The position numbers and the translations under genes are program-made. From positions 1 through 64,000 of the forward strand of contig CAIJLZ010000014.1 in NCBI GenBank assembly GCA_903821605.1: DNA of 64,000 nucleotides, in the 5' to 3' direction. This document shows positions 1-64,000 of this stretch, in pieces. The number at the start of each line of letters is the position of its first letter. Positions within the stretch are counted from its first letter, which is position 1. Source of the DNA: an uncultured Sphingomonadales bacterium. GTDB lineage: Bacteria; Pseudomonadota; Alphaproteobacteria; Sphingomonadales; Sphingomonadaceae. The notes below the pieces were generated by a model. The model was given only the letters and a program-made list of their open reading frames with translations, did no database searches and was not told the DNA's origin.

Positions 1-117
1 CCATCGAATATCGGCGCTTGCAACACCGCAAGCTTGCCGCCTAACATCAACCACCAGACGAGGCCCGCACTCCGCTAATCTACGCCGCGATCTGAGCCAA
101 ATGTTTTGACGACGGAC
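1..117. mobile_element. Possible right end of an IS-like element (window edge)
   Basis: A short reading frame enters from the window edge and stops at 42-44 (tail ...IEYRRLQHRKLAA). About 70 bp of non-coding sequence follows, ending ...GACGACGGACA, where the tRNA-linked repeat begins abruptly. An IS end abutting the repeat would explain why similarity to the right-hand copy starts sharply at 118. The IS family is not recognised and most of the element lies outside the window, so this is a weak inference. Confidence 0.3.
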
Positions 118-261
118 AATCGGGGCTTAGAGAACGGATTTGGCGTTCCAGCCGCAGGGGCCAGTCAACAGCCCATCGCCATAACCCTTGAATATAACGG
201 GTTTTTCGAATCCCATCTGGAATATAGAACGATTCCAATGAGATATGTGGCGGAGCGGGAG
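118..261. repeat. Left copy of the tRNA-Ser-flank direct repeat (candidate attL)
   Basis: These 144 bp align without gaps to 15724-15867, with about a dozen mismatches by eye. The last 14 bp (TGGCGGAGCGGGAG) equal the reverse complement of the tRNA-Ser 3' end including CCA. Beyond 261 the similarity degrades: a T-arm-like ATCGAACC is still visible a few bases on, but no complete tRNA is present. This is the pattern expected where an element inserted at a tRNA 3' end and left a partial copy at its far boundary. Confidence 0.75.
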
Positions 262-327
262 TCGACCGGGATCGAACCTTCTCTGGGATTTGGCCGGATT
301 TGGTCCGGGTTAGGATTGTTCTTCCAT

Positions 328-504
328 TTACGGGCGTTGATCAGTGCCCTTATTCGATTTGCGCCGCAAATCGCCTTTGCAGCGTTCCGAACAGGTTTTG
401 ACATTATCCCAATCACGCGCCCATTTCTTGCGCCAGGCAAACGGCCTGCCACAGGCCCCGCAGACCTTTGTTGGCAATTCAGTTTTTTGCCGCATTCTAG
501 CCAT
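328..504 (-). CDS. DUF2256 small zinc-binding-like protein
   Basis: This 58-residue ORF is missing from the ORF track. It reads MARMRQKTELPTKVCGACGR then PFAWRKKWARDW and a second cysteine pair (CSERC). The CxxC, the WRKKWxxxWxxVxxCSxxC signature and the length match the DUF2256 family, whose biochemical role is unknown. It starts 13 bp after the ABC1-kinase stop, so it is probably the last gene of that operon. As far as I recall, DUF2256 genes often neighbour photolyase/cryptochrome genes in proteobacteria; none is present here. Confidence 0.85.
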   Translation of the reverse strand: MARMRQKTELPTKVCGACGRPFAWRKKWARDWDNVKTCSERCKGDLRRKSNKGTDQRP

Positions 505-517
505 TTACTGCCTGCCT

Positions 518-1864
518 TTACCCGTCAGCGACATGGGCGTCCGGCACCGCATTTCGGACAATGCTGGTGATCATCTCGAGAAGGGGCAGGCGTGTCTGCA
601 TCCGCACGGCGAGCAAGGCTGTGCCGCTGATCTTGCGCTGCACGAACAATGTATCCGTCGGCGGGACGTGCCAAGCCCCGCGGTCTGCCGCGATACTTTC
701 GGCATGATGGCGGATTTGATCGACAAATGATCGGTCGGCAAAGTCGAATAATCCCGGTTTGCCGAGATGCCCCATCAAAACGGTGATCATGTCATCAATC
801 GCCTGACGATGGCGCTGCAGGGTGTTCGGGGCGATGAACCCGACGGTGATCAGTGCTGCGCGCAATGCGTCATGATCTCCTGATAGCCCCGCGCGCATAA
901 GGCGACGATAAGCCTCGACAGTATCGCTCGGCACTGGTCGAGCCGCCCCAAAGTCGAGCAGAACGATGCGTCCGGTATCGGGCTGCCAGCGATAATTGGC
1001 GAAGTTGGGATCTGTCTGCATATACCCGAATTCGAACAGCTCTCGCAGCATCAGCCCGAAAAGGGCGGACATAGCTGTATCGCGCGTGTCCTGCGACGCG
1101 CCCTGCAGGGTTTCGATCGGTTGCCCGGGAACGAAATCCATCGCCAAGACACGCTCTCCGCACAAGTCGTCGATTGGAGTTGGCAGTACGAACGCCAAAT
1201 CATCGGCCAGCATGTCCCGGTAACGTCGCATTTGCACTGCTTCGCGCCGGTAATCAGCCTCCTCGTGCAACTGCCGCTTGGCCTCCCCGAGCAGCGGTGC
1301 AATCTCGAGCGCATCCGGGAGCAAGCCGGATAACCGCAACAAGCTGGCGACATTATCGACGTCGGCATCGATGCTGGCGGCCACACCCGGATACTGCACC
1401 TTGATTGCGAGAACGCGCCCATCAGCCAGCGTCGCGCGGTGAACCTGCCCGATCGAGGCCGCCGCGATGGGGGTAGTCTCGAATTGCACAAACCGGCTGC
1501 GCCAACCCGCGCCCCATGCCTCAACCAGTACCCGGTTTAGCTGCGCGGGCGGCATAAAATGCGCCGCGTCGCGCAGGCGGGCGAGGATCGCAGTAAGTTC
1601 GCCGGGCAACACATCGCCAGCGTCCATCGAAATCATCTGCCCAAGCTTCATCGCTGCGCCACGCAGACGAGAGAGCTGTTCCGTCACGCGCAGCGCATTG
1701 CCGGGTGTCAGCAATAGATCGGAGAGCCTAGGGCGCTGTCCATCCGCCAGCCGGCGGACACCTTCAGCGATCATGCCGCCTGCGATACCACCCGCCAACT
1801 GCCCGAATGATGCCAGGCGCGATAGGCGCGCAGACGGCACCTTGCTGTAACGGGAGCCATTCAT
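518..1864 (-). CDS. ABC1/UbiB-like atypical kinase
   Basis: This is an AarF/ABC1/UbiB-family protein kinase-like ATPase of 448 residues. Family marks are the KxGQ motif (MKLGQMISMDAGD), the Ala-rich nucleotide loop and lysine (AAASIGQVHRA, then AIKVQYPGV), the catalytic-loop equivalent QTDPNFANY and the metal-binding LLDFGAA. Relatives support ubiquinone synthesis or lipid homeostasis. This soluble form lacks the C-terminal membrane helices of true UbiB, so I leave the symbol blank. The track start at 1990 is too early. The ATG at 1864 overlaps the upstream stop as ATGA, fits the protein's N-terminus (MNGSRYSKV) and implies translational coupling to the DUF393 gene. Confidence 0.88.
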   Translation of the reverse strand: MNGSRYSKVPSARLSRLASFGQLAGGIAGGMIAEGVRRLADGQRPRLSDLLLTPGNALRVTEQLSRLRGAAMKLGQMISMDAGDVLPGELTAILARLRDAAHFMPPAQLNRVLVEAWGAGWRSRFVQFETTPIAAASIGQVHRATLADGRVLAIKVQYPGVAASIDADVDNVASLLRLSGLLPDALEIAPLLGEAKRQLHEEADYRREAVQMRRYRDMLADDLAFVLPTPIDDLCGERVLAMDFVPGQPIETLQGASQDTRDTAMSALFGLMLRELFEFGYMQTDPNFANYRWQPDTGRIVLLDFGAARPVPSDTVEAYRRLMRAGLSGDHDALRAALITVGFIAPNTLQRHRQAIDDMITVLMGHLGKPGLFDFADRSFVDQIRHHAESIAADRGAWHVPPTDTLFVQRKISGTALLAVRMQTRLPLLEMITSIVRNAVPDAHVADG

Positions 1865-2205
1865 TTGAGACTTGCCTGCAGCGTTGGCCTGACCTTCAGA
1901 AAGGCGAGATAGGCTCGTTCCAGCGCACGCGCGATGATGGGAATGCGCGCGGCCTGTCCCAGTGGCCAGAGGATTGGAACCGCGCGCCACATGGCAGCAA
2001 AGGCTTCGGCCCCTGATAGTAACACGCCGTTCTCGCTTGCATGGAACCGCGCCAAGAGGGTTTGCCGGTCAAGCGGGCAGATCGCGTCTGGCGGTGACAC
2101 ATCTTGGAATGTGATCGCGCCCCGCCGATCCAGCCATCGCATGAGCGCAATCTCGCGAGCGCAAAGCGGACAACTGCCATCAAACCACACAATTAAAATC
2201 GCCAT
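1861..2205 (-). CDS. DUF393 / DCC-family thiol-disulfide oxidoreductase
   Basis: This 114-residue protein opens with MAILIVWFDGSCPLCAREI, the DUF393 (DCC family) signature with its CxxC redox pair near residues 12-15. Members are predicted thioredoxin-fold proteins of unknown substrate. The ORF track extends it to 2250, but the ATG at 2205 puts the conserved strand at the true N-terminus. Its stop overlaps the start of the ABC1-kinase gene (ATGA), making it the first gene of a three-gene operon ending in DUF2256. A transposase remnant lies just upstream, so the native promoter may be lost or replaced. Confidence 0.85.
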   Translation of the reverse strand: MAILIVWFDGSCPLCAREIALMRWLDRRGAITFQDVSPPDAICPLDRQTLLARFHASENGVLLSGAEAFAAMWRAVPILWPLGQAARIPIIARALERAYLAFLKVRPTLQASLK

Positions 2206-2261
2206 GATAGCATCGCTACAGCCGTTGCTCTGAACTGTCAGCATGGGCATTCGGCCGTATT

Positions 2262-2404
2262 AAATAGAACTGAGAGTTTATGTGAAGCAGCGCCTGGGTG
2301 CGGCGCCAGTCCTTGAGTTTGCCGAACATGTTTTCGATCCTGTGGCGCTGGCGGTAGAGCGCAGTGTCGTAGGGAATATGGCCCGCGGTTCTATGGGCTA
2401 CCAC
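2262..2404 (-). pseudogene. IS5-family transposase C-terminal fragment
   Basis: Only about 45 residues remain, reading HIPYDTALYRQRHRIENMFG then KLKDWRR. That is the conserved C-terminal end (ExxxR-type block) of IS5-family DDE transposases. The upstream catalytic domain is absent and the reading continues into unrelated sequence after KDWRR. It lies directly upstream of the DUF393 gene on the same strand. I see no terminal inverted repeat, so this is a truncated relic. Confidence 0.8.
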
Positions 2405-2617
2405 TCAATGAAGAGCGGATCCTGCTGGTCCGGCAGGTGCTGGATGTTCCAGAACTATGCGACATAGGTGCGGAAAAAGTCGTACCTTTCCTTGCCGGCT
2501 CCACCCTAAATTGGAAAGATGCCGGAGACGCCGAATAACATCAGGATGGCAGTTGAGGCTTTATTTCAAGTTAGTCTGACTTCCGGTCTCAGTCGCATTC
2601 GGCCCCAAGCCTTCCCG
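2405..2617. other. Unassigned stretch between IS5 relic and lipocalin gene
   Basis: About 210 bp without a credible gene. The minus strand can be read as a short peptide-like stretch (YDFFRTYVA, stop, FWNIQHLPDQQ) with an in-frame stop. It could be a decayed gene fragment, but I do not recognise it. Confidence 0.35.
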
Positions 2618-3166
2618 TCAAGGGTGACGGGTCTGACGAACAATCGACCAGTCATACCCCAGCGACGCCACTCGCTGGCGGAGCATCTGTCTGACATCAT
2701 CTGCCGGATGGGCACTGCGCGACAGCACCCAGAGGTAACGTCCGGAAGGCTCACCTACGATTGACCATTGATAGTTGTCGTCATGGTCAAGCACCCAGTA
2801 GTCGCCATAAAAGGGCCAGAAGAAGGTGACTTTGAGCTTGGCATTGGTGGCGGGGTCCACGACCCGGGCCTTGCCAGTTGCGCTTGTCGCACGGCCATCG
2901 ACGGATACCTTACGGCAGCTGTTCAAGACCCTGATGGAGCCGTCCGGGTTCATGGAATAATCCGCAACCACAGCCTCGCAGTCCTTCTGGAACGGGGCTT
3001 CATAGCGATAGAGTTCGAACCAGCGGCCGAGATAGCGATCGAGATCGACGGACTTCGGGGGTTGCGGAACGTTGCGATTGCCCACGGGCCTCGATGAAAA
3101 ACTAGCGCATCCGGCCAGAGTGGCAAGCATAACTAGCAGGACCAGTTTCCCTCTGACGCTCTGCAT
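2618..3166 (-). CDS. blc: Outer-membrane lipocalin Blc
   Basis: This 182-residue bacterial lipocalin lipoprotein starts with a lipoprotein signal peptide (LVLLVMLATLAGCASF; lipobox LAGC, so Cys20 is the likely acylated residue). It then shows the first lipocalin motif (DRYLGRWFELYRYEAPFQ), a central FFWPFYGDYWVLDHD block and the C-terminal SGRYLWVLSR strand. Blc proteins sit in the outer membrane and bind fatty acids or lysophospholipids, often under envelope stress. The start is supported by an AAGGAG Shine-Dalgarno site. The upstream region is a truncated IS6 element on the same strand, so expression may now depend on IS sequence. Confidence 0.92.
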   Translation of the reverse strand: MQSVRGKLVLLVMLATLAGCASFSSRPVGNRNVPQPPKSVDLDRYLGRWFELYRYEAPFQKDCEAVVADYSMNPDGSIRVLNSCRKVSVDGRATSATGKARVVDPATNAKLKVTFFWPFYGDYWVLDHDDNYQWSIVGEPSGRYLWVLSRSAHPADDVRQMLRQRVASLGYDWSIVRQTRHP

Positions 3167-3184
3167 TACCTATCTCCTTGCCAT

Positions 3185-3396
3185 CACTCACCACGTTCCA
3201 GCGCTGCAACAATGTGCTGCGCTAACCGGTTCCACCAGAGCCGAACCGGCTCATGGCAGATGTCGATACCGCGCTCAAACAGCAAATCCTAGACGTTCCG
3301 CCGGCGCAGTGGAAAGCGGACATACATCATTACCGCCAGGCGTATCACCTCGGGCGAGGAGTTAAAGTAGCGGATCGGGATATCAGATTTACTCAT
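3185..3396 (-). pseudogene. IS6-family transposase N-terminal fragment (left copy)
   Basis: Reading from the ATG at 3396 gives MSKSDIPIRYFNSSPEVIRL then AVMMYVRFPLRRRNV, an in-frame TAG, DLLFERGIDICHEPVRLWWN and a second stop. This is the IS6-family N-terminal helix-turn-helix region, with nonsense mutations and the catalytic DDE domain deleted. The fragment ends against the lipocalin ribosome binding site. It is not the other half of the fragment at 6605-6913: both are on the minus strand and the N-terminal piece lies on the wrong side for one split gene. Confidence 0.85.
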
Positions 3397-3438
3397 CCAC
3401 CTGATTTGTCGCGGCCTCAGCCTGCAGGCAATTTTACT

Positions 3439-3449
3439 CTGACAACGCC
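3439..3449. repeat. Candidate inner terminal inverted repeat of left IS6 remnant
   Basis: CTGACAACGCC is the inverse of GGCG(C/T)TGTCAG found at 6541-6551, differing at one base in 11. It lies about 43 bp upstream of the truncated transposase start, a usual distance for an IS6-family end. Confidence 0.6.
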
Positions 3450-3472
3450 TGAGGATCGCCCCCCCCTAACGG

Positions 3473-4213
3473 TTAAAGCGAACTGCCACCGTCAACGCGG
3501 AATTCAGCGCCGGTTGTAAACGCTGATTCATCCGACGCGAGATAGACGGCCATAGCGGCAATTTCCTCCGGCTTGCCCAGCCGGCCAATGGGATGGCCTG
3601 CAACCCAGCCATCATACACGGCCTTGGGATCGTCTGTCTGGGCCAATACCTTGTCCTGGATCGGGGTAACGATGAGGCCCGGCAGGATCGTGTTGCAGCG
3701 AATGCCATAGCCCTGTCTAGCACAGTGCAGGGCAATGGACTTGGTCATGTGAATGACCGCCGCCTTGGCCGCATTATAGGCCAGCAGATCAGGTTGCGCG
3801 CGCACGCCACACATGGAGGAAATGTTGATAAGCGATCCGCCATGAGCCTTCATCAGCGGGATCGTGAACTTGCATCCCAGAAAGACGCCGATCGCATCGA
3901 TGTCCATTTCATGGCGGAACTGGTCCAGGGTCACGTCCTCGATCGAGCCGAACGTGGTAATGCCCGCATTGTTGACCACGACATCAAGCCGATCGACAGT
4001 CCGCAGAACCGACTGCCAGTCCGCCTCGCTGGTCACGTCAAGGCGGGCGAAACGGCTTGCTTCGCCAAGTTCGTCGGCCAGTGCCTGCCCTGCTGCCGCG
4101 TCGATATCAGCTATGATGACCGAGGCGCCTTCAGCCACGAAGCGGCGGACCATCGCCTCGCCCAGTCCTGACGCGCCACCTGTCACTAGTGTGTGCTTGC
4201 CTTGCAGTCGCAT
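3473..4213 (-). CDS. Short-chain dehydrogenase/reductase (SDR), cassette gene 3
   Basis: This is a classical NAD(P)-dependent SDR of 246 residues. It has the nucleotide motif TGGASGLGEAM near residue 12, NNAG near 88, a catalytic Ser in ISSMCG, the YNAAK Tyr/Lys pair near 152-156, and the C-terminal VDGGSSL. An acidic residue after the second strand (IIADID) favours NAD. Such enzymes oxidise alcohols on rings or acyl chains; the substrate cannot be read from sequence. It starts 14 bp after the flavoprotein gene and ends a three-gene minus-strand operon lying between two IS6 remnants. Confidence 0.88.
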   Translation of the reverse strand: MRLQGKHTLVTGGASGLGEAMVRRFVAEGASVIIADIDAAAGQALADELGEASRFARLDVTSEADWQSVLRTVDRLDVVVNNAGITTFGSIEDVTLDQFRHEMDIDAIGVFLGCKFTIPLMKAHGGSLINISSMCGVRAQPDLLAYNAAKAAVIHMTKSIALHCARQGYGIRCNTILPGLIVTPIQDKVLAQTDDPKAVYDGWVAGHPIGRLGKPEEIAAMAVYLASDESAFTTGAEFRVDGGSSL

Positions 4214-4227
4214 CTTTCCCTCCAGTG

Positions 4228-5640
4228 TTATGCGTTTTTATAACGATAAGCTGCGGCGCGTCGGCCTGCCTCACGGCCCAGCACCACCGCCGGGCCGATC
4301 GACATCCCGCCGCCGGCATATCGTTTGCCCATCAGCACGCCCAGCACTTCTCCGGCAGCGAAGAGCCCTGGAATGGGTACCCCCGCCTCGTCCAACACGC
4401 GACATTCGCGGTCGATATCCAGCCCGGCGCCGGTCACGCCGATGGTCGATGCCCGGACTTCGCAGGCGTAAAAAGGACCGGTCCGCACCGGGAAGGCCTT
4501 TTCCTCCTGCTGGAAGAAGTGGCTGTCGACGCGTGCATCACAGTCGGCGTTGTACTGTTCCACGCTGTAGGCCAGCGCGCGCGGGTCGAGTTTACATTTA
4601 ACGGCCAGCTGCTCCAGCGTTTCGCCAACAAGGATTTCGCCCTTGGCAACGCGCTTGCGAATGGTATCTTCTTCCCACGTTGGCAGATTGATGCCTGCGC
4701 CATAGGGATCAAGATAGCGAATATCATGGCTGGCGGTCCTAAGCGCGGCTTCGTCAAATATTGCCCATCCGCGCGCCTCGGGCTGCTCGTTCAGTGCATA
4801 GCCGGTGATGGAATAGCTCGCCATTTCCGGGATGAAGCGTCGGGCCTGAATGTTCACCAGCATGAGCCATGGCGGCAGGAACGGTTCAAGGTTCTTGCCA
4901 TGGCCGGAACTGGGCAACAGCAGCCCGGTATCGTGGCCGGTAATGGCCGCACCGATGCTTTCACCAAGGGTAATACCATCGCCAAGGATAAACGGCGCAG
5001 CATTATGCACGGCCCAGACCCGATCCCCGTGCTGGGCTGCGGTGGGATAAAAACGGGCGCGCATTTCCGGCGAGTTGCCGAACCCGCCGGTGGTCACCAC
5101 GACCGCAGGCGCGCGCAGTTCAACGCCAAGTGCGCGGATGCCCACTACCTGCCCGTTTTCGACTAGCAGGCCGTCCACACGTGTTGCCAGTGCGGTATCG
5201 ATGCCCAGCGCGCCCACGCGGTTAATCAGCACGTCGGCAATGCCTGATCCGGCACCGGCGCTGGGATGGGCACGGGGCACAGGCTCTACTCCGCCTTTCA
5301 CCAGCTGGGCCGGTGGGAACAGAGCGCCCAGCTCGATCAGCCATTCAAGGCACGGGCCGCTTTCATCGCAAATGACGCGAAACAGGTCCGGCTTGATGCG
5401 CCATTGGTTGATCGTCATGACATAATCGAACATGGCGTCGGCACTGTCATCATAGCCGCGAGCACGCTGCACGCTGGTGCCCGCAGCATAGAAAACCCCA
5501 CCCGATTGCGCTGTCGCACCGCCAAGTCTGGTGTCGGCCTCAAGAACCATGACCCGTGCACCGGCAAGGTGTGCCTCAATGGCGGCGCACATTCCGGCCC
5601 CCCCGCCACCAACAATAATTACGTCATAATCGTAAGCCAT
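4228..5640 (-). CDS. FAD-dependent oxidoreductase of the fumarate reductase / ketosteroid dehydrogenase family
   Basis: This 470-residue flavoprotein has an N-terminal dinucleotide fold (DVIIVGGGGAGMCAAIEA), the GGATAQSGG block, and a C-terminal FAD closure GLFAAGEVLGVLMGKRYAGG. The family includes fumarate reductase flavoproteins, 3-ketosteroid dehydrogenases and urocanate-reductase-like enzymes, which add or remove hydrogens at C=C bonds next to carbonyls. The ATG at 5640 (MAYDYDVII) is preferred over the upstream start at 5673, which would overlap the previous gene. It sits between two SDR genes (29-bp and 14-bp gaps), suggesting stepwise oxidation or reduction of one alicyclic substrate. 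Confidence 0.87.
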   Translation of the reverse strand: MAYDYDVIIVGGGGAGMCAAIEAHLAGARVMVLEADTRLGGATAQSGGVFYAAGTSVQRARGYDDSADAMFDYVMTINQWRIKPDLFRVICDESGPCLEWLIELGALFPPAQLVKGGVEPVPRAHPSAGAGSGIADVLINRVGALGIDTALATRVDGLLVENGQVVGIRALGVELRAPAVVVTTGGFGNSPEMRARFYPTAAQHGDRVWAVHNAAPFILGDGITLGESIGAAITGHDTGLLLPSSGHGKNLEPFLPPWLMLVNIQARRFIPEMASYSITGYALNEQPEARGWAIFDEAALRTASHDIRYLDPYGAGINLPTWEEDTIRKRVAKGEILVGETLEQLAVKCKLDPRALAYSVEQYNADCDARVDSHFFQQEEKAFPVRTGPFYACEVRASTIGVTGAGLDIDRECRVLDEAGVPIPGLFAAGEVLGVLMGKRYAGGGMSIGPAVVLGREAGRRAAAYRYKNA

Positions 5641-5669
5641 CTGATGGTCCTTTGGGATGCTTGAACCGA

Positions 5670-6443
5670 TCAATATTTGTAGGACTGTCCACCATCGATG
5701 GTGATGACGGCGCCGTTGACAAAATTCGCTTCACCCGACAGCAGGAACGCGGTGAGTGCCGCCACTTCCTCCGGACGACCAAAACGGCGCATCGGATTGT
5801 TTGAGACAAATTCCTGGCCCACGGCTTCCCAATTGTCGCCCCCGATCTGGCGCAGCGAGCCTTCGACCATCGCCGTAATAATCGCACCCGGCGCAATCGC
5901 GTTGATCTGGATGCCATATTGACCATATTCGACGGCGCTGTTGCGGGTCAGGCCGACCACGCCATGCTTGCTGGCAGCATAGCCCGACTGGTTGCCAACG
6001 CCGCGAATGCCGCCGACCGAGGCGCTATTGACGATAGCGCCATGCCCCTGTTCACGCATCACCTTCAATACTTCAGCCAGGCCGAAGAATACGCCATCGA
6101 GATTGACCTTGACCACGCGATGAAATTCATCCGCACCGAAATTTTCGGTCGGGTTCTGGCGGCCTTCGATCCCGGCATTGTTGAAAAAGGCATCAATCCG
6201 ACCAAAAGTCGCCATGGTTTTCGCCACATAAGCCTGCACATCTTCAAGCTTAGACACGTCGGCCGCCACGCACAGCGTTCTGGTGCCAGCGGGCAAGGTG
6301 GCGACCGCTGTTTCCAGAGCTTTATCCTGCAGGTCGACCATGACCAAGATCGCGCCTTCCTGCGCCAGACGCTGGGCCGTCGCCAGCCCCAGTCCAGCCG
6401 CCGCCCCCGTGATGATGACCACCTTATCGACAAAACGGTTCAT
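5670..6443 (-). CDS. SDR resembling levodione (cyclohexanedione) reductase
   Basis: This classical SDR has 257 residues: TGAAAGLGLATAQ cofactor motif, FFNNAGIEGRQNPTE, catalytic Ser in NSASVGGIRG, YAASKHGVVGLTRNSAVEYG around the Tyr/Lys pair, and C-terminal IDGGQSYKY. From memory, the NNAGIEG(R/K)QNPTE, SVGGIRG(V/I)GNQSGYAA and AIAPGAI blocks closely resemble the levodione reductase of Leifsonia/Corynebacterium aquaticum, which reduces a trimethylcyclohexanedione. An alicyclic ketone or alcohol is therefore a reasonable substrate guess. It is the first gene of the operon, with a GAGAGGAAAA ribosome-binding region. About 100 bp upstream lies an IS6 end that could supply a promoter. Confidence 0.88.
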   Translation of the reverse strand: MNRFVDKVVIITGAAAGLGLATAQRLAQEGAILVMVDLQDKALETAVATLPAGTRTLCVAADVSKLEDVQAYVAKTMATFGRIDAFFNNAGIEGRQNPTENFGADEFHRVVKVNLDGVFFGLAEVLKVMREQGHGAIVNSASVGGIRGVGNQSGYAASKHGVVGLTRNSAVEYGQYGIQINAIAPGAIITAMVEGSLRQIGGDNWEAVGQEFVSNNPMRRFGRPEEVAALTAFLLSGEANFVNGAVITIDGGQSYKY

Positions 6444-6540
6444 GATTTTCCTCTCCTTCGAATCCCTGATTCAGCAAAAACAGCAGGCATAGTCTTAGCC
6501 ACCCCGGTCGCGGTCTACCGCCTCCGATATGTCATAGAGG

Positions 6541-6551
6541 GGCGCTGTCAG
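6541..6551. repeat. Candidate inner terminal inverted repeat of right IS6 remnant
   Basis: GGCGCTGTCAG lies about 54 bp beyond the stop of the C-terminal transposase fragment and is the inverse of CTGACAACGCC at 3439 with one mismatch. The two mark the inner boundaries of the cassette (about 3450-6540). Confidence 0.6.
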
Positions 6552-6604
6552 TCTAATCGCAACTCGTCTCCCTTTCGCGCAGCTTGGCCCAAAAACACAG
6601 ACCG

Positions 6605-6913
6605 TCAGGCGACGAGCGACTGCCACTCGGCCAACGCGGCCGAGCGGCGAAGCTTGTAGGTTTGACGATCGACGAGATGGCGTTCCTGAGAAAAGTGATT
6701 GTGAAAGGAGGCGTGAACCGAGGCGAATTTCTGTATGCTTTTCATTCGCCGGAACCGCTGCATGGCGCGCTCTCGTCGTCGGAACTGGAGGTGGGAATTT
6801 TCTGCCCGATTGTTTAGCCAGCGCCCCATCTCGCGTCGGTCAAGATTGCCAAGTTCACGCATCGCCGCTGGGTAGGATCGCAGCCCATCGGTGACGATTA
6901 GGCTCCTGCGCAA
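6605..6913 (-). pseudogene. IS6-family transposase C-terminal fragment (right copy)
   Basis: The frame reads LIVTDGLRSYPAAMRELGNL, then NNRAENSHLQFRRRERAMQR and FASVHASFHNHFSQERHLVD to a natural C-terminus. This is the second half of an IS6-family DDE transposase, including the ExxxxxxR-type block. The N-terminal DNA-binding part and first catalytic residues are missing, and the track start is only a TTG inside the gene. It has the same orientation as the N-terminal remnant at 3185-3396, giving a degraded IS6-cargo-IS6 arrangement. Confidence 0.88.
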
Positions 6914-7170
6914 ACGGGCCGAAGCGGACCGTTCGTTAGCCTAACTAGGCTGCAACGGGTGCGCTATCGGTCAAACGTCAATATATGCTCACAGTTTGTG
7001 CGCAAAATCAGGCGTGTGACCGAAGTAATATATTGTATTAGATTAATATATTATTTTTGACCCCCGGTCGTTAATTCGCGGTTGCGTGAACTTTGGATCG
7101 GGGGCGGTTTCCCCCTCGAACCCTTTATAGTTTTACCCTCCCCCCCCGGGGGCGCGGAAATTCCCGCCAG
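6914..7170. other. AT-rich non-coding junction
   Basis: About 257 bp with no supported gene. A strongly AT-rich patch (ATATATTGTATTAGATTAATATATT, around 7028-7052) is unusual against the GC-rich surroundings. A C8G5 homopolymer run lies near 7139-7152, just past the primase stop on the minus strand. A weak GGGGG/CCCCC hairpin near 7100-7120 could end primase transcription. This is the junction between the catabolic cassette and the replication module. Confidence 0.4.
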
Positions 7171-10100
7171 TCAGGCCACCAACTCCGCGCCTGTCACCAC
7201 TTCGCAGTTGGCCAATGGCCCAAGCCGCTCGGTGAGCCACGCTGCCGGGTCCGGGATCAAATTCAGGTTGAACATCGAGGTCCGGACCTTCTGACCGGAT
7301 CCCTCAGGCCGGTAGGTCACCGCAGCCGAGGAGCGGGACATTTCGCTATTATAGAAGATCCTATAATAGCAATTTGTCCCGGTCCTCTGCCCGTCCTTCC
7401 GCGCCGCCTCGTAGTTTGGCCACAGGTCGGGGAAGCACTTCGCCCGGTCCGCGGCGTTGTCGAGAACTGCCCCGCGCACCGCCATCATGTCGGTGCGGTT
7501 GGGAACAAGGTCAGCCCAGTCGATCACCTCGTCTGCGGTGATGGGCAGGACGATATCCGTCAGCAGATCGACCTGAAGAGGGCTCTCGGCGGTGCGGTTG
7601 ACACCCCGGCCCCGTCCCAGCGCCTGAACCAGTTCAGCCTCACAGATATTCCAACGGATGGCCTCTGCAATCGGGTCGGGATGATGTTCCCCCATGACCA
7701 TGCGCGATCGACCATTAGGACGACGGATCACACGCTCGGTCAGCGGGTACCACCAGCTTTGGTTGTCATTATCCTCTTTGGGCGGCCGACCGGTGAGCGC
7801 AATTTGCAGCTTGGCGATCACGGCAGGTGCGGGAAGCGTGCGGCCCATGATGACCATGCCGGCGACAACGCCCCACCGATCGAGACCGCTCAGCGCGTTG
7901 AAGTGGGCGGTTTCCAGATTGGCCGGGAGTTCCCCCTCGGCGAGCGCCGCCATTGCCCGCATCTGTCCAATTGCGAGAACCGGCGCAGCGCCGCCACCAA
8001 TCTGTCTCGACCGGGCGGCAAGGTATGTCCGCAGGGCACGCAGGTTGTTGGCTGCAGTCGTGTGGTCCCGTTCTTTCGCCTGTGGCCCCGGCACCAGTGC
8101 CTTGCTGCTCACCGGGGCGCCCAGTACTTGGCGGATCCGCACATGCGGTGCTTTCGCGGCCACAGCGGGGGCGACGGCCATACCGGGCAGAAAGGGCGTA
8201 ACCAGTTCCTGCCGCATGGTCGCATCAATGTGCAGGACCGGGACCTTCTCGACCCACCCAGTCCGGATCGATGACCGCCACAGGAGGTCCAGCGACCTGA
8301 CCGTTCCATTGGGCGTATGCATCCTGCCCACCTGTACACCCCAGGCATCATGACCTGCCTCCAGCGCCTGGGCGAGGATTGACCACATCGCCGCGGCACG
8401 GCCCGGCGGAGCCCAGGCATGGCTGCGCCGCGGCATTACCGCGCTCAATCGCTTGGCGCGTTCCTCGGTGGACATGCCCGGCAGGATTTCCGGATCCCGG
8501 AGCCTGCCACGTTCGAGCTTTGCGGCATCCCGACAGATGGCAGAGGTCAACATTGCGGCCCGCAGGTCAGCCAGGCGCAGAGGACCTTGCCGGGTCCGCT
8601 CCAGCACCTTCCAAAGCTTCAGCCGGTGCTCGATCAGGAACTGGGTCTCGGGATAGTCATAGGCGTTCTTGTGGTCGTAGCAGCGCAGGTCCGCGTCATA
8701 GGGATCGAGGCTATCGACGGTAATCTGGACCGGATTATCGGCACCGCGAAGGCCGGACTGCCAGAACCCCTCGTCAATCACCAATAGTGCCGGCCGGCCG
8801 ATGGCCTTGGGCATGGCGTGGAACAGACTGTCATGCGCGCAGATGATCACCTGCACGGATTTGGCGAGCTGCTTCTGTCGCTGGTAGCCGCAAACTTCGT
8901 AATGCGGGCAATGGAAGATCTTGCTGTCGCGCTTCACCCCGCACACGGCCTGCTCGACCGATAGCTCGGCCGCCAGGGCATCGGCCTGCGCGTCGGGATC
9001 GCGGCACATGCGCTGGTCCGGATTGTCAGGTGCAGGATCGGGCGCGGTGCGTCCCTTCCATAGGACCGCAGCTATGCCCTCGGCAGCAAAGGCCGCAACC
9101 TGTTCTTCGCCCAGATCATGGCGCGGCACGGCAAAGACCACTTTGCCGCCGCTCAGCCTTTTGGCCGCCAAGGCCGTTATGATCTGCTCGCGCACCTGGC
9201 TGGTTTTGCCCAGCCCGACATCGACCGGCAGTCCCAGCATCGGTACCGGTGTGGTTTCGGCGCTCTCGGCATCATCCGGTTCTGCCAGAAGGTGATCGTG
9301 ATATGCGCTTGCGGCAGCCATGAACTCAGCTACCTGTCTGGCAAGTTCGGCGCGCGCCTCTGCGACATCATGACGGGGTTCGGGATAGGTCGGCTCACTG
9401 GCCGCCACCCACCGAGCCGAGGCAATACAGTCCCGCAGGGCTTGCTGACCCATCGCCTGCACGAGGTCATTCGCGTCGCCTGCGATCGGTGGAATGGCCA
9501 GCCGTGCATCAATGTCGCGCGCGGCCTGGGTCGCGGCCGTCACGCCCGGGTTGTCTGTGCGATCCGGCTTGTCGTCGTTGTCGGCGATGATTGTAAAGTC
9601 AGTCGTCGGATAACGCTGGCGTAGGACCCGGGCGACCCGCTGAAGGTTGCCAGCATCGAACGCGACAATCACCGGGTCACCTGTGACCTCATGGATGCTC
9701 GCCCCGGTTGCCCAACCTTCGCAGATCAGCAGATGGGGCGTGTCGGCAGCCCATTCGCCAATAACCGCAAAATGGTCGGCTTTGGCACCGCCGGTCAGAA
9801 ACCGCTTGTTGCCTTGCCGATCGATGCGCTGGAGCGTGTGGATGGCGCCGTTGATGTCGTGCAGGCCGATCACCAATCGCCCGGCCGTATCGATCAGGAT
9901 GCCGTGGGGCTGGATGCCCTTGGTGACCAGATAGGGATGGCCAGCTGGTGCCGGACTGGCCTCAGCAAGGACCTGCTGTGCCTCAACTCGGGCTTTCGCT
10001 GCCAGTTGTTCGCGGGAGGGTTCGGGAGCCTTGAGACGTGGTCTGGGAACCGCTTTGGGTGTCCCTGAGCCCGTTGGCCTGACACCGGTGCGTTCGGCGA

Positions 10101-10350
10101 CCCAGTCGCGGGCACGTTCCTGATCGCAGCCCAGTTCATGCGCAACGAGGGCGACAAATCCGCCGCCGTGTCCTGCCTCATGATCGAACCATTGTCCGGC
10201 CTTGGCACCGTCCACGCGGACCGACAGGCTGCCCTTACGTCGGTAGCGCCACTCTGTGCCCGTTTTGGCTGCTGGCTTGCCCAGAAGCTCGTGGAGAAGC
10301 TGTGGCAGCCGGTCGATCAATGCGGATTGGAATTGCGACGCGCCGCTCAT
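7171..10350 (-). CDS. Toprim-helicase fusion (primase-helicase-like island protein)
   Basis: This 1059-residue protein begins with a CHC2-like region lacking zinc ligands (YRRKGSLSVRVDGAKAGQWF then DHEAGHGGGFVALV, about residues 36-70). A Toprim domain follows at about 204-290 (LLICEGWATG; IIADNDD). The helicase part has a Walker A motif DVGLGKT near 377-383 and a Walker B-like LLVIDEGF near 522-528. Between them lie four cysteines (about 449, 470, 481, 487) followed by VIICAHDSLF, the same layout as the Fe-S insert of XPD/DinG helicases. Function is probably element replication or priming. It faces away from the recombinase operon, and a palindrome lies about 170 bp upstream. Confidence 0.82.
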   Translation of the reverse strand: MSGASQFQSALIDRLPQLLHELLGKPAAKTGTEWRYRRKGSLSVRVDGAKAGQWFDHEAGHGGGFVALVAHELGCDQERARDWVAERTGVRPTGSGTPKAVPRPRLKAPEPSREQLAAKARVEAQQVLAEASPAPAGHPYLVTKGIQPHGILIDTAGRLVIGLHDINGAIHTLQRIDRQGNKRFLTGGAKADHFAVIGEWAADTPHLLICEGWATGASIHEVTGDPVIVAFDAGNLQRVARVLRQRYPTTDFTIIADNDDKPDRTDNPGVTAATQAARDIDARLAIPPIAGDANDLVQAMGQQALRDCIASARWVAASEPTYPEPRHDVAEARAELARQVAEFMAAASAYHDHLLAEPDDAESAETTPVPMLGLPVDVGLGKTSQVREQIITALAAKRLSGGKVVFAVPRHDLGEEQVAAFAAEGIAAVLWKGRTAPDPAPDNPDQRMCRDPDAQADALAAELSVEQAVCGVKRDSKIFHCPHYEVCGYQRQKQLAKSVQVIICAHDSLFHAMPKAIGRPALLVIDEGFWQSGLRGADNPVQITVDSLDPYDADLRCYDHKNAYDYPETQFLIEHRLKLWKVLERTRQGPLRLADLRAAMLTSAICRDAAKLERGRLRDPEILPGMSTEERAKRLSAVMPRRSHAWAPPGRAAAMWSILAQALEAGHDAWGVQVGRMHTPNGTVRSLDLLWRSSIRTGWVEKVPVLHIDATMRQELVTPFLPGMAVAPAVAAKAPHVRIRQVLGAPVSSKALVPGPQAKERDHTTAANNLRALRTYLAARSRQIGGGAAPVLAIGQMRAMAALAEGELPANLETAHFNALSGLDRWGVVAGMVIMGRTLPAPAVIAKLQIALTGRPPKEDNDNQSWWYPLTERVIRRPNGRSRMVMGEHHPDPIAEAIRWNICEAELVQALGRGRGVNRTAESPLQVDLLTDIVLPITADEVIDWADLVPNRTDMMAVRGAVLDNAADRAKCFPDLWPNYEAARKDGQRTGTNCYYRIFYNSEMSRSSAAVTYRPEGSGQKVRTSMFNLNLIPDPAAWLTERLGPLANCEVVTGAELVA

Positions 10351-10522
10351 GCGAGCGCCCGCCTTCCACCCGGACGGGCGGTGAAAATTGGATCAGGAGA
10401 TTGTGCGCAAGCCACGCGTGTCGTGCCCTCGAAAGTTCAGAGGGCACGACAAAAGTCATCATTTTTGGGGCGCCGAAACGTTCCAAGCGGTCGCCGGTCA
10501 GAACCAGTTTCGGAGGTTCACA

Positions 10523-10541
10523 GGGTTGAACCGTTCAACCC
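10523..10541. promoter_or_regulatory. Palindromic operator candidate, copy 1
   Basis: GGGTTGAAC-C-GTTCAACCC is a perfect 9+1+9 palindrome. It shares at least 21 consecutive bases with a second site at 11388, and both lie upstream of minus-strand genes of the island module. A dimeric repressor site is the simplest reading. Confidence 0.65.
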
Positions 10542-10561
10542 TTCGGTGCGCAGATGCGATA

Positions 10562-10617
10562 TATCGATCACGAATTCGCCGTTTCATGATCGATAAGTCC
10601 GCCGGTTATCGATCACG
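10562..10617. repeat. Three TATCGATCA repeats (two direct, one inverted)
   Basis: TATCGATCACG occurs at 10562-10572 and 10607-10617, and its 9-bp core is inverted at 10587-10595. The spacing centre to centre is about 24 and 21 bp, near two helical turns. They could be iterons or regulator sites. Confidence 0.5.
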
Positions 10618-10618
10618 G

Positions 10619-11308
10619 CTACCAGCTACGCTTGCTGCCACCACGCTGCGAAGACGGCATGCGGATGATGGTCGCCATGGCCTTGGCGAGATTGGCCGAC
10701 AGCGGTTCGCCCTCGATGTGCTGATCCATGAACCAGTCGACCAACGCCTCTTTCTTCGACTGGTCCATATCGGTGATCCGATTCTCCGAGATCGCCAGTT
10801 TGATCAGTTCAAGATAGGGCGTGGTGTATTCGGTAGGCTCGATTGGCCTCTGCGGCGGCAACGTCCAGATCGCCTCGACCATGAACCGGGGCACCTGGAT
10901 GTCGATATATTCGCCATCCTGAAGTTCCAGCCGCTCGGGCAGGCTGCCGTCGTCCATATGCAGCACCCCGCTGATCCAGTGCTCTGGCGGGATCCAGACC
11001 AACTGGCTTGAGTGGAAGATCCACTCCCGCGCATCATGGTCCGGGAATGTGGGGTTGCGATGCTGTGAAAGGCGTCCTTGTGCGTGAACACTGCCTTGCC
11101 GCAACGCCTGCCAGAGCTGACGCTGCCCATCGAGATTGATGGTCTGCCACCGTGATGTTCCGGGTGCCGTTGGCGACAGGATCTTGCCGATATCGAGCTC
11201 AACCTTTTCACCCGTTGTCGCCTCGTACCGCACACGACAAATCCGGCAGATATGCTTGTAGGCTTGATTGAGGGACCAGGCGCTGTGGTTGAGTTTATCG
11301 ATAGGCAT
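10619..11308 (-). CDS. Uncharacterised island protein
   Basis: This 229-residue protein is not recognised. The ATG at 11308 (MPIDKLNHSAWSLNQ) is preferred over the TTG used by the track at 11356. An early C-x2-C pair (HICRICRVRY, near residues 21-24) could bind metal. The middle has DAREWIFHSSQLVWIPPEHW and a basic tail ends SQRGGSKRSW. There are no membrane segments and no signal peptide. It is transcribed toward the primase gene from a region carrying the second palindrome, so it is probably co-regulated with the primase. Confidence 0.65.
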   Translation of the reverse strand: MPIDKLNHSAWSLNQAYKHICRICRVRYEATTGEKVELDIGKILSPTAPGTSRWQTINLDGQRQLWQALRQGSVHAQGRLSQHRNPTFPDHDAREWIFHSSQLVWIPPEHWISGVLHMDDGSLPERLELQDGEYIDIQVPRFMVEAIWTLPPQRPIEPTEYTTPYLELIKLAISENRITDMDQSKKEALVDWFMDQHIEGEPLSANLAKAMATIIRMPSSQRGGSKRSW

Positions 11309-11387
11309 TTGCGTTCCGAATCGTGAGTGGGCGAGACTGGAACATAAATAGAACAATAATGCCCTGCAAGACCGCTACGGCGCAAAA

Positions 11388-11404
11388 GGTTGAACCGTTC
11401 AACC
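11388..11404. promoter_or_regulatory. Palindromic operator candidate, copy 2
   Basis: GGTTGAAC-C-GTTCAACC is a 17-bp perfect palindrome, identical to the core of the site at 10523 and sharing its downstream flank CCTTC. It lies 80-96 bp upstream of the unknown gene (minus strand) and 82-98 bp upstream of the recombinase operon (plus strand), so it could control both divergent units. Confidence 0.65.
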
Positions 11405-11485
11405 CTTCTGGGGGTAAGGCTGTGAACTACAGGAGAACCCCTTCGAACGTAGCGGTGAATGGCCTGATTCGGCGATCCTGCGGGC

Positions 11486-11740
11486 ATGATCAACGCCGAC
11501 ATTTCCATCACCGACGCCATGCCTCGGACCGGGGCGATGAAGCGTCCGAACGCGCTCCATCCCAGCCATATGAAGCCCGCCGAGCGGCGTGCCGAACTTT
11601 GCGCAATTCTGGGCTTGGGGATTGTCCGCCTGCACCTGCGCCGGGCGGGTCAACTATCTGAGGGAAGTGGAGACTTTCCGCTACACTTCGCTGCCGAACA
11701 GAGCGGTAGTGCAGTTCCAACTCGAAGGAGTGCTGCATGA
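11486..11740 (+). CDS. Small conserved protein at the head of the recombinase operon
   Basis: This 84-residue protein has the core MKPAERRAELCAILGLGIVR, followed by a low-complexity C-terminal half rich in Ser, Gly and His. I recall similar RRAELC..LA.GLVRL proteins upstream of DUF2924 genes in sphingomonad and rhizobial islands, but no function is known. Its TGA overlaps the DUF2924 start as ATGA at 11737-11740, which supports it as a real coupled gene. An internal start (MKPAERR, at 11570) is also possible. Confidence 0.7.
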   Translation: MINADISITDAMPRTGAMKRPNALHPSHMKPAERRAELCAILGLGIVRLHLRRAGQLSEGSGDFPLHFAAEQSGSAVPTRRSAA

Positions 11741-12189
11741 CCATAACCAACCCGATCCCGGCGCGCCTGGCTGCGCTGAAGACCATGTCAGGCACCGAAC
11801 TGAAGAAGCAGTGGCGCGCTCTGTTCGATACCGAGCCGCCGCTGTTCAACCGGCGCTACATCGAGACCAGGCTGGGCTACCGCATACAGGAACTGACCCA
11901 TGGCGGCCTCAAGCCCGAGACCGTGCGACGTCTGCAGGAACTGGGGGAACAACTGGACGGCGGGAACATCACCACCCGCCGCATCCGCACGGACCTCAAA
12001 CCCATCATCGGCACCCGGCTGATCCGTGAATGGCAGGGCACCGAGCACTGCGTGACGGTCACCCGCGACGGCTTTGAATGGCAGGGCCGGCCCTACAAAT
12101 CCCTATCCGCCATCGCCCGTACCATCACCGGCACGCGCTGGAACGGCTGGGTCTTTTTCGGTCTCAAGCACCACAGGAGGGCGGCATGA
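11737..12189 (+). CDS. DUF2924 domain protein
   Basis: This 150-residue protein has the DUF2924 pattern: LKKQWRALFDTEPPLFNRRY near residues 22-41, then RLGYRIQELTHGGL and a C-terminal strand-rich part (VTRDGFEWQGRPYKSLSAIA then ITGTRWNGWVFFGL). DUF2924 genes commonly sit directly before serine recombinases in alphaproteobacterial islands; their role is unknown, and a DNA-binding accessory factor is a guess. It is preceded by GAAGGAG and overlaps both neighbours by ATGA, so translation is coupled through the operon. Confidence 0.88.
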   Translation: MTITNPIPARLAALKTMSGTELKKQWRALFDTEPPLFNRRYIETRLGYRIQELTHGGLKPETVRRLQELGEQLDGGNITTRRIRTDLKPIIGTRLIREWQGTEHCVTVTRDGFEWQGRPYKSLSAIARTITGTRWNGWVFFGLKHHRRAA

Positions 12190-13481
12190 ACACGCCGGTC
12201 ACGCGCAAGCTGCGCTGCGCGGTCTATACGCGCAAATCATCGGAAGAAGGTCTGGAACAGGAGTTTAACAGCCTCCATGCCCAGCGGGAAGCCTGCGAGG
12301 CCTATATCGCCAGCCATCGCGGAGAAGGCTGGGTGCTGGTCCGCGATCAGTATGACGACGGCGGTATTTCCGGTGGCACGTTGGAACGCCCTGCGCTGCA
12401 ACGCCTGCTGGCGGACATCGAAGACGGATTGGTTGATGTCGTGGTGGTCTACAAGATCGACCGCCTGTCGCGCTCGCTCATGGACTTCGCCAAGCTGGTC
12501 GAGGTGTTCGATCGCAATGAGGTGACGTTCGTCTCCGTCACACAGTCGTTCAACACCACCAACAGCATGGGCCGCCTGACCTTGAACGTGCTGCTGTCAT
12601 TTGCCCAGTTCGAGCGCGAGGTGACCGGCGAACGCATTCGTGACAAGATTGCGGCCTCCCGCGCCAAGGGGATGTGGATGGGTGGCTGCCCGCCGCTGGG
12701 ATATGACGTGCAGGCCCGCAAACTGGTGGTGAACGACACCGAAGCTGCCCACGTCCGTTACATCTTCGACCAGTTCGCGCAGTGCGGTTCGGCGACAGTC
12801 ATGCTGCGGGACCTGCGTGACCGCGGGATCACCACCAAGCAGGGTGGGATCATTACCAAAGGGTTCCTGCACCGGCTGATGAGGAACCGGGTCTATCTGG
12901 GGGAAGCCGTCCACAAGGGCACCAGTTATCCCGGCGAGCACCAAGGGATCGTCTCCCAGGACGCCTGGGACAAGGTCCACGCCATCTTGATAGAAAGCCC
13001 CCGCAAGCGGGCGGCGCACACGCGCTGCAACACGCCTGCATTGCTCAAAGGCCTGCTCTGGGGACCGGACGGCGCAGCGTTCTCGCCGACCCACACCCGC
13101 AAGGGCGGCAAGCTTTACCGATACTATGTCAGCCAGTCCGTGCTGCGCCATGGCGCCGGTGCCTGTCCGGTCAGCAGGGTACCAGCCGCCGAGATCGAGA
13201 GCGCCATCATCGAGCAGTTGCGCGCCATCTTCCGTCAGCCAGAAATCATGGCTGGTTCGGCAAAGGCAGCCAAAGGCTATCTGCCTGTCATCACCGAAGA
13301 CGAAGCACGGGAAGCCCTGACCACGCTGGAGCCGATGTGGGACGAACTGTTCCCGGCCGAGCAGGCCCGCATCATGCAGTTGCTGGTCGAGCGGGTCGAC
13401 ATCGGCACCGACGGCTTTGACGTTCAGCTGCGGCTCGACGGCATGGCTACATTTGCACGCGAGATGAGGGAGGCAGCATGA
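12186..13481 (+). CDS. Large serine recombinase (resolvase/invertase family)
   Basis: This 431-residue large serine recombinase has an N-terminal catalytic domain with the nucleophile in CAVYTRKSSEEG (Ser18) and the conserved YKIDRLSRSLMDFAKLVEVF block. A recombinase domain follows from about residue 160 (GCPPLGYDV; HRLMRNRVYLGEAVHKG), then a long C-terminal region without an obvious CxxC zinc ribbon. It probably integrates and excises the element. The ATG at 12186 overlaps the DUF2924 stop; the longer track start at 12078 would run through DUF2924. Most tRNA-targeted islands use tyrosine integrases, so its link to the tRNA-Ser repeats is unproven. Confidence 0.92.
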   Translation: MNTPVTRKLRCAVYTRKSSEEGLEQEFNSLHAQREACEAYIASHRGEGWVLVRDQYDDGGISGGTLERPALQRLLADIEDGLVDVVVVYKIDRLSRSLMDFAKLVEVFDRNEVTFVSVTQSFNTTNSMGRLTLNVLLSFAQFEREVTGERIRDKIAASRAKGMWMGGCPPLGYDVQARKLVVNDTEAAHVRYIFDQFAQCGSATVMLRDLRDRGITTKQGGIITKGFLHRLMRNRVYLGEAVHKGTSYPGEHQGIVSQDAWDKVHAILIESPRKRAAHTRCNTPALLKGLLWGPDGAAFSPTHTRKGGKLYRYYVSQSVLRHGAGACPVSRVPAAEIESAIIEQLRAIFRQPEIMAGSAKAAKGYLPVITEDEAREALTTLEPMWDELFPAEQARIMQLLVERVDIGTDGFDVQLRLDGMATFAREMREAA

Positions 13482-13855
13482 CCGAGATCGTAACCGTCCA
13501 TGTCCCCTTCCACATTCGCAAGCGCGGCGGGCGCAAGGAGATGATCCTGCCCGACGCTGCGCTGGTCCAGCACCGCCATGTCGACAACACCCTGATCAAG
13601 GGGTTGGCGCGGGCATTCCGGTGGAAGCGGATGCTTGATGCCGGGGCTTGTCCTACCCTTGGCGATCTGGCCGCGAGCGAGAAGATCTCGCCCTCTTATC
13701 TGACCCGTGTCCTGCGGCTGACCTTGCTGGCGCCGGACATCATCGATGCGATCCTCGATGGCCAACTGGGGCCTGACACCACGCTGGCGACGCTGATGGA
13801 GCCGTTCCCGGTCGATTGGGATGCGCAACGCCAGCATTTTGCGATGTGCGCTTAA
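13478..13855 (+). CDS. Small HTH protein (ParB/KorB-like motif) coupled to the recombinase
   Basis: This 125-residue protein has an N-terminal VTVHVPFHIRKRGGRKEMIL segment and a central helix-turn-helix (LGDLAASEKISPSYLTRVLR then LTLLAPDIIDAIL, about residues 67-99). That spacing resembles the ParB/KorB family HTH. It could regulate the operon or act as a recombination directionality factor. Its ATG overlaps the recombinase TGA, and its own stop overlaps by 4 bp the stop of the convergent SEC-C gene, so nothing is wasted at this junction. Confidence 0.75.
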   Translation: MTEIVTVHVPFHIRKRGGRKEMILPDAALVQHRHVDNTLIKGLARAFRWKRMLDAGACPTLGDLAASEKISPSYLTRVLRLTLLAPDIIDAILDGQLGPDTTLATLMEPFPVDWDAQRQHFAMCA

Positions 13856-15507
13856 CCTGCAGTTGTGCCATCGTCAGCGGCGCCATCAGACGGCGGTCTA
13901 AAGGCCGCCTGAGCTAACGCAGACTTGGTCCACTCACGGCAAACCCGAATACGAAGGGCCTCTGTCGAAAGCTTTGAATAAGCTGCCGACTCCAGGTGGT
14001 TGGAAATGAACTCAAGCAGTTTCTCCCTTGGCGTGTTCGCGTATACCTTAAGGAAGAAGTCGTAGAACCCGAGTGGGTCTTTCTCTGATATGAGTTCATG
14101 TTGATCAGGGTTTCCGAAAACTGCATCCCCGAGCACCGCTGCCGCCTTCTGCTCTTTCTCCGTGAGGGGAAGTTGAACAATCCGTTGTTTGCCGGTTGCC
14201 TCTTCCATAAGCCTGATTGTCGCGTTTGGTCCGTTCGAGAGGACGTCGATCACCAGCCCCTTTACAAACTGTTGGTCAGACGTCGTGACCTCAAGACGCT
14301 GCCCCACACGCAACCGGACAATTGGCTCGTGATCCGGGCTGATGAGATCGTCAGGCTGGCCATCAAACCGGTGCGGGATCATCTGCACCTTGCGAATACA
14401 GTCGAAAATCCACAAAACATCGCGATCGCGGTCCCGCTCGTCCATAGCTAGCTCGATCTCGACCTGCTCGCCATTGACGTGCATCGGGATGTGGAAGCCC
14501 TCGAGCATGTATAAGCAGGAGGCGTCACCGCCAGCCAGGAATCCGTGGCTTGTGATGAACACGTAGGCAGGCCCCGGGCGTTCGCCGTCAATGAGAATGC
14601 GCTCCTCGGCTTCCCGCAGGGCGGTTCTCAAGAGCAACTGCAATGCCTCAGTCTGCTGCATTTCCTCGACGTTTGGGATCGAAAGCTCGAACCAGAATAC
14701 CGGGTTAGTCAGCCGCTTGCTTGAGGCGTCGCGGAGCTTTCGCTCCAACCAGATCGTCAATTCTCGGCGAAAGTCAGGGTTTGCAATGTCGACTTGGCTG
14801 CTCCAGCCGTTCTTCCGCTTGGCTTCGACATCGTAGGTCCTTCCAGACCTGATCGACGTCGCCCGAAACTCGCCCTCGGGGCCCGCCCCCTTTTGCGTCT
14901 CGCCCATCTCAAGCTTGGCGCCTGCCAGAGCGAAGGTAGCGAAAGCAATAGTCTCGACCACCGCCGACAGGAATTCATTCGGCTGCCTTAGCCTTCGGAT
15001 TAAGGTCGGCGGGATCTGGTCATGATGTGCAATTAGATAGAGGGCGTAAGCAAACCGGAAAACCGCGATCGCGACTCCTTCACCGCACGCAACGAGCATG
15101 TCGCCCTCCGGCGCTTTGTATTTTTGGGCCGCGTGATTCATTTGGCGTAGCCACTTGAACAGCGGATGCGTGTCGCCCTGAGCTCCCATCTTGGTCCCCC
15201 AGCCACGCCCAAGCACATCCTTCATGTGAAAGAGGAGGAAGTCAGTGAAGAAGCGCCAGTTCCGGTCATAGTAAATACGATTGCCGACAGCGACGATGCG
15301 ATGGTCCTTGAAGTCGGTGGAAATCATCGGTCGTCCGTGGCCTTCGGCGCGCGTGCGAAGCATCTCCCTTGCCTTCATGGCGCGCCATGAGGCCTCGACC
15401 TCAATCGCCATGCGCGGCGGCGCCTGCCTTGTGATAGCTCCGTGGCAACGCTTGTACTTGTTTCCATTGCCGCACGGGCAAGGTTGATTTCGGCCAATCT
15501 TCGCCAT
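13852..15507 (-). CDS. SEC-C motif protein, candidate PD-(D/E)XK nuclease (island cargo)
   Basis: This 551-residue protein opens with a SEC-C zinc motif (IGRNQPCPCGNGNKYKRCHG, residues 4-23). A helical region follows, then PEGEF at about 210-214 and, 13 residues later, TYDVEAKRKN. The E-x12-16-ExK pattern, with the second motif on a predicted strand, suggests a PD-(D/E)XK endonuclease-like site. The C-terminal half is unrecognised. It stands alone on the minus strand between the recombinase operon and the island end, a usual cargo position for defence genes. The ATG at 15507 is preferred to the TTG two codons earlier. The SEC-C call is firm; the nuclease call is inferred. Confidence 0.72.
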   Translation of the reverse strand: MAKIGRNQPCPCGNGNKYKRCHGAITRQAPPRMAIEVEASWRAMKAREMLRTRAEGHGRPMISTDFKDHRIVAVGNRIYYDRNWRFFTDFLLFHMKDVLGRGWGTKMGAQGDTHPLFKWLRQMNHAAQKYKAPEGDMLVACGEGVAIAVFRFAYALYLIAHHDQIPPTLIRRLRQPNEFLSAVVETIAFATFALAGAKLEMGETQKGAGPEGEFRATSIRSGRTYDVEAKRKNGWSSQVDIANPDFRRELTIWLERKLRDASSKRLTNPVFWFELSIPNVEEMQQTEALQLLLRTALREAEERILIDGERPGPAYVFITSHGFLAGGDASCLYMLEGFHIPMHVNGEQVEIELAMDERDRDRDVLWIFDCIRKVQMIPHRFDGQPDDLISPDHEPIVRLRVGQRLEVTTSDQQFVKGLVIDVLSNGPNATIRLMEEATGKQRIVQLPLTEKEQKAAAVLGDAVFGNPDQHELISEKDPLGFYDFFLKVYANTPREKLLEFISNHLESAAYSKLSTEALRIRVCREWTKSALAQAAFRPPSDGAADDGTTAG

Positions 15508-15723
15508 GCGCAAATGTTATGCGCGTATCGCTTCAAGCTCTAGTGGCACGTGAGCTTGATGAACCCGTTTCCGACCGATTGGGCAGAACAAATGTTAGAT
15601 GCGAGGCACTTTCGATAATGGCCGGACTCTGATCGAACGCAAAAGCCGATGCCCGGAAATCTGTATGAATACAGTCTATTGCGGGCATTCACCGACGCGT
15701 CCGCAGGCAACAGCTTTGGAGAT
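15508..15723. other. Non-coding stretch inside the island right end
   Basis: About 215 bp between the SEC-C start and the right repeat. It must hold the SEC-C promoter. A short inverted repeat (CTGTATGAATACAG, 15660-15673) is visible but no gene. Confidence 0.4.
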
Positions 15724-15867
15724 AATCCGGGCTTAGAGAATGGATTTGGCGTTCCAGCCGCAGGGGCCGGTCAACAGCCCACTGCCATAACACTTGAATA
15801 TAACGGGCTTTTCGAGACCCATCTGGAATATAGAATGATTCCAATAGGATATGTGGCGGAGCGGGAG
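15724..15867. repeat. Right copy of the tRNA-Ser-flank direct repeat (candidate attR)
   Basis: This matches 118-261 over 144 bp without gaps. Its last 14 bp are the 3' end of the intact tRNA-Ser gene. It differs from the left copy at about 12 positions, so the duplication is either old or the two copies came from related but different genomes. Confidence 0.75.
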
Positions 15868-15944
15868 GGATTCGAACCCTCGATACGGTTTTGCCGTATA
15901 CTCACTTTCCAGGCGAGCGCCTTCGACCACTCGGCCACCGCTCC
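15854..15944 (-). tRNA. tRNA-Ser(GGA)
   Basis: The minus strand reads GGAGCGGTGGCCGAGTGG... with a 7-bp acceptor stem (GGAGCGG/CCGCTCC), discriminator G, an encoded CCA, a GGTTCGAATCC T-arm and a long variable arm (TATACGGCAAAACCGTAT) typical of class II serine tRNAs. The anticodon loop CTGGAAA gives anticodon GGA, for UCC and UCU codons. It lies at the right end of the island repeat, so it is the probable integration target and was kept intact. Confidence 0.96.
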
Positions 15945-16059
15945 GCATGCTCTGGTAAGGCCGTCCCTCTATCGTGGCACTGGGCGGGGCGCAACCGGAA
16001 ACAATGGAAATCGTAAGACTTGTCGCACTTGGGTGATTTGTCCCGGCGTGCGGGCGCTG

Positions 16060-16875
16060 TCAGCCGCGGGCGGCGGCGGCCATTTCGGCGTTGCGCTTGG
16101 CGGCGGCGGCCAGTGTTTCTGCCAGCAGGCGGAACAGGTCGCCATTCTCGTCGAGCCGGTTCATGCCCTCACGGGTTGATCCGCCGGGGCTGGCAACGCG
16201 GTCGGCCAGTTGGGCGGGGGATTCGTCGGCGCCCGCTGCCAGCAAGGCCGAACCCTCGACCGTCGCCAGCGCAAGCCGGGCAGCCTGATCGGCTGGCAGG
16301 CCAAGCGCTGCGCCTGCACGCGCCAAGCCATCGATGAAGCGGAAGACAAAGGCCGGGCCGCATCCGGACAGGGCCGTCACGGCATCGAACAGGCTTTCCG
16401 CCGAAATCCATTCGACCAGACCAAGCGGCCGCATCAATGCTTCGGCCCGGGCACGGATCACGGGATCGTCGGTGGTGCCATAGAGCGCCATCACGCCCTT
16501 GCCGATGGCGGCGGGGGTGTTCGGCATGACGCGGATGATCGTGCCCGCTGTCGGAAAGCGGCGGCGCAGGGCGTCGATTTCGACACCGGCCAGAATGGAG
16601 AGCAGGACGGTCTGTGGCCCCACCAGCGGCGCGACATCCGGGGCGACGGCATCAAGCTGCTGCGGCTTGACCGCGAGCAGGAGCAGATCGGCGGTTTCGC
16701 CTGCCAGTTCGCCCGCTGCGCGGACAATGCGCACGCCGGGGGCAGGGGGCTCGGCAAAGGGGTCGATGGCGGTGATCGCCGCTGGTGCTGCACCGTCTGC
16801 GATCCAGCCGCGCACCATCGCGCCGCCCATATTGCCGCAACCTACCAGCAGCACCTTGCCGAAATCGTCCGTCAT
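16060..16875 (-). CDS. proC: Pyrroline-5-carboxylate reductase
   Basis: ProC catalyses the last step of proline synthesis, NAD(P)H-dependent reduction of 1-pyrroline-5-carboxylate. The 271-residue protein has the N-terminal cofactor loop (VLLVGCGNMGGAMVRGW), the LLLAVKPQQ strand, MPNTPAAIGKG near the middle, SGCGPAFVFRFIDGL, and the C-terminal family signature VASPGGSTREGMN. Length is normal. It follows ybjN by 16 bp, so the two are probably co-transcribed. This is the first clearly chromosomal gene after the island boundary. Confidence 0.96.
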   Translation of the reverse strand: MTDDFGKVLLVGCGNMGGAMVRGWIADGAAPAAITAIDPFAEPPAPGVRIVRAAGELAGETADLLLLAVKPQQLDAVAPDVAPLVGPQTVLLSILAGVEIDALRRRFPTAGTIIRVMPNTPAAIGKGVMALYGTTDDPVIRARAEALMRPLGLVEWISAESLFDAVTALSGCGPAFVFRFIDGLARAGAALGLPADQAARLALATVEGSALLAAGADESPAQLADRVASPGGSTREGMNRLDENGDLFRLLAETLAAAAKRNAEMAAAARG

Positions 16876-16891
16876 TATGTCCCTGCTTTCC

Positions 16892-17401
16892 TCAAGCTTC
16901 GCCAGCGGTCTCGATCATCGAGGCGGTAATGGCCTCTTGCGGCGTCTTGCCGCCCCACAGCACGAATTGGAAGACCGGATAAAAGCGCTCGCATTCTTCG
17001 AGCGCGGTTTCGATCACCGTCTCCGCCTGTTCGACTGACATGCCCATTTCATGGGCCGGTTCAAGGATCACCGCATGGCGATAGACGATCAGGCCGGTCG
17101 CGTGCCACAGTTCGAAATGGCCGACCCAAAGCTGTTCGTTGACGAGGCTGACCGTCTCATGGACGAGCGCATATTGTTCGCTGTTGATGCGGATGTCGGG
17201 GAAACAGAGAAATTGGAGCGCCCGATCGTCATCACGACAGACCCCGCGCATCTCATAGCTGGTCCAGCTGCCCTGGACCGACGCAATAATTTCATCCTCG
17301 CCCTGCCGCTGGACCTGCCAGCCGAAAGCGGCAAAGCATTGGTCTAGGGCGTCGATGGGCCTACCCGTTTCGCGGGCGGCCTCGAACTCGTCGCTCATCA
17401 T
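16892..17401 (-). CDS. YbjN domain protein
   Basis: This 169-residue protein of the YbjN family (type III secretion chaperone-like fold) has a conserved core WTSYEMRGVCRDDDRALQFL and PVFQFVLWGGKTPQEAI near the C-terminus. E. coli YbjN affects motility and stress responses; the mechanism is unclear. I choose the tandem ATGATG at 17401/17398 (MMSDEFEAAR) rather than 17476, because the upstream extension is Pro/Gly-rich and not family-like. In sphingomonads it usually sits beside proC, as here. Confidence 0.87.
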   Translation of the reverse strand: MMSDEFEAARETGRPIDALDQCFAAFGWQVQRQGEDEIIASVQGSWTSYEMRGVCRDDDRALQFLCFPDIRINSEQYALVHETVSLVNEQLWVGHFELWHATGLIVYRHAVILEPAHEMGMSVEQAETVIETALEECERFYPVFQFVLWGGKTPQEAITASMIETAGEA

Positions 17402-17511
17402 GGGGGGAGCCTGCTCACAACTGCCCCGGTTTGACAAGGCCAAACCCGGCCCGCCGTGCCATTTAGCTGTGGACAAAGCGGGCCGTGTCAGGCGTGTCAG
17501 GGCGTTGAGGC

Positions 17512-17757
17512 TTAGCCTTTAGCGGCTTCAAGCGCGGCGATGCGCTGCTTGAGTGCGTCTGCTTCTTCGCGCGCGGCAACGGCGATGGCTTTGACGGCTT
17601 CGAACTCGTCACGGCTGACCATATCGAGCCCGCCCATCCATTCGCGCATCTTTTCCTTCATATTGCCCTCGGCCTCGCGTCCCATGCCGGCAAGCGTCCC
17701 GGCCGCGCCGTTGATCAGCTTGGAGATGTCTTCCAGAAACTTGTTTTCCGACTGCAT
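17512..17757 (-). CDS. ubiK: UbiK-family ubiquinone accessory factor (BMFP domain)
   Basis: This 81-residue protein belongs to the UbiK/YqiC membrane-fusogenic family. The N-terminal half is amphipathic (FLEDISKLINGAAGTLAGMG) and the C-terminal half is a coiled coil (DEFEAVKAIAVAAREEADAL then KQRIAALEA). UbiK promotes trimer-based coiled-coil assembly around the Ubi complex in ubiquinone synthesis. The ATG at 17757 (MQSENK) matches the family N-terminus. Confidence 0.88.
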   Translation of the reverse strand: MQSENKFLEDISKLINGAAGTLAGMGREAEGNMKEKMREWMGGLDMVSRDEFEAVKAIAVAAREEADALKQRIAALEAAKG

Positions 17758-17818
17758 GGCCCGGCCTTTCACGATGATGTGGTCATTGTTCCCTAGCGTG
17801 TCGGACTCATTGCCGGTG

Positions 17819-18382
17819 TCAGGGACGCACCACTTCTATTTGGGCGCTGAAGGTGCCGGGCGCAAGTTCTTCGGCGTTCGGATTAAGCTGGTCGAGCTGA
17901 AAATTGAGGGCGCCCGCAATCGTCAGCCACATAAGATAAGGGACCATCAGCCACGCCGCGAGTGGGCGGATGCGGCCAAAGGCAAAGGTCGTGGCATTGG
18001 CCAGCAGCCAGATCGCGCCGAGCAAGCCGAGCGCCAGGGTGATTTGATGCGCCGCGAAGAAAAGCGGCGACCAAGCGAGATTGGCGAGCAACTGCACCGC
18101 GAACAGGCCGAGCGCGGTGCCACGCCCGCGCGCGCCGCGCGCATGCAGGATCATCGCCAGCGCGAGGCCCATCAGCATGTACAAGACGGTCCAGGTCAGG
18201 CCGATGAACCAGCCCGGCGGCGTGATCTCGGGCTTTACCAATGCGGCGTACCATGCGTTTTGCTCGCCCGAATTGGCCAGTCGTCCCGACGCGATGCCGA
18301 GCAGCAAGATGGATGGGATGGTCACCAGCGCCCAGCGGACGAGCGACATGCGCAACTGTGTTGTCGAGGCAATTCCACTCAT
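17819..18382 (-). CDS. tspO: TspO/MBR family protein
   Basis: This tryptophan-rich sensory/translocator protein has five predicted membrane helices. Family marks are NAWYAALVKPEITPPGWFIG then LTWTVLYMLMGLA, ANLAWSPLFFAAHQ and the last-helix MVPYLMWLTIAGALN. TspO binds tetrapyrroles and in alphaproteobacteria tunes porphyrin or stress responses. I prefer the ATG at 18382 (MSGIASTTQL) to 18439; even so it is about 25 residues longer than a minimal TspO. Confidence 0.93.
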   Translation of the reverse strand: MSGIASTTQLRMSLVRWALVTIPSILLLGIASGRLANSGEQNAWYAALVKPEITPPGWFIGLTWTVLYMLMGLALAMILHARGARGRGTALGLFAVQLLANLAWSPLFFAAHQITLALGLLGAIWLLANATTFAFGRIRPLAAWLMVPYLMWLTIAGALNFQLDQLNPNAEELAPGTFSAQIEVVRP

Positions 18383-18599
18383 GTTGTTGTCCGTTCTTCC
18401 AATGACCCGCCCGATGTTCGCGGCGGGCGTGACGATCAAGGTGATGGTTGCGATCCTAGCCGGGGATTGGCGCTTGGCAATTGCTGGCGGCGGATGAAAA
18501 TGGCGATGACGCTTGGGAAGTCCGCCTTAAGGGCGGCGCTTGGGCCGTTTAGGGCCAGCGACTAGTCTAATTTAAATTAAAATTTAAACCATATAGATG

Positions 18600-18741
18600 T
18601 CGATTTTATTCAAAAAATGACAAATCATCCAATACCGACTCTGCGTGCTTCGGTTACCAAAGGGTCGCGACCCGAAGGGATTTCCGCGAGGAACCCTTTT
18701 CCTGTGGCTTGGCTAGTTCGCTGGCCAAGCCACTTTTTTTT
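18600..18741 (+). ncRNA. Candidate structured small RNA
   Basis: No plus-strand gene lies between the divergent tspO and the AraC gene, yet the region ends in a very strong plus-strand terminator. Just before it is a second hairpin with arms AAGGG/CCCTT and TTCC/GGAA capped by a GCGA (GNRA) tetraloop, and a third possible pairing CTTCGG/CCGAAG (18648/18672). An AT-rich promoter-like patch (TTTAAATTAAAATTTAAACC and CATATAGAT) lies at about 18570-18600. Together these indicate a transcript of about 100-140 nt. I do not recognise the family, and the 5' end is a guess. Confidence 0.62.
18704..18741 (+). terminator. Intrinsic terminator with UUCG tetraloop
   Basis: GTGGCTTGGCTAG - TTCG - CTGGCCAAGCCAC forms a 13-bp stem (one G-U pair) closed by a UUCG tetraloop and followed by eight T residues. 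It is the strongest terminator in the window and serves no annotated plus-strand gene. Confidence 0.92.
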
Positions 18742-18843
18742 GTCATCTGCTTGCGTTAGGATCCCGACCATCGCTGCCCGATGATCGCGGCATAAGCGTG
18801 AGATGGGCGGGGCTGCGCCCTGAAACAGGCTGGCCGCAGGCGT

Positions 18844-19728
18844 GTGTCGGGACGTGGCTTGAAAAGCGTCTGGGGGATCGGAAACGTGCTGTCGCTGAAC
18901 TATGTGCCACCGCCTGCTGACCTATCGGAATTCCTGACTGCTTTTTACCTCTTTTCTGCGGATGAAGCCGAATTGAACGAGTTGGAACGTGCCGATGTGG
19001 CGCAGTTCCGGCTGGTGCTGGCGGGCGAGGGGTTTCTCGAATTTCCTGATGGCACACGTTATGCGTTCACGCCTTGTAGCCTGATCGGTCCGCGCACCAT
19101 GGCATCGCGAATCGTCGCCCATGGGCCAATCCGGGTATTTGGTGCGGGCTTGCTTGCTCCCGGTTGGGCGACGCTGACCGGGCTGGATGCGACCGCTTAT
19201 ACCAATAAGATGGTCGATGGGGTGGCCCTGATGGGGCCGCAAGTGCTGGACATGCATCGCGCCGTGCTGGAGGCAGATAATCTTGATCAGATGGCGGAGA
19301 TCGGCATCACCTTCGCCCGGGGGCTTCGTCGCCAGGCCGATGGGGTGCCCTTATGGTTCACCCGCGCGGTTGACCGCTGGCTGACGAGCGGCCCCAAGCC
19401 GGTGATTGCCGAATTGATAGCGGATACGGGCTTGACCCGTCGCCAGATCGATAAGCTGACGAAGCAGCTTTATGGATCAACGCCGGGGCTGCTGGTGCGC
19501 AAATATCGCGCTTTACGAACCGCGAACGCGCTCGCGCGGGGGGATGCGCAATGGCAGAATCTCGCCGCAGAGAGCTATTATGATCAGTCGCATCTGATCC
19601 GGGAATTGAAGGAATTTACCGGCATCACCCCGCGGGCGATTCAGGAAGAAGGGGCGCGGCTCAGCCGACTGACTTTCGGCAGGGCGGCGCTGGCAGGCAA
19701 GATTTCGCCACTGGTTTCGGATAGCTGA
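18844..19728 (+). CDS. AraC-family transcriptional regulator (copy 1)
   Basis: This 294-residue regulator has a diverged N-terminal sensing domain (LNYVPPPADLSEFLTAFYLF) and a C-terminal AraC-type double HTH (LIADTGLTRRQIDKLTKQLY near 200-219; YYDQSHLIRELKEFTGITPR near 254-273). The ligand is unknown. Its stop overlaps the start of a second, clearly paralogous regulator by ATGA, so the pair is co-translated. The start is uncertain, because several in-frame candidates precede the conserved LNYVPPP segment. Confidence 0.85.
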   Translation: MSGRGLKSVWGIGNVLSLNYVPPPADLSEFLTAFYLFSADEAELNELERADVAQFRLVLAGEGFLEFPDGTRYAFTPCSLIGPRTMASRIVAHGPIRVFGAGLLAPGWATLTGLDATAYTNKMVDGVALMGPQVLDMHRAVLEADNLDQMAEIGITFARGLRRQADGVPLWFTRAVDRWLTSGPKPVIAELIADTGLTRRQIDKLTKQLYGSTPGLLVRKYRALRTANALARGDAQWQNLAAESYYDQSHLIRELKEFTGITPRAIQEEGARLSRLTFGRAALAGKISPLVSDS

Positions 19729-20564
19729 TGACGCATGCACTGGAGATGATCCCCGCCCATCCGGGGCTGCATCCCGCGATCACCTATTATTATCGTTTGC
19801 GCCTGTCCTACTCGGTGATCGACGAATGGCTGCTGGCCGATAGTGGCCATTTGTGGTTTTTCGTCTCGGGTGGCGAAGGTTATATCGACTGGCGGCAGGG
19901 CGAACGCCTATTCGCATGCCCGGCGATGTGCACCGGGCCGCTCAGCCATAGTGCTCGGATGCGATTGAGCGGGCCGATGGAATATGTCGGCATTCCGCTC
20001 ACCCCCGAGGCATGGGGGCGGCTGCTGCGCGAAGATGCCGAGGCATATGTCGATACGGCGGTCGACGCGCGTTTGGTGCTGGGCGACATGATGGAGGAAA
20101 TGGCGGCCGCGGTGCGGGCGGCGGTCGGTATGCGCAACCTCGCTGATCGGCTTGATGCCCTGTTGCTCCCCCGGTTGCGACCGATGCCCGAGGCGCATCG
20201 TGCAGTCTTGGGGGCGATCAGGACATGGCTGAACGCGCGGATGTTTCCGCATGTTGACGAGCTTTACGCCCATTGCCGCCTGTCGTCGCGTCAGGTGATG
20301 CGCATTGCCAAGCGTTATTACGGCGCGCCGCCCAAGCTGCTGGCGCGCAAATATGGGGCGCTACGCACCGCGTCTGCCATCGTTGCCGATCAAGGCCGCC
20401 CGCCGACCGAGGCGGTCGAGCATTATGCGGACCAGTCGCACATGACGCGCGACCTCCGCCAATTTACCGGGCAAACGCCGCGCGGCTTGCGGACGCGCAG
20501 CAGCCCGCTGGCACGTCAGGCCTTGAGCCTTGGCAATTTTCCAGAAATCATCCCCTATGCTTGA
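19728..20564 (+). CDS. AraC-family transcriptional regulator (copy 2)
   Basis: This 278-residue protein shares the plan and many motifs of the preceding gene: HPAITYYYRLRLSYS at the N-terminus, LSSRQVMRIAKRYYGAPPKL then LARKYGALRTASA, and HYADQSHMTRDLRQFTGQTP in the second HTH. The two look like an old tandem duplication. The ATG at 19728 overlaps the previous stop. No target operon is obvious; the next gene starts the suf operon about 70 bp downstream, but that unit has its own regulator. Confidence 0.85.
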   Translation: MTHALEMIPAHPGLHPAITYYYRLRLSYSVIDEWLLADSGHLWFFVSGGEGYIDWRQGERLFACPAMCTGPLSHSARMRLSGPMEYVGIPLTPEAWGRLLREDAEAYVDTAVDARLVLGDMMEEMAAAVRAAVGMRNLADRLDALLLPRLRPMPEAHRAVLGAIRTWLNARMFPHVDELYAHCRLSSRQVMRIAKRYYGAPPKLLARKYGALRTASAIVADQGRPPTEAVEHYADQSHMTRDLRQFTGQTPRGLRTRSSPLARQALSLGNFPEIIPYA

Positions 20565-20631
20565 TTTCGGGCGCTACTGGTGCGATAACAAACCGGATTG
20601 AATTTGTCTGATTTAAGGATTCGCCCGTTTC

Positions 20632-21072
20632 ATGCGCCTGTCTTCCCTTGCAGACTATGCTGTCGTGATGATGTCCACGGCCGCCCGCCATTGCGGGGCC
20701 GGGGTCGATCCGCTGACCGGCGAGAAGCGCAAGCGCATCAACGCGGCGCAGCTGGCCGAGGAAACCGGCATCCCCTTGCCGACGGTGCAGAAGCTGGTGA
20801 GCAAGCTCTCGGCGGCGGGCTTGCTCTCGTCGGTGCGCGGTGCGGGCGGCGGCTTCCGGCTGGCGCGGCCGCCGGCAGCGGTGTCGCTGGCCGATATTAT
20901 CGAGGCGGTCGAAGGGCCGATTGCGATGACCTCCTGCGTCGAAACGGGCAAGCATGACTGCGGCATGGAAGGAACTTGCCGGGTCCAGTCGCATTGGCCC
21001 GTCGTCAATGATGCGGTGCGCGGTGCATTGGCCAAGGTGCCGCTGACGCAACTGGTGGAGACACGCCGATGA
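20632..21072 (+). CDS. Rrf2-family SUF operon regulator
   Basis: This 146-residue Rrf2/IscR-type repressor of the SUF system has the N-terminal [20 protein letters not shown], a winged HTH ([20 protein letters not shown] then [20 protein letters not shown]), and three conserved cysteines in [15 protein letters not shown] for an Fe-S cluster. It senses Fe-S status and probably represses its own operon. Its stop overlaps sufB (ATGA at 21069), so regulator and scaffold are co-translated. The annotation SUF system Fe-S cluster assembly regulator fits; the name SufR is used inconsistently, so the symbol is left empty. Confidence 0.92.
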
Positions 21073-22535
21073 CGAAGAATGCTGAAGCCGTGGCAGCGGC
21101 CAACAAGGTCTCCGATTATGAATGGGGCTTTTCCTCTGACATCGAGCAGGAGTTCGCGCCCAAGGGGTTGAGCGAGGATACGGTTCGCTTCATCTCGGCC
21201 AAGAAGAACGAGCCGGAATGGATGCTCGAATGGCGGTTGAAGGCCTATCGCCATTGGCTGACGATGGAGACGCCGGAATGGGCCAAGCTCAACGTGCCGC
21301 CGATTGATTATCAGGACGCCTATTATTACGCCGCGCCCAAGCCGAAGAAGCTGCTGGAGAGCCTTGATGAGGTCGATCCGGAAATTTTGCGCGTTTATGA
21401 AAAGCTTGGCATTCCGCTGGAGGAGCAAAAAGTGCTCGCCGGGGTTGAAGGCGCGCGCCGGGTCGCGGTCGATGCGGTGTTCGATTCTGTTTCGGTAGCC
21501 ACCACCTTCCGCAAGGAGCTGGAAGCGGCGGGCGTCATTTTCCGTTCGATTTCCGAAGCGATCCGCGAATATCCGGAACTGGTCAAAAAGTGGCTCGGCA
21601 AGGTCGTGCCGATGCACGATAATTATTTCGCGACGCTCAACTGCGCGGTCTTTTCGGACGGCACCTTTGTGTACATCCCGGAAGGGGTGCGCTGCCCGAT
21701 GGAGCTGTCCACCTATTTCCGCATCAATGCCGAGAATACCGGCCAGTTTGAACGCACGCTGATCGTGGCCGACAAGGGCAGCTATGTCTCCTATCTGGAG
21801 GGCTGCACCGCCCCGCAGCGCGACGAGAATCAGCTGCACGCGGCGGTGGTCGAATTGGTTGTGCTGGATGATGCCGAGATCAAATATTCGACCGTCCAGA
21901 ACTGGTATCCGGGCGACGCCGAGGGCAAGGGCGGCATCTATAATTTCGTGACTAAGCGCGCGCTCTGCCAAGGCAAGAATTCCAAGGTGAGTTGGACTCA
22001 GGTCGAAACCGGCTCTGCCGTGACGTGGAAATATCCAAGTTGCGTGCTGAACGGCGAAAATTCGGTCGGCGAATTCTACTCCGTCGCCGTCACCAACAAT
22101 TATCAGCAGGCCGATACCGGCACCAAGATGATCCACAACGGCAAGAACAGCCGCTCGACGATTGTCTCCAAGGGCATCAGCGCGGGTAAATCGAGCGGCA
22201 CCTATCGTGGCCTCGTCAAGGTCGCGGCCAATGCCGATCATGTCCGTAACTTCACCCAGTGCGACAGCCTGTTGCTTGGCGATCAATGCGGGGCGCACAC
22301 CGTGCCCTATATCGAGGTGAAAAACCCGACCGCGCAGATCGAGCATGAAGCGACGACCAGCAAGATTTCCGACGATCAGCTATTCTATGCGATGCAGCGT
22401 GGGCTTGATCAGGAACAGTCGGTGGCGCTGATCGTCAACGGCTTTGCCAAGGAAGTATTGCAGCAACTGCCGATGGAGTTCGCCGTCGAGGCGCAGAAGC
22501 TGCTCGGCATTTCGCTGGAAGGGAGCGTGGGTTAA
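21069..22535 (+). CDS. sufB: Fe-S cluster assembly scaffold SufB
   Basis: SufB is the scaffold of the SufBC2D complex that builds [4Fe-4S] clusters. The 488-residue protein has the N-terminal [20 protein letters not shown], the SufB core [40 protein letters not shown], and the C-terminal [20 protein letters not shown] with the acceptor cysteine region and the [15 protein letters not shown] motif. Length is normal. The large 563-residue antisense ORF here is a frame shadow. Confidence 0.97.
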
Positions 22536-22610
22536 TGATGCTCGCTTTCCTCCATGTTCATTACGGCCGGGATCATCTGGATGCCCGCCTGTCCGGGAAT
22601 GTTGCCTGAT
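22536..22610. repeat. REP-like element between sufB and sufC
   Basis: This 75-bp spacer contains ATCTGGATGCCCGCCTGTCC and GGGAATG, a GC-rich imperfect palindrome. It resembles common extragenic palindromes of sphingomonads (CATCTGG...CCCGCCTG...CGGG). Neighbouring suf genes are otherwise tightly packed, so this is probably an inserted, partly decayed REP unit. Confidence 0.4.
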
Positions 22611-23354
22611 ATGTTGAAGATCGAAAACCTCCACGCGACTGTCGCCGACAAGGAAATTCTCAAGGGCTTGTCGCTTGAGATCAACGCCGGTGAAATCCAT
22701 GCGATCATGGGGCCGAATGGCGCGGGTAAATCGACGCTGACCTACACGCTCGGCGGCCGTCCGGGCTATGAGGTGACGTCCGGCACCGCCACTTTTGACG
22801 GGCGCGACCTGTTCGATATGGCGCCGAATGAACGGGCTGCTGCCGGGCTGTTCCTCGGCTTCCAATATCCGGTCGAAATTCCGGGCGTTTCCAACGTCCA
22901 GTTCCTGCGCGAGGCATTGAACGCCCAGCGCAAGTGGCGCGGTGAAGAGCCGCTATCGGGCGGTGACTTTCTCAAGCGTGCGCGCACCCAGGCGGATGCC
23001 ATGGGGATGCACATGGATATGATGAAGCGGCCGGTCAATGTCGGCTTTTCGGGTGGCGAAAAGAAGCGCAACGAGATGGTCCAGATGGGCATTCTCGATC
23101 CGAAGCTCGCGATCCTTGATGAGACGGACTCGGGGCTCGACATCGACGCGCTGCGCGTGGTCGGCGACGGCATCAACCGCATCATGCGCAAGCCGGACAA
23201 AGCGGTGCTCCTGATTACGCACTATCAGCGCCTGCTTGATTATGTGCAGCCGGACTTTGTCCATGTGCTGGCGGCTGGCCGGATCGTGAAGTCAGGCGGG
23301 CCGGAACTCGCGCTTGAACTCGAACGCGAAGGCTATGCGGAGATTGCCGCGTGA
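22611..23354 (+). CDS. sufC: Fe-S assembly ATPase SufC
   Basis: SufC is the ABC-type ATPase of the SufBC2D scaffold. The 247-residue protein has Walker A (IMGPNGAGKSTL), the Q-loop LGFQYPVEIPG, the signature NVGFSGGEKKRNE, Walker B KLAILDETDSGLD and the H-loop LLITHYQRLL. The ATG at 22611 (MLKIENLHATVADKEILKGL) is the family start; the track start at 22554 runs through the REP-like spacer. Confidence 0.97.
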   Translation: MLKIENLHATVADKEILKGLSLEINAGEIHAIMGPNGAGKSTLTYTLGGRPGYEVTSGTATFDGRDLFDMAPNERAAAGLFLGFQYPVEIPGVSNVQFLREALNAQRKWRGEEPLSGGDFLKRARTQADAMGMHMDMMKRPVNVGFSGGEKKRNEMVQMGILDPKLAILDETDSGLDIDALRVVGDGINRIMRKPDKAVLLITHYQRLLDYVQPDFVHVLAAGRIVKSGGPELALELEREGYAEIAA

Positions 23355-23403
23355 TGGCGTGCAACCGTCTTTGTCACCCCGCGCATGCAGTTGGGGGGAG
23401 GCG

Positions 23404-24144
23404 ATGAGCGCCTTGCCAACCCGTCGGGATGAGGCATGGCGCTACGCCGACCTCCAAGCCGTGGCCAAGCTCTGGCCGCTTGCGGCACCGGAGCAGCTTG
23501 TGCTGGCCGAGGGCGAGGCGGCGACGCGCCATCTCGTGCTCGACACGGATGCGGGCGCGGCCGATATTCGCCAGATCACGATCAACCTTGCCAAAGGGGC
23601 GAAATTCTCGTTCCAACTGCTGGTCATGGGTGGCCACTATGGCCGGGTCGAACTCGATGTGACGCTGCATGAAGGGGCGGACTTTGATCTTGGCGCGGTG
23701 ATCCTTGGCAATGGCGATCAGACGCTGGAGATCATCACCACCGTCACCCATGCCGAACCCAACGCCACCAGCAATCAGGTGATCCGCGCCGTGCTGGCTG
23801 AGCGTTCGACCGGCACCTATCTGGGCAAGGTTGCGGTGGCCCGTGGGGCGCAGAAGACCGACAGCGCGCAGTCGTTCAAGGCGATGTTGATCGACCGCAC
23901 CGCGACCGCCAATGCCAAGCCGGAACTGGAAATCTTCGCCGATGATGTGAAGTGCGCCCATGGTGCAGCGATTGGCGAATTGGACGCGATGAGCCTGTTC
24001 TATCTGGAATCGCGCGGCCTGACCCCGGCTGATGCCAAGCGACTGATGTTGCAGGCCTTTGTCGCGGGTGTGTTCGATGGCGCAGCGGCGGAGGACGTGC
24101 TTCAGGCGGCGGCCTTGCAGAAGCTGGGGGAGATGGTGCGATGA
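23404..24144 (+). CDS. sufD: Fe-S assembly protein SufD
   Basis: SufD is the SufB paralogue in the SufBC2D complex, needed for iron entry. The 246-residue form is short compared with about 420 in E. coli, lacking much of the N-terminal domain. It begins MSALPTRRDEAWRYADLQAV (the RxEAWRYxD motif) and ends with the SufB/D core SAQSFKAMLIDRTATANAKP and CAHGAAIGELDAMSLFYLES. Short SufDs are usual in sphingomonads as far as I recall. The ATG at 23404 follows GGGGGGAGGCG; it stops where sufS starts (ATGA). Confidence 0.93.
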   Translation: MSALPTRRDEAWRYADLQAVAKLWPLAAPEQLVLAEGEAATRHLVLDTDAGAADIRQITINLAKGAKFSFQLLVMGGHYGRVELDVTLHEGADFDLGAVILGNGDQTLEIITTVTHAEPNATSNQVIRAVLAERSTGTYLGKVAVARGAQKTDSAQSFKAMLIDRTATANAKPELEIFADDVKCAHGAAIGELDAMSLFYLESRGLTPADAKRLMLQAFVAGVFDGAAAEDVLQAAALQKLGEMVR

Positions 24145-25343
24145 CCGCCCATCCGAACAATCCGCTCAAGGCCGATTTTCCGGGCCTGGCCAATGACTGG
24201 CATTATCTTGATACCGGCGCATCGGCGCAAAAACCGCAGGCCGTGATCGACGCCATGACCCGCGCGTTGGGCGCGGATTATGCCACTGTCCATCGCGGCG
24301 TTTATGCGCGTTCGGCCAATATGACGCTCGCCTTCGAGGCGGCGCGGCGGCGGGTGGCGACGTTCATCAATGCCGTATCGGAAAATGAGGTCGTGTTCGT
24401 GCGCGGCGCGACCGAGGCGATCAACCTTGTGGCCCAGAGCTATGGCGCGCTGTTGCAGGCGGGCGACCGCATCTTGCTGAGCCAATTGGAGCATCACAGC
24501 AACATCGTGCCGTGGCAGTTGTTGCGCGACCGTATCGGGATCGAGATCGACGTCTGTCCGTTGACCGCCGATGGCCAGATTGACCTTGATGCCGCCGAGC
24601 AGATGCTGACCCCGCGCCACCGGCTGGTCGCGCTCGCCCATGTGTCGAACGTGCTGGGTTCCGAACTGGATGTGCCGCGGGCGGTCACGCTGGCGCATAA
24701 GGTCGGGGCCAAGATCCTGCTCGATGGTTGTCAGGCGATCCCGCGCCTTGGCGTTGATGTGCAGGCGCTGGGCTGCGATTTCTACGTTTTCTCCGGCCAC
24801 AAGCTCTATGGCCCGACCGGGATCGGCGCGTTGTGGGCCCGCGCCGATATTCTGGCCGCCATGCCGCCATGGCAGGGCGGGGGCGCGATGATCGACCGGG
24901 TGACGTTCGAGAAAACCAGCTATGCCCCGCCGCCCGCGCGGTTTGAGGCCGGGACACCCGCCATTACCGAGGTGATCGGGCTACATGCGGCCATTGATTA
25001 TGTCGCCGCGATTGGGATCGACAAGATCCACGCGCATGAGGTGAGGCTGGTCGGCTTGGCGCGCGATGCGTTGCGCCAGTTGAACAGCGTCCAGTTGTTC
25101 GGGCCGGAAGAATCGGCGGGGATTGTGTCTTTTGCGATGCAGGGCATTCACCCGCATGATATCGGCACGATCCTTGATGAAGAGGGGGTGGCGATCCGCG
25201 CCGGGCATCATTGTGCCCAGCCGCTGATGGACCATCTCGGCGTGCCTGCAACGGCCCGGGCGAGTTTCGGCCTGTACAATGATGAGAATGACGTGGCGGC
25301 GTTGGTGCGCGGCCTAGAGCGAGTGTCGAGGATTTTCGGATGA
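24141..25343 (+). CDS. sufS: SufS-type cysteine desulfurase
   Basis: SufS removes sulfur from cysteine to supply the SUF scaffold. The 400-residue group II desulfurase binds PLP through Lys221 in FSGHKLYGPTGIG, and the persulfide Cys358 lies in the RAGHHCAQP loop; the HHSNIVPWQ motif is near 118. No SufE or SufU partner gene is in the operon. The start overlaps sufD and the stop overlaps sufT, both as ATGA. Confidence 0.97.
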   Translation: MTAHPNNPLKADFPGLANDWHYLDTGASAQKPQAVIDAMTRALGADYATVHRGVYARSANMTLAFEAARRRVATFINAVSENEVVFVRGATEAINLVAQSYGALLQAGDRILLSQLEHHSNIVPWQLLRDRIGIEIDVCPLTADGQIDLDAAEQMLTPRHRLVALAHVSNVLGSELDVPRAVTLAHKVGAKILLDGCQAIPRLGVDVQALGCDFYVFSGHKLYGPTGIGALWARADILAAMPPWQGGGAMIDRVTFEKTSYAPPPARFEAGTPAITEVIGLHAAIDYVAAIGIDKIHAHEVRLVGLARDALRQLNSVQLFGPEESAGIVSFAMQGIHPHDIGTILDEEGVAIRAGHHCAQPLMDHLGVPATARASFGLYNDENDVAALVRGLERVSRIFG

Positions 25344-25807
25344 GTGAGGACAACAAGGTCAATTATCAGGAAGTCGATAGCGTGCCGCCGCCGCCCAAGG
25401 CGCGGGTGACGGATGCGGGCTTCGCGCCCGCGACTGACCGCAAGCCCGACTATCTGGATGGCTTCCTGTCGGAAAAGCCGCAGGCGCTGACCGGCGAGGA
25501 ACCGGGCGGCGACTTGTATGAAGGCGTGATTGCAGCGCTCAAGGACATTTTCGATCCGGAAATTCCGGTCAATATCTATGATTTGGGCCTGATCTATAAT
25601 GTCGAGATCAGCGGCGGCCATGCGGTTGTCACCATGACGCTGACCACGCCGCATTGCCCAGTCGCGGAATCCATGCCGGGCGAAGTTGAACTGCGCGTCG
25701 GCGCGGTGCCGGGCATTGGGTCGGCCGATGTCAATCTCGTCTGGGATCCACCTTGGGACCCGGCCAAGATGTCGGACGAGGCCAAGCTCGAACTCGGCAT
25801 GTTGTAA
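25340..25807 (+). CDS. sufT: SUF-linked MIP18/DUF59 protein SufT
   Basis: This 155-residue DUF59 (MIP18) protein is involved in Fe-S maturation under high demand. After a variable Pro-rich N-terminus, the domain reads LKDIFDPEIPVNIYDLGLIY, then VVTMTLTTPHCPVAESMPGE with the reactive cysteine, and ends DVNLVWDPPWDPAKMSDEAK. It is the last gene of the suf operon, overlapping sufS, and is followed by a bidirectional terminator. Confidence 0.94.
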   Translation: MSEDNKVNYQEVDSVPPPPKARVTDAGFAPATDRKPDYLDGFLSEKPQALTGEEPGGDLYEGVIAALKDIFDPEIPVNIYDLGLIYNVEISGGHAVVTMTLTTPHCPVAESMPGEVELRVGAVPGIGSADVNLVWDPPWDPAKMSDEAKLELGML

Positions 25808-25812
25808 GGAAA

Positions 25813-25836
25813 ATCCTCCCCCGTCAGGGGGAGGAT
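25813..25836. terminator. Bidirectional terminator between suf operon and leuA
   Basis: ATCCTCCCCC-GTCA-GGGGGAGGAT is a perfect 10-bp stem between convergent genes. On the minus strand it is followed by TTTTCC, so it is better suited to ending leuA transcription; on the plus strand the tail is GATTATTC. Confidence 0.85.
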
Positions 25837-25846
25837 GATTATTCGC

Positions 25847-27391
25847 TCAGGCGGTGGCGCTATTGTCGAGCGCGCTGCGGCCACGCTTGACCATCAGCTT
25901 GTTGAGCGCATTCACATAAGCCCGCGCGCTGGCCACCATGGTGTCGTAATGCGCACCACGGCCACGCACCGTGCGGCCATCTTCCGACAGCAGTACCGAA
26001 ACCTCGGCCTGTGCATCAGTGCCACCGGTCACGGCATGGACCTCATAACGTTCCAGCACCGAAAGATCATGCGGGACGATCATGCGAATGGCGTTGAACA
26101 GCGCGTCAACCGGGCCATTGCCCTTGCTGGTGACGGTCTTTTCCTCGCCCTCAACATCGAGCGTCAGGATCGCACGCTGTGGGCCGTTGGAGCCGCAATA
26201 AATCTCGACTTCCTTGACCTGAATAACGTCATGGCCGCGCAGCACCTCGTCATCGACCAGCGCGATGATGTCCTCGTCATAAACGGCCTTTTTGGCGTCG
26301 GCCAACGCCTTGAACCGGACAAAGGCATCCTGAAATTCATTGTCACCCAGACGAAAGCCCAGTTCTTCCAGCTTCTGGCGGAAGGCCGCGCGGCCCGAAT
26401 GCTTGCCCATGACCAGATTGGAGGCGTTGAGGCCAACCGATTCCGGGGTCATGATTTCATAGGTGCTGGCATCCTTGATCATGCCGTCCTGATGGATGCC
26501 GCTTTCATGCGCAAAGGCATTGGCCCCGACGATCGCCTTGTTCGGCTGCACCTGAAAGCCGGTGATGCCGGAGATCAGGCGGCTGGCACGGGTGATTTCG
26601 GTGGTGACGGCGTTGGTCTTGAACGGCATCACATCATGGCGGACCTTGAGCGCCATCACGATTTCCTCAACCGCAGCGTTACCGGCGCGTTCGCCAATGC
26701 CGTTGATCGTCGATTCCACCTGTCGCGCCCCGGCCATCACGGCCGCCAGCGTGTTCGCGACGGCCAGACCGAGATCATTATGGCAATGGGTTGAGAAGGT
26801 CGCCAGATCGGCGTTCGGCACGCGATTGATCACGTCGCGGAACATCTTGCCATAGGTTTCCGGCGTGCCATAGCCCACCGTATCCGGCAGGTTGATGGTG
26901 CGCGCCCCGGCTTTGATCGCCACTTCAACCGCGCGGCACAGGAAATCCGGGTCTGAACGGGTGGCATCTTCCGCCGACCATTCGACATCAGGCGACAGCG
27001 AGGCCGCCAGCCCGACGCTCTTTTCAATCGCGGCCAGCACTTCTTCCGGCGACTTGTTCAGCTTGACGCGCATGTGCAACGGGCTGGTCGCGATGAAGGT
27101 GTGGATGCGCGGGCTCTTGGCGTGCCGGACAGCAGCCCAAGCGCGCTCAATGTCGGCGGACGAGGCGCGCGCGAGGCTGGCGACCGTGGCCTTTTGGCAC
27201 TGGCGGGCGACTTCAGACACGGCCTCGAAATCGCCTTCGGATGCAATCGCAAAGCCCGCTTCGATGATATCGACGCCCAATGCTTCAAGCTGGGCGGCGA
27301 CACGCAGCTTTTCTTCCAGATTCATCGAACAGCCGGGGGACTGTTCGCCATCGCGCAGGGTGGTGTCGAAAATCTTGACGGTATCGGTCAC
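25847..27391 (-). CDS. leuA: 2-isopropylmalate synthase
   Basis: LeuA condenses acetyl-CoA and 2-ketoisovalerate in the first committed step of leucine synthesis. The 514-residue protein has the TIM-barrel start [20 protein letters not shown], the metal-binding [31 protein letters not shown], and a C-terminal LeuA regulatory domain (about 395-505) that binds leucine for feedback inhibition. It starts with GTG after an AAGGA site. Upstream lies a Leu-codon-rich leader peptide and hairpin, so transcriptional attenuation is likely in addition. Confidence 0.96.
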
Positions 27392-27476
27392 GGTCTTTGA
27401 TCCTTGAATTGCCGGTCTATAGGTGGCCGGACAATGAATTGGGGCAGGCTATAGCGCCTGAACAACATTGGATAAA

Positions 27477-27540
27477 CCCTTAGGCGAGGAGTGCTTCAGG
27501 CGGCGCGGGGCGCGGCCAAGCAGAAACGCACGCCTAAGGG
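27477..27540 (-). promoter_or_regulatory. leuA leader hairpin (candidate attenuator)
   Basis: Perfect 10-bp arms CCCTTAGGCG (27531-27540) and CGCCTAAGGG (27477-27486) enclose a GC-rich 44-nt loop with further internal pairing (TGCTT/AAGCA). The promoter-proximal arm overlaps the last codons and stop of the leader peptide. A TTTAT tract follows the distal arm, a weak U-run. A ribosome stalled on the Leu codons would cover the first arm and prevent the hairpin. Confidence 0.65.
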
Positions 27541-27581
27541 CGTGTAAGTCGTAACCAAAGAAGGGCGCGCTGCGCGTTCAT
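27534..27581 (-). CDS. leuA leader peptide
   Basis: This 15-residue ORF reads MNAQRALLWLRLTRP. Four of its 15 codons are Leu, written CTT, CTT, TTA and CTT, which are rare choices in a genome that otherwise uses CTG/CTC. It lies about 140 bp upstream of leuA on the same strand, and its stop is inside the hairpin arm. This is the architecture of an amino-acid biosynthetic leader peptide. No clear Shine-Dalgarno site is visible. Confidence 0.68.
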   Translation of the reverse strand: MNAQRALLWLRLTRP

Positions 27582-27706
27582 AACGAGATGTATCGCCGAA
27601 TCGCGGGCGAATGTCTAGCGCCCGTGACGAGTGATTTGATCGATCTTGGTGATCGAGGGGCTTTGGCGCTCATGGACTCCTGCGCGACGCAGGAGCCATC
27701 AGTTGC
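27582..27706. other. Spacer between leuA leader and purQ
   Basis: About 125 bp that must contain the leuA promoter (minus strand). A CTCCTGCG-CGA-CGCAGGAG hairpin (27677-27695) lies 11 bp beyond the purQ stop and may end purQ transcription, though it lacks a U-run on the minus strand. Confidence 0.45.
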
Positions 27707-28369
27707 TTACAGCGCGGCGAGCACGCTTTCGAACAGGCGGCGACCATCATTGCCGCCATGGGCGGGTTCGACCATGCGCTCGGGATGCGGCATCATGCCC
27801 AGCACGTTGCGCTTGTCATTGAGGATCCCGGCAATATCGCGAGCCGAGCCATTGATCGCGGTCGTATAGCGAAAGGCCACGCGGCCTTCGCCTTCAAGCC
27901 GGTCGAGCGTTTCGGTGTCCGCGTTGAAATTGCCGTCATGATGCGCGACCGGGAAATTGACCTGCTCGCCCGCGGCATAGAGCCGGGTGAAATCCGAATC
28001 GCTATTGGTGACGGTCAGCGCCACATCGCGGCAGATGAAATCCAGCGTTGCATTGCGCATCAGCGCACCCGGCAGCATCCCTGCTTCGGTCAGCACCTGA
28101 AAGCCGTTGCACACGCCCAGCACGCGCACGCCGCGTTCAGCGGCCTGCTTGACGGCGGCAACAATCGGGCTGCGCGCGGCGATTGCGCCACAACGGAGAT
28201 AATCGCCATAAGAAAAGCCACCCGGCACAGCGATGAAATCAATGCCGTCGGGCAGGCTGGTCTCGCGGTGCCAGACCATCTTGGGGGCCTTGCCGGTCAC
28301 CTGTTCAATGGCGACGGCCATGTCGCGGTCGCAATTGGAGCCGGGGAAGACGATGACTGCGGAGTTCAT
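27707..28369 (-). CDS. purQ: Phosphoribosylformylglycinamidine synthase subunit PurQ
   Basis: PurQ is the glutaminase subunit of FGAM synthase, giving ammonia to PurL in purine synthesis. The 220-residue class I amidotransferase has [17 protein letters not shown] at its start, the [15 protein letters not shown] oxyanion region, the nucleophile in [11 protein letters not shown] and the C-terminal HPERMVEP. The ATG at 28369 is chosen over the track start at 28447, which overlaps purS. It follows purS by 14 bp, forming the PurS-PurQ pair of the multi-subunit enzyme. Confidence 0.96.
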
Positions 28370-28383
28370 GGGGCTTCCTTCGA

Positions 28384-28620
28384 TCAGCCTGCGACCGGCT
28401 CGATGCGGAAGTTCTCGATCACGGTGTTGGCAAGAAGTTGCTGGCACATGCGTTCGATATCGGCGGTGGTGACGCTGTCATCAAGGTCAAGCTCGATCAG
28501 CTTGCCCGCGCGCACATCGTTCACGCCGGTGAAGCCCAGACCCTCTAAGCCGTGGTGAATGGCCTTGCCCTGTGGGTCGAGAACCCCGTTCTTCAACGTC
28601 ACATAAATCCGCGTCTTCAT
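28384..28620 (-). CDS. purS: Phosphoribosylformylglycinamidine synthase subunit PurS
   Basis: PurS is the small subunit bridging PurQ and PurL in the three-component FGAM synthase. The 78-residue protein begins [20 protein letters not shown], followed by [20 protein letters not shown], the diagnostic family pattern. The ATG at 28620 is far inside the 129-residue track ORF and gives a normal length. Confidence 0.95.
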
Positions 28621-28776
28621 GGAATCGTCCCGGTTGCTGCTTGGCGGTGAATGGATTGCGCCCCCTATGGCGATGCCGAGCCGATGATGCAAGGATTCAC
28701 GCAAAATTAGGAGCAGTGGTGGGATAGTGCGGCCGCGCGCCGCAGGAAGATGACCGGCGCATGCAGGAGGCAATCA

Positions 28777-28932
28777 ATGGCCAGTGTCGCACTGCTCATA
28801 TTCGTCGCCATTTTTACGTTCGGCGACCAACTCTTTGGCTGGTATGATGATGGAAGTCGTATCCAGATCGCCTTGGGGCTATGTTTCGCGCTTGGCGTCC
28901 TGTGCGGCTATAAGTCGCGGGGCACAAGCTGA
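28777..28932 (+). CDS. Small single-helix/two-helix membrane protein
   Basis: This 51-residue protein, MASVALLIFVAIFTFGDQLF then ALGLCFALGVLCGYKSRG, has two hydrophobic stretches and a short hydrophilic turn. A consensus AGGAGG lies 6 bp before the ATG at 28777, which favours this start over 28750 and supports a real gene. Function is unknown. It stands alone on the plus strand and ends at a 13-bp hairpin. Confidence 0.65.
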   Translation: MASVALLIFVAIFTFGDQLFGWYDDGSRIQIALGLCFALGVLCGYKSRGTS

Positions 28933-28934
28933 CG

Positions 28935-28967
28935 GCAAAGGCGGGCGCGTGCAACGCCCGCCTTTGC
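28935..28967. terminator. Bidirectional hairpin between convergent genes
   Basis: GCAAAGGCGGGCG-CGTGCAA-CGCCCGCCTTTGC forms a perfect 13-bp stem directly after the small membrane-protein stop and beside the end of the convergent secreted-protein gene. It is followed by GCATTATT on the plus strand, so the U-run is weak. Confidence 0.65.
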
Positions 28968-28971
28968 AGCA

Positions 28972-29370
28972 TTATTGCCCGGTAGTGGCGCTGCTGCTGC
29001 CCGCCTGTTCCTCTTCACGTGCCTGACGCATCAGTTCGCGATAACAGCCAGTCCAGCCGCCAGCACCCGAGGTGGAGCAGCTATTGGTCCCGGTGCGGCC
29101 GATATATTCCATCGACCGGGCGCGTTCGGCCCAGCTTTGCGCATCGGGGGCGGGGCGGGATTTACGCAGCGCTTCCGGAATGCGGTAGCGCTCCGACTCG
29201 GGCTTGCGGGCGCAGACCACAATTTCGCCGTCCGCGCTGGCGGGGCAGGGGTCGTCGCCATAGACGATGACCAGCTGCTCTTTATGCTGTTGGGCCAATG
29301 CCGGCGTCGAGAGAGCCAGCAATGGCGCGGCGGCGATGCCAAGGGCGAGGGCAATAAGCGGTCTGGCCAT
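28972..29370 (-). CDS. Uncharacterised secreted protein
   Basis: This 132-residue protein starts with a signal peptide (MARPLIALALGIAAAPLLAL then STPALAQ, cleavage likely after ALA). The mature part has GDDPCPASADGEIVVCARKP, then ERYRIPEALR and two more cysteines (NSCSTSGAGGWTGCYREL), so two disulfides in the periplasm are plausible. I recall similar DxPCP...IVVCAR..E..RIP proteins widespread in sphingomonads, function unknown. It follows coq7 by about 50 bp; dsbB upstream in the same cluster is a suggestive neighbour. Confidence 0.75.
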   Translation of the reverse strand: MARPLIALALGIAAAPLLALSTPALAQQHKEQLVIVYGDDPCPASADGEIVVCARKPESERYRIPEALRKSRPAPDAQSWAERARSMEYIGRTGTNSCSTSGAGGWTGCYRELMRQAREEEQAGSSSATTGQ

Positions 29371-29422
29371 GATGTCTCTCCTGATAAGGGGGTGGCAAAT
29401 GCCGATGTCCCCGGAAACCTGA

Positions 29423-29950
29423 TTAAATCCGTTTGGATAGGGCGATGGCCGCCCGGCAGCCAAGGCGGATGGCCCCTGCCAGCAGCGGATAGGCCGGTGC
29501 CTGTTCTGCGCCGGCGGCCAAGGCGGCGTCGCGGTGCTGGACCTCCTCCGCCTGAAATTCGGCAATCATGGCGCGCAGTTCAGGATCAGCCTCAGACGGC
29601 GGCGCGGCGTCGAGTTCGCGCAATTGTTCTGCATAATGGGCGTCAATTTCGGTCTCAATCGCAGCCGTGCAGGCCATGGCAGCCTTGGGGCCGATCAAGG
29701 CGGTCGCCGCGCCGAGCGCGAAGCCCGCCACGTCCCAAAAGGGTTGCAGCAGGGTCGGGCGCACGCCGCGTTCGCTGATCATTCGGTCGAACAAGCGGCG
29801 GTGGCGGGCTTCTTGGGCGGCCATATGTGCGATTTCGCCGCTCATCGCATGGTCGCTGCCCAAAATGGCGAGTTGCCCGGCATAGATGCGGGTCGCACCA
29901 TATTCACCGGCATGGTCAACCCGGATCATCGATGGGCGGTCGACAGTCAT
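29423..29950 (-). CDS. coq7: Demethoxyubiquinone hydroxylase (Coq7 family)
   Basis: This 175-residue diiron monooxygenase hydroxylates demethoxyubiquinone in ubiquinone synthesis. The iron ligands are visible as MIRVDHAGEYGATRIY, AAQEARHRRLFDRM, IETEIDAHYAEQL and AEFQAEEVQHRDAA (two ExxH repeats). Full length, membrane-associated by a hydrophobic face. Its start overlaps the dsbB stop (ATGA at 29947), so it belongs to the ctpA-dsbB-coq7 operon. Confidence 0.94.
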   Translation of the reverse strand: MTVDRPSMIRVDHAGEYGATRIYAGQLAILGSDHAMSGEIAHMAAQEARHRRLFDRMISERGVRPTLLQPFWDVAGFALGAATALIGPKAAMACTAAIETEIDAHYAEQLRELDAAPPSEADPELRAMIAEFQAEEVQHRDAALAAGAEQAPAYPLLAGAIRLGCRAAIALSKRI

Positions 29951-30426
29951 GCCCGGCCCTTCCGTGCAAGCAGGGCGAGAACCAAAATCCCCGCCGGGAT
30001 GGAAATCAGCGCATTATAACCTGCGAGCGAGATACCGAACAGCGTCCATTGTGGTTGGTCGCAGCGAATGACCGGTGTGGCCCAGATATCGGCCAAAACC
30101 TCTGCCGTTGATCCGGCAGATGCCGCCACGGTGCAGGAGGTTAACCCTTCCCACCAGCGATATTCGACCCCGGCATGGAAAATCCCGATCAGGCCGGACG
30201 TGATGACGGCCAGCCCGGCAAGCGCGATCATCCATGTTTTTGGTCCGCGTCCCGGTATGATAAAACCGAGCAGCGCCAGCGCGATCGCCGTATAATGCGG
30301 CCAACGCTGCCAATGGCACATTTCGCACGGATAAAGCCCGCCAATATATTGCGATCCCAGCGCCCCTGCCATCAAGCTGACAGGAAGCAGCAAGGCCAAC
30401 CAGCGGGCGGGATAGAGGCTGTTCAT
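29947..30426 (-). CDS. dsbB: Disulfide bond formation protein B
   Basis: DsbB passes electrons from periplasmic DsbA to ubiquinone. The 159-residue protein has four membrane helices and the first redox pair in QYIGGLYPCEMCHWQRWPHY. A second pair lies in the periplasmic loop between TSCTVAAS and VIRCDQPQW. The neighbouring coq7 makes its electron acceptor. The start lies 1 bp from the ctpA stop, so the genes are surely co-transcribed. Confidence 0.93.
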   Translation of the reverse strand: MNSLYPARWLALLLPVSLMAGALGSQYIGGLYPCEMCHWQRWPHYTAIALALLGFIIPGRGPKTWMIALAGLAVITSGLIGIFHAGVEYRWWEGLTSCTVAASAGSTAEVLADIWATPVIRCDQPQWTLFGISLAGYNALISIPAGILVLALLARKGRA

Positions 30427-30427
30427 C

Positions 30428-31756
30428 TCAGCGCGCGCCGCCAGCCTTGCCGCCCGCGAGGCGGGCCGTGCCGGTCTTCAAAATGGCCTTGATCGCGTAA
30501 TCGAGCTGAAAATCCTTGATGCCCTTTTTCTCCAACTCGGCCTGGGTGGCGGTGAAGCGCGGATCATTCTTGCCGTCATCCTCCAGTACGCTGTTATCGA
30601 CCTTGGCCTCATTGATCAGATGGCGGCGCAGATCAGCTTCGCGGAAGCTCGGGCGCGACTTATAATCCGGGTCGGACAGTTGCGGCACCTTGATATCCGG
30701 TTCGATCCCGCCTTCCTGCACCGAACGGCCAGACGGCGTATAATAACGCGCGGTGGTCAGGCGCAACGCGCTGTCTTCGGACAGTTGGAGCAAGGTCTGC
30801 ACCGATCCCTTGCCAAAGCTACGCTCACCCATGACCAGCCCGCGATGGTGGTCCTGCAAGGCACCGGCGACGATTTCCGATGCCGAAGCCGAGCCGGAAT
30901 CGACCAGCACGACAATCGGCTTGCCCTTCGCATAGTCGCCTGGCTTGGCGTAATAACGCTCGACATCCGTCTTGCGGCGGCCACGTTGCGACACCACTTC
31001 GCCACGCTCAAGGAAGGCATCCGCCACCTCAATCGCCTGATCGAGCAGCCCGCCCGGATTGGACCGCAGATCGATCACATAGCCGACGACCTTGCCAGCC
31101 GTCGCCTTGTCGATCGCGACCATCGCGGCGCGCACGCCTTCGCCGGTGTTTTTGCTGAAGGCGTTGATGTTCACCACGCCGACGTCGTTGCGGACTTCCC
31201 ATTTGACCGGCTTAAGCGTGATGATCTCACGGGTCACGGTGACGTCGAGCGGCTTGTCACGGCCCGGGCGGACGATGGTCAGCTTGATCGACGTGCCCGG
31301 CTTGCCGCGCATCTTCTGCACCGCTTCATCCAGCGTGCCGCCATAAATCAGACTGCCATCGAGATGGGTCACAAAGTCACCGGCCTTGATGCCGGCACGG
31401 TCGGCGGGGGAGTCTTCGGTCGGGGCAATCACCTTGACGGCACCGTCTTCCATCCCGACGGTCAGGCCAAGACCGCCATATTCGCCCTCGGTCTGGGTGC
31501 GCATGTTCTGGAAATCGCGCGCGTCGAGATAGGAACTGTGCGGGTCAAGCGCGGCCAGCATGCCATCAATCGCGCCCTTGATCAGCACCTTGTCATCGAC
31601 CGGCTCGACATATTCGGCGCGAATGCGTTCGAATACGTTCATGAACTGGTCCAATTCACGATAGCTGTCGACGTCCACCGCTGCCATCGAAGCGCTCGCG
31701 GCCGGGATCAAGGCCATCGCACCGGCAAACAGGAGGAACTGACGGGAAACTTTCAT
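30428..31756 (-). CDS. Carboxyl-terminal processing protease (S41 family)
   Basis: This 442-residue periplasmic tail-specific protease has an N-terminal signal sequence (LLFAGAMALIPAASASMAAV). A PDZ domain spans about 80-170 (EYGGLGLTVGMEDGAVKVIA; AGIKAGDFVTHLDG). The S41 core has the catalytic Ser in VLVDSGSASASEIVAGALQD and the Lys in GERSFGKGSVQTLLQL. Such CtpA enzymes process or turn over envelope proteins. It is the first gene of the operon with dsbB and coq7. The stretch 31757-31957 upstream carries divergent promoters and no gene. Confidence 0.94.
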   Translation of the reverse strand: MKVSRQFLLFAGAMALIPAASASMAAVDVDSYRELDQFMNVFERIRAEYVEPVDDKVLIKGAIDGMLAALDPHSSYLDARDFQNMRTQTEGEYGGLGLTVGMEDGAVKVIAPTEDSPADRAGIKAGDFVTHLDGSLIYGGTLDEAVQKMRGKPGTSIKLTIVRPGRDKPLDVTVTREIITLKPVKWEVRNDVGVVNINAFSKNTGEGVRAAMVAIDKATAGKVVGYVIDLRSNPGGLLDQAIEVADAFLERGEVVSQRGRRKTDVERYYAKPGDYAKGKPIVVLVDSGSASASEIVAGALQDHHRGLVMGERSFGKGSVQTLLQLSEDSALRLTTARYYTPSGRSVQEGGIEPDIKVPQLSDPDYKSRPSFREADLRRHLINEAKVDNSVLEDDGKNDPRFTATQAELEKKGIKDFQLDYAIKAILKTGTARLAGGKAGGAR

Positions 31757-31957
31757 GCGCTTTCGGCTTTCGACAAGATATGTTTTGATTTCTGGATGAA
31801 GACTCTAGCCGAGATTCCGGGCGTGACCAAGTGGAACTATTACGGATTCCGTCGCCTTGGCCCGATGATCGATCCAGTTGACTGATCCGGCCTGTCGTCG
31901 GCTCTTTCCAATGCGCCCGCGCGGTTGCATGATCGCCATCCGAGAACGGAGCCTGTG

Positions 31958-32905
31958 ATGCGCATCGCCAGTTTCAACGTCCAGAACCTGCGGTTGCGCC
32001 GCCAAAACGGGCTGGTGCATCTGGATGGTGCGCGTGACAGCGATGTGGCGGTGGATGTCGGGCCGGATGCCATGGCCTTGGATGGCGCCGACCGGCAGTT
32101 GACGGCGGCGGTGTTGCGCGATGCCGATGCCGATATCGTCGCCTTGCAAGAGGTGTTCGATCAGGCGACGCTCGATTGGTTCCATGATCATGTGTTGCTG
32201 CCCTTGGGGGTGCGTCCTTATCCCTATCGGGTCTGTTTGCCGGGCAATGATGGCCGGGGTCGCGATGTTGCGCTGATCAGTCGTCGGCCGCTGGATGAGG
32301 TGACGGGCCATGCGGCGCTGACCCCGCAAGCGCTTGGACTGACGGTTGATAATGTCCCGGGCCGGGGTGTCGCCGCCGACCGCCCGATTTTCCGGCGCGA
32401 TTGCCTGATGGTCACGACCGGCGGGGTGACGCTGTTTCTGTGCCATTTTAAGGCACCCTATCCGGATGAAGCTGGATCATGGGCGGTGCGGCGGTTGGAA
32501 GCGCTGGCGGTGCGCCGCCTGATCGAGCGCCGATTTCCCGATCCTACAGTCGGCCATTGGCTAGTGGTGGGCGATTTCAACGAACCGGCGCGTTCCCCAG
32601 GCGGGCATGAACGCGCGGTGGCGCCATTGCTCGCGCCATTTGCGGTCGATCTGCTGGGGCGCTTGCCGGAAGATGAACGCTGGACTTATTTCGACCTCGA
32701 CAGCGGCCTGTATAGCCGCCCCGATGCGCTGCTGGCATCGCCACAACTGGCGCGCGATTGGCCGATGGCGAGGCCCTTGGTGCTGCGAGAAGGACTGGGA
32801 CGCGAGACCGGCCCGCGTGTGGGCGCGCGCCTGCCCGAGGTCGGCGAACACCGCCCGCATGCGAGTGATCATGCCGCGCTGGTGATCGATTTCCGGGGAC
32901 TGTGA
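31958..32905 (+). CDS. Endonuclease/exonuclease/phosphatase family protein
   Basis: This 315-residue protein has the EEP fold: MRIASFNVQNLRLRR (Asn), DADADIVALQEVFDQATLDW (catalytic Glu), LFLCHFKAPYPD, HWLVVGDFNEPAR (Asp/Asn) and the final SDHAALVIDF (Asp-His). These five metal/catalytic motifs place it with metal-dependent phosphodiesterases; DNA, lipid or nucleotide substrates are all possible. The ATG at 31958 is preferred because it starts exactly at the first strand. No signal peptide is seen, so it is probably cytoplasmic. Confidence 0.88.
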   Translation: MRIASFNVQNLRLRRQNGLVHLDGARDSDVAVDVGPDAMALDGADRQLTAAVLRDADADIVALQEVFDQATLDWFHDHVLLPLGVRPYPYRVCLPGNDGRGRDVALISRRPLDEVTGHAALTPQALGLTVDNVPGRGVAADRPIFRRDCLMVTTGGVTLFLCHFKAPYPDEAGSWAVRRLEALAVRRLIERRFPDPTVGHWLVVGDFNEPARSPGGHERAVAPLLAPFAVDLLGRLPEDERWTYFDLDSGLYSRPDALLASPQLARDWPMARPLVLREGLGRETGPRVGARLPEVGEHRPHASDHAALVIDFRGL

Positions 32906-32946
32906 GCGCGCCGCATTTCCCGTCGCCACATGGGCGAGGGTGAAGA

Positions 32947-33021
32947 TGGTGACCCCTACGGGAATCGAACCCGTGTTTCAGCCGTGAGAGGGCCGCGTCC
33001 TAACCGCTAGACGAAGGGGCC
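32947..33021 (-). tRNA. tRNA-Glu(CTC)
   Basis: The minus strand reads GGCCCCTTCGTCTAGCGG..., with anticodon loop CTCTCAC (anticodon CTC), T-arm GGGTTCGATTCCC and an encoded CCA, 75 nt in all. Apart from the anticodon base it is identical to the tRNA-Glu at 33188. Confidence 0.96.
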
Positions 33022-33187
33022 AAGCGGGCGGCCAACCCATTGCCCCAGTCTGACGATGGACGCAAGCGCTGGCTACAGGAAATTGTGGCGACATCGGCGG
33101 CGGGCGCACGCGGTCATCACGCCATGTCGGGTCTTGATCAACTATGTGTATGATGGACCATCAGCATCGGCACAAGACCGTAAAAAA

Positions 33188-33262
33188 TGGTGACCCCTAC
33201 GGGAATCGAACCCGTGTTTCAGCCGTGAAAGGGCCGCGTCCTAACCGCTAGACGAAGGGGCC
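33188..33262 (-). tRNA. tRNA-Glu(TTC)
   Basis: The minus strand reads GGCCCCTTCGTCTAGCGG..., with anticodon loop CTTTCAC (anticodon TTC) and an encoded CCA, 75 nt. The 166 bp separating it from the CTC gene contain no other gene. The two form a tandem duplicated pair covering both Glu codons. Confidence 0.96.
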
Positions 33263-33343
33263 ACATCGCTGTGGTGAGGGGGCCTTTACGGCCAGTTTCC
33301 GTAGCGGTCAAGCCCTGCGGATGTTTTTCCACAACTTGTCGTG

Positions 33344-35098
33344 TCAGTCAGCGATGGCCGCATCGTCGATGTGCATTTCCGCCGCTGGGCGGCTCCCCCA
33401 GTCGTCCTTCTTGATCCGGCCCGCAAGCCACAAGCGCCGGTCACGCGGTAGGTTGAGCAGGGTCTGGCCTAGCTCTTGATCGGCCTGACGGAAACCCATC
33501 GCTTTGAACGATGCCCCATCGTCGCCGCCGACGATCATGCGAAGGTGATTCTGGCCGACGACATCGGCCTTGATGATCCGCACCGGCCCGGTCACGACAC
33601 GCGGCGCGGGCCAGCCCATGCCGAACGGCCCGGCAGCGTCGAGCGCATCCGCCAGCGACGGATTGACGCCGCGCGGGGCCGAAATGGTATCGATCAGCAG
33701 CATGCGCTCAAGACTGGCGGCGGCGACATCCGCCGCGAGCCGGTCGTTGAGAAACTGGGTGAAGCCGTCAATCTTGTCGGCGTTGATCGTCAGCCCGGCC
33801 GCCATCGCATGGCCACCACCTGCCACCAACAGGCCATGGTCCTTGGCGGCCAGCACCGCCGCGCCGAGATCGACGCCGGTGATCGACCGGCCCGACCCCT
33901 TGCCGATGCCCTCTTCGTCCACCGCGATGACAATGGCCGGGCGGTTGAATTTTTCCTTCAGCCGTCCGGCGACGATACCGATCACACCGGGGTGCCAGCC
34001 TTGGCCGACCGCGACGATGACCGGCATATTGGTCTGGGTGACGCTGGCCGCTTCTGCCTGTTCCTGCACCAGCGCCTCGATGGTGCGGCGTTCCTCGTTA
34101 AGGCGGTTGAGTTCGGTTGAAATTTCGCGCGCCTCATCCTCGTCTTCGGTGGTGAGCAGGCGGACGCCGAGGTCCGATTTGCCAACACGTCCGCCCGCAT
34201 TGATGCGCGGCCCGAGCGCAAAGCCCAGATCGCTGCATTGCGGGGCGCGTTCCAAACGCGCGGCGGCGAGCAGGGCATTGAGGCCGATATTGCGCCGCTG
34301 GCCCATGACCTTCAGCCCCTGGGCGACAAAGGCGCGGTTTAGCCCCTTGAGCGCGGCGACATCCGCCACGGTGCCCAGCGCGACAAGATCGAGCAAGGGC
34401 AGGAGCGAGGGTTCTGGCCGGTCGTTGAACCAGCCGCGCCCGCGCAATGCACGCACCACCGCCGCACCAAGCAGAAAGGCCACGCCGACCGCCGCCAAAT
34501 GGCCGTGCACAGCGGCTTCCGGGCTTTCGTCCAGCCGGTTGGGGTTGACGAGGGCGAGTGCATCGGGAAGGGCGGCGACGCATTGGTGGTGATCGACGAC
34601 CATCACATCGACCCCGGCCTGTTTTGCCATGGCAAGCGCGTCAAATGCCTGTGCGCCGCAATCGACGGTGACGATCAGTTGCGCGCCCTGTTCCTTGAGC
34701 CGGACCAGCGCCGCGCCCGAAGGCCCATAGCCTTCCATCAGCCGATCCGGGATATAATAGCCCGCATCATTGCCCACCGCGCGCAGCAGGCGGATCAGCA
34801 CGGCGGCGGAGGTTGCACCATCGACGTCATAATCGCCGAACACGACGACCCGCTCGCCGCGCTGGACGGCATCAGCCAGCCGTGCGGCGGCGGCGTCCAT
34901 GTCGCGAAAATGCGAGGGATCGGGCATGAATTCCCGGATGGTGGGGCTGCGATGACGGTCGAGCTCTTCGGGTGGCACGCCGCGTCCCAGCAACAGGCTG
35001 TCAAGCAGCTGATCCGGCGTGCCTTCATGGGCAAGATGACGCCAGTGCCATGACTGGCCAAGCAGGGAGGTCGGAATAGCTTGTAATTTGGGGCGCAT
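33344..35098 (-). CDS. recJ: Single-stranded-DNA-specific exonuclease RecJ
   Basis: RecJ degrades single-stranded DNA 5'-3' in recombination and repair. The protein (about 584 residues) has the DHH phosphoesterase motifs VVVFGDYDVDGATSAAVLIR, LIVTVDCGAQAFDAL and DVMVVDHHQC, then ALGTVADVA and a DHHA1 domain ending LLVAGGGHAMAAGLTI, followed by an OB-like C-terminal part. I choose the ATG at 35098 (MRPKLQAIPTSLLGQSWHWR), which matches the usual N-terminus; 35137 and 35212 are less likely and 35212 would overlap the divergent gene. Confidence 0.95.
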   Translation of the reverse strand: MRPKLQAIPTSLLGQSWHWRHLAHEGTPDQLLDSLLLGRGVPPEELDRHRSPTIREFMPDPSHFRDMDAAAARLADAVQRGERVVVFGDYDVDGATSAAVLIRLLRAVGNDAGYYIPDRLMEGYGPSGAALVRLKEQGAQLIVTVDCGAQAFDALAMAKQAGVDVMVVDHHQCVAALPDALALVNPNRLDESPEAAVHGHLAAVGVAFLLGAAVVRALRGRGWFNDRPEPSLLPLLDLVALGTVADVAALKGLNRAFVAQGLKVMGQRRNIGLNALLAAARLERAPQCSDLGFALGPRINAGGRVGKSDLGVRLLTTEDEDEAREISTELNRLNEERRTIEALVQEQAEAASVTQTNMPVIVAVGQGWHPGVIGIVAGRLKEKFNRPAIVIAVDEEGIGKGSGRSITGVDLGAAVLAAKDHGLLVAGGGHAMAAGLTINADKIDGFTQFLNDRLAADVAAASLERMLLIDTISAPRGVNPSLADALDAAGPFGMGWPAPRVVTGPVRIIKADVVGQNHLRMIVGGDDGASFKAMGFRQADQELGQTLLNLPRDRRLWLAGRIKKDDWGSRPAAEMHIDDAAIAD

Positions 35099-35210
35099 GG
35101 CTCTGCCATATGCCCGCCGCGCGACGCTGTCCATCATGGGCGAATAGGTGCGCCCCGTTGCCAGCGTCGGGCCGAGGCGATAACGCGGCCGGGAGTGGCA
35201 GGAGACACGC

Positions 35211-36635
35211 ATGGACGCGCGGGCACATTATATCGACGGCCATTGGGTGGCGAGCCGGGGCGGGGATGTCCGCGATATCATCAACCCGTCGGATCGTTCG
35301 GTAATTGGCAAGGTGGCGCTTGGCACGCCTGCCGATGTCGATGCGGCGGTCGCCGCGGCGCAGCGCGCCTTCGACCATTGGTCGCAGACCAGCGTGGCGA
35401 CGCGGCTCGGCTATCTCAAGGCGATCCATGCGGCCTTGGTGGCGCGCAATGATGCGCTTGCCGATCTGATTTCGGCGGAAATGGGCGCGCCGCGCGGATT
35501 TGCCCGGGGGGCGCAGGCCCCGTCAGGGGCGCAGCAGTTTCACGAGGTGATCCGCGCGCTGGAAGGCTATCAGTTCGAATATCCGATGGGGACGACGATG
35601 ATCCGGCGCGAGGCGGTGGGGGTTTGCGCCCTCATCACGCCGTGGAACTGGCCGTTGAATCAGGCGGCGGCCAAGGTCGCACCGGCTTTAGCGGCGGGCT
35701 GCACCATGGTGTTGAAGCCAAGCGAACTGGCCCCGCTGGATGCCATGCTCTTGGCCGAGATCATTGATGAGGCAGGCGTGCCGCCGGGCGTGTTCAACCT
35801 CGTGTTCGGCACGGGCGATGGGGTGGGCGCGGCGCTTAGCCGTCATCCGGGGGTGGATATGGTCTCTTTCACCGGATCAACCCGCGCCGGCATGGCCGTT
35901 GCCACCCATGCCGCCGCCACGATCAAGCGGGTGGCGCTGGAACTGGGGGGCAAGGCCCCCAATCTTGTGCTGCCCGATGCCGATTTCGCCAGCGCCATCC
36001 CGGCAAGCGTCAGGACCGCCATGGGCAATAGCGGGCAAAGCTGCATTTCGGCGGCGCGATTGCTGGTGCCGGTGGATCGGGTGGAAGAGGTCAAGGCGCT
36101 GGCGGTCGCAACCGCAGCGGCAATGACACTTGGCCCGCCAGCGGCTGATCCCGATCTCGGTCCGATTGCCAATGAAGCGCAATATCAACGGGTTATTTCC
36201 CATATTGCGCATGCGATTTCAGAGGGGGCGCAGGTGTTGACGGGTGGGGTGGACGGCCCGCCTGATCTGGCGCCCGGCCTGTTCGTGCGCCCGACCGTGC
36301 TGGCCGGGGTCACGCCGGATATGGCGATTGCGACAGAAGAGGTTTTTGGCCCGGTCGTGATGATCATGACCTATGACGGCATTGAGGAGGCGATCTGCCT
36401 AGCCAATGCGACGCCTTATGGCCTGTCTGCTCAACTGTGGGGCGGCGATCGGGCGGGGATGAAGGCGGTAGCCGCCCGGTTGCGGGTGGGGATGGTGCAT
36501 CTCAACGGCGCACCGCTTGATCCGGCAGCGCCATTTGGCGGCTATAAAATGTCAGGCCATGGCCGCGAATGGGGTGTGGCAGGACTTGAGGAGTATCTTG
36601 AAATAAAGTCGGTATATAACGGAAATATCAATTAA
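35211..36635 (+). CDS. NAD(P)-dependent aldehyde dehydrogenase
   Basis: This 474-residue ALDH-superfamily enzyme oxidises an aldehyde to an acid. It has the substrate/cofactor motifs LITPWNWPLNQAAAKVAPAL, VSFTGSTRAGMAVA, the general-base Glu in VALELGGKAPNLVL, the nucleophile in NSGQSCISAARLLV, and EVFGPVVMIMTYD. The specific substrate cannot be assigned. It is divergent from recJ, with about 110 bp between starts, and ends 13 bp from the convergent FMN protein gene. Confidence 0.93.
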   Translation: MDARAHYIDGHWVASRGGDVRDIINPSDRSVIGKVALGTPADVDAAVAAAQRAFDHWSQTSVATRLGYLKAIHAALVARNDALADLISAEMGAPRGFARGAQAPSGAQQFHEVIRALEGYQFEYPMGTTMIRREAVGVCALITPWNWPLNQAAAKVAPALAAGCTMVLKPSELAPLDAMLLAEIIDEAGVPPGVFNLVFGTGDGVGAALSRHPGVDMVSFTGSTRAGMAVATHAAATIKRVALELGGKAPNLVLPDADFASAIPASVRTAMGNSGQSCISAARLLVPVDRVEEVKALAVATAAAMTLGPPAADPDLGPIANEAQYQRVISHIAHAISEGAQVLTGGVDGPPDLAPGLFVRPTVLAGVTPDMAIATEEVFGPVVMIMTYDGIEEAICLANATPYGLSAQLWGGDRAGMKAVAARLRVGMVHLNGAPLDPAAPFGGYKMSGHGREWGVAGLEEYLEIKSVYNGNIN

Positions 36636-36648
36636 AAATGACTCTTGT

Positions 36649-38256
36649 TTAGATCGGGTCAAAGCTGTCGGCGCGCGCCATGCGCCATTGGTCGCGATAA
36701 TATTCGAAGCGGCAATCACCGCTCAGCAGTTCACCCGGAACGAGATAATCAAATACCCGGTCAAAGGTGCGGATTTCGACTGGACTGACCCGGCGCGCCA
36801 GATGCCGGGGGCGCAATTGATCCGGATGGGTCAGGCCGGCGGCGGCGAGCATCTCGGCCAGCACATGCACGGTGCGATCATGATAACGGTGCACGCGTTC
36901 CGACTTTTCCGGCACGACCAGCGCGCGCTGGCGCGCCTTGTCTTGGGTGGCAAGGCCGGTCGGGCACAAATTGGTGTGGCAATGCAGTGATTGGATGCAG
37001 CCGAGCGCGAACATATAGCCGCGCGCGGCGTTGCACCAATCTGCCCCAAGCGCCATCGCGCGGGCAATATCGAACGCGCTGATCACTCGCCCGGCGGCAC
37101 CGATCTTGACCTTGTCGCGCAGCCCGGCACCGACCAGCGTGTTGTGGGCGAACAACAGGCCTTCGCGCATCGGTGTGCCGATATGGTCGCTAAATTCAGC
37201 GGGAGCCGCGCCTGTGCCGCCTTCGCCGCCGTCAATCACGACGAAGTCGGGGACGATCCCGCTATCCAGCATCGCCTTGACGATCGCCATAAATTCCCAG
37301 CCATGACCGATGCAGAGCTTGAACCCAACCGGTTTGCCGCCCGACAGGCGGCGCAATTCGGCGACGAACGCCATCATCTCCATTGGGGTGGAGAAGGCGG
37401 AGTGGTTGGGGGGCGAAATACAGTCCTGCCCCATCGGCACACCGCGCGTCAGGGCGATCTCGGCGGTCAGCTTGCGGGCGGGAAGGATGCCGCCATGGCC
37501 GGGCTTCGCGCCCTGACTCAGCTTGATCTCGATCATTCGGACCTGAGGGTCCACCGCCTGTGCGGCGAATTTATCGGGGTCAAAGCGTCCCTCAGGCGTG
37601 CGGCAACCATAATAGCCGCTTGCGATTTGCCAGACGAGGTCGCCACCATGTTCGCGGTGATAGCTGCTGATGCTGCCTTCGCCGGTGTCATGATAAAAGG
37701 CGCCCAGCGCGGCCCCCTTATTGAGTGCACGCACGGCATTGGGCGATAGCGCGCCGAAGCTCATCGCCGAGATATTGAAGATACTGGCCGAATAGGGCTG
37801 GCTGCACTGGTCGTTGCCGACCGTGATGCGGAAAAGCGCGGAATCGGGCGGCGAGACGGGGCGGGAAGAGTGCTGGATAAACTCATAACCATCGGCATAG
37901 ACATCGGTCAGCGTGCCGAAGGGTTGTTCCGACGGCTCCCCCTTGGCGCGACGATAGACGATGGAACGCTGGGCGCGGGAAAAGGGCACGGCCTCATGAT
38001 CATCTTCGAGCAGATATTGCCGCAACTCGGGCCGCACCATCTCGACCATCCAGCGGATATGGCCGATCACCGGATAGTTGCGCAGCACGGCATGTTCAGT
38101 TTGCACCAAATCCACGATGCCAATCAGGCTGAGCACGCCGAAGACGACCGCCGCCACCTGCCAAAAGGCGCTGCCGGGGGCAAGGACAAGGGCCAGCAGC
38201 AACAGGAAGACACAGGCGATGAACGCGAGGTTGCGCGGCAGTAGTTGCTTCAACAT
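36649..38256 (-). CDS. Membrane-anchored FMN-binding glutamate synthase domain protein
   Basis: This 535-residue protein has two N-terminal membrane helices (FIACVFLLLLALVLAPG; VAAVVFGVLSLIGIVDL) fused to the FMN/Fe-S domain of glutamate synthase: ISAMSFGALSPNAVRALNKG, PGHGGILPARKLTAEIALTR, VIDGGEGGTGAAP and the cluster cysteines in ALGCIQSLHCHTNLCPTGLA. It lacks the glutaminase and C-terminal domains of GltB, so it is not a complete glutamate synthase. Stand-alone forms are common in proteobacteria; the reaction is uncertain. Confidence 0.9.
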   Translation of the reverse strand: MLKQLLPRNLAFIACVFLLLLALVLAPGSAFWQVAAVVFGVLSLIGIVDLVQTEHAVLRNYPVIGHIRWMVEMVRPELRQYLLEDDHEAVPFSRAQRSIVYRRAKGEPSEQPFGTLTDVYADGYEFIQHSSRPVSPPDSALFRITVGNDQCSQPYSASIFNISAMSFGALSPNAVRALNKGAALGAFYHDTGEGSISSYHREHGGDLVWQIASGYYGCRTPEGRFDPDKFAAQAVDPQVRMIEIKLSQGAKPGHGGILPARKLTAEIALTRGVPMGQDCISPPNHSAFSTPMEMMAFVAELRRLSGGKPVGFKLCIGHGWEFMAIVKAMLDSGIVPDFVVIDGGEGGTGAAPAEFSDHIGTPMREGLLFAHNTLVGAGLRDKVKIGAAGRVISAFDIARAMALGADWCNAARGYMFALGCIQSLHCHTNLCPTGLATQDKARQRALVVPEKSERVHRYHDRTVHVLAEMLAAAGLTHPDQLRPRHLARRVSPVEIRTFDRVFDYLVPGELLSGDCRFEYYRDQWRMARADSFDPI

Positions 38257-38420
38257 GTCAGCTCATCCCCCAATATCCACCGGCATGGCAGCGTTGAGCC
38301 ATATGCCCCGCCACCTGATAGGAACGCAACGTCTACGCTATTCGCGGTGCATCCGATCATCGGCTAATGCGCGACGCCCGCATTGATTCCCGTCAAAGAC
38401 CGCCGGACAGGCCGGGACGC

Positions 38421-38915
38421 TCAGCGGCTGCACGCGATGGCGGCGGCATCGATGGCGGAGGCGGCCCCGCGCAGGCGATAGCTATCGGCAAAGCCCTGAC
38501 CGGTGCTGGCCACCGCTTCGATGCTGATGCCGCGTGCCGAGCGCATCGCGCGGATGAGCGCCGCATCCTGGGTCGCGTCCATCGCCCATGCATCCGAGCC
38601 GCGTCCGATAAGGGTGAAGCGGCGGTCATCGATGGTGGCGGTGATCCGGCTGCCGGGGCGGAGATTATAGCGGAGCCGGGCGTGAAACTGGCCATAGACC
38701 CGCTGTGGCGGATAATAGCCGATGGCGGCAAAGGGTTGCCAGTCGCGGCCTGCCATATGTGTCGAGGGCCGGGCGATGGCAAAGCAGCGGGCCGGGGCCT
38801 CATCCTGAAACGCACCCCAGCCATGATAAATGCCAAGCGTGTTGCGCGATAGCGCGGGCTGGGCGGCGCACAGGGCGAGCAGCAGGGCAATAAGACTGTG
38901 GCGGTAAAGGCGCAT
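38421..38915 (-). CDS. Secreted IalB-like protein
   Basis: This 164-residue protein has a signal peptide (MRLYRHSLIALLLALCAAQP ALS) and resembles the invasion-associated locus B (IalB) fold family: GWGAFQDEAPARCFAIARPS, ATIDDRRFTLIGRGSDAW, and a C-terminal SYRLRGAASAIDAAAIACSR. IalB-like proteins are periplasmic or surface proteins of unclear role. The overlapping same-strand ORF at 38393-38890 is Pro/Arg-rich and lacks a signal peptide, so I reject it. It is divergent from polA. Confidence 0.75.
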   Translation of the reverse strand: MRLYRHSLIALLLALCAAQPALSRNTLGIYHGWGAFQDEAPARCFAIARPSTHMAGRDWQPFAAIGYYPPQRVYGQFHARLRYNLRPGSRITATIDDRRFTLIGRGSDAWAMDATQDAALIRAMRSARGISIEAVASTGQGFADSYRLRGAASAIDAAAIACSR

Positions 38916-38998
38916 CGTGATTGGCTTTACTGTCAGAAGACCATCTCGCGCAATCGGGGATAGTCGAAGCGGGCGCTTTCCGATATGGCTTCGCGGCT

Positions 38999-41824
38999 AT
39001 GGCGCAGGAACATCTCTATCTCGTCGACGGCTCCGGCTATATTTTTCGCGCGTATCATCGCTTGCCGCCGCTGACCAATCCCCGTGGCGAGCCGGTGGGC
39101 GCGGTTTATGGCTTTACCACCATGATGTGGAAGCTGGTCGATGATTTGCACAAGGCGGATGGCCCCACCCATCTGGCCGTGATTTTCGACGCCTCGGGCA
39201 AAAGCTTCCGCAACGAGATTTACGACCAATATAAGGCCCATCGTCCGCCCGCGCCGGAAGATCTGGTGCCGCAATTTCCGATGATCCGCGATGCGACCCG
39301 CGCCTTTTCACTGCCATGCATTGAGCAAATCGGGGTCGAGGCCGACGACATCATTGCCACCTATGCCCGCGAGGCCGCAAGGCGTGGCTGGAAGGTCACG
39401 ATCGTTTCAAGCGACAAGGACCTGATGCAGCTCATCGAACCGGGCATCGACCTGTATGATCCGATGAAGAATACGCATCTTGGCCCTGACGCGGTGATCG
39501 AGAAATTTGGCGTACTGCCGGATCGCTTGGGTGATGTGCTCGCCTTGATGGGCGACAGCGCCGATAATGTGCCGGGCGTGCCGGGGATCGGGCCGAAAAC
39601 GGCGTCCAAGCTAATTGCCGAATATGGCGATCTTGAATCGGTGCTGGCCGCTGCGCCCGCGATGAAAAAATCGAAGATGCAGGAAAATCTGCTGGCGCAT
39701 GCGGATAAGGCGCGCATGTCACGCGTGCTGGTCGCGCTCAAGGAAGATTGCGACATTCCCGAGCCGCTTGATAAAATGGAAATCAAGGGCATTCCGCCCG
39801 AACCATTGCGCGCCTTTCTCGACCATCATGGCTTCCGCACGTTGTTGGCCAAGGTCAAGGGCGGATCGGGCGACGCGGCGCTGGCAGGCACGGCGCAGAA
39901 CCGGTTCAGCACGGGCGGCGTCGCGACTGCCGGGGCGGCGCCAAGTCCATCTGCGCCCGCACCGGCACCTGTGCCAGTGGCGCATGGTCCGGAGACTTTT
40001 ACGCTTGAAGCCTATGAGACGGTGACGGACGTTGCCGCACTCGACCGTTGGGTGGCCGAGGCGAGCGCACAGGGGCTGGTCGCGGTCGATACCGAGACGG
40101 ATTCGCTTGATTCCATCGCGGCGCGATTGGTGGGGGTGAGCCTGGCGACCGCGCCCAATCGTGCTTGCTATATCCCGCTTGGACATGGCGGCGGTGATCT
40201 GCTTTCCGAGGTGCCGGTGCAATTGCCGCTCGCCGCGGTGATTGAACGTTTGAAGCCGCTGCTGGAAGACCCGGCGGTGCTCAAGATCGGGCAAAATCTG
40301 AAATATGACCTGAACGTGCTGGCGCGTCATGGCATCCATGTGGCGCCCTTCGACGATACGATGGTGCTGAGCTTCGACCTTGATGCCGGTCTGCATGGCC
40401 ATGGCATGGACGAACTGGCGCTGGAGCATTTCGCTTATCAGCCGATCCCGTTCAAACAAGTCTGCGGCACCGGCAAAAGCCAGATCAGCTTCGATCAGGT
40501 CGATCTCCGCGCCGCGACCCGCTACGCCGCCGAAGATGCGGATGTGACCTTGCGGTTGTGGCAGCGGCTGAAGCCCCGGCTGGCGCGTGAGCAGGTGACG
40601 AAGGTCTATGAACTGGTCGACCGCCCGCTGGTCGCCGTGGTGGCGCAAATGGAGCGCCATGGCGTCAAGGTTGACCGCGAGGCGCTGGCCCGCCTGTCCA
40701 GCGATTTTGCGCGCGACATCGCGGTGCTGGAAGGCGAGGTGCACGCGCTAGCGGGTGAGCCGTTCACCATTGGCAGCCCCAAGCAATTGGGCGACATTTT
40801 GTTCGACAAAATGGGCCTGAAGGGCGGGCGCAAGGGCAAGACGGGCGTCTATTCAACCGACGTGACCGAATTGGAGCGGCTGGCCGGGCAGGGCGTGGAG
40901 ATTGCGCGCAAGGTGCTCGACTGGCGGCAATTGGCCAAGCTCAAATCGACCTATACCGATGCGTTGCTGGCGCAGGTCAATCCGGAAACCGGGCGGGTGC
41001 ATACCAGCTATAGTCTGGTGGGCGCGCAGACCGGGCGGCTCTCCTCGACCGAGCCTAATCTTCAGAATATTCCGATCCGCACCGCGATTGGTCGCCAAAT
41101 CCGCACCGCCTTTATTGCCGAGCCGGGCCATGTGATCCTCGCGGCCGACTATAGCCAGATCGAGTTGCGGTTGGCGGCGCATATGGCCGATGAGCCTGCC
41201 TTGCGCGATGCCTTTGCGCGGGGTGAGGATATTCACGCCGCGACCGCGCGTGAGCTGTTTGGCGAGGTCAATCGCGACACGCGTGGCCGGGCCAAGACGA
41301 TCAATTTCTCGATCCTCTACGGGATCTCGCGCTGGGGACTGGCCGGGCGCTTGGAAACCTCATCCGATGAGGCGCAAGCGATGATCGACGCCTATCACGC
41401 CCGCTTCCCCGGTATCTCGCGCTATATGGCCGAGACCGTCGCACAGGCGCGGGAGTGTGGTTACACCACCACCTTATTTGGCCGGAAATGCCATTTTCCG
41501 CGACTGCAAAGCAGCAACGGGGCGGAACGTCAGGGGTCGGAACGGGCGGCGATCAATGCACCGATTCAGGGCACCAGCGCCGATATCATCAAACGGGCGA
41601 TGATCCGCATGGTGCCGGCGCTTGAACAGGCCGGGCTGGGCCATGTCCGGATGCTGATGCAGGTGCATGACGAACTGGTCTTCGAATTGCCCCCCGCCGA
41701 TGTGGAACAGGCGAGTGCGGTCATTCGTCACGTCATGGCCGATGCGGCTGCGCCGTTGGTGCAATTGACGGTGCCACTGGAAGTCGCCGTCGGCCATGGC
41801 CCCAATTGGGATGCCGCGCATTGA
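38999..41824 (+). CDS. polA: DNA polymerase I
   Basis: This 941-residue three-domain polymerase has a 5'-nuclease domain (LYLVDGSGYIFRAYHRLPPL; GDSADNVPGVPGIGPKTASK), a 3'-5' exonuclease domain from about 360 (LVAVDTETDSLDSIAARLVG), and polymerase motifs A, B and C (ADYSQIELRLAAHM; RAKTINFSILYGISRWGLA; LMQVHDELVFELP). The proofreading DxE pair is intact. It fills gaps in repair and removes RNA primers. The ATG at 38999 (MAQEHLYLVDG) is the conserved start. It overlaps the flippase gene downstream. Confidence 0.97.
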   Translation: MAQEHLYLVDGSGYIFRAYHRLPPLTNPRGEPVGAVYGFTTMMWKLVDDLHKADGPTHLAVIFDASGKSFRNEIYDQYKAHRPPAPEDLVPQFPMIRDATRAFSLPCIEQIGVEADDIIATYAREAARRGWKVTIVSSDKDLMQLIEPGIDLYDPMKNTHLGPDAVIEKFGVLPDRLGDVLALMGDSADNVPGVPGIGPKTASKLIAEYGDLESVLAAAPAMKKSKMQENLLAHADKARMSRVLVALKEDCDIPEPLDKMEIKGIPPEPLRAFLDHHGFRTLLAKVKGGSGDAALAGTAQNRFSTGGVATAGAAPSPSAPAPAPVPVAHGPETFTLEAYETVTDVAALDRWVAEASAQGLVAVDTETDSLDSIAARLVGVSLATAPNRACYIPLGHGGGDLLSEVPVQLPLAAVIERLKPLLEDPAVLKIGQNLKYDLNVLARHGIHVAPFDDTMVLSFDLDAGLHGHGMDELALEHFAYQPIPFKQVCGTGKSQISFDQVDLRAATRYAAEDADVTLRLWQRLKPRLAREQVTKVYELVDRPLVAVVAQMERHGVKVDREALARLSSDFARDIAVLEGEVHALAGEPFTIGSPKQLGDILFDKMGLKGGRKGKTGVYSTDVTELERLAGQGVEIARKVLDWRQLAKLKSTYTDALLAQVNPETGRVHTSYSLVGAQTGRLSSTEPNLQNIPIRTAIGRQIRTAFIAEPGHVILAADYSQIELRLAAHMADEPALRDAFARGEDIHAATARELFGEVNRDTRGRAKTINFSILYGISRWGLAGRLETSSDEAQAMIDAYHARFPGISRYMAETVAQARECGYTTTLFGRKCHFPRLQSSNGAERQGSERAAINAPIQGTSADIIKRAMIRMVPALEQAGLGHVRMLMQVHDELVFELPPADVEQASAVIRHVMADAAAPLVQLTVPLEVAVGHGPNWDAAH

Positions 41825-43302
41825 GCGCCGATAGCGACGACAAGGATATTCAGGCGCTCGCCAAGGGCGGGCGAACCAATGTGTTTGGTTTTGTCCTTCG
41901 CCTTGCAGCGCGCATCCCATTTCTGTTCATTGCCGGTCGCTGGTATGGCGAAGAGGCGCTGGGTCGTTTCGCTTATGCGGTGCTGGTGGTCGAACTCGCG
42001 GCGCAATTGGCGACCTTGGGGCTGAAGCGCGGGTTGGCGGAGCAGCTCTCGGCCAATAAGCGCCACCCGGTTTGGGTGGTGTGGGATGCGCTGTTGCTTG
42101 GCGCGCTGGCGTCGGCCTTGGGGGCGGTGCTGTTGGCGCTGTTCCCGCAGATCATGTTTCCCAACTCCCGGATTAACGGGCTGGAGGCGTTTCTGCCGCT
42201 CACGATCTTCGCGCTGGCGGGGTCGGACATCGCGCTGGCGGCGCTGGCCTATCGTCATGATGTCGCCTCAACGGTGCGGGCGCGGGCGGTGGTTGAACCA
42301 TGGGCGATCAGTATCGGCGCTTTTGGATTTTCTTATTATTCTCTGCGGGATGGACTGATCCTTTCTTATGTCGTCTCCATGTTGGCGGCGCTGGTGGCAT
42401 CGCTTTGGCCCTTTGTTCGGGCCTATGGCCTGCCGCAGGGCTGGCGACCGCATCCCGGCGTGTTGTTCGCAACTGTGCGCCGCAATGTGCCATTGGCGGC
42501 GGCCGATGCGATTGAATGGGCATCGCGGCGGATCGACATCGCGATCTTGGGGCTGTTCTTTTCGCCCGCCACGGTCGGCATCTATTATGTTGCCCAGCAG
42601 GTCGCGAGCCTGCCGCAGAAACTCAAGACGAGCTTTGACCCGATCCTTGGCCCGGTGATCACCCGTAATCTGGAGGCGGGCAATCGCATTGCCGTGGCCC
42701 GGCAAGTCGGACAGGTCGGCTTCTGGATCATCGCGGCCCAGACCGGCATCGGCCTCGCACTTGGTTTGCCGGGCGAGGCGGTGATGGGGTTGGTCGGTGC
42801 GGGCTTTGTCAGCGGCACGGCGGCGCTTGCTTTCCTGTTGGCGGCTGAGGCAGTTGCGGCGACAGCGGCGGTGTCGGAAAGCGCGCTGGTCTATGTCGCG
42901 CGGCATTTCAACTTGATGATCTCGCTGGCGATGATCGCGGTGCAGGCGGTGTTGAGCGTGGTTTTCATTCTTGTGCTTCGCCGCGTCGGCTTTTCCTTGG
43001 AGTTGCAGGCCGCCGGTCCCGCCATGGCGTTGTGTGCGGCATTGGGATTGGCATCCATCGCCAAGGCCAAGCTATTGTCCCGCCTCTTGGGCGAGCCGGT
43101 ATCTGGCTGGCGTTGGGCCTTGGTGTGGGCGAGTGGCGCGGCGATTGTCGTGGGTAGCCTGTTCACCATGCTGCCGCCCTCGCTGGAATGGCTTGAACTA
43201 TTGGGCGGTATCCCGGCCATTCTCGGCATCTATGGCCTGATTATCTGGCGCAAGGGTTTCGGCCCAAATGACCGCGCCTTGTTTGCGAAAAAAAAGGCCT
43301 GA
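41821..43302 (+). CDS. Polysaccharide flippase-like MOP-superfamily membrane protein
   Basis: About 493 residues with 12-14 predicted membrane helices. The N-terminal RTNVFGFVLRLAARIPFLFI then EEALGRFAYAVLVVELAAQL is typical of Wzx/polysaccharide transporters of the MOP superfamily. It probably flips lipid-linked glycans for capsule or O-antigen. The track gives an ATG at 41806 inside polA; the TTG at 41821 overlaps the polA stop as TTGA and gives the N-terminus LSADSDDKDI, which I consider equally or more likely. No glycosyltransferase is nearby. It is convergent with the next gene, 6 bp apart. Confidence 0.82.
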   Translation: MSADSDDKDIQALAKGGRTNVFGFVLRLAARIPFLFIAGRWYGEEALGRFAYAVLVVELAAQLATLGLKRGLAEQLSANKRHPVWVVWDALLLGALASALGAVLLALFPQIMFPNSRINGLEAFLPLTIFALAGSDIALAALAYRHDVASTVRARAVVEPWAISIGAFGFSYYSLRDGLILSYVVSMLAALVASLWPFVRAYGLPQGWRPHPGVLFATVRRNVPLAAADAIEWASRRIDIAILGLFFSPATVGIYYVAQQVASLPQKLKTSFDPILGPVITRNLEAGNRIAVARQVGQVGFWIIAAQTGIGLALGLPGEAVMGLVGAGFVSGTAALAFLLAAEAVAATAAVSESALVYVARHFNLMISLAMIAVQAVLSVVFILVLRRVGFSLELQAAGPAMALCAALGLASIAKAKLLSRLLGEPVSGWRWALVWASGAAIVVGSLFTMLPPSLEWLELLGGIPAILGIYGLIIWRKGFGPNDRALFAKKKA

Positions 43303-43308
43303 TCGAAT

Positions 43309-44421
43309 TCAGACGAAGCGGTCGGGACGATAAGGCGTTACATCAATGGCGGATGCGAATGCGGCGGGTGCCTCGCCCAATAGCATCGCCGCACCCAATG
43401 CAGCGGCGGCGGGCGCGGTCTGGATGCCGAAGCCGCCTTGTCCCGCGAACCAGAAAAAGCCCGGTGCGAGCGGATCACAGCCGTAAATCGGTACGCGATC
43501 AGGGGCAAAGCTGCGCAACCCGGCCCAGCGCCGCTCGACCCGCTGAACCTGCCAGTCGGTGACGTGTTGCAGCCGGTCGATGGCAATCGCGACATCAAGT
43601 TCATCCGGCGCGACATCACCCGGCGCCATCGCCGTCTCGTCATGCGGTGATAGCCACAGGCGGCCATTGGCTTCGGGCTTGAAATAGAAGCGGCCCGCCA
43701 GATCAATCACGATCGGCATATCCTCCGGTGCCGGTGCGGCCAGTTCAAGCTGGATCATGGTTCGCCGTTTCGGGCTGATGTTAATCGGCAGTGCGCCCGC
43801 CAGTGCCGCGATATTGGATGCCCATGCCCCGGCGGCGTTGACGATCCGGGCGGCATGGAAACTGTGGCTGGGGGTCGTGATTTCCCAACCATCGGCAAGG
43901 CGGCGAAGCGCCGTCACGCGCTGGCGAAGTTGGAGTGTTGTGCCGTCGTGCTTTGCCTTGGCGAGGCAGGCCTGATGCAGGGCCGCCACATCGATGTCGC
44001 AGCAACTTGGCTCGAAAATCGCGTTGGTCCATTCATCCCTGATCCCCGGCACCAACGCGCGGCAGGCGGAGGCATCGGGATAGTCGAAATGGATGCCGCT
44101 TGCGGCAAAGGCGTGGATGAAGCGGTCGCGGTCGGCCAGTGCCGTCGTGTGCGCGACATGCAGTGCGCGGCGCGGACGGAGAAACGTCCGGTCGCCATAG
44201 CTTATGGGCGGCTGGTGCAGCCAAGGGCCGGATGCGGTGGTCAACGGCTGCACAATCGGGCCGCCATAGCTCTCGTTCCAGAAGGCGGCAGAGCGTCCGG
44301 TCGCGTGATAGCCCGCAAAATCCTCCTGTTCGAGCAGGAGAACCGAGAGTTTGCCGTCAAGCGCCGCAGCGAGGCTGGCGCCCGCCATGCCGGCACCGAT
44401 AATCGCGAGTTCCACCTTCAT
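43309..44421 (-). CDS. FAD-dependent oxidoreductase (D-amino acid / glycine oxidase family)
   Basis: This 370-residue DAO-family flavoprotein starts VELAIIGAGMAGASLAAALD (Rossmann GxGxxG), has the FYFKPEANGRLWLSPHDETA substrate-domain block, RRWAGLRSFAPDRVPIYGCD, and ends GFFWFAGQGGFGIQTAPAAA, the C-terminal FAD loop. Members oxidise amines of amino acids or sarcosine. The substrate is unknown. Its start overlaps the stop of the upstream hydrolase gene (ATGA), forming a two-gene operon. Confidence 0.9.
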   Translation of the reverse strand: MKVELAIIGAGMAGASLAAALDGKLSVLLLEQEDFAGYHATGRSAAFWNESYGGPIVQPLTTASGPWLHQPPISYGDRTFLRPRRALHVAHTTALADRDRFIHAFAASGIHFDYPDASACRALVPGIRDEWTNAIFEPSCCDIDVAALHQACLAKAKHDGTTLQLRQRVTALRRLADGWEITTPSHSFHAARIVNAAGAWASNIAALAGALPINISPKRRTMIQLELAAPAPEDMPIVIDLAGRFYFKPEANGRLWLSPHDETAMAPGDVAPDELDVAIAIDRLQHVTDWQVQRVERRWAGLRSFAPDRVPIYGCDPLAPGFFWFAGQGGFGIQTAPAAAALGAAMLLGEAPAAFASAIDVTPYRPDRFV

Positions 44422-45374
44422 GCCGGAGGCCGTGCCACATCCGCCAGAAAGCCGTCAATCGCGTTCATCGCCTGATCGCGATAGCCATCGGCTTCGCGCA
44501 GCAATTCATGATAGGCGCCAGCGATCAGCAGCGTGCGTGCATGGGGCAGGCGGGCCGCTGCCCGTTGGATCGCGCCATTGGCCACCAGACGGTCCTTGCC
44601 CGCCATCAATAACAGCATCGGCAGCTTAATCCGCTCTAATACACCGTCGGCTTCCAGCCGCTCGACCGACTGCAACGCCGCCCGCAGCCAGCCCCAACTG
44701 GGTGGACCCAGCTCAAGTTCAGGGCAACGGGCGAACCAGTGTGCCTCATCGGCCCAGCGCGCCATGTCATGCGTCAATAAGGCGGCGCGGGGCATGCCGG
44801 GCAGCAGGGGGCGTTCGGCACGACGCCATGCGGCGTGGTCCGCCAGTCCCCAACGGCACATCATCGCGGCCAATGCCCGTGCCCAGCGCGTGGGCAGCGG
44901 GCCGGTCGGCAATCCCAGCATCGGCGCGGACATGGCGACCGCGTCGGCGGTAATCCGTCCTTCGGCCAGCGCCCGCATGGCCAGATGGCCGCCCATGCTG
45001 TGGCAGATGATCACATGTGGGCCGGGCGTGGTGGCGCGCCATCGGTCTGCGATCAGGGCCAGATCATCGATCAGCCGCGCATAATCGTCGATATGGCCGA
45101 TGCGCGGATTGGCGAGCAGCCGCCCCGATCCCCCTTGGCCGCGCCAGTCAAAGCCGGAAACCTGCCAGCCGGCCTGCTGCCAATGGCAGAGCGATTCTAA
45201 ATATTTCTCGAAAAATTCGTTGAAACCGGACAGAAATAACAGGCTGCCCTGCCGGGGCTGATCCGGAGCGGGCCGCAGATCAAAGGTCCGCACGCTCCAG
45301 CCATCGTCCATTTTCTGCCGATTAATGCGGCATCCGGGCGGATGGGTGCGGAAGGGTGAACGGTCCGTGATCAT
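44418..45374 (-). CDS. Alpha/beta hydrolase, lysophospholipase-like
   Basis: This 318-residue serine hydrolase of the S33/monoglyceride-lipase group has the oxyanion region LLFLSGFNEFFEKYLESLCH, VSGFDWRGQGGSGRL, the nucleophile elbow VIICHSMGGHLAMRAL (GxSxG variant CHSMG), and the late PMLLLMAGKDRLVANGAIQR and GAYHELLREAD carrying the Asp and His. It resembles PldB-type lysophospholipases. Its first codon lies 45 bp from the divergent cpaA start. Confidence 0.9.
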   Translation of the reverse strand: MITDRSPFRTHPPGCRINRQKMDDGWSVRTFDLRPAPDQPRQGSLLFLSGFNEFFEKYLESLCHWQQAGWQVSGFDWRGQGGSGRLLANPRIGHIDDYARLIDDLALIADRWRATTPGPHVIICHSMGGHLAMRALAEGRITADAVAMSAPMLGLPTGPLPTRWARALAAMMCRWGLADHAAWRRAERPLLPGMPRAALLTHDMARWADEAHWFARCPELELGPPSWGWLRAALQSVERLEADGVLERIKLPMLLLMAGKDRLVANGAIQRAAARLPHARTLLIAGAYHELLREADGYRDQAMNAIDGFLADVARPPA

Positions 45375-45419
45375 GTCGTGATTATCTAAAAATTAACCTT
45401 AGAGTCCTAGCAGTAAGCC

Positions 45420-45947
45420 ATGTCATTCGCATTTGCTCCCTTTCTGATGCTCTTGCCCGCGGTGCTGTTGCTCTGCGCCGCATGGAGCGATCTGCGCGCA
45501 CGGATTATCGATCATTGGGTCGTCATCGCCATGGCGGCGACGGCGCCATTGTACTGGTGGGCGATGGGCTTGCAACTGCTCCCGAACATCGCCTGGGGCC
45601 AGCATCCGGTGCTGATGCTCGCGTCGCTGTTCGATCCGGCCTCGGTGATGATCGTGGTGGCGCTCGCCGTCGTCATGTTCTTCGTTTTTGCGATCTTCTT
45701 CGCGATTGGCTGGATGGGTGGCGGCGATGTGAAATTGTTGGCCAGCCTGTCGTTATGGCTGATGCCGCGCGAACTGTTGATGTTGCTGGTGGTCGAGGCC
45801 TTGGCCGGGCTGGTGGTGACGGTGCTCGCGACGGTGCACCACAAGGTGAAGGCTAAACCGGGCCCGGTTGAGGTCCCCCGCGGCGTGGCCATCGCCTTTG
45901 CCGGATTATGGGTATTCGTTGAACGTTATTTTAACCAATTTGGATGA
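45420..45947 (+). CDS. cpaA: Prepilin peptidase CpaA/TadV
   Basis: This 175-residue type IV prepilin peptidase (A24 family) processes Flp pilins. Four or more membrane helices carry the two catalytic aspartates in AWSDLRARIIDHWVVIAMAA and GWMGGGDVKLLASLSLWL (GGGDxK). It is the first gene of the Tad cluster; cpaB follows after 44 bp. Confidence 0.93.
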   Translation: MSFAFAPFLMLLPAVLLLCAAWSDLRARIIDHWVVIAMAATAPLYWWAMGLQLLPNIAWGQHPVLMLASLFDPASVMIVVALAVVMFFVFAIFFAIGWMGGGDVKLLASLSLWLMPRELLMLLVVEALAGLVVTVLATVHHKVKAKPGPVEVPRGVAIAFAGLWVFVERYFNQFG

Positions 45948-45991
45948 TTCTGTACCGGGGCAGATGAGCCCGGCTGGAGGCTAAACACGTC

Positions 45992-47002
45992 ATGGATGTC
46001 AAGAAAATCACCTTGTTGGTAGCTGCGTTGGTCATTGCGGCAATCTCCGCACTGATGGCCAAAAGCATGTTCACTGCGGGTGGCGCGCCCGTCCCGCAGG
46101 CCATTGCGGCGCCGGTCCCGGCTGGCCCCAAGATCCTCGTCGCGACTCGGCCTTTGCCGGTCGGCACGATCATCACGCCTGATGCCTTCCGCTTTCAGCC
46201 GTGGCCCAAGGACCTTGTTCAGAAATTCTATTTCCTTGAGGGTCAGGCGGAATTGACGACGCTCGCCGGGACAGTGGTGCGCCATGCGATCACGGCGGGT
46301 GAGCCGCTGACGCAAGGCGCGCTCGTCAAGCCGGGCGATCGTGGCTTCATGGCGGCAGCACTTGGGCCGGGCATGCGGGCGGTGACCGTACCGGTTTCGA
46401 TCCAGTCGGGCGTTGCCGGGTTCATTTTTCCGGGTGACCGAGTTGATCTCGTGCTGACCCAGGAAGTGGCGGGCGGTGGCGATGGTGCCCCGCTGCGTGC
46501 AGCCGAGACGATCTTGAGCAACCTCCGCGTGTTGGCGACTGACCAGCGCACCGATAGCACGACCAAGGATGGCCAGACCGATGTCAAGCCGTTCGCGACG
46601 GTCACGCTTGAAGTGACGCCGCGCATTGCCGAGAAAATCGCGGTGGCCCAGACCATCGGCCAACTGACCCTGTCGCTGCGCTCGATCGCCGATAATGGCG
46701 CTGAGCTGGAACAGGCCATTGCGTCGGGTGAAGTGAATGTGCCGCAGGGCGCGGATCCCAAGGCCGAGCGCGCCATGATGGTCGCGATTGCCAGCCGCCC
46801 ACGCGACAATAGTAGCAGCGTTACCACCGGCGGCGAAGTGTCGCGTTACCAGCGGACCAGCGTGCCGAGCAAGCCTGCCACCGCCCCGATGGCGATGGCC
46901 TCTGGTGGCTCGACTGTATCCGGCAGCGGGCTGGTGTCTGGCCCGGTCGTGCGCATCGCACGTGGCAATATGATCACCGAAACATCGGTGGGGGGACGAT
47001 AA
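45992..47002 (+). CDS. cpaB: Flp pilus assembly protein CpaB/RcpC
   Basis: This 336-residue protein has an N-terminal membrane anchor (ITLLVAALVIAAISALMAK) followed by a SAF domain (ILVATRPLPVGTIITPDAFR; HAITAGEPLTQGALV) and the AVTVPVSIQSGVAGFIFPGD block diagnostic of CpaB. It is thought to interact with the secretin or peptidoglycan during Tad pilus assembly. The C-terminus is Ser/Pro/Ala-rich. It is followed 1 bp later by cpaC. Confidence 0.94.
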   Translation: MDVKKITLLVAALVIAAISALMAKSMFTAGGAPVPQAIAAPVPAGPKILVATRPLPVGTIITPDAFRFQPWPKDLVQKFYFLEGQAELTTLAGTVVRHAITAGEPLTQGALVKPGDRGFMAAALGPGMRAVTVPVSIQSGVAGFIFPGDRVDLVLTQEVAGGGDGAPLRAAETILSNLRVLATDQRTDSTTKDGQTDVKPFATVTLEVTPRIAEKIAVAQTIGQLTLSLRSIADNGAELEQAIASGEVNVPQGADPKAERAMMVAIASRPRDNSSSVTTGGEVSRYQRTSVPSKPATAPMAMASGGSTVSGSGLVSGPVVRIARGNMITETSVGGR

Positions 47003-47003
47003 G

Positions 47004-48611
47004 ATGTTTGATCACTTCATGGCGCGTCATGCCGGGCTGGGTGCCTTGGTAGCGGCTTCGATGACGCTGGGTTTTGGTGTTGCGCCGAGCGCCGCCACCG
47101 CAAAGGCGAAGCCCGCCGCCGCCCGCGTCGCCCGACCGGTATCACCGGCAGTGATGGCAAATGCCGCGGTTCACAAGCAGATCACGCTTGCCATCGGTAA
47201 TGGCCAGATGTTGCGCCTGCCGGCCCCGATGACCGACCTGTTCGTGGCTGATCCAACGATTGCCGATGTGCAGGTCCGTTCGACGACACAATTGTTCGTG
47301 TTCGGCAAAAAGGCTGGCGAAACCACGGTCTATGCGACCGATAAGGGCGGCAATGTATTATATGCCGCACAGGTGCAGGTCGGCGAAAATCTCGACTCGG
47401 TCGGCACCATGCTCAAGGCGGCGATGCCCGATGCGCTGATCCAGACGACCGCGATGAACAAGACCCTGTTGCTGACCGGCACCGTGGCCGCGCCTGAAGA
47501 TATCGGCGAGGCTCAGCGTCTGGCGGAAGCTTATCTGGGCGATGGCATCAAGGTCATCTCTCGCCTGAAAACCGCGACCCCGTTGCAGGTCAATGTGCAG
47601 GTCCGGATCGCGGAAGTCACCCGCGAATTCAGCAAGCAGATCGGGATCAACCTGACCTCGCTTGATCAAACGGGCGGTTTCCTCTTCGGCATAAACCAGG
47701 GGCGTTCCGCTGGCTCGGTGAGCTTGGACTCGACGAGCGGCAGCGTGAAATATGATTTTTCCGGCGTGGCAACCGAGGGCCTCACCTCATTCTCGGGTGC
47801 GGGCAAATTGCTCGGTTTGAACCTGTTGGGCGTGCTGGATCTGGGGGAAAGCGACGGCGTGGTGACCACGCTCGCCAATCCGAATTTGACGGCCTTGTCG
47901 GGCGAAACTGCCAGCTTCCTGGCGGGTGGAGAGTTCCCGATCTTGATCTCGCAGGCGCAAGGCGCGGTGACCTATGAATATAAATCCTATGGTGTGAGCC
48001 TTGCCTTTACCCCGGTGGTGCTGTCGGATGGCCGCATCTCGATGCGGGTGCGGCCGGAAGTGTCGCAACTGTCGGAAGCGGGCGCGGTCAAGCTTAACGG
48101 CTATACCATTCCGGGCATCTCGACCCGCCGCGCCGAAACGACGGTGGAACTGGGTTCGGGTCAAAGCTTCATGATCGGTGGCCTGCTGCAAAACAGCCGC
48201 AACAATTCGGTCGATAAGACCCCGGGCTTGGCTGATTTGCCGATCTTGGGCGCGCTGTTCCGCTCGAAGAGCTTCCAGAACAACGAAACCGAATTGATGA
48301 TCGTGGTCACGCCTTATCTGGTCAAGCCGGTGTCGGCGAACCAGATTGCGCTGCCGACCGATGGGTATCGCGCCCCTGATGATTTTCAAAATTTCATTGG
48401 TGGTCAGTCGTTTGAAGGCGTGACCGGTGGCAGCCGTCCGACACCGAAATCGGCACCGCCAGCAGTGTCTGGGCCAGATGGTCGCAAGGCCGGGGCCGCC
48501 GATGCGCCGCAACTGCCCACAGACCCCAAGCCCCTGAACGGGGATGAGGCGGTGTCAACCGGGCCGGAGCGCAAGGTCGGCAGCGCCGCCACCCCCGGTT
48601 TCAGCCTCTGA
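47004..48611 (+). CDS. cpaC: Outer-membrane secretin CpaC/RcpA
   Basis: This 535-residue secretin forms the Tad outer-membrane pore. A signal peptide is followed by the pilus-specific N domain (ITLAIGNGQMLRLPAPMTDL; DPTIADVQVRS), a BON-like segment (ALIQTTAMNKTLLLTGTVAA) and the secretin core (VNVQVRIAEVTREFSKQIGI; GQSFMIGGLLQNSRNNSVDK; LPILGALFRSKSFQNNETEL MIVVTPYLV). A Pro/Ala-rich tail follows. Confidence 0.95.
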   Translation: MFDHFMARHAGLGALVAASMTLGFGVAPSAATAKAKPAAARVARPVSPAVMANAAVHKQITLAIGNGQMLRLPAPMTDLFVADPTIADVQVRSTTQLFVFGKKAGETTVYATDKGGNVLYAAQVQVGENLDSVGTMLKAAMPDALIQTTAMNKTLLLTGTVAAPEDIGEAQRLAEAYLGDGIKVISRLKTATPLQVNVQVRIAEVTREFSKQIGINLTSLDQTGGFLFGINQGRSAGSVSLDSTSGSVKYDFSGVATEGLTSFSGAGKLLGLNLLGVLDLGESDGVVTTLANPNLTALSGETASFLAGGEFPILISQAQGAVTYEYKSYGVSLAFTPVVLSDGRISMRVRPEVSQLSEAGAVKLNGYTIPGISTRRAETTVELGSGQSFMIGGLLQNSRNNSVDKTPGLADLPILGALFRSKSFQNNETELMIVVTPYLVKPVSANQIALPTDGYRAPDDFQNFIGGQSFEGVTGGSRPTPKSAPPAVSGPDGRKAGAADAPQLPTDPKPLNGDEAVSTGPERKVGSAATPGFSL

Positions 48612-48634
48612 TACGCCACAGGAACAGGAGAAAC

Positions 48635-49270
48635 ATGATGTCGCTTCGTCTCTCGCTCGCCTTTGCAGCTCTTGGCGTGACAATCGCCGCTTGTGGCCCA
48701 GTTAATCGCGGGGTGGAATCGGTCAATCAGCCGGTCGTGCAGCGCACCGACTATGTGTTTGATGCCGGCACGGCTGGTAATGGCCTGGCCAGTGGCGAGA
48801 AGGAGCGGCTCGAAAGCTGGTTCTCCAGCCTTGAACTTGGCTATGGCGACCGGGTGTCGATCGATAGCAGCGCGGTTGATGATGCGACGCATGGCCGCGA
48901 GCAAGTGGCGGCGGTGGTCGCTCGCTTCGGTCTGCTGATTTCCGATGCTGCGCCGAAGCTTGCCGGTGGGATCACGCCCGGCGCGATGCGCGTCATCATC
49001 AGCCGGACCCAGGCAAGCGTGCCGCACTGCCCGAATTGGAACCGACCGTCGGCACCAGAATTCGCGGCGTCAAACACATCCAACTATGGTTGTGCGACCA
49101 ATTCAAATCTGGCGGCAATGGTGGCTAATCCGGAAGATTTGATCCGTGGCCGGGTCGGGTCGCCGGTGGGGGATACGGCGGTGGCCTATAAGGCGATCGA
49201 GGCATATCGCACCGCCGTGCCGACCGGCAAAAATGGTCTCAAGACTGAATCCGCAGGGGGTAGCAAGTAA
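48635..49270 (+). CDS. cpaD: Pilus assembly lipoprotein CpaD
   Basis: This 211-residue CpaD-family protein has a lipoprotein-type signal (LSLAFAALGVTIAACGP, lipobox IAAC). The conserved domain has RVIISRTQASVPHCPNWNRP, then ASNTSNYGCATNSNLAAMVA, matching the CpaD signature HCPxW...NxGCAxxxNLAxMVA(N/D)PxDL. It probably stabilises the secretin. cpaE starts 1 bp after its stop. Confidence 0.94.
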   Translation: MMSLRLSLAFAALGVTIAACGPVNRGVESVNQPVVQRTDYVFDAGTAGNGLASGEKERLESWFSSLELGYGDRVSIDSSAVDDATHGREQVAAVVARFGLLISDAAPKLAGGITPGAMRVIISRTQASVPHCPNWNRPSAPEFAASNTSNYGCATNSNLAAMVANPEDLIRGRVGSPVGDTAVAYKAIEAYRTAVPTGKNGLKTESAGGSK

Positions 49271-49271
49271 C

Positions 49272-50594
49272 ATGAACGCACCATGGAGCCCGGCGCGTGG
49301 CGCCCAACGTGAAGCCTTCATCGCCTTTGTTTGTGACGATGCCACCGGCGATATGCTTCGCCCGATTGTCGCTGAATTCGGCTGGTCGGTCGAAAAGGTC
49401 AACAAGGGCGGGGTGCAGAACGCGGTGCAGACGCTGTCTGTGTCGGCAAGCCCGTTTGTCCTGTTCGTCGACATGTCGGAATCGACCGATCCGCTCAACG
49501 ATATCAATGCGCTGGCCGAAGTGTGCGAGCCGGGCACGGTCGTGATCGCGGCTGGTCATGTCAATGATGTGCGGCTGTATCGCGATTTGCTGACCAGCGG
49601 CATTCAGGATTATCTGCTCAAGCCGTTCAGCGCCGACCAGTTGCGCGACGCCTTTGGCCATGCCCAGATGCTGTTGGTCGGGCCGCGTTCGGCTGATCCT
49701 GCAATGGCGCGGCCGCATTCGTTAACGGCCGTGATCGGCATGCGCGGCGGGGTCGGAGCATCAAGCATTGCCACCTCGATCGCGTGGTTGATGGCGGAAC
49801 GGCAGCATCGTTCGACGGCCTTGCTCGATCTTGACCTGCATTTCGGCACTGCTGCCCTGGCGCTTGATCTGGAGCCGGGGCGCGGCCTGACCGATGCGAT
49901 TGATAATCCAAGCCGGATCGACGGGCTGTTCGTCGAACGGGCGATGGTCAAGGCGACCGATATGCTTTCGGTGTTGTCGGCCGAAGCGTCGCTCAATCAG
50001 CCGATGATTACCGATGGCGCCGCCTTTTTCCAGCTTCAAGAAGAAGTGCGCGCGGCCTTTGAATGCACCGTGGTGGATCTGCCGCGCAACATGCTGGTCC
50101 AGCACCCGCATCTGATGCACGAGGTCAACGCCGTGGTGGTCGTCACCGAACTGACGCTTGCCGCCACGCGCGACATGATGCGGCTGCTCGGCTGGTTCAA
50201 GACGAATGCGCCGGCCACCAAGGTCATTCTGGTCGGCAACAAAATCCCGGCGCCGGGCGGTGTCGAGATTGCGCGCAAGGACTTTGAAAGCTCGATCGAA
50301 CGCAAGCTGGATTATGTCATCGGCTATGACGCCAAGCTGGCGTTGCAGGCGGTGCGGAGTTGCCGGACGCTGGCCGATGTCGGCAAGGGCAACCGCCAGT
50401 TCGCGGCATTGGAGGAACTGGTGCAAGCCATCCTCGTCCTGTCCGATGGGGAGGGTGACGGGGCCGCGCCAAAGGCGGCGGGCAAGGCGAAACATGGTGC
50501 CGGTCCGGCGCGCGGTCAGGCACCGTCGCTGATGAACCGGCTCAACGAATTGAAGGCGCTGTTGCCGGGCAAGACGAAGGTCAAGGTCAATTGA
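49272..50594 (+). CDS. cpaE: Pilus assembly ATPase-like protein CpaE/TadZ
   Basis: This 440-residue protein combines a receiver-like N-terminal domain (about 15-140) with a MinD/ParA-type domain. The P-loop reads AVIGMRGGVGASSIATSIA, where the usual lysine of GKT is replaced, as is typical for CpaE. Other motifs are STALLDLDLHFGTAALALDL and VILVGNKIPAPGGVEIAR. It marks the cell pole for Tad assembly. The ATG at 49272 is correct; the track start at 49146 overlaps cpaD. The expected next gene, cpaF, is absent. Confidence 0.94.
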   Translation: MNAPWSPARGAQREAFIAFVCDDATGDMLRPIVAEFGWSVEKVNKGGVQNAVQTLSVSASPFVLFVDMSESTDPLNDINALAEVCEPGTVVIAAGHVNDVRLYRDLLTSGIQDYLLKPFSADQLRDAFGHAQMLLVGPRSADPAMARPHSLTAVIGMRGGVGASSIATSIAWLMAERQHRSTALLDLDLHFGTAALALDLEPGRGLTDAIDNPSRIDGLFVERAMVKATDMLSVLSAEASLNQPMITDGAAFFQLQEEVRAAFECTVVDLPRNMLVQHPHLMHEVNAVVVVTELTLAATRDMMRLLGWFKTNAPATKVILVGNKIPAPGGVEIARKDFESSIERKLDYVIGYDAKLALQAVRSCRTLADVGKGNRQFAALEELVQAILVLSDGEGDGAAPKAAGKAKHGAGPARGQAPSLMNRLNELKALLPGKTKVKVN

Positions 50595-50660
50595 TGATCG
50601 GGCGCCGGATGCGGCGCCAGCTTTGACGCGGTGGAGCCGCAGGGGACGGGACGAACGGAC
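50595..50660. other. Spacer where cpaF would be expected
   Basis: Only 66 bp separate cpaE from tadB, containing GGCGCC-GGATGC-GGCGCC, a short hairpin, and the tadB ribosome-binding region. No trace of a cpaF/tadA coding sequence is seen. Confidence 0.6.
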
Positions 50661-51635
50661 ATGCTGACAATGCAGATGATCCTATTGCTGGCGGGTTTGA
50701 CCATGACATTCGTCTTGGTCGGTGCGGCGTTGATCACGCCGTCGACCGGCAAGGCGACAAGCCGGCGGCTGGATACGTTGAAAGAACGCTACAGCTCCAG
50801 CAGTGCCGCCACGATGCAGGCGAAGATGCGCCGCATCATTGCCAATCGCGAGACCCGGTTTGACAATGTCATTGCGCAGTTCGTGCCGCGCCCCGCCTTG
50901 CTGCGTGAGCGCTTGTCCCGCACCGGTAAGACCTGGACATTGCCGCAATATATGATGGCCTGTGGTGGCATTGCCGTGGTGGGATTCACGGTCATGGTCA
51001 GCCAACATTTGCCGGTGCTGCTTGCGCTGATCTTGTCGCTTGGGTCCGGTCTTGGCGTGCCGCATATGGTGGTGAGCAAGCTGATCAATCGGCGCATCGC
51101 CAAGTTTAACGCGAAATTCCCGGACGCCATCGAATTGCTGGTGCGCGGCCTGCGGTCCGGTCTGCCGATTTCGGAGACGCTGAACGTCGTGGCGCAGGAA
51201 GTGCCTGGGCCGGTTGGTGTCGAATTCCGCTCGGTCGCGGACAAGATTCGGATCGGGCGCACGATGGATGCGGCGTTGCAGGATACCGCCCAACGGCTCG
51301 GCACGCCGGAATTTCAGTTTTTCTGCATCACGATCGCGATCCAGCGCGAGACGGGCGGCAATCTTGCCGAAACCTTGTCCAACCTGTCCGATGTGTTGCG
51401 CAAGCGCAGCCAGATGAAGCTCAAGATCAAGGCGATGTCGTCGGAAGCCAAGGCCTCTGCCTATATCGTCGGCGCACTGCCCTTCATCGTGTTCGCGCTC
51501 GTTTACTTCATGAACCCCTCTTATCTTCAGGGCTTTTTTACCGAGACCCGGTTGATGATTGCAGGTGGGGGCGGATTGGCCTGGATGGGCATCGGGGTCG
51601 CGATCATGGCCAAGATGATCAACTTCGAAATCTGA
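50661..51635 (+). CDS. tadB: Tad inner-membrane platform protein TadB
   Basis: This 324-residue GspF/type II secretion F-domain protein has an N-terminal helix (MILLLAGLTMTFVLVGAALI), the F domain with NAKFPDAIELLVRGLRSGLP and FFCITIAIQRETGGNLAETL, and two C-terminal helices. It forms half of the Tad membrane platform. I favour the ATG at 50661 over 50631, because the extra ten residues are hydrophilic and sit in the spacer. Confidence 0.92.
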   Translation: MLTMQMILLLAGLTMTFVLVGAALITPSTGKATSRRLDTLKERYSSSSAATMQAKMRRIIANRETRFDNVIAQFVPRPALLRERLSRTGKTWTLPQYMMACGGIAVVGFTVMVSQHLPVLLALILSLGSGLGVPHMVVSKLINRRIAKFNAKFPDAIELLVRGLRSGLPISETLNVVAQEVPGPVGVEFRSVADKIRIGRTMDAALQDTAQRLGTPEFQFFCITIAIQRETGGNLAETLSNLSDVLRKRSQMKLKIKAMSSEAKASAYIVGALPFIVFALVYFMNPSYLQGFFTETRLMIAGGGGLAWMGIGVAIMAKMINFEI

Positions 51636-51659
51636 TCGCGAGGGACAGGTAGGATTATC

Positions 51660-52655
51660 ATGCAGAACGCGGCTACTCCCACGATCATGGGTATCGATGT
51701 GATGATCATCGCGACGTTGCTCAGCAGCGTCGCTACCCTTGCGGTGCTGGTGGCGATTTACATGGCGACCACGGTGCGCAATCCGATGGCCAAGCGCATC
51801 AAGTCGCTGAACGAACGCCGCGATGAATTGCGCGCCGGGTTGAACAAGGTCGGTTCCGATCGTCGGGCCAAGTTGATCCAGAAGAATGTGCACACCGATC
51901 GCATCCGGTCGATTCTCGACAAGTTCAAGATGCTGCAAGACGAACAGCTCGAAGCCGCGCAACTCAAGTTGATGCAGGCGGGCATCCGTTCCAAGGATTT
52001 GGCGGTCGCGGTGATTTTTGGCCGACTGGTGATGCCGATCCTGCTGGGTGGCGGGGCGGCGCTCGCGGTCTATGTTCTTGACTGGTATCCGGACTGGTCG
52101 CCGTTCAAGAAATTCCTGTTCGTCGCGGCAGGCCTGATCGGCGGCTATAAGGCACCCGATCTGTTCGTTCAGAACAAGATCACGAAGCGGACATCAGGCA
52201 TCCGCAAGGGGCTGCCGGATGCACTTGATCTGCTCGTGATCTGCGCCGAGGCGGGCCTGACGGTCGATGCGGCCTTTGGCCGGGTCGCGAAGGAATTGGG
52301 CAAGGCCTATCCCGAATTGGGGGACGAATTTGCGCTGACCTCGATTGAACTTGGTTTCCTGACCGAACGGCGGCAGGCGTTTGAAAACCTGTCTCATCGC
52401 GTCAATCTCGATGCGATGCGCGGTGTGGTCACGACCATGATTCAGACCGAAAAATATGGCACGCCACTGGCCAGCGCGCTGCGCGTGCTCTCGGGCGAAT
52501 TCCGGAACGAACGCATGATGCGCGCCGAAGAAAAGGCGGCGCGCCTACCGGCAATCATGACCGTGCCGCTGATCCTGTTCATCCTGCCGACGCTGTTCGT
52601 CGTGATCCTTGGCCCGGCCGCCTGTTCGATCGCCGACGCCTTCGCGGGCAGTTAA
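51660..52655 (+). CDS. tadC: Tad inner-membrane platform protein TadC
   Basis: This 331-residue second F-domain platform protein has an N-terminal helix, the RKGLPDALDLLVICAEAGLT then VDAAFGRVAKELGKAYPELG core, LSHRVNLDAMRGVVTTMIQTE and the AEEKAARLPAIMTVPLILFI final helix. It follows tadB by 24 bp. The stop codon lies inside a 20-bp tandem repeat. No tadD, pilin or pseudopilin gene follows. Confidence 0.93.
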   Translation: MQNAATPTIMGIDVMIIATLLSSVATLAVLVAIYMATTVRNPMAKRIKSLNERRDELRAGLNKVGSDRRAKLIQKNVHTDRIRSILDKFKMLQDEQLEAAQLKLMQAGIRSKDLAVAVIFGRLVMPILLGGGAALAVYVLDWYPDWSPFKKFLFVAAGLIGGYKAPDLFVQNKITKRTSGIRKGLPDALDLLVICAEAGLTVDAAFGRVAKELGKAYPELGDEFALTSIELGFLTERRQAFENLSHRVNLDAMRGVVTTMIQTEKYGTPLASALRVLSGEFRNERMMRAEEKAARLPAIMTVPLILFILPTLFVVILGPAACSIADAFAGS

Positions 52656-52701
52656 GCTCCGGCGCGGGCAGTTAAGCTCCGGGGCGGTTAGTTAGGACCG
52701 G
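52643..52701. repeat. 20-bp tandem repeat over the tadC stop codon
   Basis: CGCGGGCAGTTAAGCTCCGG occurs twice head to tail (52643-52662, 52663-52682), with a degenerate third unit (GGCGGTTAGTTAGGACCGG). The first copy contains the last codons and TAA of tadC. It is probably slippage duplication; the second copy duplicates the stop in the same frame context but is not translated. Confidence 0.85.
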
Positions 52702-52714
52702 GGCGACCCGGTCC
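52695..52714. terminator. Hairpin between tadC and rsmB
   Basis: GGACCGGG-GCGA-CCCGGTCC is a perfect 8-bp stem with a GNRA loop, 1 bp past the rsmB stop and about 40 bp past tadC. There is no U-run on either side, so it may stabilise 3' ends rather than end transcription by itself. Confidence 0.55.
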
Positions 52715-52715
52715 G

Positions 52716-53927
52716 TCAGCGCCGCCGGAAGCGGGCGATGAAAAAGCCGTCGAGTCCGCCCTTGTCGGCCAACATGCCGGGCAACAGCCGGACGCAGCCT
52801 TGCGCATTTGGGGCGATGCCGCTGGGCAGTTCATCTGCCCTCACCGGATCAATCATCATGTCGGGATGGCGGGCGAGAAACGCTTCGACCTGTTGTTCCC
52901 CCTCGCTTGGTTCCAGCGAGCAGGTCGCATAAACCAATGTGCCGTCCGGCGCGAGCCAGTCGCGGGAGCGGTCCAGCAGGTCGGATTGCAATTCCGCGAG
53001 CGTCGCGATGTCCTTTGCGCGGATGCGGTGGATCACATCCGGATGGCGGCGGAAAATGCCGGTCGCGCTGCACGGCGCATCCAGCAGGATCGCATCGAAC
53101 TGGCGATCCGTCTGCCATTTGCGCGCATCGGCGATGACGGTTTCGGCGGTCAGACCCGTGCGTTCGAGATTTTCACTCAACCGCCGCATCCGTTTTTCAG
53201 AAAGATCAAGCGCGGTCACCTGCCAACCGGTGCTGGCCAATTGCATCGTCTTACCGCCCGGCGCTGCGCACAGGTCGAGCGCATGGCGGCCCTTGCCGTC
53301 GCCCAGCAATCGGGCGGGGAGGGAGGCAGAAAGATCCTGCACCCACCAATCGCCCGCGGCAAAGCCCTCAATGGCGGGGATCGATGCATTGTCATGTAGC
53401 CGCACATGGCCCGGCAACAGGCTTTCACCCTGGAGACGTTCAGCGTAATCGGCGGTCGTGGCAGGATCACGCAGATTGAGATCGGTCGGTGGCGGGCTGG
53501 CGAGCGCCTGTTTGGCCGCAGCGACCACGCCCATGCCCCATGCGCCGCCCCATCGCATCGCCACCGGATCGGGCAGGCTGCCGCGATCTTCGGGCAGGCT
53601 TGCGCCCTGCCGCAACAAGGTGCCGAGCACACCATGCACCAGTCGTTTCGGGCCGCCTTCCAGCAAGGGCAGGCAGGTCGCGACGACGGCATGGGCCGGT
53701 GTCTTGAGCACCAGCGCCTGCACCAACGCGATGCGCAGCACCATCCGCGCCTTGGCGTCGGCGGCGAGCGGTTGGCTGGTGGTGGAATCGATCAACTGGT
53801 CAAGATCGCCCAGCCGCCGCAGCACATGGCCGGCAATGGCATGGGCAAGCGCGCGGTCTTCCGACCGTTCGATATCCTTGGTCGCATTGGTGAGCGCAGC
53901 TTCCAGCGGGGTGCCGGTCCGCAGCAC
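52716..53927 (-). CDS. rsmB: RsmB-family 16S rRNA cytosine-C5 methyltransferase
   Basis: This RsmB/NOP-type m5C methyltransferase has a NusB-like N-terminal domain (ERSEDRALAHAIAGHVLRRL), a SAM domain (ALDLCAAPGGKTMQLAS; VTALDLSEKRMRRLSENLER), and both catalytic cysteine motifs (ILLDAPCSATGIFRRHPD; LVYATCSLEPSEGEQQV). The coordinates use the GTG at 53927, but family-like sequence (ISDIAGLESRRAALRLLDAV) continues in frame upstream to the htpX stop without ATG, GTG or TTG. The true start may be an ATT at 53984 or 53975, or a CTG. It is the second gene after htpX. Confidence 0.9.
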   Translation of the reverse strand: MLRTGTPLEAALTNATKDIERSEDRALAHAIAGHVLRRLGDLDQLIDSTTSQPLAADAKARMVLRIALVQALVLKTPAHAVVATCLPLLEGGPKRLVHGVLGTLLRQGASLPEDRGSLPDPVAMRWGGAWGMGVVAAAKQALASPPPTDLNLRDPATTADYAERLQGESLLPGHVRLHDNASIPAIEGFAAGDWWVQDLSASLPARLLGDGKGRHALDLCAAPGGKTMQLASTGWQVTALDLSEKRMRRLSENLERTGLTAETVIADARKWQTDRQFDAILLDAPCSATGIFRRHPDVIHRIRAKDIATLAELQSDLLDRSRDWLAPDGTLVYATCSLEPSEGEQQVEAFLARHPDMMIDPVRADELPSGIAPNAQGCVRLLPGMLADKGGLDGFFIARFRRR

Positions 53928-53987
53928 TGCATCCAGCAGGCGCAGCGCCGCGCGGCGGCTTTCGAGACCGGCAATGTCGCTAATGGT

Positions 53988-54902
53988 TCAGCTCCGGGAA
54001 TGGGGGTTAAGTGCGCTTCGACGACCGCTGGCAGGCGGGACATCGAAACTGGCGGTCCCATAGCCCGTGCCGTCGCCCATGTCGCGTGCAATCTGTTCGA
54101 GCGCCGCGATCCGGCTTTCGGTCGCGGGATGGGTCGAGAATATCTGGCTGATCTGGGTCGGGACAATATAGAGTTGGGCGGCGGCCGGGTTATGTTCGCT
54201 CACCGGATCGGGGATGCGCGTCGCGGCACCGGAGATTTTGGCGAGTGCAGCCGCCAGCGCACGCGGGTTGCCGCTGATTTCAGCCCCGGCACGGTCAGCC
54301 CCATATTCGCGGGTCCGGCTGATCGCCATCTGCACGATCATCGCCGCAAATGGCGCGACGATCATCGCCAGCAGGGCAACAGCGGCGTTGGACCGATTGT
54401 CGTCACCCGAACGAAAGAACATCCCGAAATTGGCGATCATCGAAATGGCCCCGGCGATGGTCGCCACCATCGTCATGATCAACGTGTCGCGGTTGCGGAC
54501 ATGGCCGAGTTCATGCGCCATCACGCCCGCGATTTCATCGGGGCTGAGCATGTTGAGCAGGCCGGTGGTTGCCGCCACCGCCGCATGTTCCGGGTCGCGC
54601 CCGGTCGCAAAGGCGTTCGGGCCGGGGGTGTCGATGATATAGACCTTGGGCATCGGCATGTTGGCGCGCCGGGCAAGCTGTTCGACCAGCCCGTAAAATT
54701 CCGGCGCGGATCGGGCATCGACCTCGCGCGCATGGTGCATGCGCAGCACGATCTTGTCGGCGTTCCAATAGGTGAACAGGTTCATGCCCGCCGCGAAGAT
54801 GAGCGCGATCAGGGCACCGCCCGGTCCGCCAAACATGAAGCCAAGCGCCATGAACAACGCCGTCAGCGCGGCGAGCAGCATCATCGTCTTGAGCGTATTC
54901 AT
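53988..54902 (-). CDS. htpX: Membrane zinc metalloprotease HtpX
   Basis: HtpX is a heat-shock-linked protease that degrades damaged membrane proteins. The 304-residue protein has two N-terminal helices ([36 protein letters not shown]), the zinc motif in [19 protein letters not shown], two further helices, and the third ligand region [16 protein letters not shown]. The ATG at 54902 ([10 protein letters not shown]) is the family start. It is divergent from the DUF1674 gene and probably co-transcribed with rsmB. Confidence 0.95.
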
Positions 54903-54955
54903 CTTGAGTCTCGTTCCTCCTTGGCGCAAAATGGGTATACGCCAGTTGTTGCGCA

Positions 54956-55156
54956 ATGATGAGTCACATGAAAATGTCAGCCAATGCCCCGGGCAAGCGC
55001 CCGTCACACGTCAAGGCTCCCGATTATCTGACCCCAAGCCCGCCGGTGCCACAGCCGCGTGCCGCCGATGAGGGCCAGGAACATGGTGGCCGGGATGGTC
55101 CCGATCCCATTCGCTATGGCGATTGGGAACTCAAGGGCATTGCGGTCGATTTCTGA
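54956..55156 (+). CDS. DUF1674 protein (succinate dehydrogenase assembly factor 4-like)
   Basis: This 66-residue protein has a disordered N-terminus and the C-terminal signature [25 protein letters not shown], which defines DUF1674. Eukaryotic members (SDHAF4/Sdh8) bind the flavinylated succinate dehydrogenase subunit; the bacterial role is inferred by homology. The start is ambiguous (ATG at 54956, 54959, 54968 or 54974). Its TGA overlaps the next ATG (TGATG at 55154-55158). Confidence 0.88.
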
Positions 55157-56376
55157 TGCAGGGCGATAACATCAACAGCGATGTGCTGATCCTTGGCGGC
55201 GGTTTGGTCGGGCTGACTCTCGCGCTCGCGCTTGATGCCCATGGCGTGACCTCGACGGTGGTCGATCCGGCGGATCCGGCGGACATTCTCGCGCCGGGCC
55301 ATGATGGGCGCGCCTCCGCCGTGGCGAGCGGGCCTTATGCCATGTTGGAAGCGATTGGCGTCGGTGATCGACTGGCGGGCAAGGGCTGTCCGATCCGCAG
55401 TATCGAAGTGCGCGACGGCCTGCAGCAAAAGCCGCTGATCTTCGCGTCGGACGCGGGCGAACCGCCATTGGGCTATATGTTCGAAAATCGCGCGCTACGC
55501 ATGGCGCTGCATGAACAGGCGGCCGACGCGACCAATGTTCGCCTGCTGATGCAGGATCGTGCGGCCGATGTTGAACGCGGGCCGCATGGCGTGATTGCCA
55601 AGCTCCAATCGGGCGGGTTGGTGCGCGCCGGGCTCTTGATCGCGGCGGAAGGGCGGCAATCGCCAACCCGTGAAGCCGCCGGCATCAACACCGCGCGCTG
55701 GCAGTACGATCATTCGGCGATGATCTGCATGGTGGAACATGAACTTGATCACGAGAATGTCGCGCATGAGATTTTCTATGCCGATGGTCCGTTTGCGATC
55801 CTGCCGATGTTGCCGGGCAATCGCAGTTGTATCGTCTGGACGGTTTCGCGTCAGGACGCACCGGCGCTGGTAACCTTGCCGGAAAAGGCGTTTCTTGCTG
55901 AAATCCATCGCCTGACCGGTGGCATTCTTGGCCAGATGAAGCTGCTATCGCCGCGTTCTTTCTATCCGTTGAGCTTCCACCACACCGCCAAGATCACCGG
56001 CGAGCGGCTCGCGCTGGTCGGGGATGCCGCGCATGGCATTCACCCGATTGCGGGCCAGGGGCTAAATCTCGGCCTGCGCGATGTGGCGACGCTGGCAGAG
56101 GTGCTGGTGGATGGCATCCGCCTTGGCCTTGATGCGGGCGATGCGCAGTTATTGGCGCGTTATGAACGCTGGCGGGCGCTTGATAGCCTGATGGTCGCGG
56201 GGGCGACTGACGGGTTCGTGCATCTGTTCGGCTTTGGCGGCAAGCTGGCCCGTCGGGTGCGCCGGATCGGCCTTGGCGCGGTCGAGCGACTGTCGCCGCT
56301 CAAGGCGAGCTTCATGAACGAGGCGCGCGGTTCCAGCGGTGATCTGCCGAAGCTGCTCAACGGCATGACGATCTGA
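55156..56376 (+). CDS. UbiH/UbiF-family FAD-dependent hydroxylase
   Basis: This 406-residue class A flavoprotein monooxygenase of ubiquinone synthesis has the Rossmann motif VLILGGGLVGLTLALALDAH, GYMFENRALRMALHEQA, GLLIAAEGRQSPTREAAGI (DG-motif equivalent) and ERLALVGDAAHGIHPIAGQG then LNLGLRDVATLAEVLVDG, the UbiH-family signature. Which ring position it hydroxylates is not clear from sequence, so no symbol is given. The ATG at 55156 overlaps the DUF1674 stop. Confidence 0.92.
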   Translation: MQGDNINSDVLILGGGLVGLTLALALDAHGVTSTVVDPADPADILAPGHDGRASAVASGPYAMLEAIGVGDRLAGKGCPIRSIEVRDGLQQKPLIFASDAGEPPLGYMFENRALRMALHEQAADATNVRLLMQDRAADVERGPHGVIAKLQSGGLVRAGLLIAAEGRQSPTREAAGINTARWQYDHSAMICMVEHELDHENVAHEIFYADGPFAILPMLPGNRSCIVWTVSRQDAPALVTLPEKAFLAEIHRLTGGILGQMKLLSPRSFYPLSFHHTAKITGERLALVGDAAHGIHPIAGQGLNLGLRDVATLAEVLVDGIRLGLDAGDAQLLARYERWRALDSLMVAGATDGFVHLFGFGGKLARRVRRIGLGAVERLSPLKASFMNEARGSSGDLPKLLNGMTI

Positions 56377-56426
56377 CCGCGCCCCGGGCTGGACTCCATC
56401 TTGTCGCAGGCATAGAGCGCAAAGCC

Positions 56427-57233
56427 ATGGGCATTCGCTTTCACAAGATGCATGGGCTGGGCAACGACTTTGTCGTGATCGATGCCCGTGAGATGCCGGT
56501 CACGATGGACGCGGCGCGTGCGGCGGCGATTGCCGACCGGCATACCGGCGTCGGCTGCGACCAGTTGATCCTGATCGAGCCATCGACATGGGCAGATGCG
56601 CGGATGCGGATTTTTAACGCCGATGGCAGTGAAGTGGGCGCGTGCGGCAATGCCTCGCGTTGCGTGGCGCTGTTGCTGGGTGGTCATCCCCGGATCGAAA
56701 CGGCGGGCGGGGTGATCGAGGCGCGGGCCAGCGGCGATCTGCCCAGTGTCGACATGGGGGCGCCGCGCTTTGGCTGGGATGAAATCCCGCTCGCTTATGC
56801 GATCGACAGCTTCCACATGCCGGTCGGCTGGGATGGGGGGCTGGACACACCGATGGCGATCAATGTCGGTAATCCGCATGTGATCTTCTTCGTCCCCGAT
56901 TGCGATGCGGTTGATTTGGGCACCATTGGCCCAGTGATCGAGCATGACCCGATGTTCCCGGAACGGATCAACGTCAATGTCGCCCATGTGGTTGGCCCTG
57001 ATCATCTCAAGCTGCGCGTCTGGGAACGCGGTGCGGGCCTGACCCAAGCCTGTGGCACGGGCGCATGTGCGACTGCTGTGGCCGCAATCCGGCGCGGGCT
57101 GGTCGGCAATCGCGTCAAAGTCAGTCTACCGGGCGGGGATTTGCAAATCGACTGGAAGCCGGGCGGCACCATCTTGATGACCGGGCCGGCCACCCATGTC
57201 TTCACCGGTGAGCTTGCGGACAGCTTCGGCTGA
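56427..57233 (+). CDS. dapF: Diaminopimelate epimerase
   Basis: DapF converts LL- to meso-diaminopimelate for lysine and peptidoglycan. The 268-residue two-fold protein has FHKMHGLGNDFVVIDA at the start and both catalytic cysteines in SEVGACGNASRCVALLL and LTQACGTGACATAVAAIRRG. Length is standard. It heads a tight run dapF-mtaB-ftsY-yciB-mtgA with gaps of a few bases or overlaps. Confidence 0.97.
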   Translation: MGIRFHKMHGLGNDFVVIDAREMPVTMDAARAAAIADRHTGVGCDQLILIEPSTWADARMRIFNADGSEVGACGNASRCVALLLGGHPRIETAGGVIEARASGDLPSVDMGAPRFGWDEIPLAYAIDSFHMPVGWDGGLDTPMAINVGNPHVIFFVPDCDAVDLGTIGPVIEHDPMFPERINVNVAHVVGPDHLKLRVWERGAGLTQACGTGACATAVAAIRRGLVGNRVKVSLPGGDLQIDWKPGGTILMTGPATHVFTGELADSFG

Positions 57234-57241
57234 TCGGCACC

Positions 57242-58486
57242 ATGTCCGGTCCTGACATCATTTCGATGGGCTGCCGCCTGAATATCGCCGAGAGCGAGGC
57301 GATGGCGGCACAACTGCCGGGACGGGACAATCTCGTCATCATCAATAGCTGCGCCGTGACGAGCGAAGCCGTGCGCCAGACGCGTCAGACCATCCGGCGG
57401 CTAAAGCGCGAAAATCCGGCGCGCGAGATCATTGTCACCGGCTGTGCGGCCCAGATTGATCCGGCCCAGTTCGCCGCGATGCCAGAGGTCGCCCGGGTGA
57501 TCGGTAACGCCGAAAAACGCCGGGCCGATGCACTGTCAGGCGGTGCGCGCGAGGCGGTGGCCGATATCTTTACCGCGCCCGCACCGGATCGACCGGCGGT
57601 CAGCGGCAAGGGCAATAGCCGCTGCTTTATCGAGGTGCAAAATGGCTGCGATCATCGTTGCACCTTCTGCATCATCCCTTATGGCCGGGGAAATAGCCGG
57701 TCGATAGCGGCTGGGCCGGTGATCGAGGCGGTGCAAGCCGCTGTCGCACGCGGCCAGCGCGAGGTGGTGCTGACCGGGGTTGATCTGACCTCTTATGGCG
57801 ATGATTTGCCCGGTCGCCCCCGTCTGGGGCTGCTGGTCGAACGGATTCTGTCGGCGGTGCCGGGGGTCGAGCGGTTGCGCCTATCGTCGCTTGATTCGAT
57901 TGAGATCGATGATCGGCTGTTTGCACTGCTGACGCAGGAGGCGCGGATGTTGCCGCATGTCCATTTGTCGTTGCAGGCGGGTGACGACATGATCCTCAAG
58001 CGGATGAAACGCCGCCATTCGCGGGCGGATGCCGTGGCGATGGTGGAGCGGCTCAAGACCGCCCGGCCCGAAATCGCGATTGGTGCCGATATCATTGCAG
58101 GCTTTCCGACCGAAGATGAGGCGATGTTTGCCAACAGCCTTGCCCTGATCGACGATTGCGACATCGTATTTGGCCATATTTTCCCCTTTTCGCCGCGCCC
58201 CGGCACGCCTGCGGCCAAGATGCCGCAACTGGGGCCGCAGGTGGCAAAGGCGCGCGCCGCCCGGTTGCGCCAGCGTTCGGGCGAGAGGCTTGCCCATTGG
58301 CTTGGCTCCTTGATCGGGACCACCCAGTCGGTTTTGGTCGAGGCCAGCGGCCAGTTGGGCCATGCGGGCAATTTCGCGATGGTCGAATGGGCAAGGGGCG
58401 ATGATAAAATCGCGCTGCCGGGTCAGATCGTGCAGGTCTTGATTGCCGATGCAGGGGCGGATCGGCTAACGGGTCAACTGATATGA
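57242..58486 (+). CDS. mtaB: tRNA t6A37 methylthiotransferase MtaB
   Basis: This 414-residue radical-SAM methylthiotransferase converts t6A to ms2t6A at tRNA position 37. The N-terminal UPF0004 domain carries cysteines in SMGCRLNIAESEAMA, INSCAVTSEAVRQTR and IVTGCAAQIDP. The radical-SAM cluster is in QNGCDHRCTFCIIPYGRGNS. The short C-terminal region is TRAM-like. MtaB rather than MiaB is favoured by length and by the first motif. Its stop overlaps ftsY (ATGA). Confidence 0.93.
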   Translation: MSGPDIISMGCRLNIAESEAMAAQLPGRDNLVIINSCAVTSEAVRQTRQTIRRLKRENPAREIIVTGCAAQIDPAQFAAMPEVARVIGNAEKRRADALSGGAREAVADIFTAPAPDRPAVSGKGNSRCFIEVQNGCDHRCTFCIIPYGRGNSRSIAAGPVIEAVQAAVARGQREVVLTGVDLTSYGDDLPGRPRLGLLVERILSAVPGVERLRLSSLDSIEIDDRLFALLTQEARMLPHVHLSLQAGDDMILKRMKRRHSRADAVAMVERLKTARPEIAIGADIIAGFPTEDEAMFANSLALIDDCDIVFGHIFPFSPRPGTPAAKMPQLGPQVAKARAARLRQRSGERLAHWLGSLIGTTQSVLVEASGQLGHAGNFAMVEWARGDDKIALPGQIVQVLIADAGADRLTGQLI

Positions 58487-59424
58487 GCAAGACCTCCTGG
58501 CACCAGCGCCTCTTTGGCGGATTCCGCAAGACTTCCGAGCGCCTTTCCGAGAATCTCACCGGATTGGTGACGCGAGAAGTGCTGCACGTTGAGACGCTTG
58601 AACAGGTCGAAGAGGCGCTGATCGCTTCGGATCTCGGGCCGGGCACCGCCGCCCGCATTCGCGCGCGTCTTGCCGAAGGGCGTTATGAGAAGGGGCTCGA
58701 TGCCGACGCCCTGCGCAACTTGCTGGCCGAGGAACTGGAGGCGGTGCTCGCCCCGGTGGCCAAGCCGCTGGAAGTTACCGCTTGGCCGCGCCCGCAGGTG
58801 ATCCTTGTGATTGGCGTCAACGGGTCGGGCAAGACGACCACCATCGCCAAGCTGGCGCATCTCTATAAGGAACAGGATTATAGCGTCATGCTGGCCGCCG
58901 GTGACACGTTCCGCGCCGCCGCGATTGGCCAACTGGCGACTTGGGCCGAGCGTGCCGGCGTGCCGATCGTTTCCGGCAAGGAAGGCGGCGATGCGGCAGG
59001 TGTGGTCTATGAAGCGGTCAAGCAGGCGACCGCAACCGGTGTCGATGTGTTGATCGTCGATACTGCTGGGCGGTTGCAGAACAAGACCGGGCTGATGGAG
59101 GAATTGGCGAAGATTCGCCGCGTTCTTGGTCGGCTCAATCCGGATGCGCCGCATGATGTGGTGCTGGTGCTGGACGCCACCACCGGCCAGAATGCGCTTA
59201 ACCAGATCGAGATTTTCAGCGAGGTCGCCGGGGTGACAGGTTTGGTGATGACCAAGCTTGATGGCACCGCGCGCGGTGGTGTCATGGTGGCGGCAGCCGA
59301 ACGTTACGGCCTGCCGATCCATGCCATTGGGATTGGTGAGACGATGGATGATTTGAAACCCTTTAATGCCCGCGAGGTGGCGCGCGCCATTGCCGGGCTG
59401 CCGGTCGAAGAGGGTATGCACTGA
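58483..59424 (+). CDS. ftsY: Signal recognition particle receptor FtsY
   Basis: FtsY docks SRP-ribosome complexes at the membrane. The 313-residue form has only a short N-terminal region before the NG domain: VEEALIASDLGPGTAARIRA (N), P-loop VIGVNGSGKTTTIAKLAHLY, the insertion-box DTFRAAAIGQLATWA, LIVDTAGRLQNKTGLMEELA and MTKLDGTARGGVMVA. It shares a base with the next gene start (59424). Confidence 0.97.
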   Translation: MSKTSWHQRLFGGFRKTSERLSENLTGLVTREVLHVETLEQVEEALIASDLGPGTAARIRARLAEGRYEKGLDADALRNLLAEELEAVLAPVAKPLEVTAWPRPQVILVIGVNGSGKTTTIAKLAHLYKEQDYSVMLAAGDTFRAAAIGQLATWAERAGVPIVSGKEGGDAAGVVYEAVKQATATGVDVLIVDTAGRLQNKTGLMEELAKIRRVLGRLNPDAPHDVVLVLDATTGQNALNQIEIFSEVAGVTGLVMTKLDGTARGGVMVAAAERYGLPIHAIGIGETMDDLKPFNAREVARAIAGLPVEEGMH

Positions 59425-60044
59425 TGGATGGCGTTGAGACCCCGGTGACCGAACCGCACAAGCGCGGCAACGCGACCCGGTTGTTGATCGAACTTGGCCC
59501 GCTCGTTGTATTTTTGGGGGCCTATTTTCTCGTCAAGGGACCGTCCGCGATCTTCATTTCGACCTTTGCCTTCATGGTGGCGATGGCAGTGGCGATGATC
59601 GTGTCCCGGCTGAAACTGGGGCATATCTCGCCGATGCTGTGGGTATCGGGCGCGATGGTGCTGGTCATGGGTTCGCTGACGATCTGGCTGCACAATGACA
59701 CCTTTATCAAGATGAAGCCGACCATCTATTATGCGATGGTCGCGGTGCTGCTGCTCTATGGTCTCATGTCTGGACGACCGATGTTGAAGCTTGTGCTCGA
59801 CGGCGCTTTTCCCGGCATGAATGAGGCGGGATGGCATAAATTAACCCGTAATTTCATGCTATTCTTTGCCTTTATGGCGATATTGAATGAAGTGGTCTGG
59901 CGTCATAGTACGACCGAATTCTGGCTTGGTTTCAAGCTATGGGGCGCGTTGCCGATGACCTTTTTATTCGCAATGTCCAACTATCCGATGGCGCTGCGCC
60001 ACGGCATGCAGGACCCCTCCGCCAAGGCGGCCAAGGACGACTGA
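59424..60044 (+). CDS. Septation protein A / inner-membrane protein YciB
   Basis: This 206-residue YciB/IspZ-family membrane protein has five or six helices: LLIELGPLVVFLGAYFLVKG, MVAMAVAMIVSRLKLGHISP, MLWVSGAMVLVMGSLTIWLH and LMLFFAFMAILNEVVWRHST. The conserved NDTFIKMKPTIYY loop is clear. Members affect intracellular septation and envelope integrity. Start and stop of ftsY overlap it; mtgA starts 17 bp later. Confidence 0.92.
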   Translation: MDGVETPVTEPHKRGNATRLLIELGPLVVFLGAYFLVKGPSAIFISTFAFMVAMAVAMIVSRLKLGHISPMLWVSGAMVLVMGSLTIWLHNDTFIKMKPTIYYAMVAVLLLYGLMSGRPMLKLVLDGAFPGMNEAGWHKLTRNFMLFFAFMAILNEVVWRHSTTEFWLGFKLWGALPMTFLFAMSNYPMALRHGMQDPSAKAAKDD

Positions 60045-60061
60045 ACCGGGGAGGGCGCTGG

Positions 60062-60736
60062 ATGTTTCGTATGTTCCGTTTGATCGGCAAGGCCGCTTTT
60101 CTGTTCGTCGGCATCAGCGTCATCTGGGTATTCATCTATCGCTTCGTGCCGCCGCCCATCACGTTCACGATGATCGGGGATGTGGTGACCGGGCGCGGGT
60201 TGACCAAGGACTGGATGAGCCTTGATCGCACCGATCCGAACATGGCGCGTGCCGTGATTGCCGCCGAGGACAGCAAATTTTGCCAACATCATGGGTTTGA
60301 TTTCGAGGCGATTGAAAAGGCGATGCGCCGCAACGCCCGGGGCGGGCGCATCCGGGGCGGTTCGACGATCAGCCAGCAAACCGCGAAAAATGCCTTTTTG
60401 TGGCAGGGCGGCGGCTATTTCCGCAAGGGGATGGAGGCATGGTTCACGCTCCTGATCGAGAATATCTGGGGCAAGCGGCGGATCATGGAGGTTTATCTCA
60501 ACCTCGCCGAAACCGGCATTGGCACCTATGGCGTGAACGCGGGGGCGCAGCGCTATTTCGGCCATGATGCGTCGCAACTGACCCGCGCGGAAGCGGCCCG
60601 TATCGCGGCGGTGCTGCCCCTGCCGAAAAAGCGCGATGCCGTTGACCCGGCGGGGTTCACGCGGCGTTACGGCAACCGTATCGCCAAGCGATCAGGCGTG
60701 GTGGGGCGCGAGGGCTTTGATAGCTGCCTGCGCTAG
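60062..60736 (+). CDS. mtgA: Monofunctional peptidoglycan transglycosylase
   Basis: MtgA polymerises lipid II into glycan strands. The 224-residue GT51 protein has one N-terminal membrane anchor (AAFLFVGISVIWVFIYRFV), then the catalytic Glu in VIAAEDSKFCQHHGFDFEAI, GGSTISQQTAKNAFLW, the second Glu motif RIMEVYLNLAETGIGTYGVN and AARIAAVLPLPKKRD. The ATG at 60062 is chosen over the track start inside yciB. It is convergent with the next gene, 4 bp apart. Confidence 0.96.
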   Translation: MFRMFRLIGKAAFLFVGISVIWVFIYRFVPPPITFTMIGDVVTGRGLTKDWMSLDRTDPNMARAVIAAEDSKFCQHHGFDFEAIEKAMRRNARGGRIRGGSTISQQTAKNAFLWQGGGYFRKGMEAWFTLLIENIWGKRRIMEVYLNLAETGIGTYGVNAGAQRYFGHDASQLTRAEAARIAAVLPLPKKRDAVDPAGFTRRYGNRIAKRSGVVGREGFDSCLR

Positions 60737-60740
60737 TGCA

Positions 60741-61565
60741 CTAGGCTTGCGCCCGGACGAGCCAGATCGCGCCGGAAAGAACCACCCGGTCCGCATTACA
60801 GCGCGCCGCTATCGCATCCCGGATATGTGCAAAGGCGGTCGCCTTGCGCGCTTCATCCCATGCCGCCATCGCCGCTGCCGCTGGCCCGATTTGTGCCGTG
60901 AGGCGGGCGGCGCGATCTGGTCCGCCTTGGTCGGTCAGCACAATATCGACGGTGAGCGGCACAATCTCGATATTGGTATAGCCGGCGGCGGCAAGGATAA
61001 GATGCAGCCGTTCATCATCGGCAAAGGCAAAGGGGCCGGGGGTCAGCGGATCGGAGGGCGGCGCGGGGTCGAGCAGGTCTGCAATCGCCTGTGCAGGCAC
61101 ATTGGCCCAGTCATTGAGGGCCATCGCCTGCCAGCAGCAAAAGACCAATCGCCCGCCCGGTTTTAGATTGCCGCGAATTCGGGTCATCGCCGCCACGGGA
61201 TCATCGAAGAACATCACCCCGAAGCGGGAAAGCGCGATGTCGAACGGCTTGTCCGCCACCCATTGACCGGCATCGGCAAGGCAGAGCGTGGCCCGCTCGC
61301 CCAGACGCTTGGCGGCCAGCTTCAGCATCGGGCCAGACACATCGACGCCCGTCACAGTCGCCCCTTGTTCCAGCGCCAGCGCACAGCTTTGGCCCGTGCC
61401 GCAGCCGATATCGAGCACGCGTTCACCCGGTTGGATCGCCGCGCGTGCCATCAAGCGGGTGGTCACATTTGCCAGCATCACATCGAGTTCAGGCTGGAAG
61501 GCGACCCATTTTTCGCCGGTGCGATTGTTCCAGAGTTCCTGTTGGGTCGGTGGGGTCTTGGTCAT
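60741..61565 (-). CDS. Class I SAM-dependent methyltransferase
   Basis: This 274-residue methyltransferase has motif I VLDIGCGTGQSCALALEQGA near residue 50, motif II VTGVDVSGPMLKLAAKRL, DIALSRFGVMFFDDPVAAM and NLKPGGRLVFCCWQAM. The opening QELWNNRTGEKWVAFQPELD is typical of a sphingomonad group of uncharacterised methyltransferases; the substrate is unknown. The start at 61565 lies 2 bp past the mscS stop. Confidence 0.88.
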   Translation of the reverse strand: MTKTPPTQQELWNNRTGEKWVAFQPELDVMLANVTTRLMARAAIQPGERVLDIGCGTGQSCALALEQGATVTGVDVSGPMLKLAAKRLGERATLCLADAGQWVADKPFDIALSRFGVMFFDDPVAAMTRIRGNLKPGGRLVFCCWQAMALNDWANVPAQAIADLLDPAPPSDPLTPGPFAFADDERLHLILAAAGYTNIEIVPLTVDIVLTDQGGPDRAARLTAQIGPAAAAMAAWDEARKATAFAHIRDAIAARCNADRVVLSGAIWLVRAQA

Positions 61566-61567
61566 CG

Positions 61568-62701
61568 TCAGCCCTTTGGCGGCGCCCATGGCATGACGAG
61601 CGTGCCGTCAGGCGCGGCGGTGTAGGTGGTCTGGGTCGGATAGGCGAAGGCATAGCCCTCGCGATTGCACAGATCGAGCAAGTCGAGGCAGAAGCGGTGC
61701 CGGGTGTCGAACAATTGCTCGATGGTTGCATCGTTCAGGTCGAAGGCGACTTCATAATCGAGGCTGGACGGGCCGAAACCGGTCATGCCGCAGCGCACCA
61801 GCCGGGCCTTGGGCGATTGCCCGATCAACTGCGCGATCAACTGATCAAGCGCGCGAATACGGTCGGGCTGGGTCTTGTAAACCAGCCCGAAATTGATCTG
61901 CACCCGGCGGCGTTCGGCCTCGGCCAGATTGTGGAGTTGCTTGGACAAGAGGTTGGTGTTGGAGATGATCACCTGATCGCCATTGGCGGCACGAATGCGG
62001 GTCGATTTCAGGCCAATGGCCTCGACCTGACCGGTCAGCGTGTCGAACTGGATCACATCGCCGACCTTGAACGGCTTGTCGAAGATGATGGCAAGCGCCG
62101 CGAATAGCTCGCTGAAAATCCCCTGCGCGGCCAGACCAATCGCGATGCCGCCAATGCCCAGACCGGCGACAAGGCCGGTCACGTTGATGCCCAGATTGTC
62201 GAGGATCACCACCGCCGCGATGGCGAACAGGGCAAAGTTGACCAACAGCCGGATCAACCCCATGGCGGTGCCGAGCCGTTCATTGCCTTCGCCCGCGCCC
62301 GCCCGATATTCGACCATGGCGAGGATCAATTCGCGCAGCCAGATCGCGCCTTGCACCACCAAGGCGACGGTCAGCAGCGTATTGGCGAAATGCACCACCG
62401 CCTCCGGGGCCATGCCATAGCGCACCGTCATCCACAGGCCAATGATCACCGCGACCGTCAGCTTGGTGCGCGACAGGACGCGGTAGGTCAGGCGCTGGGG
62501 CAGGGTGTAGCTGTCGATATGGCGCAGCCGCCGGACCACCAGCGCGCCGGCAATCCAGACGATGGCGATGAGCAGCGCAGCGGTGGCGGCGGCCAGCATC
62601 AGGCTCGTGGTGTGATCCTGAAACCAGCGCATCGCAATGGCCCACAGGCCGTCAAGTTCTTGGAGGAAAGTTGGTGCAGTCATAGGCGCAACATCTGCCA
62701 T
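61568..62701 (-). CDS. MscS-family mechanosensitive channel
   Basis: This 377-residue small-conductance mechanosensitive channel homologue has four or five helices, the pore helix INVTGLVAGLGIGGIAIGLA AQGIFSELFAALAIIFD, then the beta domain FKVGDVIQFDTLTGQVEAIG LKSTRIRAANGDQVIISNTN. It releases solutes on hypo-osmotic shock. MTAPTFLQEL at 62683 is an alternative start. Confidence 0.93.
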   Translation of the reverse strand: MADVAPMTAPTFLQELDGLWAIAMRWFQDHTTSLMLAAATAALLIAIVWIAGALVVRRLRHIDSYTLPQRLTYRVLSRTKLTVAVIIGLWMTVRYGMAPEAVVHFANTLLTVALVVQGAIWLRELILAMVEYRAGAGEGNERLGTAMGLIRLLVNFALFAIAAVVILDNLGINVTGLVAGLGIGGIAIGLAAQGIFSELFAALAIIFDKPFKVGDVIQFDTLTGQVEAIGLKSTRIRAANGDQVIISNTNLLSKQLHNLAEAERRRVQINFGLVYKTQPDRIRALDQLIAQLIGQSPKARLVRCGMTGFGPSSLDYEVAFDLNDATIEQLFDTRHRFCLDLLDLCNREGYAFAYPTQTTYTAAPDGTLVMPWAPPKG

Positions 62702-62770
62702 GCGGGGGCCAAAGGTGCAATGCGCTGTGCTTGTTTTGCCTCATCCGGTGCGCGGGCGTGGCGGGCTGGC

Positions 62771-63508
62771 TTAGGCCCGGTGGGCCGCGATCAGGAATTC
62801 GACATTGCCCTCCGGCCCGGTGATGGGTGAGGGGGTGACGCCCTCCACCCGCCAGCCCGATGCCGTGAACCATGCCGCCACCTCGTCGCAGACGCGTTGA
62901 TGCACTAAGGTGTCGCGGATCACGCCCCCCTTGCCCACCTCTTCGCGCCCGGCCTCGAACTGCGGCTTGATAAGCGCAATACAACGGGCGTGGGGCGCCG
63001 CGAAGCTAAAGGGGCGTTCCAGCACCTTGGACAGGCCGATGAAACTCGCGTCGCAGACGAACAGGTCAATGGGCTCGGGAATATGCTGGGCGGTCAGGAT
63101 GCGGGCGCTGGTCTGTTCATGGACGATCACGCGAGGATCGTTGCGCAGCTTCCACGCCAGTTGGTTGGTGCCGCTGTCCACCGCATAGACCTTGGTCGCG
63201 CCGTGATGCAGCAGGACATCGGTAAAGCCGCCGGTGGACGAGCCGACATCCATCGCCATCACATTCGCAACATCCCAGCCGAAATGGTCGAGCGCGCCTT
63301 GCAGCTTGACGCCACCACGCGACACCCAGGGATGATCGCGCCCGCGCACTTCGAGCGGGGCATCCGGGGCAAGGGCCTGGCCCGCCTTGGTAATCCGCGC
63401 CTCGCCCGAAAAGACAAGCCCGGCAAGGATCAACGCCTGCGCCCGGGTCCGGCTTTCAGCCAGCCCGCGTTCGGCAAGCAACTGGTCGGCGCGACTAGTC
63501 TTGGCCAT
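62771..63508 (-). CDS. tlyA: TlyA-family rRNA methyltransferase / hemolysin-like protein
   Basis: This 245-residue protein has an N-terminal S4 RNA-binding domain (RADQLLAERGLAESRTRAQA LILAGLVF) and a FtsJ-like methyltransferase domain (HPWVSRGGVKLQGALDHFGW; AMDVGSSTGGFTDVLLHHGA TKVYAVD; LIKPQFEAGREEVGKGGVIR). TlyA enzymes 2'-O-methylate rRNA cytidines. Full length. Confidence 0.93.
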   Translation of the reverse strand: MAKTSRADQLLAERGLAESRTRAQALILAGLVFSGEARITKAGQALAPDAPLEVRGRDHPWVSRGGVKLQGALDHFGWDVANVMAMDVGSSTGGFTDVLLHHGATKVYAVDSGTNQLAWKLRNDPRVIVHEQTSARILTAQHIPEPIDLFVCDASFIGLSKVLERPFSFAAPHARCIALIKPQFEAGREEVGKGGVIRDTLVHQRVCDEVAAWFTASGWRVEGVTPSPITGPEGNVEFLIAAHRA

Positions 63509-63570
63509 GGCGACGCTTTGAAGGGGAGGGCAGCGGGATCATGGCGGCCTGATAGCGTGTGGCACGGCAT

Positions 63571-63604
63571 AAAAAAAGAGGCCGGCACATCATGGGCCGG
63601 CCTC
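63571..63604 (-). terminator. Intrinsic terminator after the ammonium transporter gene
   Basis: On the minus strand GAGGCCGGC-CCATGATGT-GCCGGCCTC is followed by seven T residues. It lies about 115 bp past the amt stop and ends that transcript before tlyA. Confidence 0.9.
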
Positions 63605-63667
63605 AGGTGGTTCGCAGGAGGAACCTTGGGAGAGAACTGCCGTGATCGGCAGGGCTCAATCTGGTGT

Positions 63668-63707
63668 GGAGGCGGGCCGCCGTGGGTCGCGTTGGCTGCC
63701 CGCCTCC
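63668..63707. repeat. Inverted repeat between amt stop and its terminator
   Basis: GGAGGCGGGC and GCCCGCCTCC form perfect 10-bp arms around a 20-nt loop, 12 bp past the amt stop. There is no U-run, so it is probably a 3'-end-stabilising hairpin or an anti-exonuclease structure. Confidence 0.6.
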
Positions 63708-63718
63708 AATTATTGACC

Positions 63719-64000
63719 TCAGTAGTTGTAGGCGCGTTCGCCATGGCTCGCGAGGTCGAGACCTTCGCGTTCCTGGTCTTCCGTCACCCGCAGACCCATG
63801 GTCTTGCTGAGGATGAAGAAGATCACGGCCGAACCGATACCCGACCATGCGAGGGTCAAGGCAACGGCCTTGAGCTGCACGATGACCTGAGCAGCCATGT
63901 CGTAGGTGCCTGCAACCGCCGGGAAGACGGTGTAGTCGAAGAAGCCCTGACCGCCGAGCGCCGGATCGGCAACAATGCCGGTGGCGATGGCGCCGAAGAT
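63719..64000 (-). CDS. amt: Ammonium transporter, C-terminal part (window edge)
   Basis: The last 93 codons and stop of an Amt/MEP family transporter: FGAIATGIVADPALGGQGFF, VQLKAVALTLAWSGIGSAVI FFILSKTMGLRVTEDQEREG and the C-terminal LDLASHGERAYNY, the conserved tail that contacts GlnK. The gene continues beyond the window; a glnK/glnB gene is commonly upstream but cannot be seen here. Confidence 0.94.
   Translation of the reverse strand: MFGAIATGIVADPALGGQGFFDYTVFPAVAGTYDMAAQVIVQLKAVALTLAWSGIGSAVIFFILSKTMGLRVTEDQEREGLDLASHGERAYNY

Follow-up and report, generated by a model that had tools for sequence, protein, structure and literature searches.

The window, a 64,000-nucleotide stretch from the genome of an uncultured Sphingomonadales bacterium, contains an intact gene for a protein that joins a Toprim domain to a C-terminal helicase half with a predicted XPD/DinG-like fold and four conserved cysteines. 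We regard it as quite probable that a mobile element uses this protein as its replication primase-helicase. Most likely, the protein follows the design of P4 alpha or T7 gp4, equipped with an XPD-type motor, and would replicate the island that encodes it. For the wider family the odds appear about even that XPD/Rad3-type Fe-S helicases of a separate clade act as replicative helicases in alphaproteobacterial prophages, plasmids and islands; on this view, the clade has been joined more than once to primases that are unrelated to each other (Toprim, Prim-Pol or both). The features are listed in Table 1.

The primase half and the four-cysteine helicase half

The fusion of a Toprim domain and a helicase, proposed in the first-pass annotation, was borne out for the 1059 aa protein. 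In Pfam, Toprim_3 (PF13362) matched residues 207-302 with an E-value of 3.4e-12 (47.1 bits, cut-off 27.2), and the SF2 half is located C-terminally. Phage primase families of PHROGs covered residues 40-331, the best match being PHROG 2249, a DNA primase (residues 43-331, E 4.8e-61), and P4 alpha was 29% identical across residues 40-312 (E about 5e-14). Among the aligned Toprim members, those nearest to the window protein have kept the acidic motifs EGWATG, DAGN, DND and GDANDL; the DAGN motif was deviant in two distant members (L027 and L069). The primase half had also been described as CHC2-like. This part of the description was dropped, and a CHC2 zinc finger was ruled out, because no CHC2 model matched the window protein and inspection of residues 1-206 revealed that the set of zinc-ligand cysteines is absent. 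By similarity, the N-terminal part resembles the N-terminus of phage and plasmid primases, P4 alpha among them. The region upstream of the window gene was searched for remains of a Prim-Pol, and none were found.

In the helicase half, Walker A and DExx occur in the correct order on a predicted SF2 fold, as judged from sequence and model. G381 and K382 of Walker A as well as D526 and E527 of motif II were invariant in 37 of 37 homologues, and the Q, R and R of motif VI were invariant among the aligned homologues. Cysteines 449, 470, 481 and 487 lie between GLGKT (379-383) and VIDEGF (524-529), exactly where the first reading had placed them, and the VIICAHDSLF segment begins at residue 501. Only these four of the 13 cysteines of the window protein were conserved, whereas the other nine varied freely. 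The four were present in 24 of 24 homologues with 22-87% identity in the first alignment, in 37 of 37 in the second homologue set and in 41 of 41 in the final alignment. One of the 24 homologues (L021) had a gap at C481; this was an alignment slip, with a nearby cysteine in its sequence, and a longer version (L043) aligned fully in the 41-sequence set. The homologues stemmed from GTDB genomes, plasmids and IMG/VR contigs. Because only four of 13 cysteines are conserved, and these in all homologues, chance was ruled out as their origin. The attempt to refute the first reading through homologues without these cysteines thus failed, down to 22% identity.

Neither Pfam nor NCBIfam contained a family that describes this helicase half. 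The C-terminal half of the window protein had no match in Pfam, SF3 models included, and NCBIfam yielded one faint DinG match at residues 467-528 (E 0.061). The window half scored far below the cut-off of the DinG model NF008729 (12.7 versus 598 bits), for which the best member reached an E-value of 8.1e-4. DEAD_2 (PF06733) was also below its cut-off, with a best E-value of 0.0063 and matches in 2 of 24 members. Because the curated DinG and DEAD_2 cut-offs were missed, the half was filed as XPD/DinG-like and not as DinG. The Pfam DEAD model matched 16 of the 24 members, mostly weakly, and phrog_2488 ('DNA helicase') of PHROGs was touched by 11 of them (best 4.7e-9), the window member not being included.

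Table 1. Features of the primase-helicase gene and its surroundings, with positions in the window
Feature	Position	Strand	Basis
Primase-helicase gene (1059 aa, intact ORF)	7171..10350	-	ORF list
N-terminal part, residues 1-206, phage/plasmid-primase-like, without CHC2 zinc ligands	9733..10350	-	PHROG and P4 alpha similarity
Toprim_3 domain, residues 207-302; motifs EGWATG, DAGN, DND, GDANDL	9445..9732	-	Pfam match
XPD/DinG-like SF2 helicase half, residues 365-1059	7174..9258	-	AlphaFold model, Foldseek, profile search
Walker A GLGKT, residues 379-383	9202..9216	-	sequence; conservation
Four-cysteine insert C449-X20-C470-X10-C481-X5-C487, predicted [4Fe-4S] site	8890..9006	-	conservation; XPD alignment
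Motif II VIDEGF (DExx), residues 524-529	8764..8781	-	sequence; conservation
Largely helical insertion of about 180 residues between motifs II and III (inferred Arch-domain position)	8236..8763	-	model secondary structure
Motif III-like LHIDAT, residues 706-711	8218..8235	-	alignment
Motif VI QALGRGRGVNR, residues 909-919	7594..7626	-	alignment
orf245, conserved companion gene	10619..11356	-	adjoins primase-helicase in islands of sphingomonads and in IMG/VR relatives
DUF2924 gene	11737..12189	+	PF11149, 4.5e-51
Large serine recombinase (Resolvase, Recombinase, Zn_ribbon_recom)	12186..13481	+	domain matches
orf125, conserved with recombinase	13478..13855	+	relatives' gene neighbourhoods
tRNA-Ser(GGA), inferred integration target	15854..15944	-	tRNA call; repeat position
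147-bp direct repeat, putative far attachment-site copy	115..261	+	91% identical to 15721-15867
147-bp direct repeat, ending in tRNA-Ser 3' end	15721..15867	+	91% identical to 115-261

Relationship of the helicase half to XPD and DinG

When a profile of 24 helicase halves was compared with the PDB, XPD of T. acidophilum (E about 5e-4) and DinG of E. coli (6.5e-3) were matched. In the XPD profile alignment, the four family cysteines fell on XPD cysteines that are spaced by 21, 15 and 36 residues. These are Cys92, Cys113, Cys128 and Cys164, the published Fe-S ligands of XPD (PMC2435149), and the first spacing (X20) is identical. The XPD/DinG/Rad3-type order of a [4Fe-4S] site, another element of the first-pass annotation, thus gained support from the profile, and we infer that the four cysteines bind an Fe-S cluster. 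Matches to Mfd had E-values similar to those of XPD and DinG; because they were confined to the Walker A region, they reflect the common SF2 core. A single-sequence search of the PDB with the window protein yielded chance matches only. Against an alignment of alphaproteobacterial DinG proteins, hhalign gave 90%, with an E-value of 1.5e-6 for this one comparison; the 153 aligned columns extend from Walker A to DExx. The controls were weaker and covered a short stretch (RecG 71% over 59 columns of the Walker region, UvrB 6% over 45 columns). In an end-to-end alignment with DinG, SATL of DinG and LDAT as well as QAFGRLIRR of DinG and QALGRGRGVNR were collinear, with only the first stretch of the alignment carrying weight; the last two cysteines fell on the last DinG pair, and the first two were unaligned.

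An AlphaFold2 model of residues 365-1059 was built from 36 diverse sequences and reached a pLDDT of 87 and a pTM of 0.84. The comparison of a predicted structure with DinG and XPD had been proposed as a check, and its outcome agreed with the assignment and did not refute the first reading: in a Foldseek search of the PDB, XPD (2.2e-12), DinG (2.8e-11) and CasDinG (4.3e-8) were found, the best 18 PDB matches were all XPD, DinG, CasDinG, TFIIH XPD or Hna, and the first family outside XPD/DinG was UvrB (5.9e-5). The alignments to XPD/DinG covered 643-745 columns. The TM-scores were modest (0.33-0.45, with an rmsd near 10 A for alignments that span several domains), which may reflect either the alignment of multi-domain models as rigid bodies or a divergent family. 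About 180 mostly helical residues separate DExx and motif III in the model, and the Arch domain of XPD/DinG sits between these two motifs (PMC6300356; PMC3702460). A short strand pair was predicted between C470 and C481; the XPD Fe-S domain is all helical (PMC2435149). In the viral fold database BFVD the best match was A0A1P8DJ66 (1085 aa, 1.6e-15). The modest TM-scores, this strand pair and the missed curated cut-offs speak against the assignment, as do two motifs, i.e. DEGF/DESF instead of DEAH as motif II and LDAT as motif III. In summary, the best explanation of the modelled C-terminal half is an XPD/DinG-type SF2 helicase with two RecA domains.

Primase partners and mobile-element context

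The helicase half was found together with several kinds of primases. It is fused to Toprim in the window protein, L002, L024, L016, L026, L048 and others, to both Prim-Pol and Toprim in L003 and L006 (Pfam) and L005 (homology to L006), and to Prim-Pol alone in L031/L094, L043, L044, L081, L082 and L088 (Pfam); L084-L087 were labelled Prim-Pol plus helicase from their position in the same clade. A separate adjacent Toprim gene is annotated for L030 and was recognized by similarity for L062-L066 and L007. A tree of 41 helicase halves required 13 architecture changes versus 25 in shuffles, the labels being uncertain for a few long-branch rows and some cases of 'helicase alone' possibly having an unrecognised primase nearby. 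Because proteins with and without Prim-Pol are mixed in the window's own subclade, Prim-Pol was gained or lost recently. Judged by sequence, the helicase half is a module that is fused or adjacent to varied primases. Scans of viral contigs (IMG/VR) with the single proteins L027, L028 and L033 gave no matches; scans with the alignments A4 and A5 yielded homologues.

The location on a mobile island, also suggested at first pass, was corroborated by the serine recombinase, the DUF2924 gene, the stop codon of which overlaps the recombinase ATG, and the direct repeats that end at the tRNA-Ser 3' end. The two repeats would fit a 15.7-kb island integrated at tRNA-Ser; the contig begins 114 bp outside of the far copy. 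Two genomes of the same genus are homologous to the window from the tRNA-Ser 3' end onwards and do not share the other flank. Most close relatives contain the same block, orf125 - serine recombinase - DUF2924 - orf245 - primase-helicase; from the recombinase to the primase-helicase it is conserved, and the flanks differ. In six sphingomonad copies the block corresponds to about 7040-13828 of the window, and its right end abuts a homologue of the tRNA-Ser region 15557-15947 where the sequence extends that far; compared with these copies, the window has an extra gene (13852-15513) between the block and the tRNA-Ser region. Several IMG/VR relatives have downstream genes for a ParB-like/DNA methyltransferase and for the large or small subunit of terminase, and therefore some members are prophages. 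Genes of these kinds are absent beside the primase-helicase of the window element, and an intact prophage was ruled out for it, because structural genes do not adjoin its block. In JX202564.1 (L035), a circular plasmid record of 4170 bp, no gene other than the homologue is annotated, and no other ORF exceeds 220 aa. The first-pass annotation had spoken of an uncommon replication module. The replication reading was retained as probable, but 'uncommon' was an understatement, as the module recurs in alphaproteobacterial prophages, plasmids and islands.

Proposed function, alternatives and known systems

Because related prophages, plasmids and islands combine this helicase with primases of different types, the protein is probably a replication enzyme of these elements. 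We infer its oligomeric state, 5'-3' polarity, priming activity and role in island replication as follows; for Fe-S binding, polarity, priming and the role in replication, the models are XPD/DinG, P4 alpha, T7 gp4 and the primase-helicase module that adjoins a serine recombinase in SCCmec (PMC7581432). The helicase half would carry two insertions: an Fe-S domain, which would be formed by the four cysteines and lie between motifs Ia and II, and an Arch-like stretch that separates motif II from motif III. The N-terminal Toprim half would make primers. The helicase might act after the serine recombinase has excised the island, or during phage or plasmid replication. It would move 5' to 3' on single-stranded DNA, like XPD and DinG, and would therefore ride on the lagging-strand template, on which the Toprim domain fused to it would place primers. 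This arrangement would match that of T7 gp4 and DnaB-DnaG, except that the hexameric ring is replaced by an SF2 motor of the Fe-S type. If this is true, XPD-family helicases gain a role in DNA replication, and Fe-S SF2 helicases, otherwise involved in repair, transcription or defence, are also replication-fork motors. Replication of the elements might then be sensitive to iron or oxidative stress, and a compact single-protein system would be available for asking about the role of the Fe-S cluster at the fork. The proposal further suggests what may be the function of many proteins labelled 'hypothetical', 'DEAD/DEAH box helicase family' or 'toprim domain-containing'. As a general caution against assigning replication roles, some mobile-element primases are not needed for the replication of their own element: the Ppol of Thermus ICETh2 is dispensable for element replication and limits DNA uptake (PMC7693054).

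Two alternatives concern the nature of the helicase half. The four cysteines might form a zinc site in a protein that is still an SF2 helicase-primase, which we consider unlikely. The metal is invisible to computation, and the strand pair of the model would also be possible in a small zinc fold, but the C-X20-C-X10-C-X5-C pattern lacks the CxxC knuckles typical of zinc ribbons, the cysteines match the XPD Fe-S ligands in helicase position and alignment, and the last pair (X5), together with the segment behind it, is aligned with the last DinG cysteine pair. The zinc ribbon is thus disfavoured. It is very improbable that the helicase half is to be placed in the UL9/T4-phage-like SF2 group behind all3500-like Prim-Pols instead of XPD/DinG. 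Fusions of Prim-Pols to remote SF2 helicases of that group on mobile elements are described by Kazlauskas et al. (PMC5862659), and herpesvirus origin-binding proteins appeared in the viral fold search (1.1e-5). However, the DinG/XPD matches were far stronger (2.2e-12 in the PDB), phage DinG-like proteins ranked above UL9 matches in BFVD, and two features are of the XPD type, namely the insert with the four cysteines and the long insertion that separates motif II from motif III.

The third alternative concerns the function: the protein could be a cargo enzyme for defence or interference with DNA uptake, and not the element's replication protein. The Thermus Ppol mentioned above would be a precedent, and DinG-like helicases are found in type IV CRISPR and pPIWI-RE systems (PMC3702460). 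Nevertheless, we deem this improbable, as the primase-helicase is a core gene of a block with variable flanks, a small circular plasmid record has a homologue as its one large gene, and the partners are primases rather than nucleases.

To our knowledge, known phage and mobile-element primase-helicases use ring-forming SF3, SF4 or AAA+ helicases; the window protein would differ from them by an XPD-kind Fe-S-type SF2 motor that is physically joined to the primase. Phage P4 alpha is likewise a mobile-element primase-helicase and has a homologous Toprim half (29%, residues 40-312). The P4 alpha helicase belongs to SF3, whereas an SF3 model was not found in the C-terminal half of the window protein, which is predicted to be of the XPD/DinG-type SF2. 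T7 gp4 unites a Toprim primase and a replication helicase in one chain. Its zinc-binding domain is of the CHC2 type and its helicase is a hexamer of the RecA type; the window protein has neither.

The Fe-S SF2 helicases of the XPD/DinG/YoaA group were the best structural and profile match of the window helicase half, and they share with it Walker A, the four-cysteine insert, DExx, the long insertion before motif III and QxxGRxR. In contrast to them, the window family has the DEGF/DESF and LDAT motifs, is fused or adjacent to primases and scores below the curated cut-offs; the identity in structural alignments was about 11-13%. A 2025 review of DinG-like proteins distinguishes ten bacterial subgroups, and the words 'primase' and 'Toprim' do not occur in its main text (PMC11981726). 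The protein, probably a replication enzyme of mobile elements, is of a kind for which no description was found in the open PMC literature, with prior mention elsewhere being possible.

The all3500-like Prim-Pols are also mobile-element primases fused to SF2-like domains. However, in the excerpted text of Kazlauskas et al. their helicase is likened to UL9, and a four-cysteine insert is not mentioned there (PMC5862659). In SCCmec, an integrative element, the genes of a primase (CCPol-MP) and a helicase (Cch2) adjoin that of a large serine recombinase (PMC7581432). The window shares this arrangement, and its recombinase is related to CcrB, whereas the SCCmec primase is an A-family polymerase with MP and the SCCmec helicase is a 3'-5' oligomeric enzyme.

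Features within and around the conserved block

The 17-bp palindrome GGTTGAACCGTTCAACC, with 8-bp arms, is present in one copy on each side of orf245, and a whole-genome search retrieved just these two copies. It is also carried by the related islands L003, L004/L041 and L036, and is possibly an operator or an origin element. In the islands with a Prim-Pol domain in their primase (L003, L005 and L006), the interval between orf245 and the primase-helicase gene contains an additional ATPase gene of the AAA_14/DUF4143 type, which is encoded on the opposite strand.

The gene for the SEC-C-motif protein is missing from the corresponding place in the related islands, and a homologue of the protein was not found among the loci that were compared. 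At the other edge, a transposase fragment immediately adjoins the conserved block on the left. If the 147-bp repeats represent the island ends, the genes of the leftmost region listed below count among the island cargo.

Positions of the features in the window and in related islands
Feature	Sequence	Positions
ABC1-like kinase, DCC1-like oxidoreductase, lipocalin, two short-chain dehydrogenases, FAD-binding oxidoreductase	window	106-6443
IS6/IS240-type DDE transposase, C-terminal fragment	window	6605-6913
Palindrome	window	10524-10540; 11388-11404
SEC-C-motif protein (553 aa), between conserved block and tRNA-Ser	window	13852-15513
AAA_14/DUF4143 ATPase	L003	2615-3868
AAA_14/DUF4143 ATPase	L005	7880-9133
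AAA_14/DUF4143 ATPase	L006	7937-9097

Helicases of the host chromosome and of plasmids

The host chromosome encodes an ordinary DinG-family helicase (G000:C18:17671-19578, E 1.5e-42), and therefore the island protein is not the only one of the host.

Homologues also occur in plasmid records. The helicases of a Bacillus safensis plasmid (L028, NZ_CP015609.1) and of a Roseomonas mucosa plasmid (L029) are nearly identical, with tree branches of 0.026 and 0.024; given this similarity, the Bacillus record possibly reflects contamination or a wrong assignment. A circular plasmid record of 4170 bp from an uncultured bacterium (L035, JX202564.1) contains a sole large ORF, annotated as 'TraC', which is a distant homologue of the entire primase-helicase.
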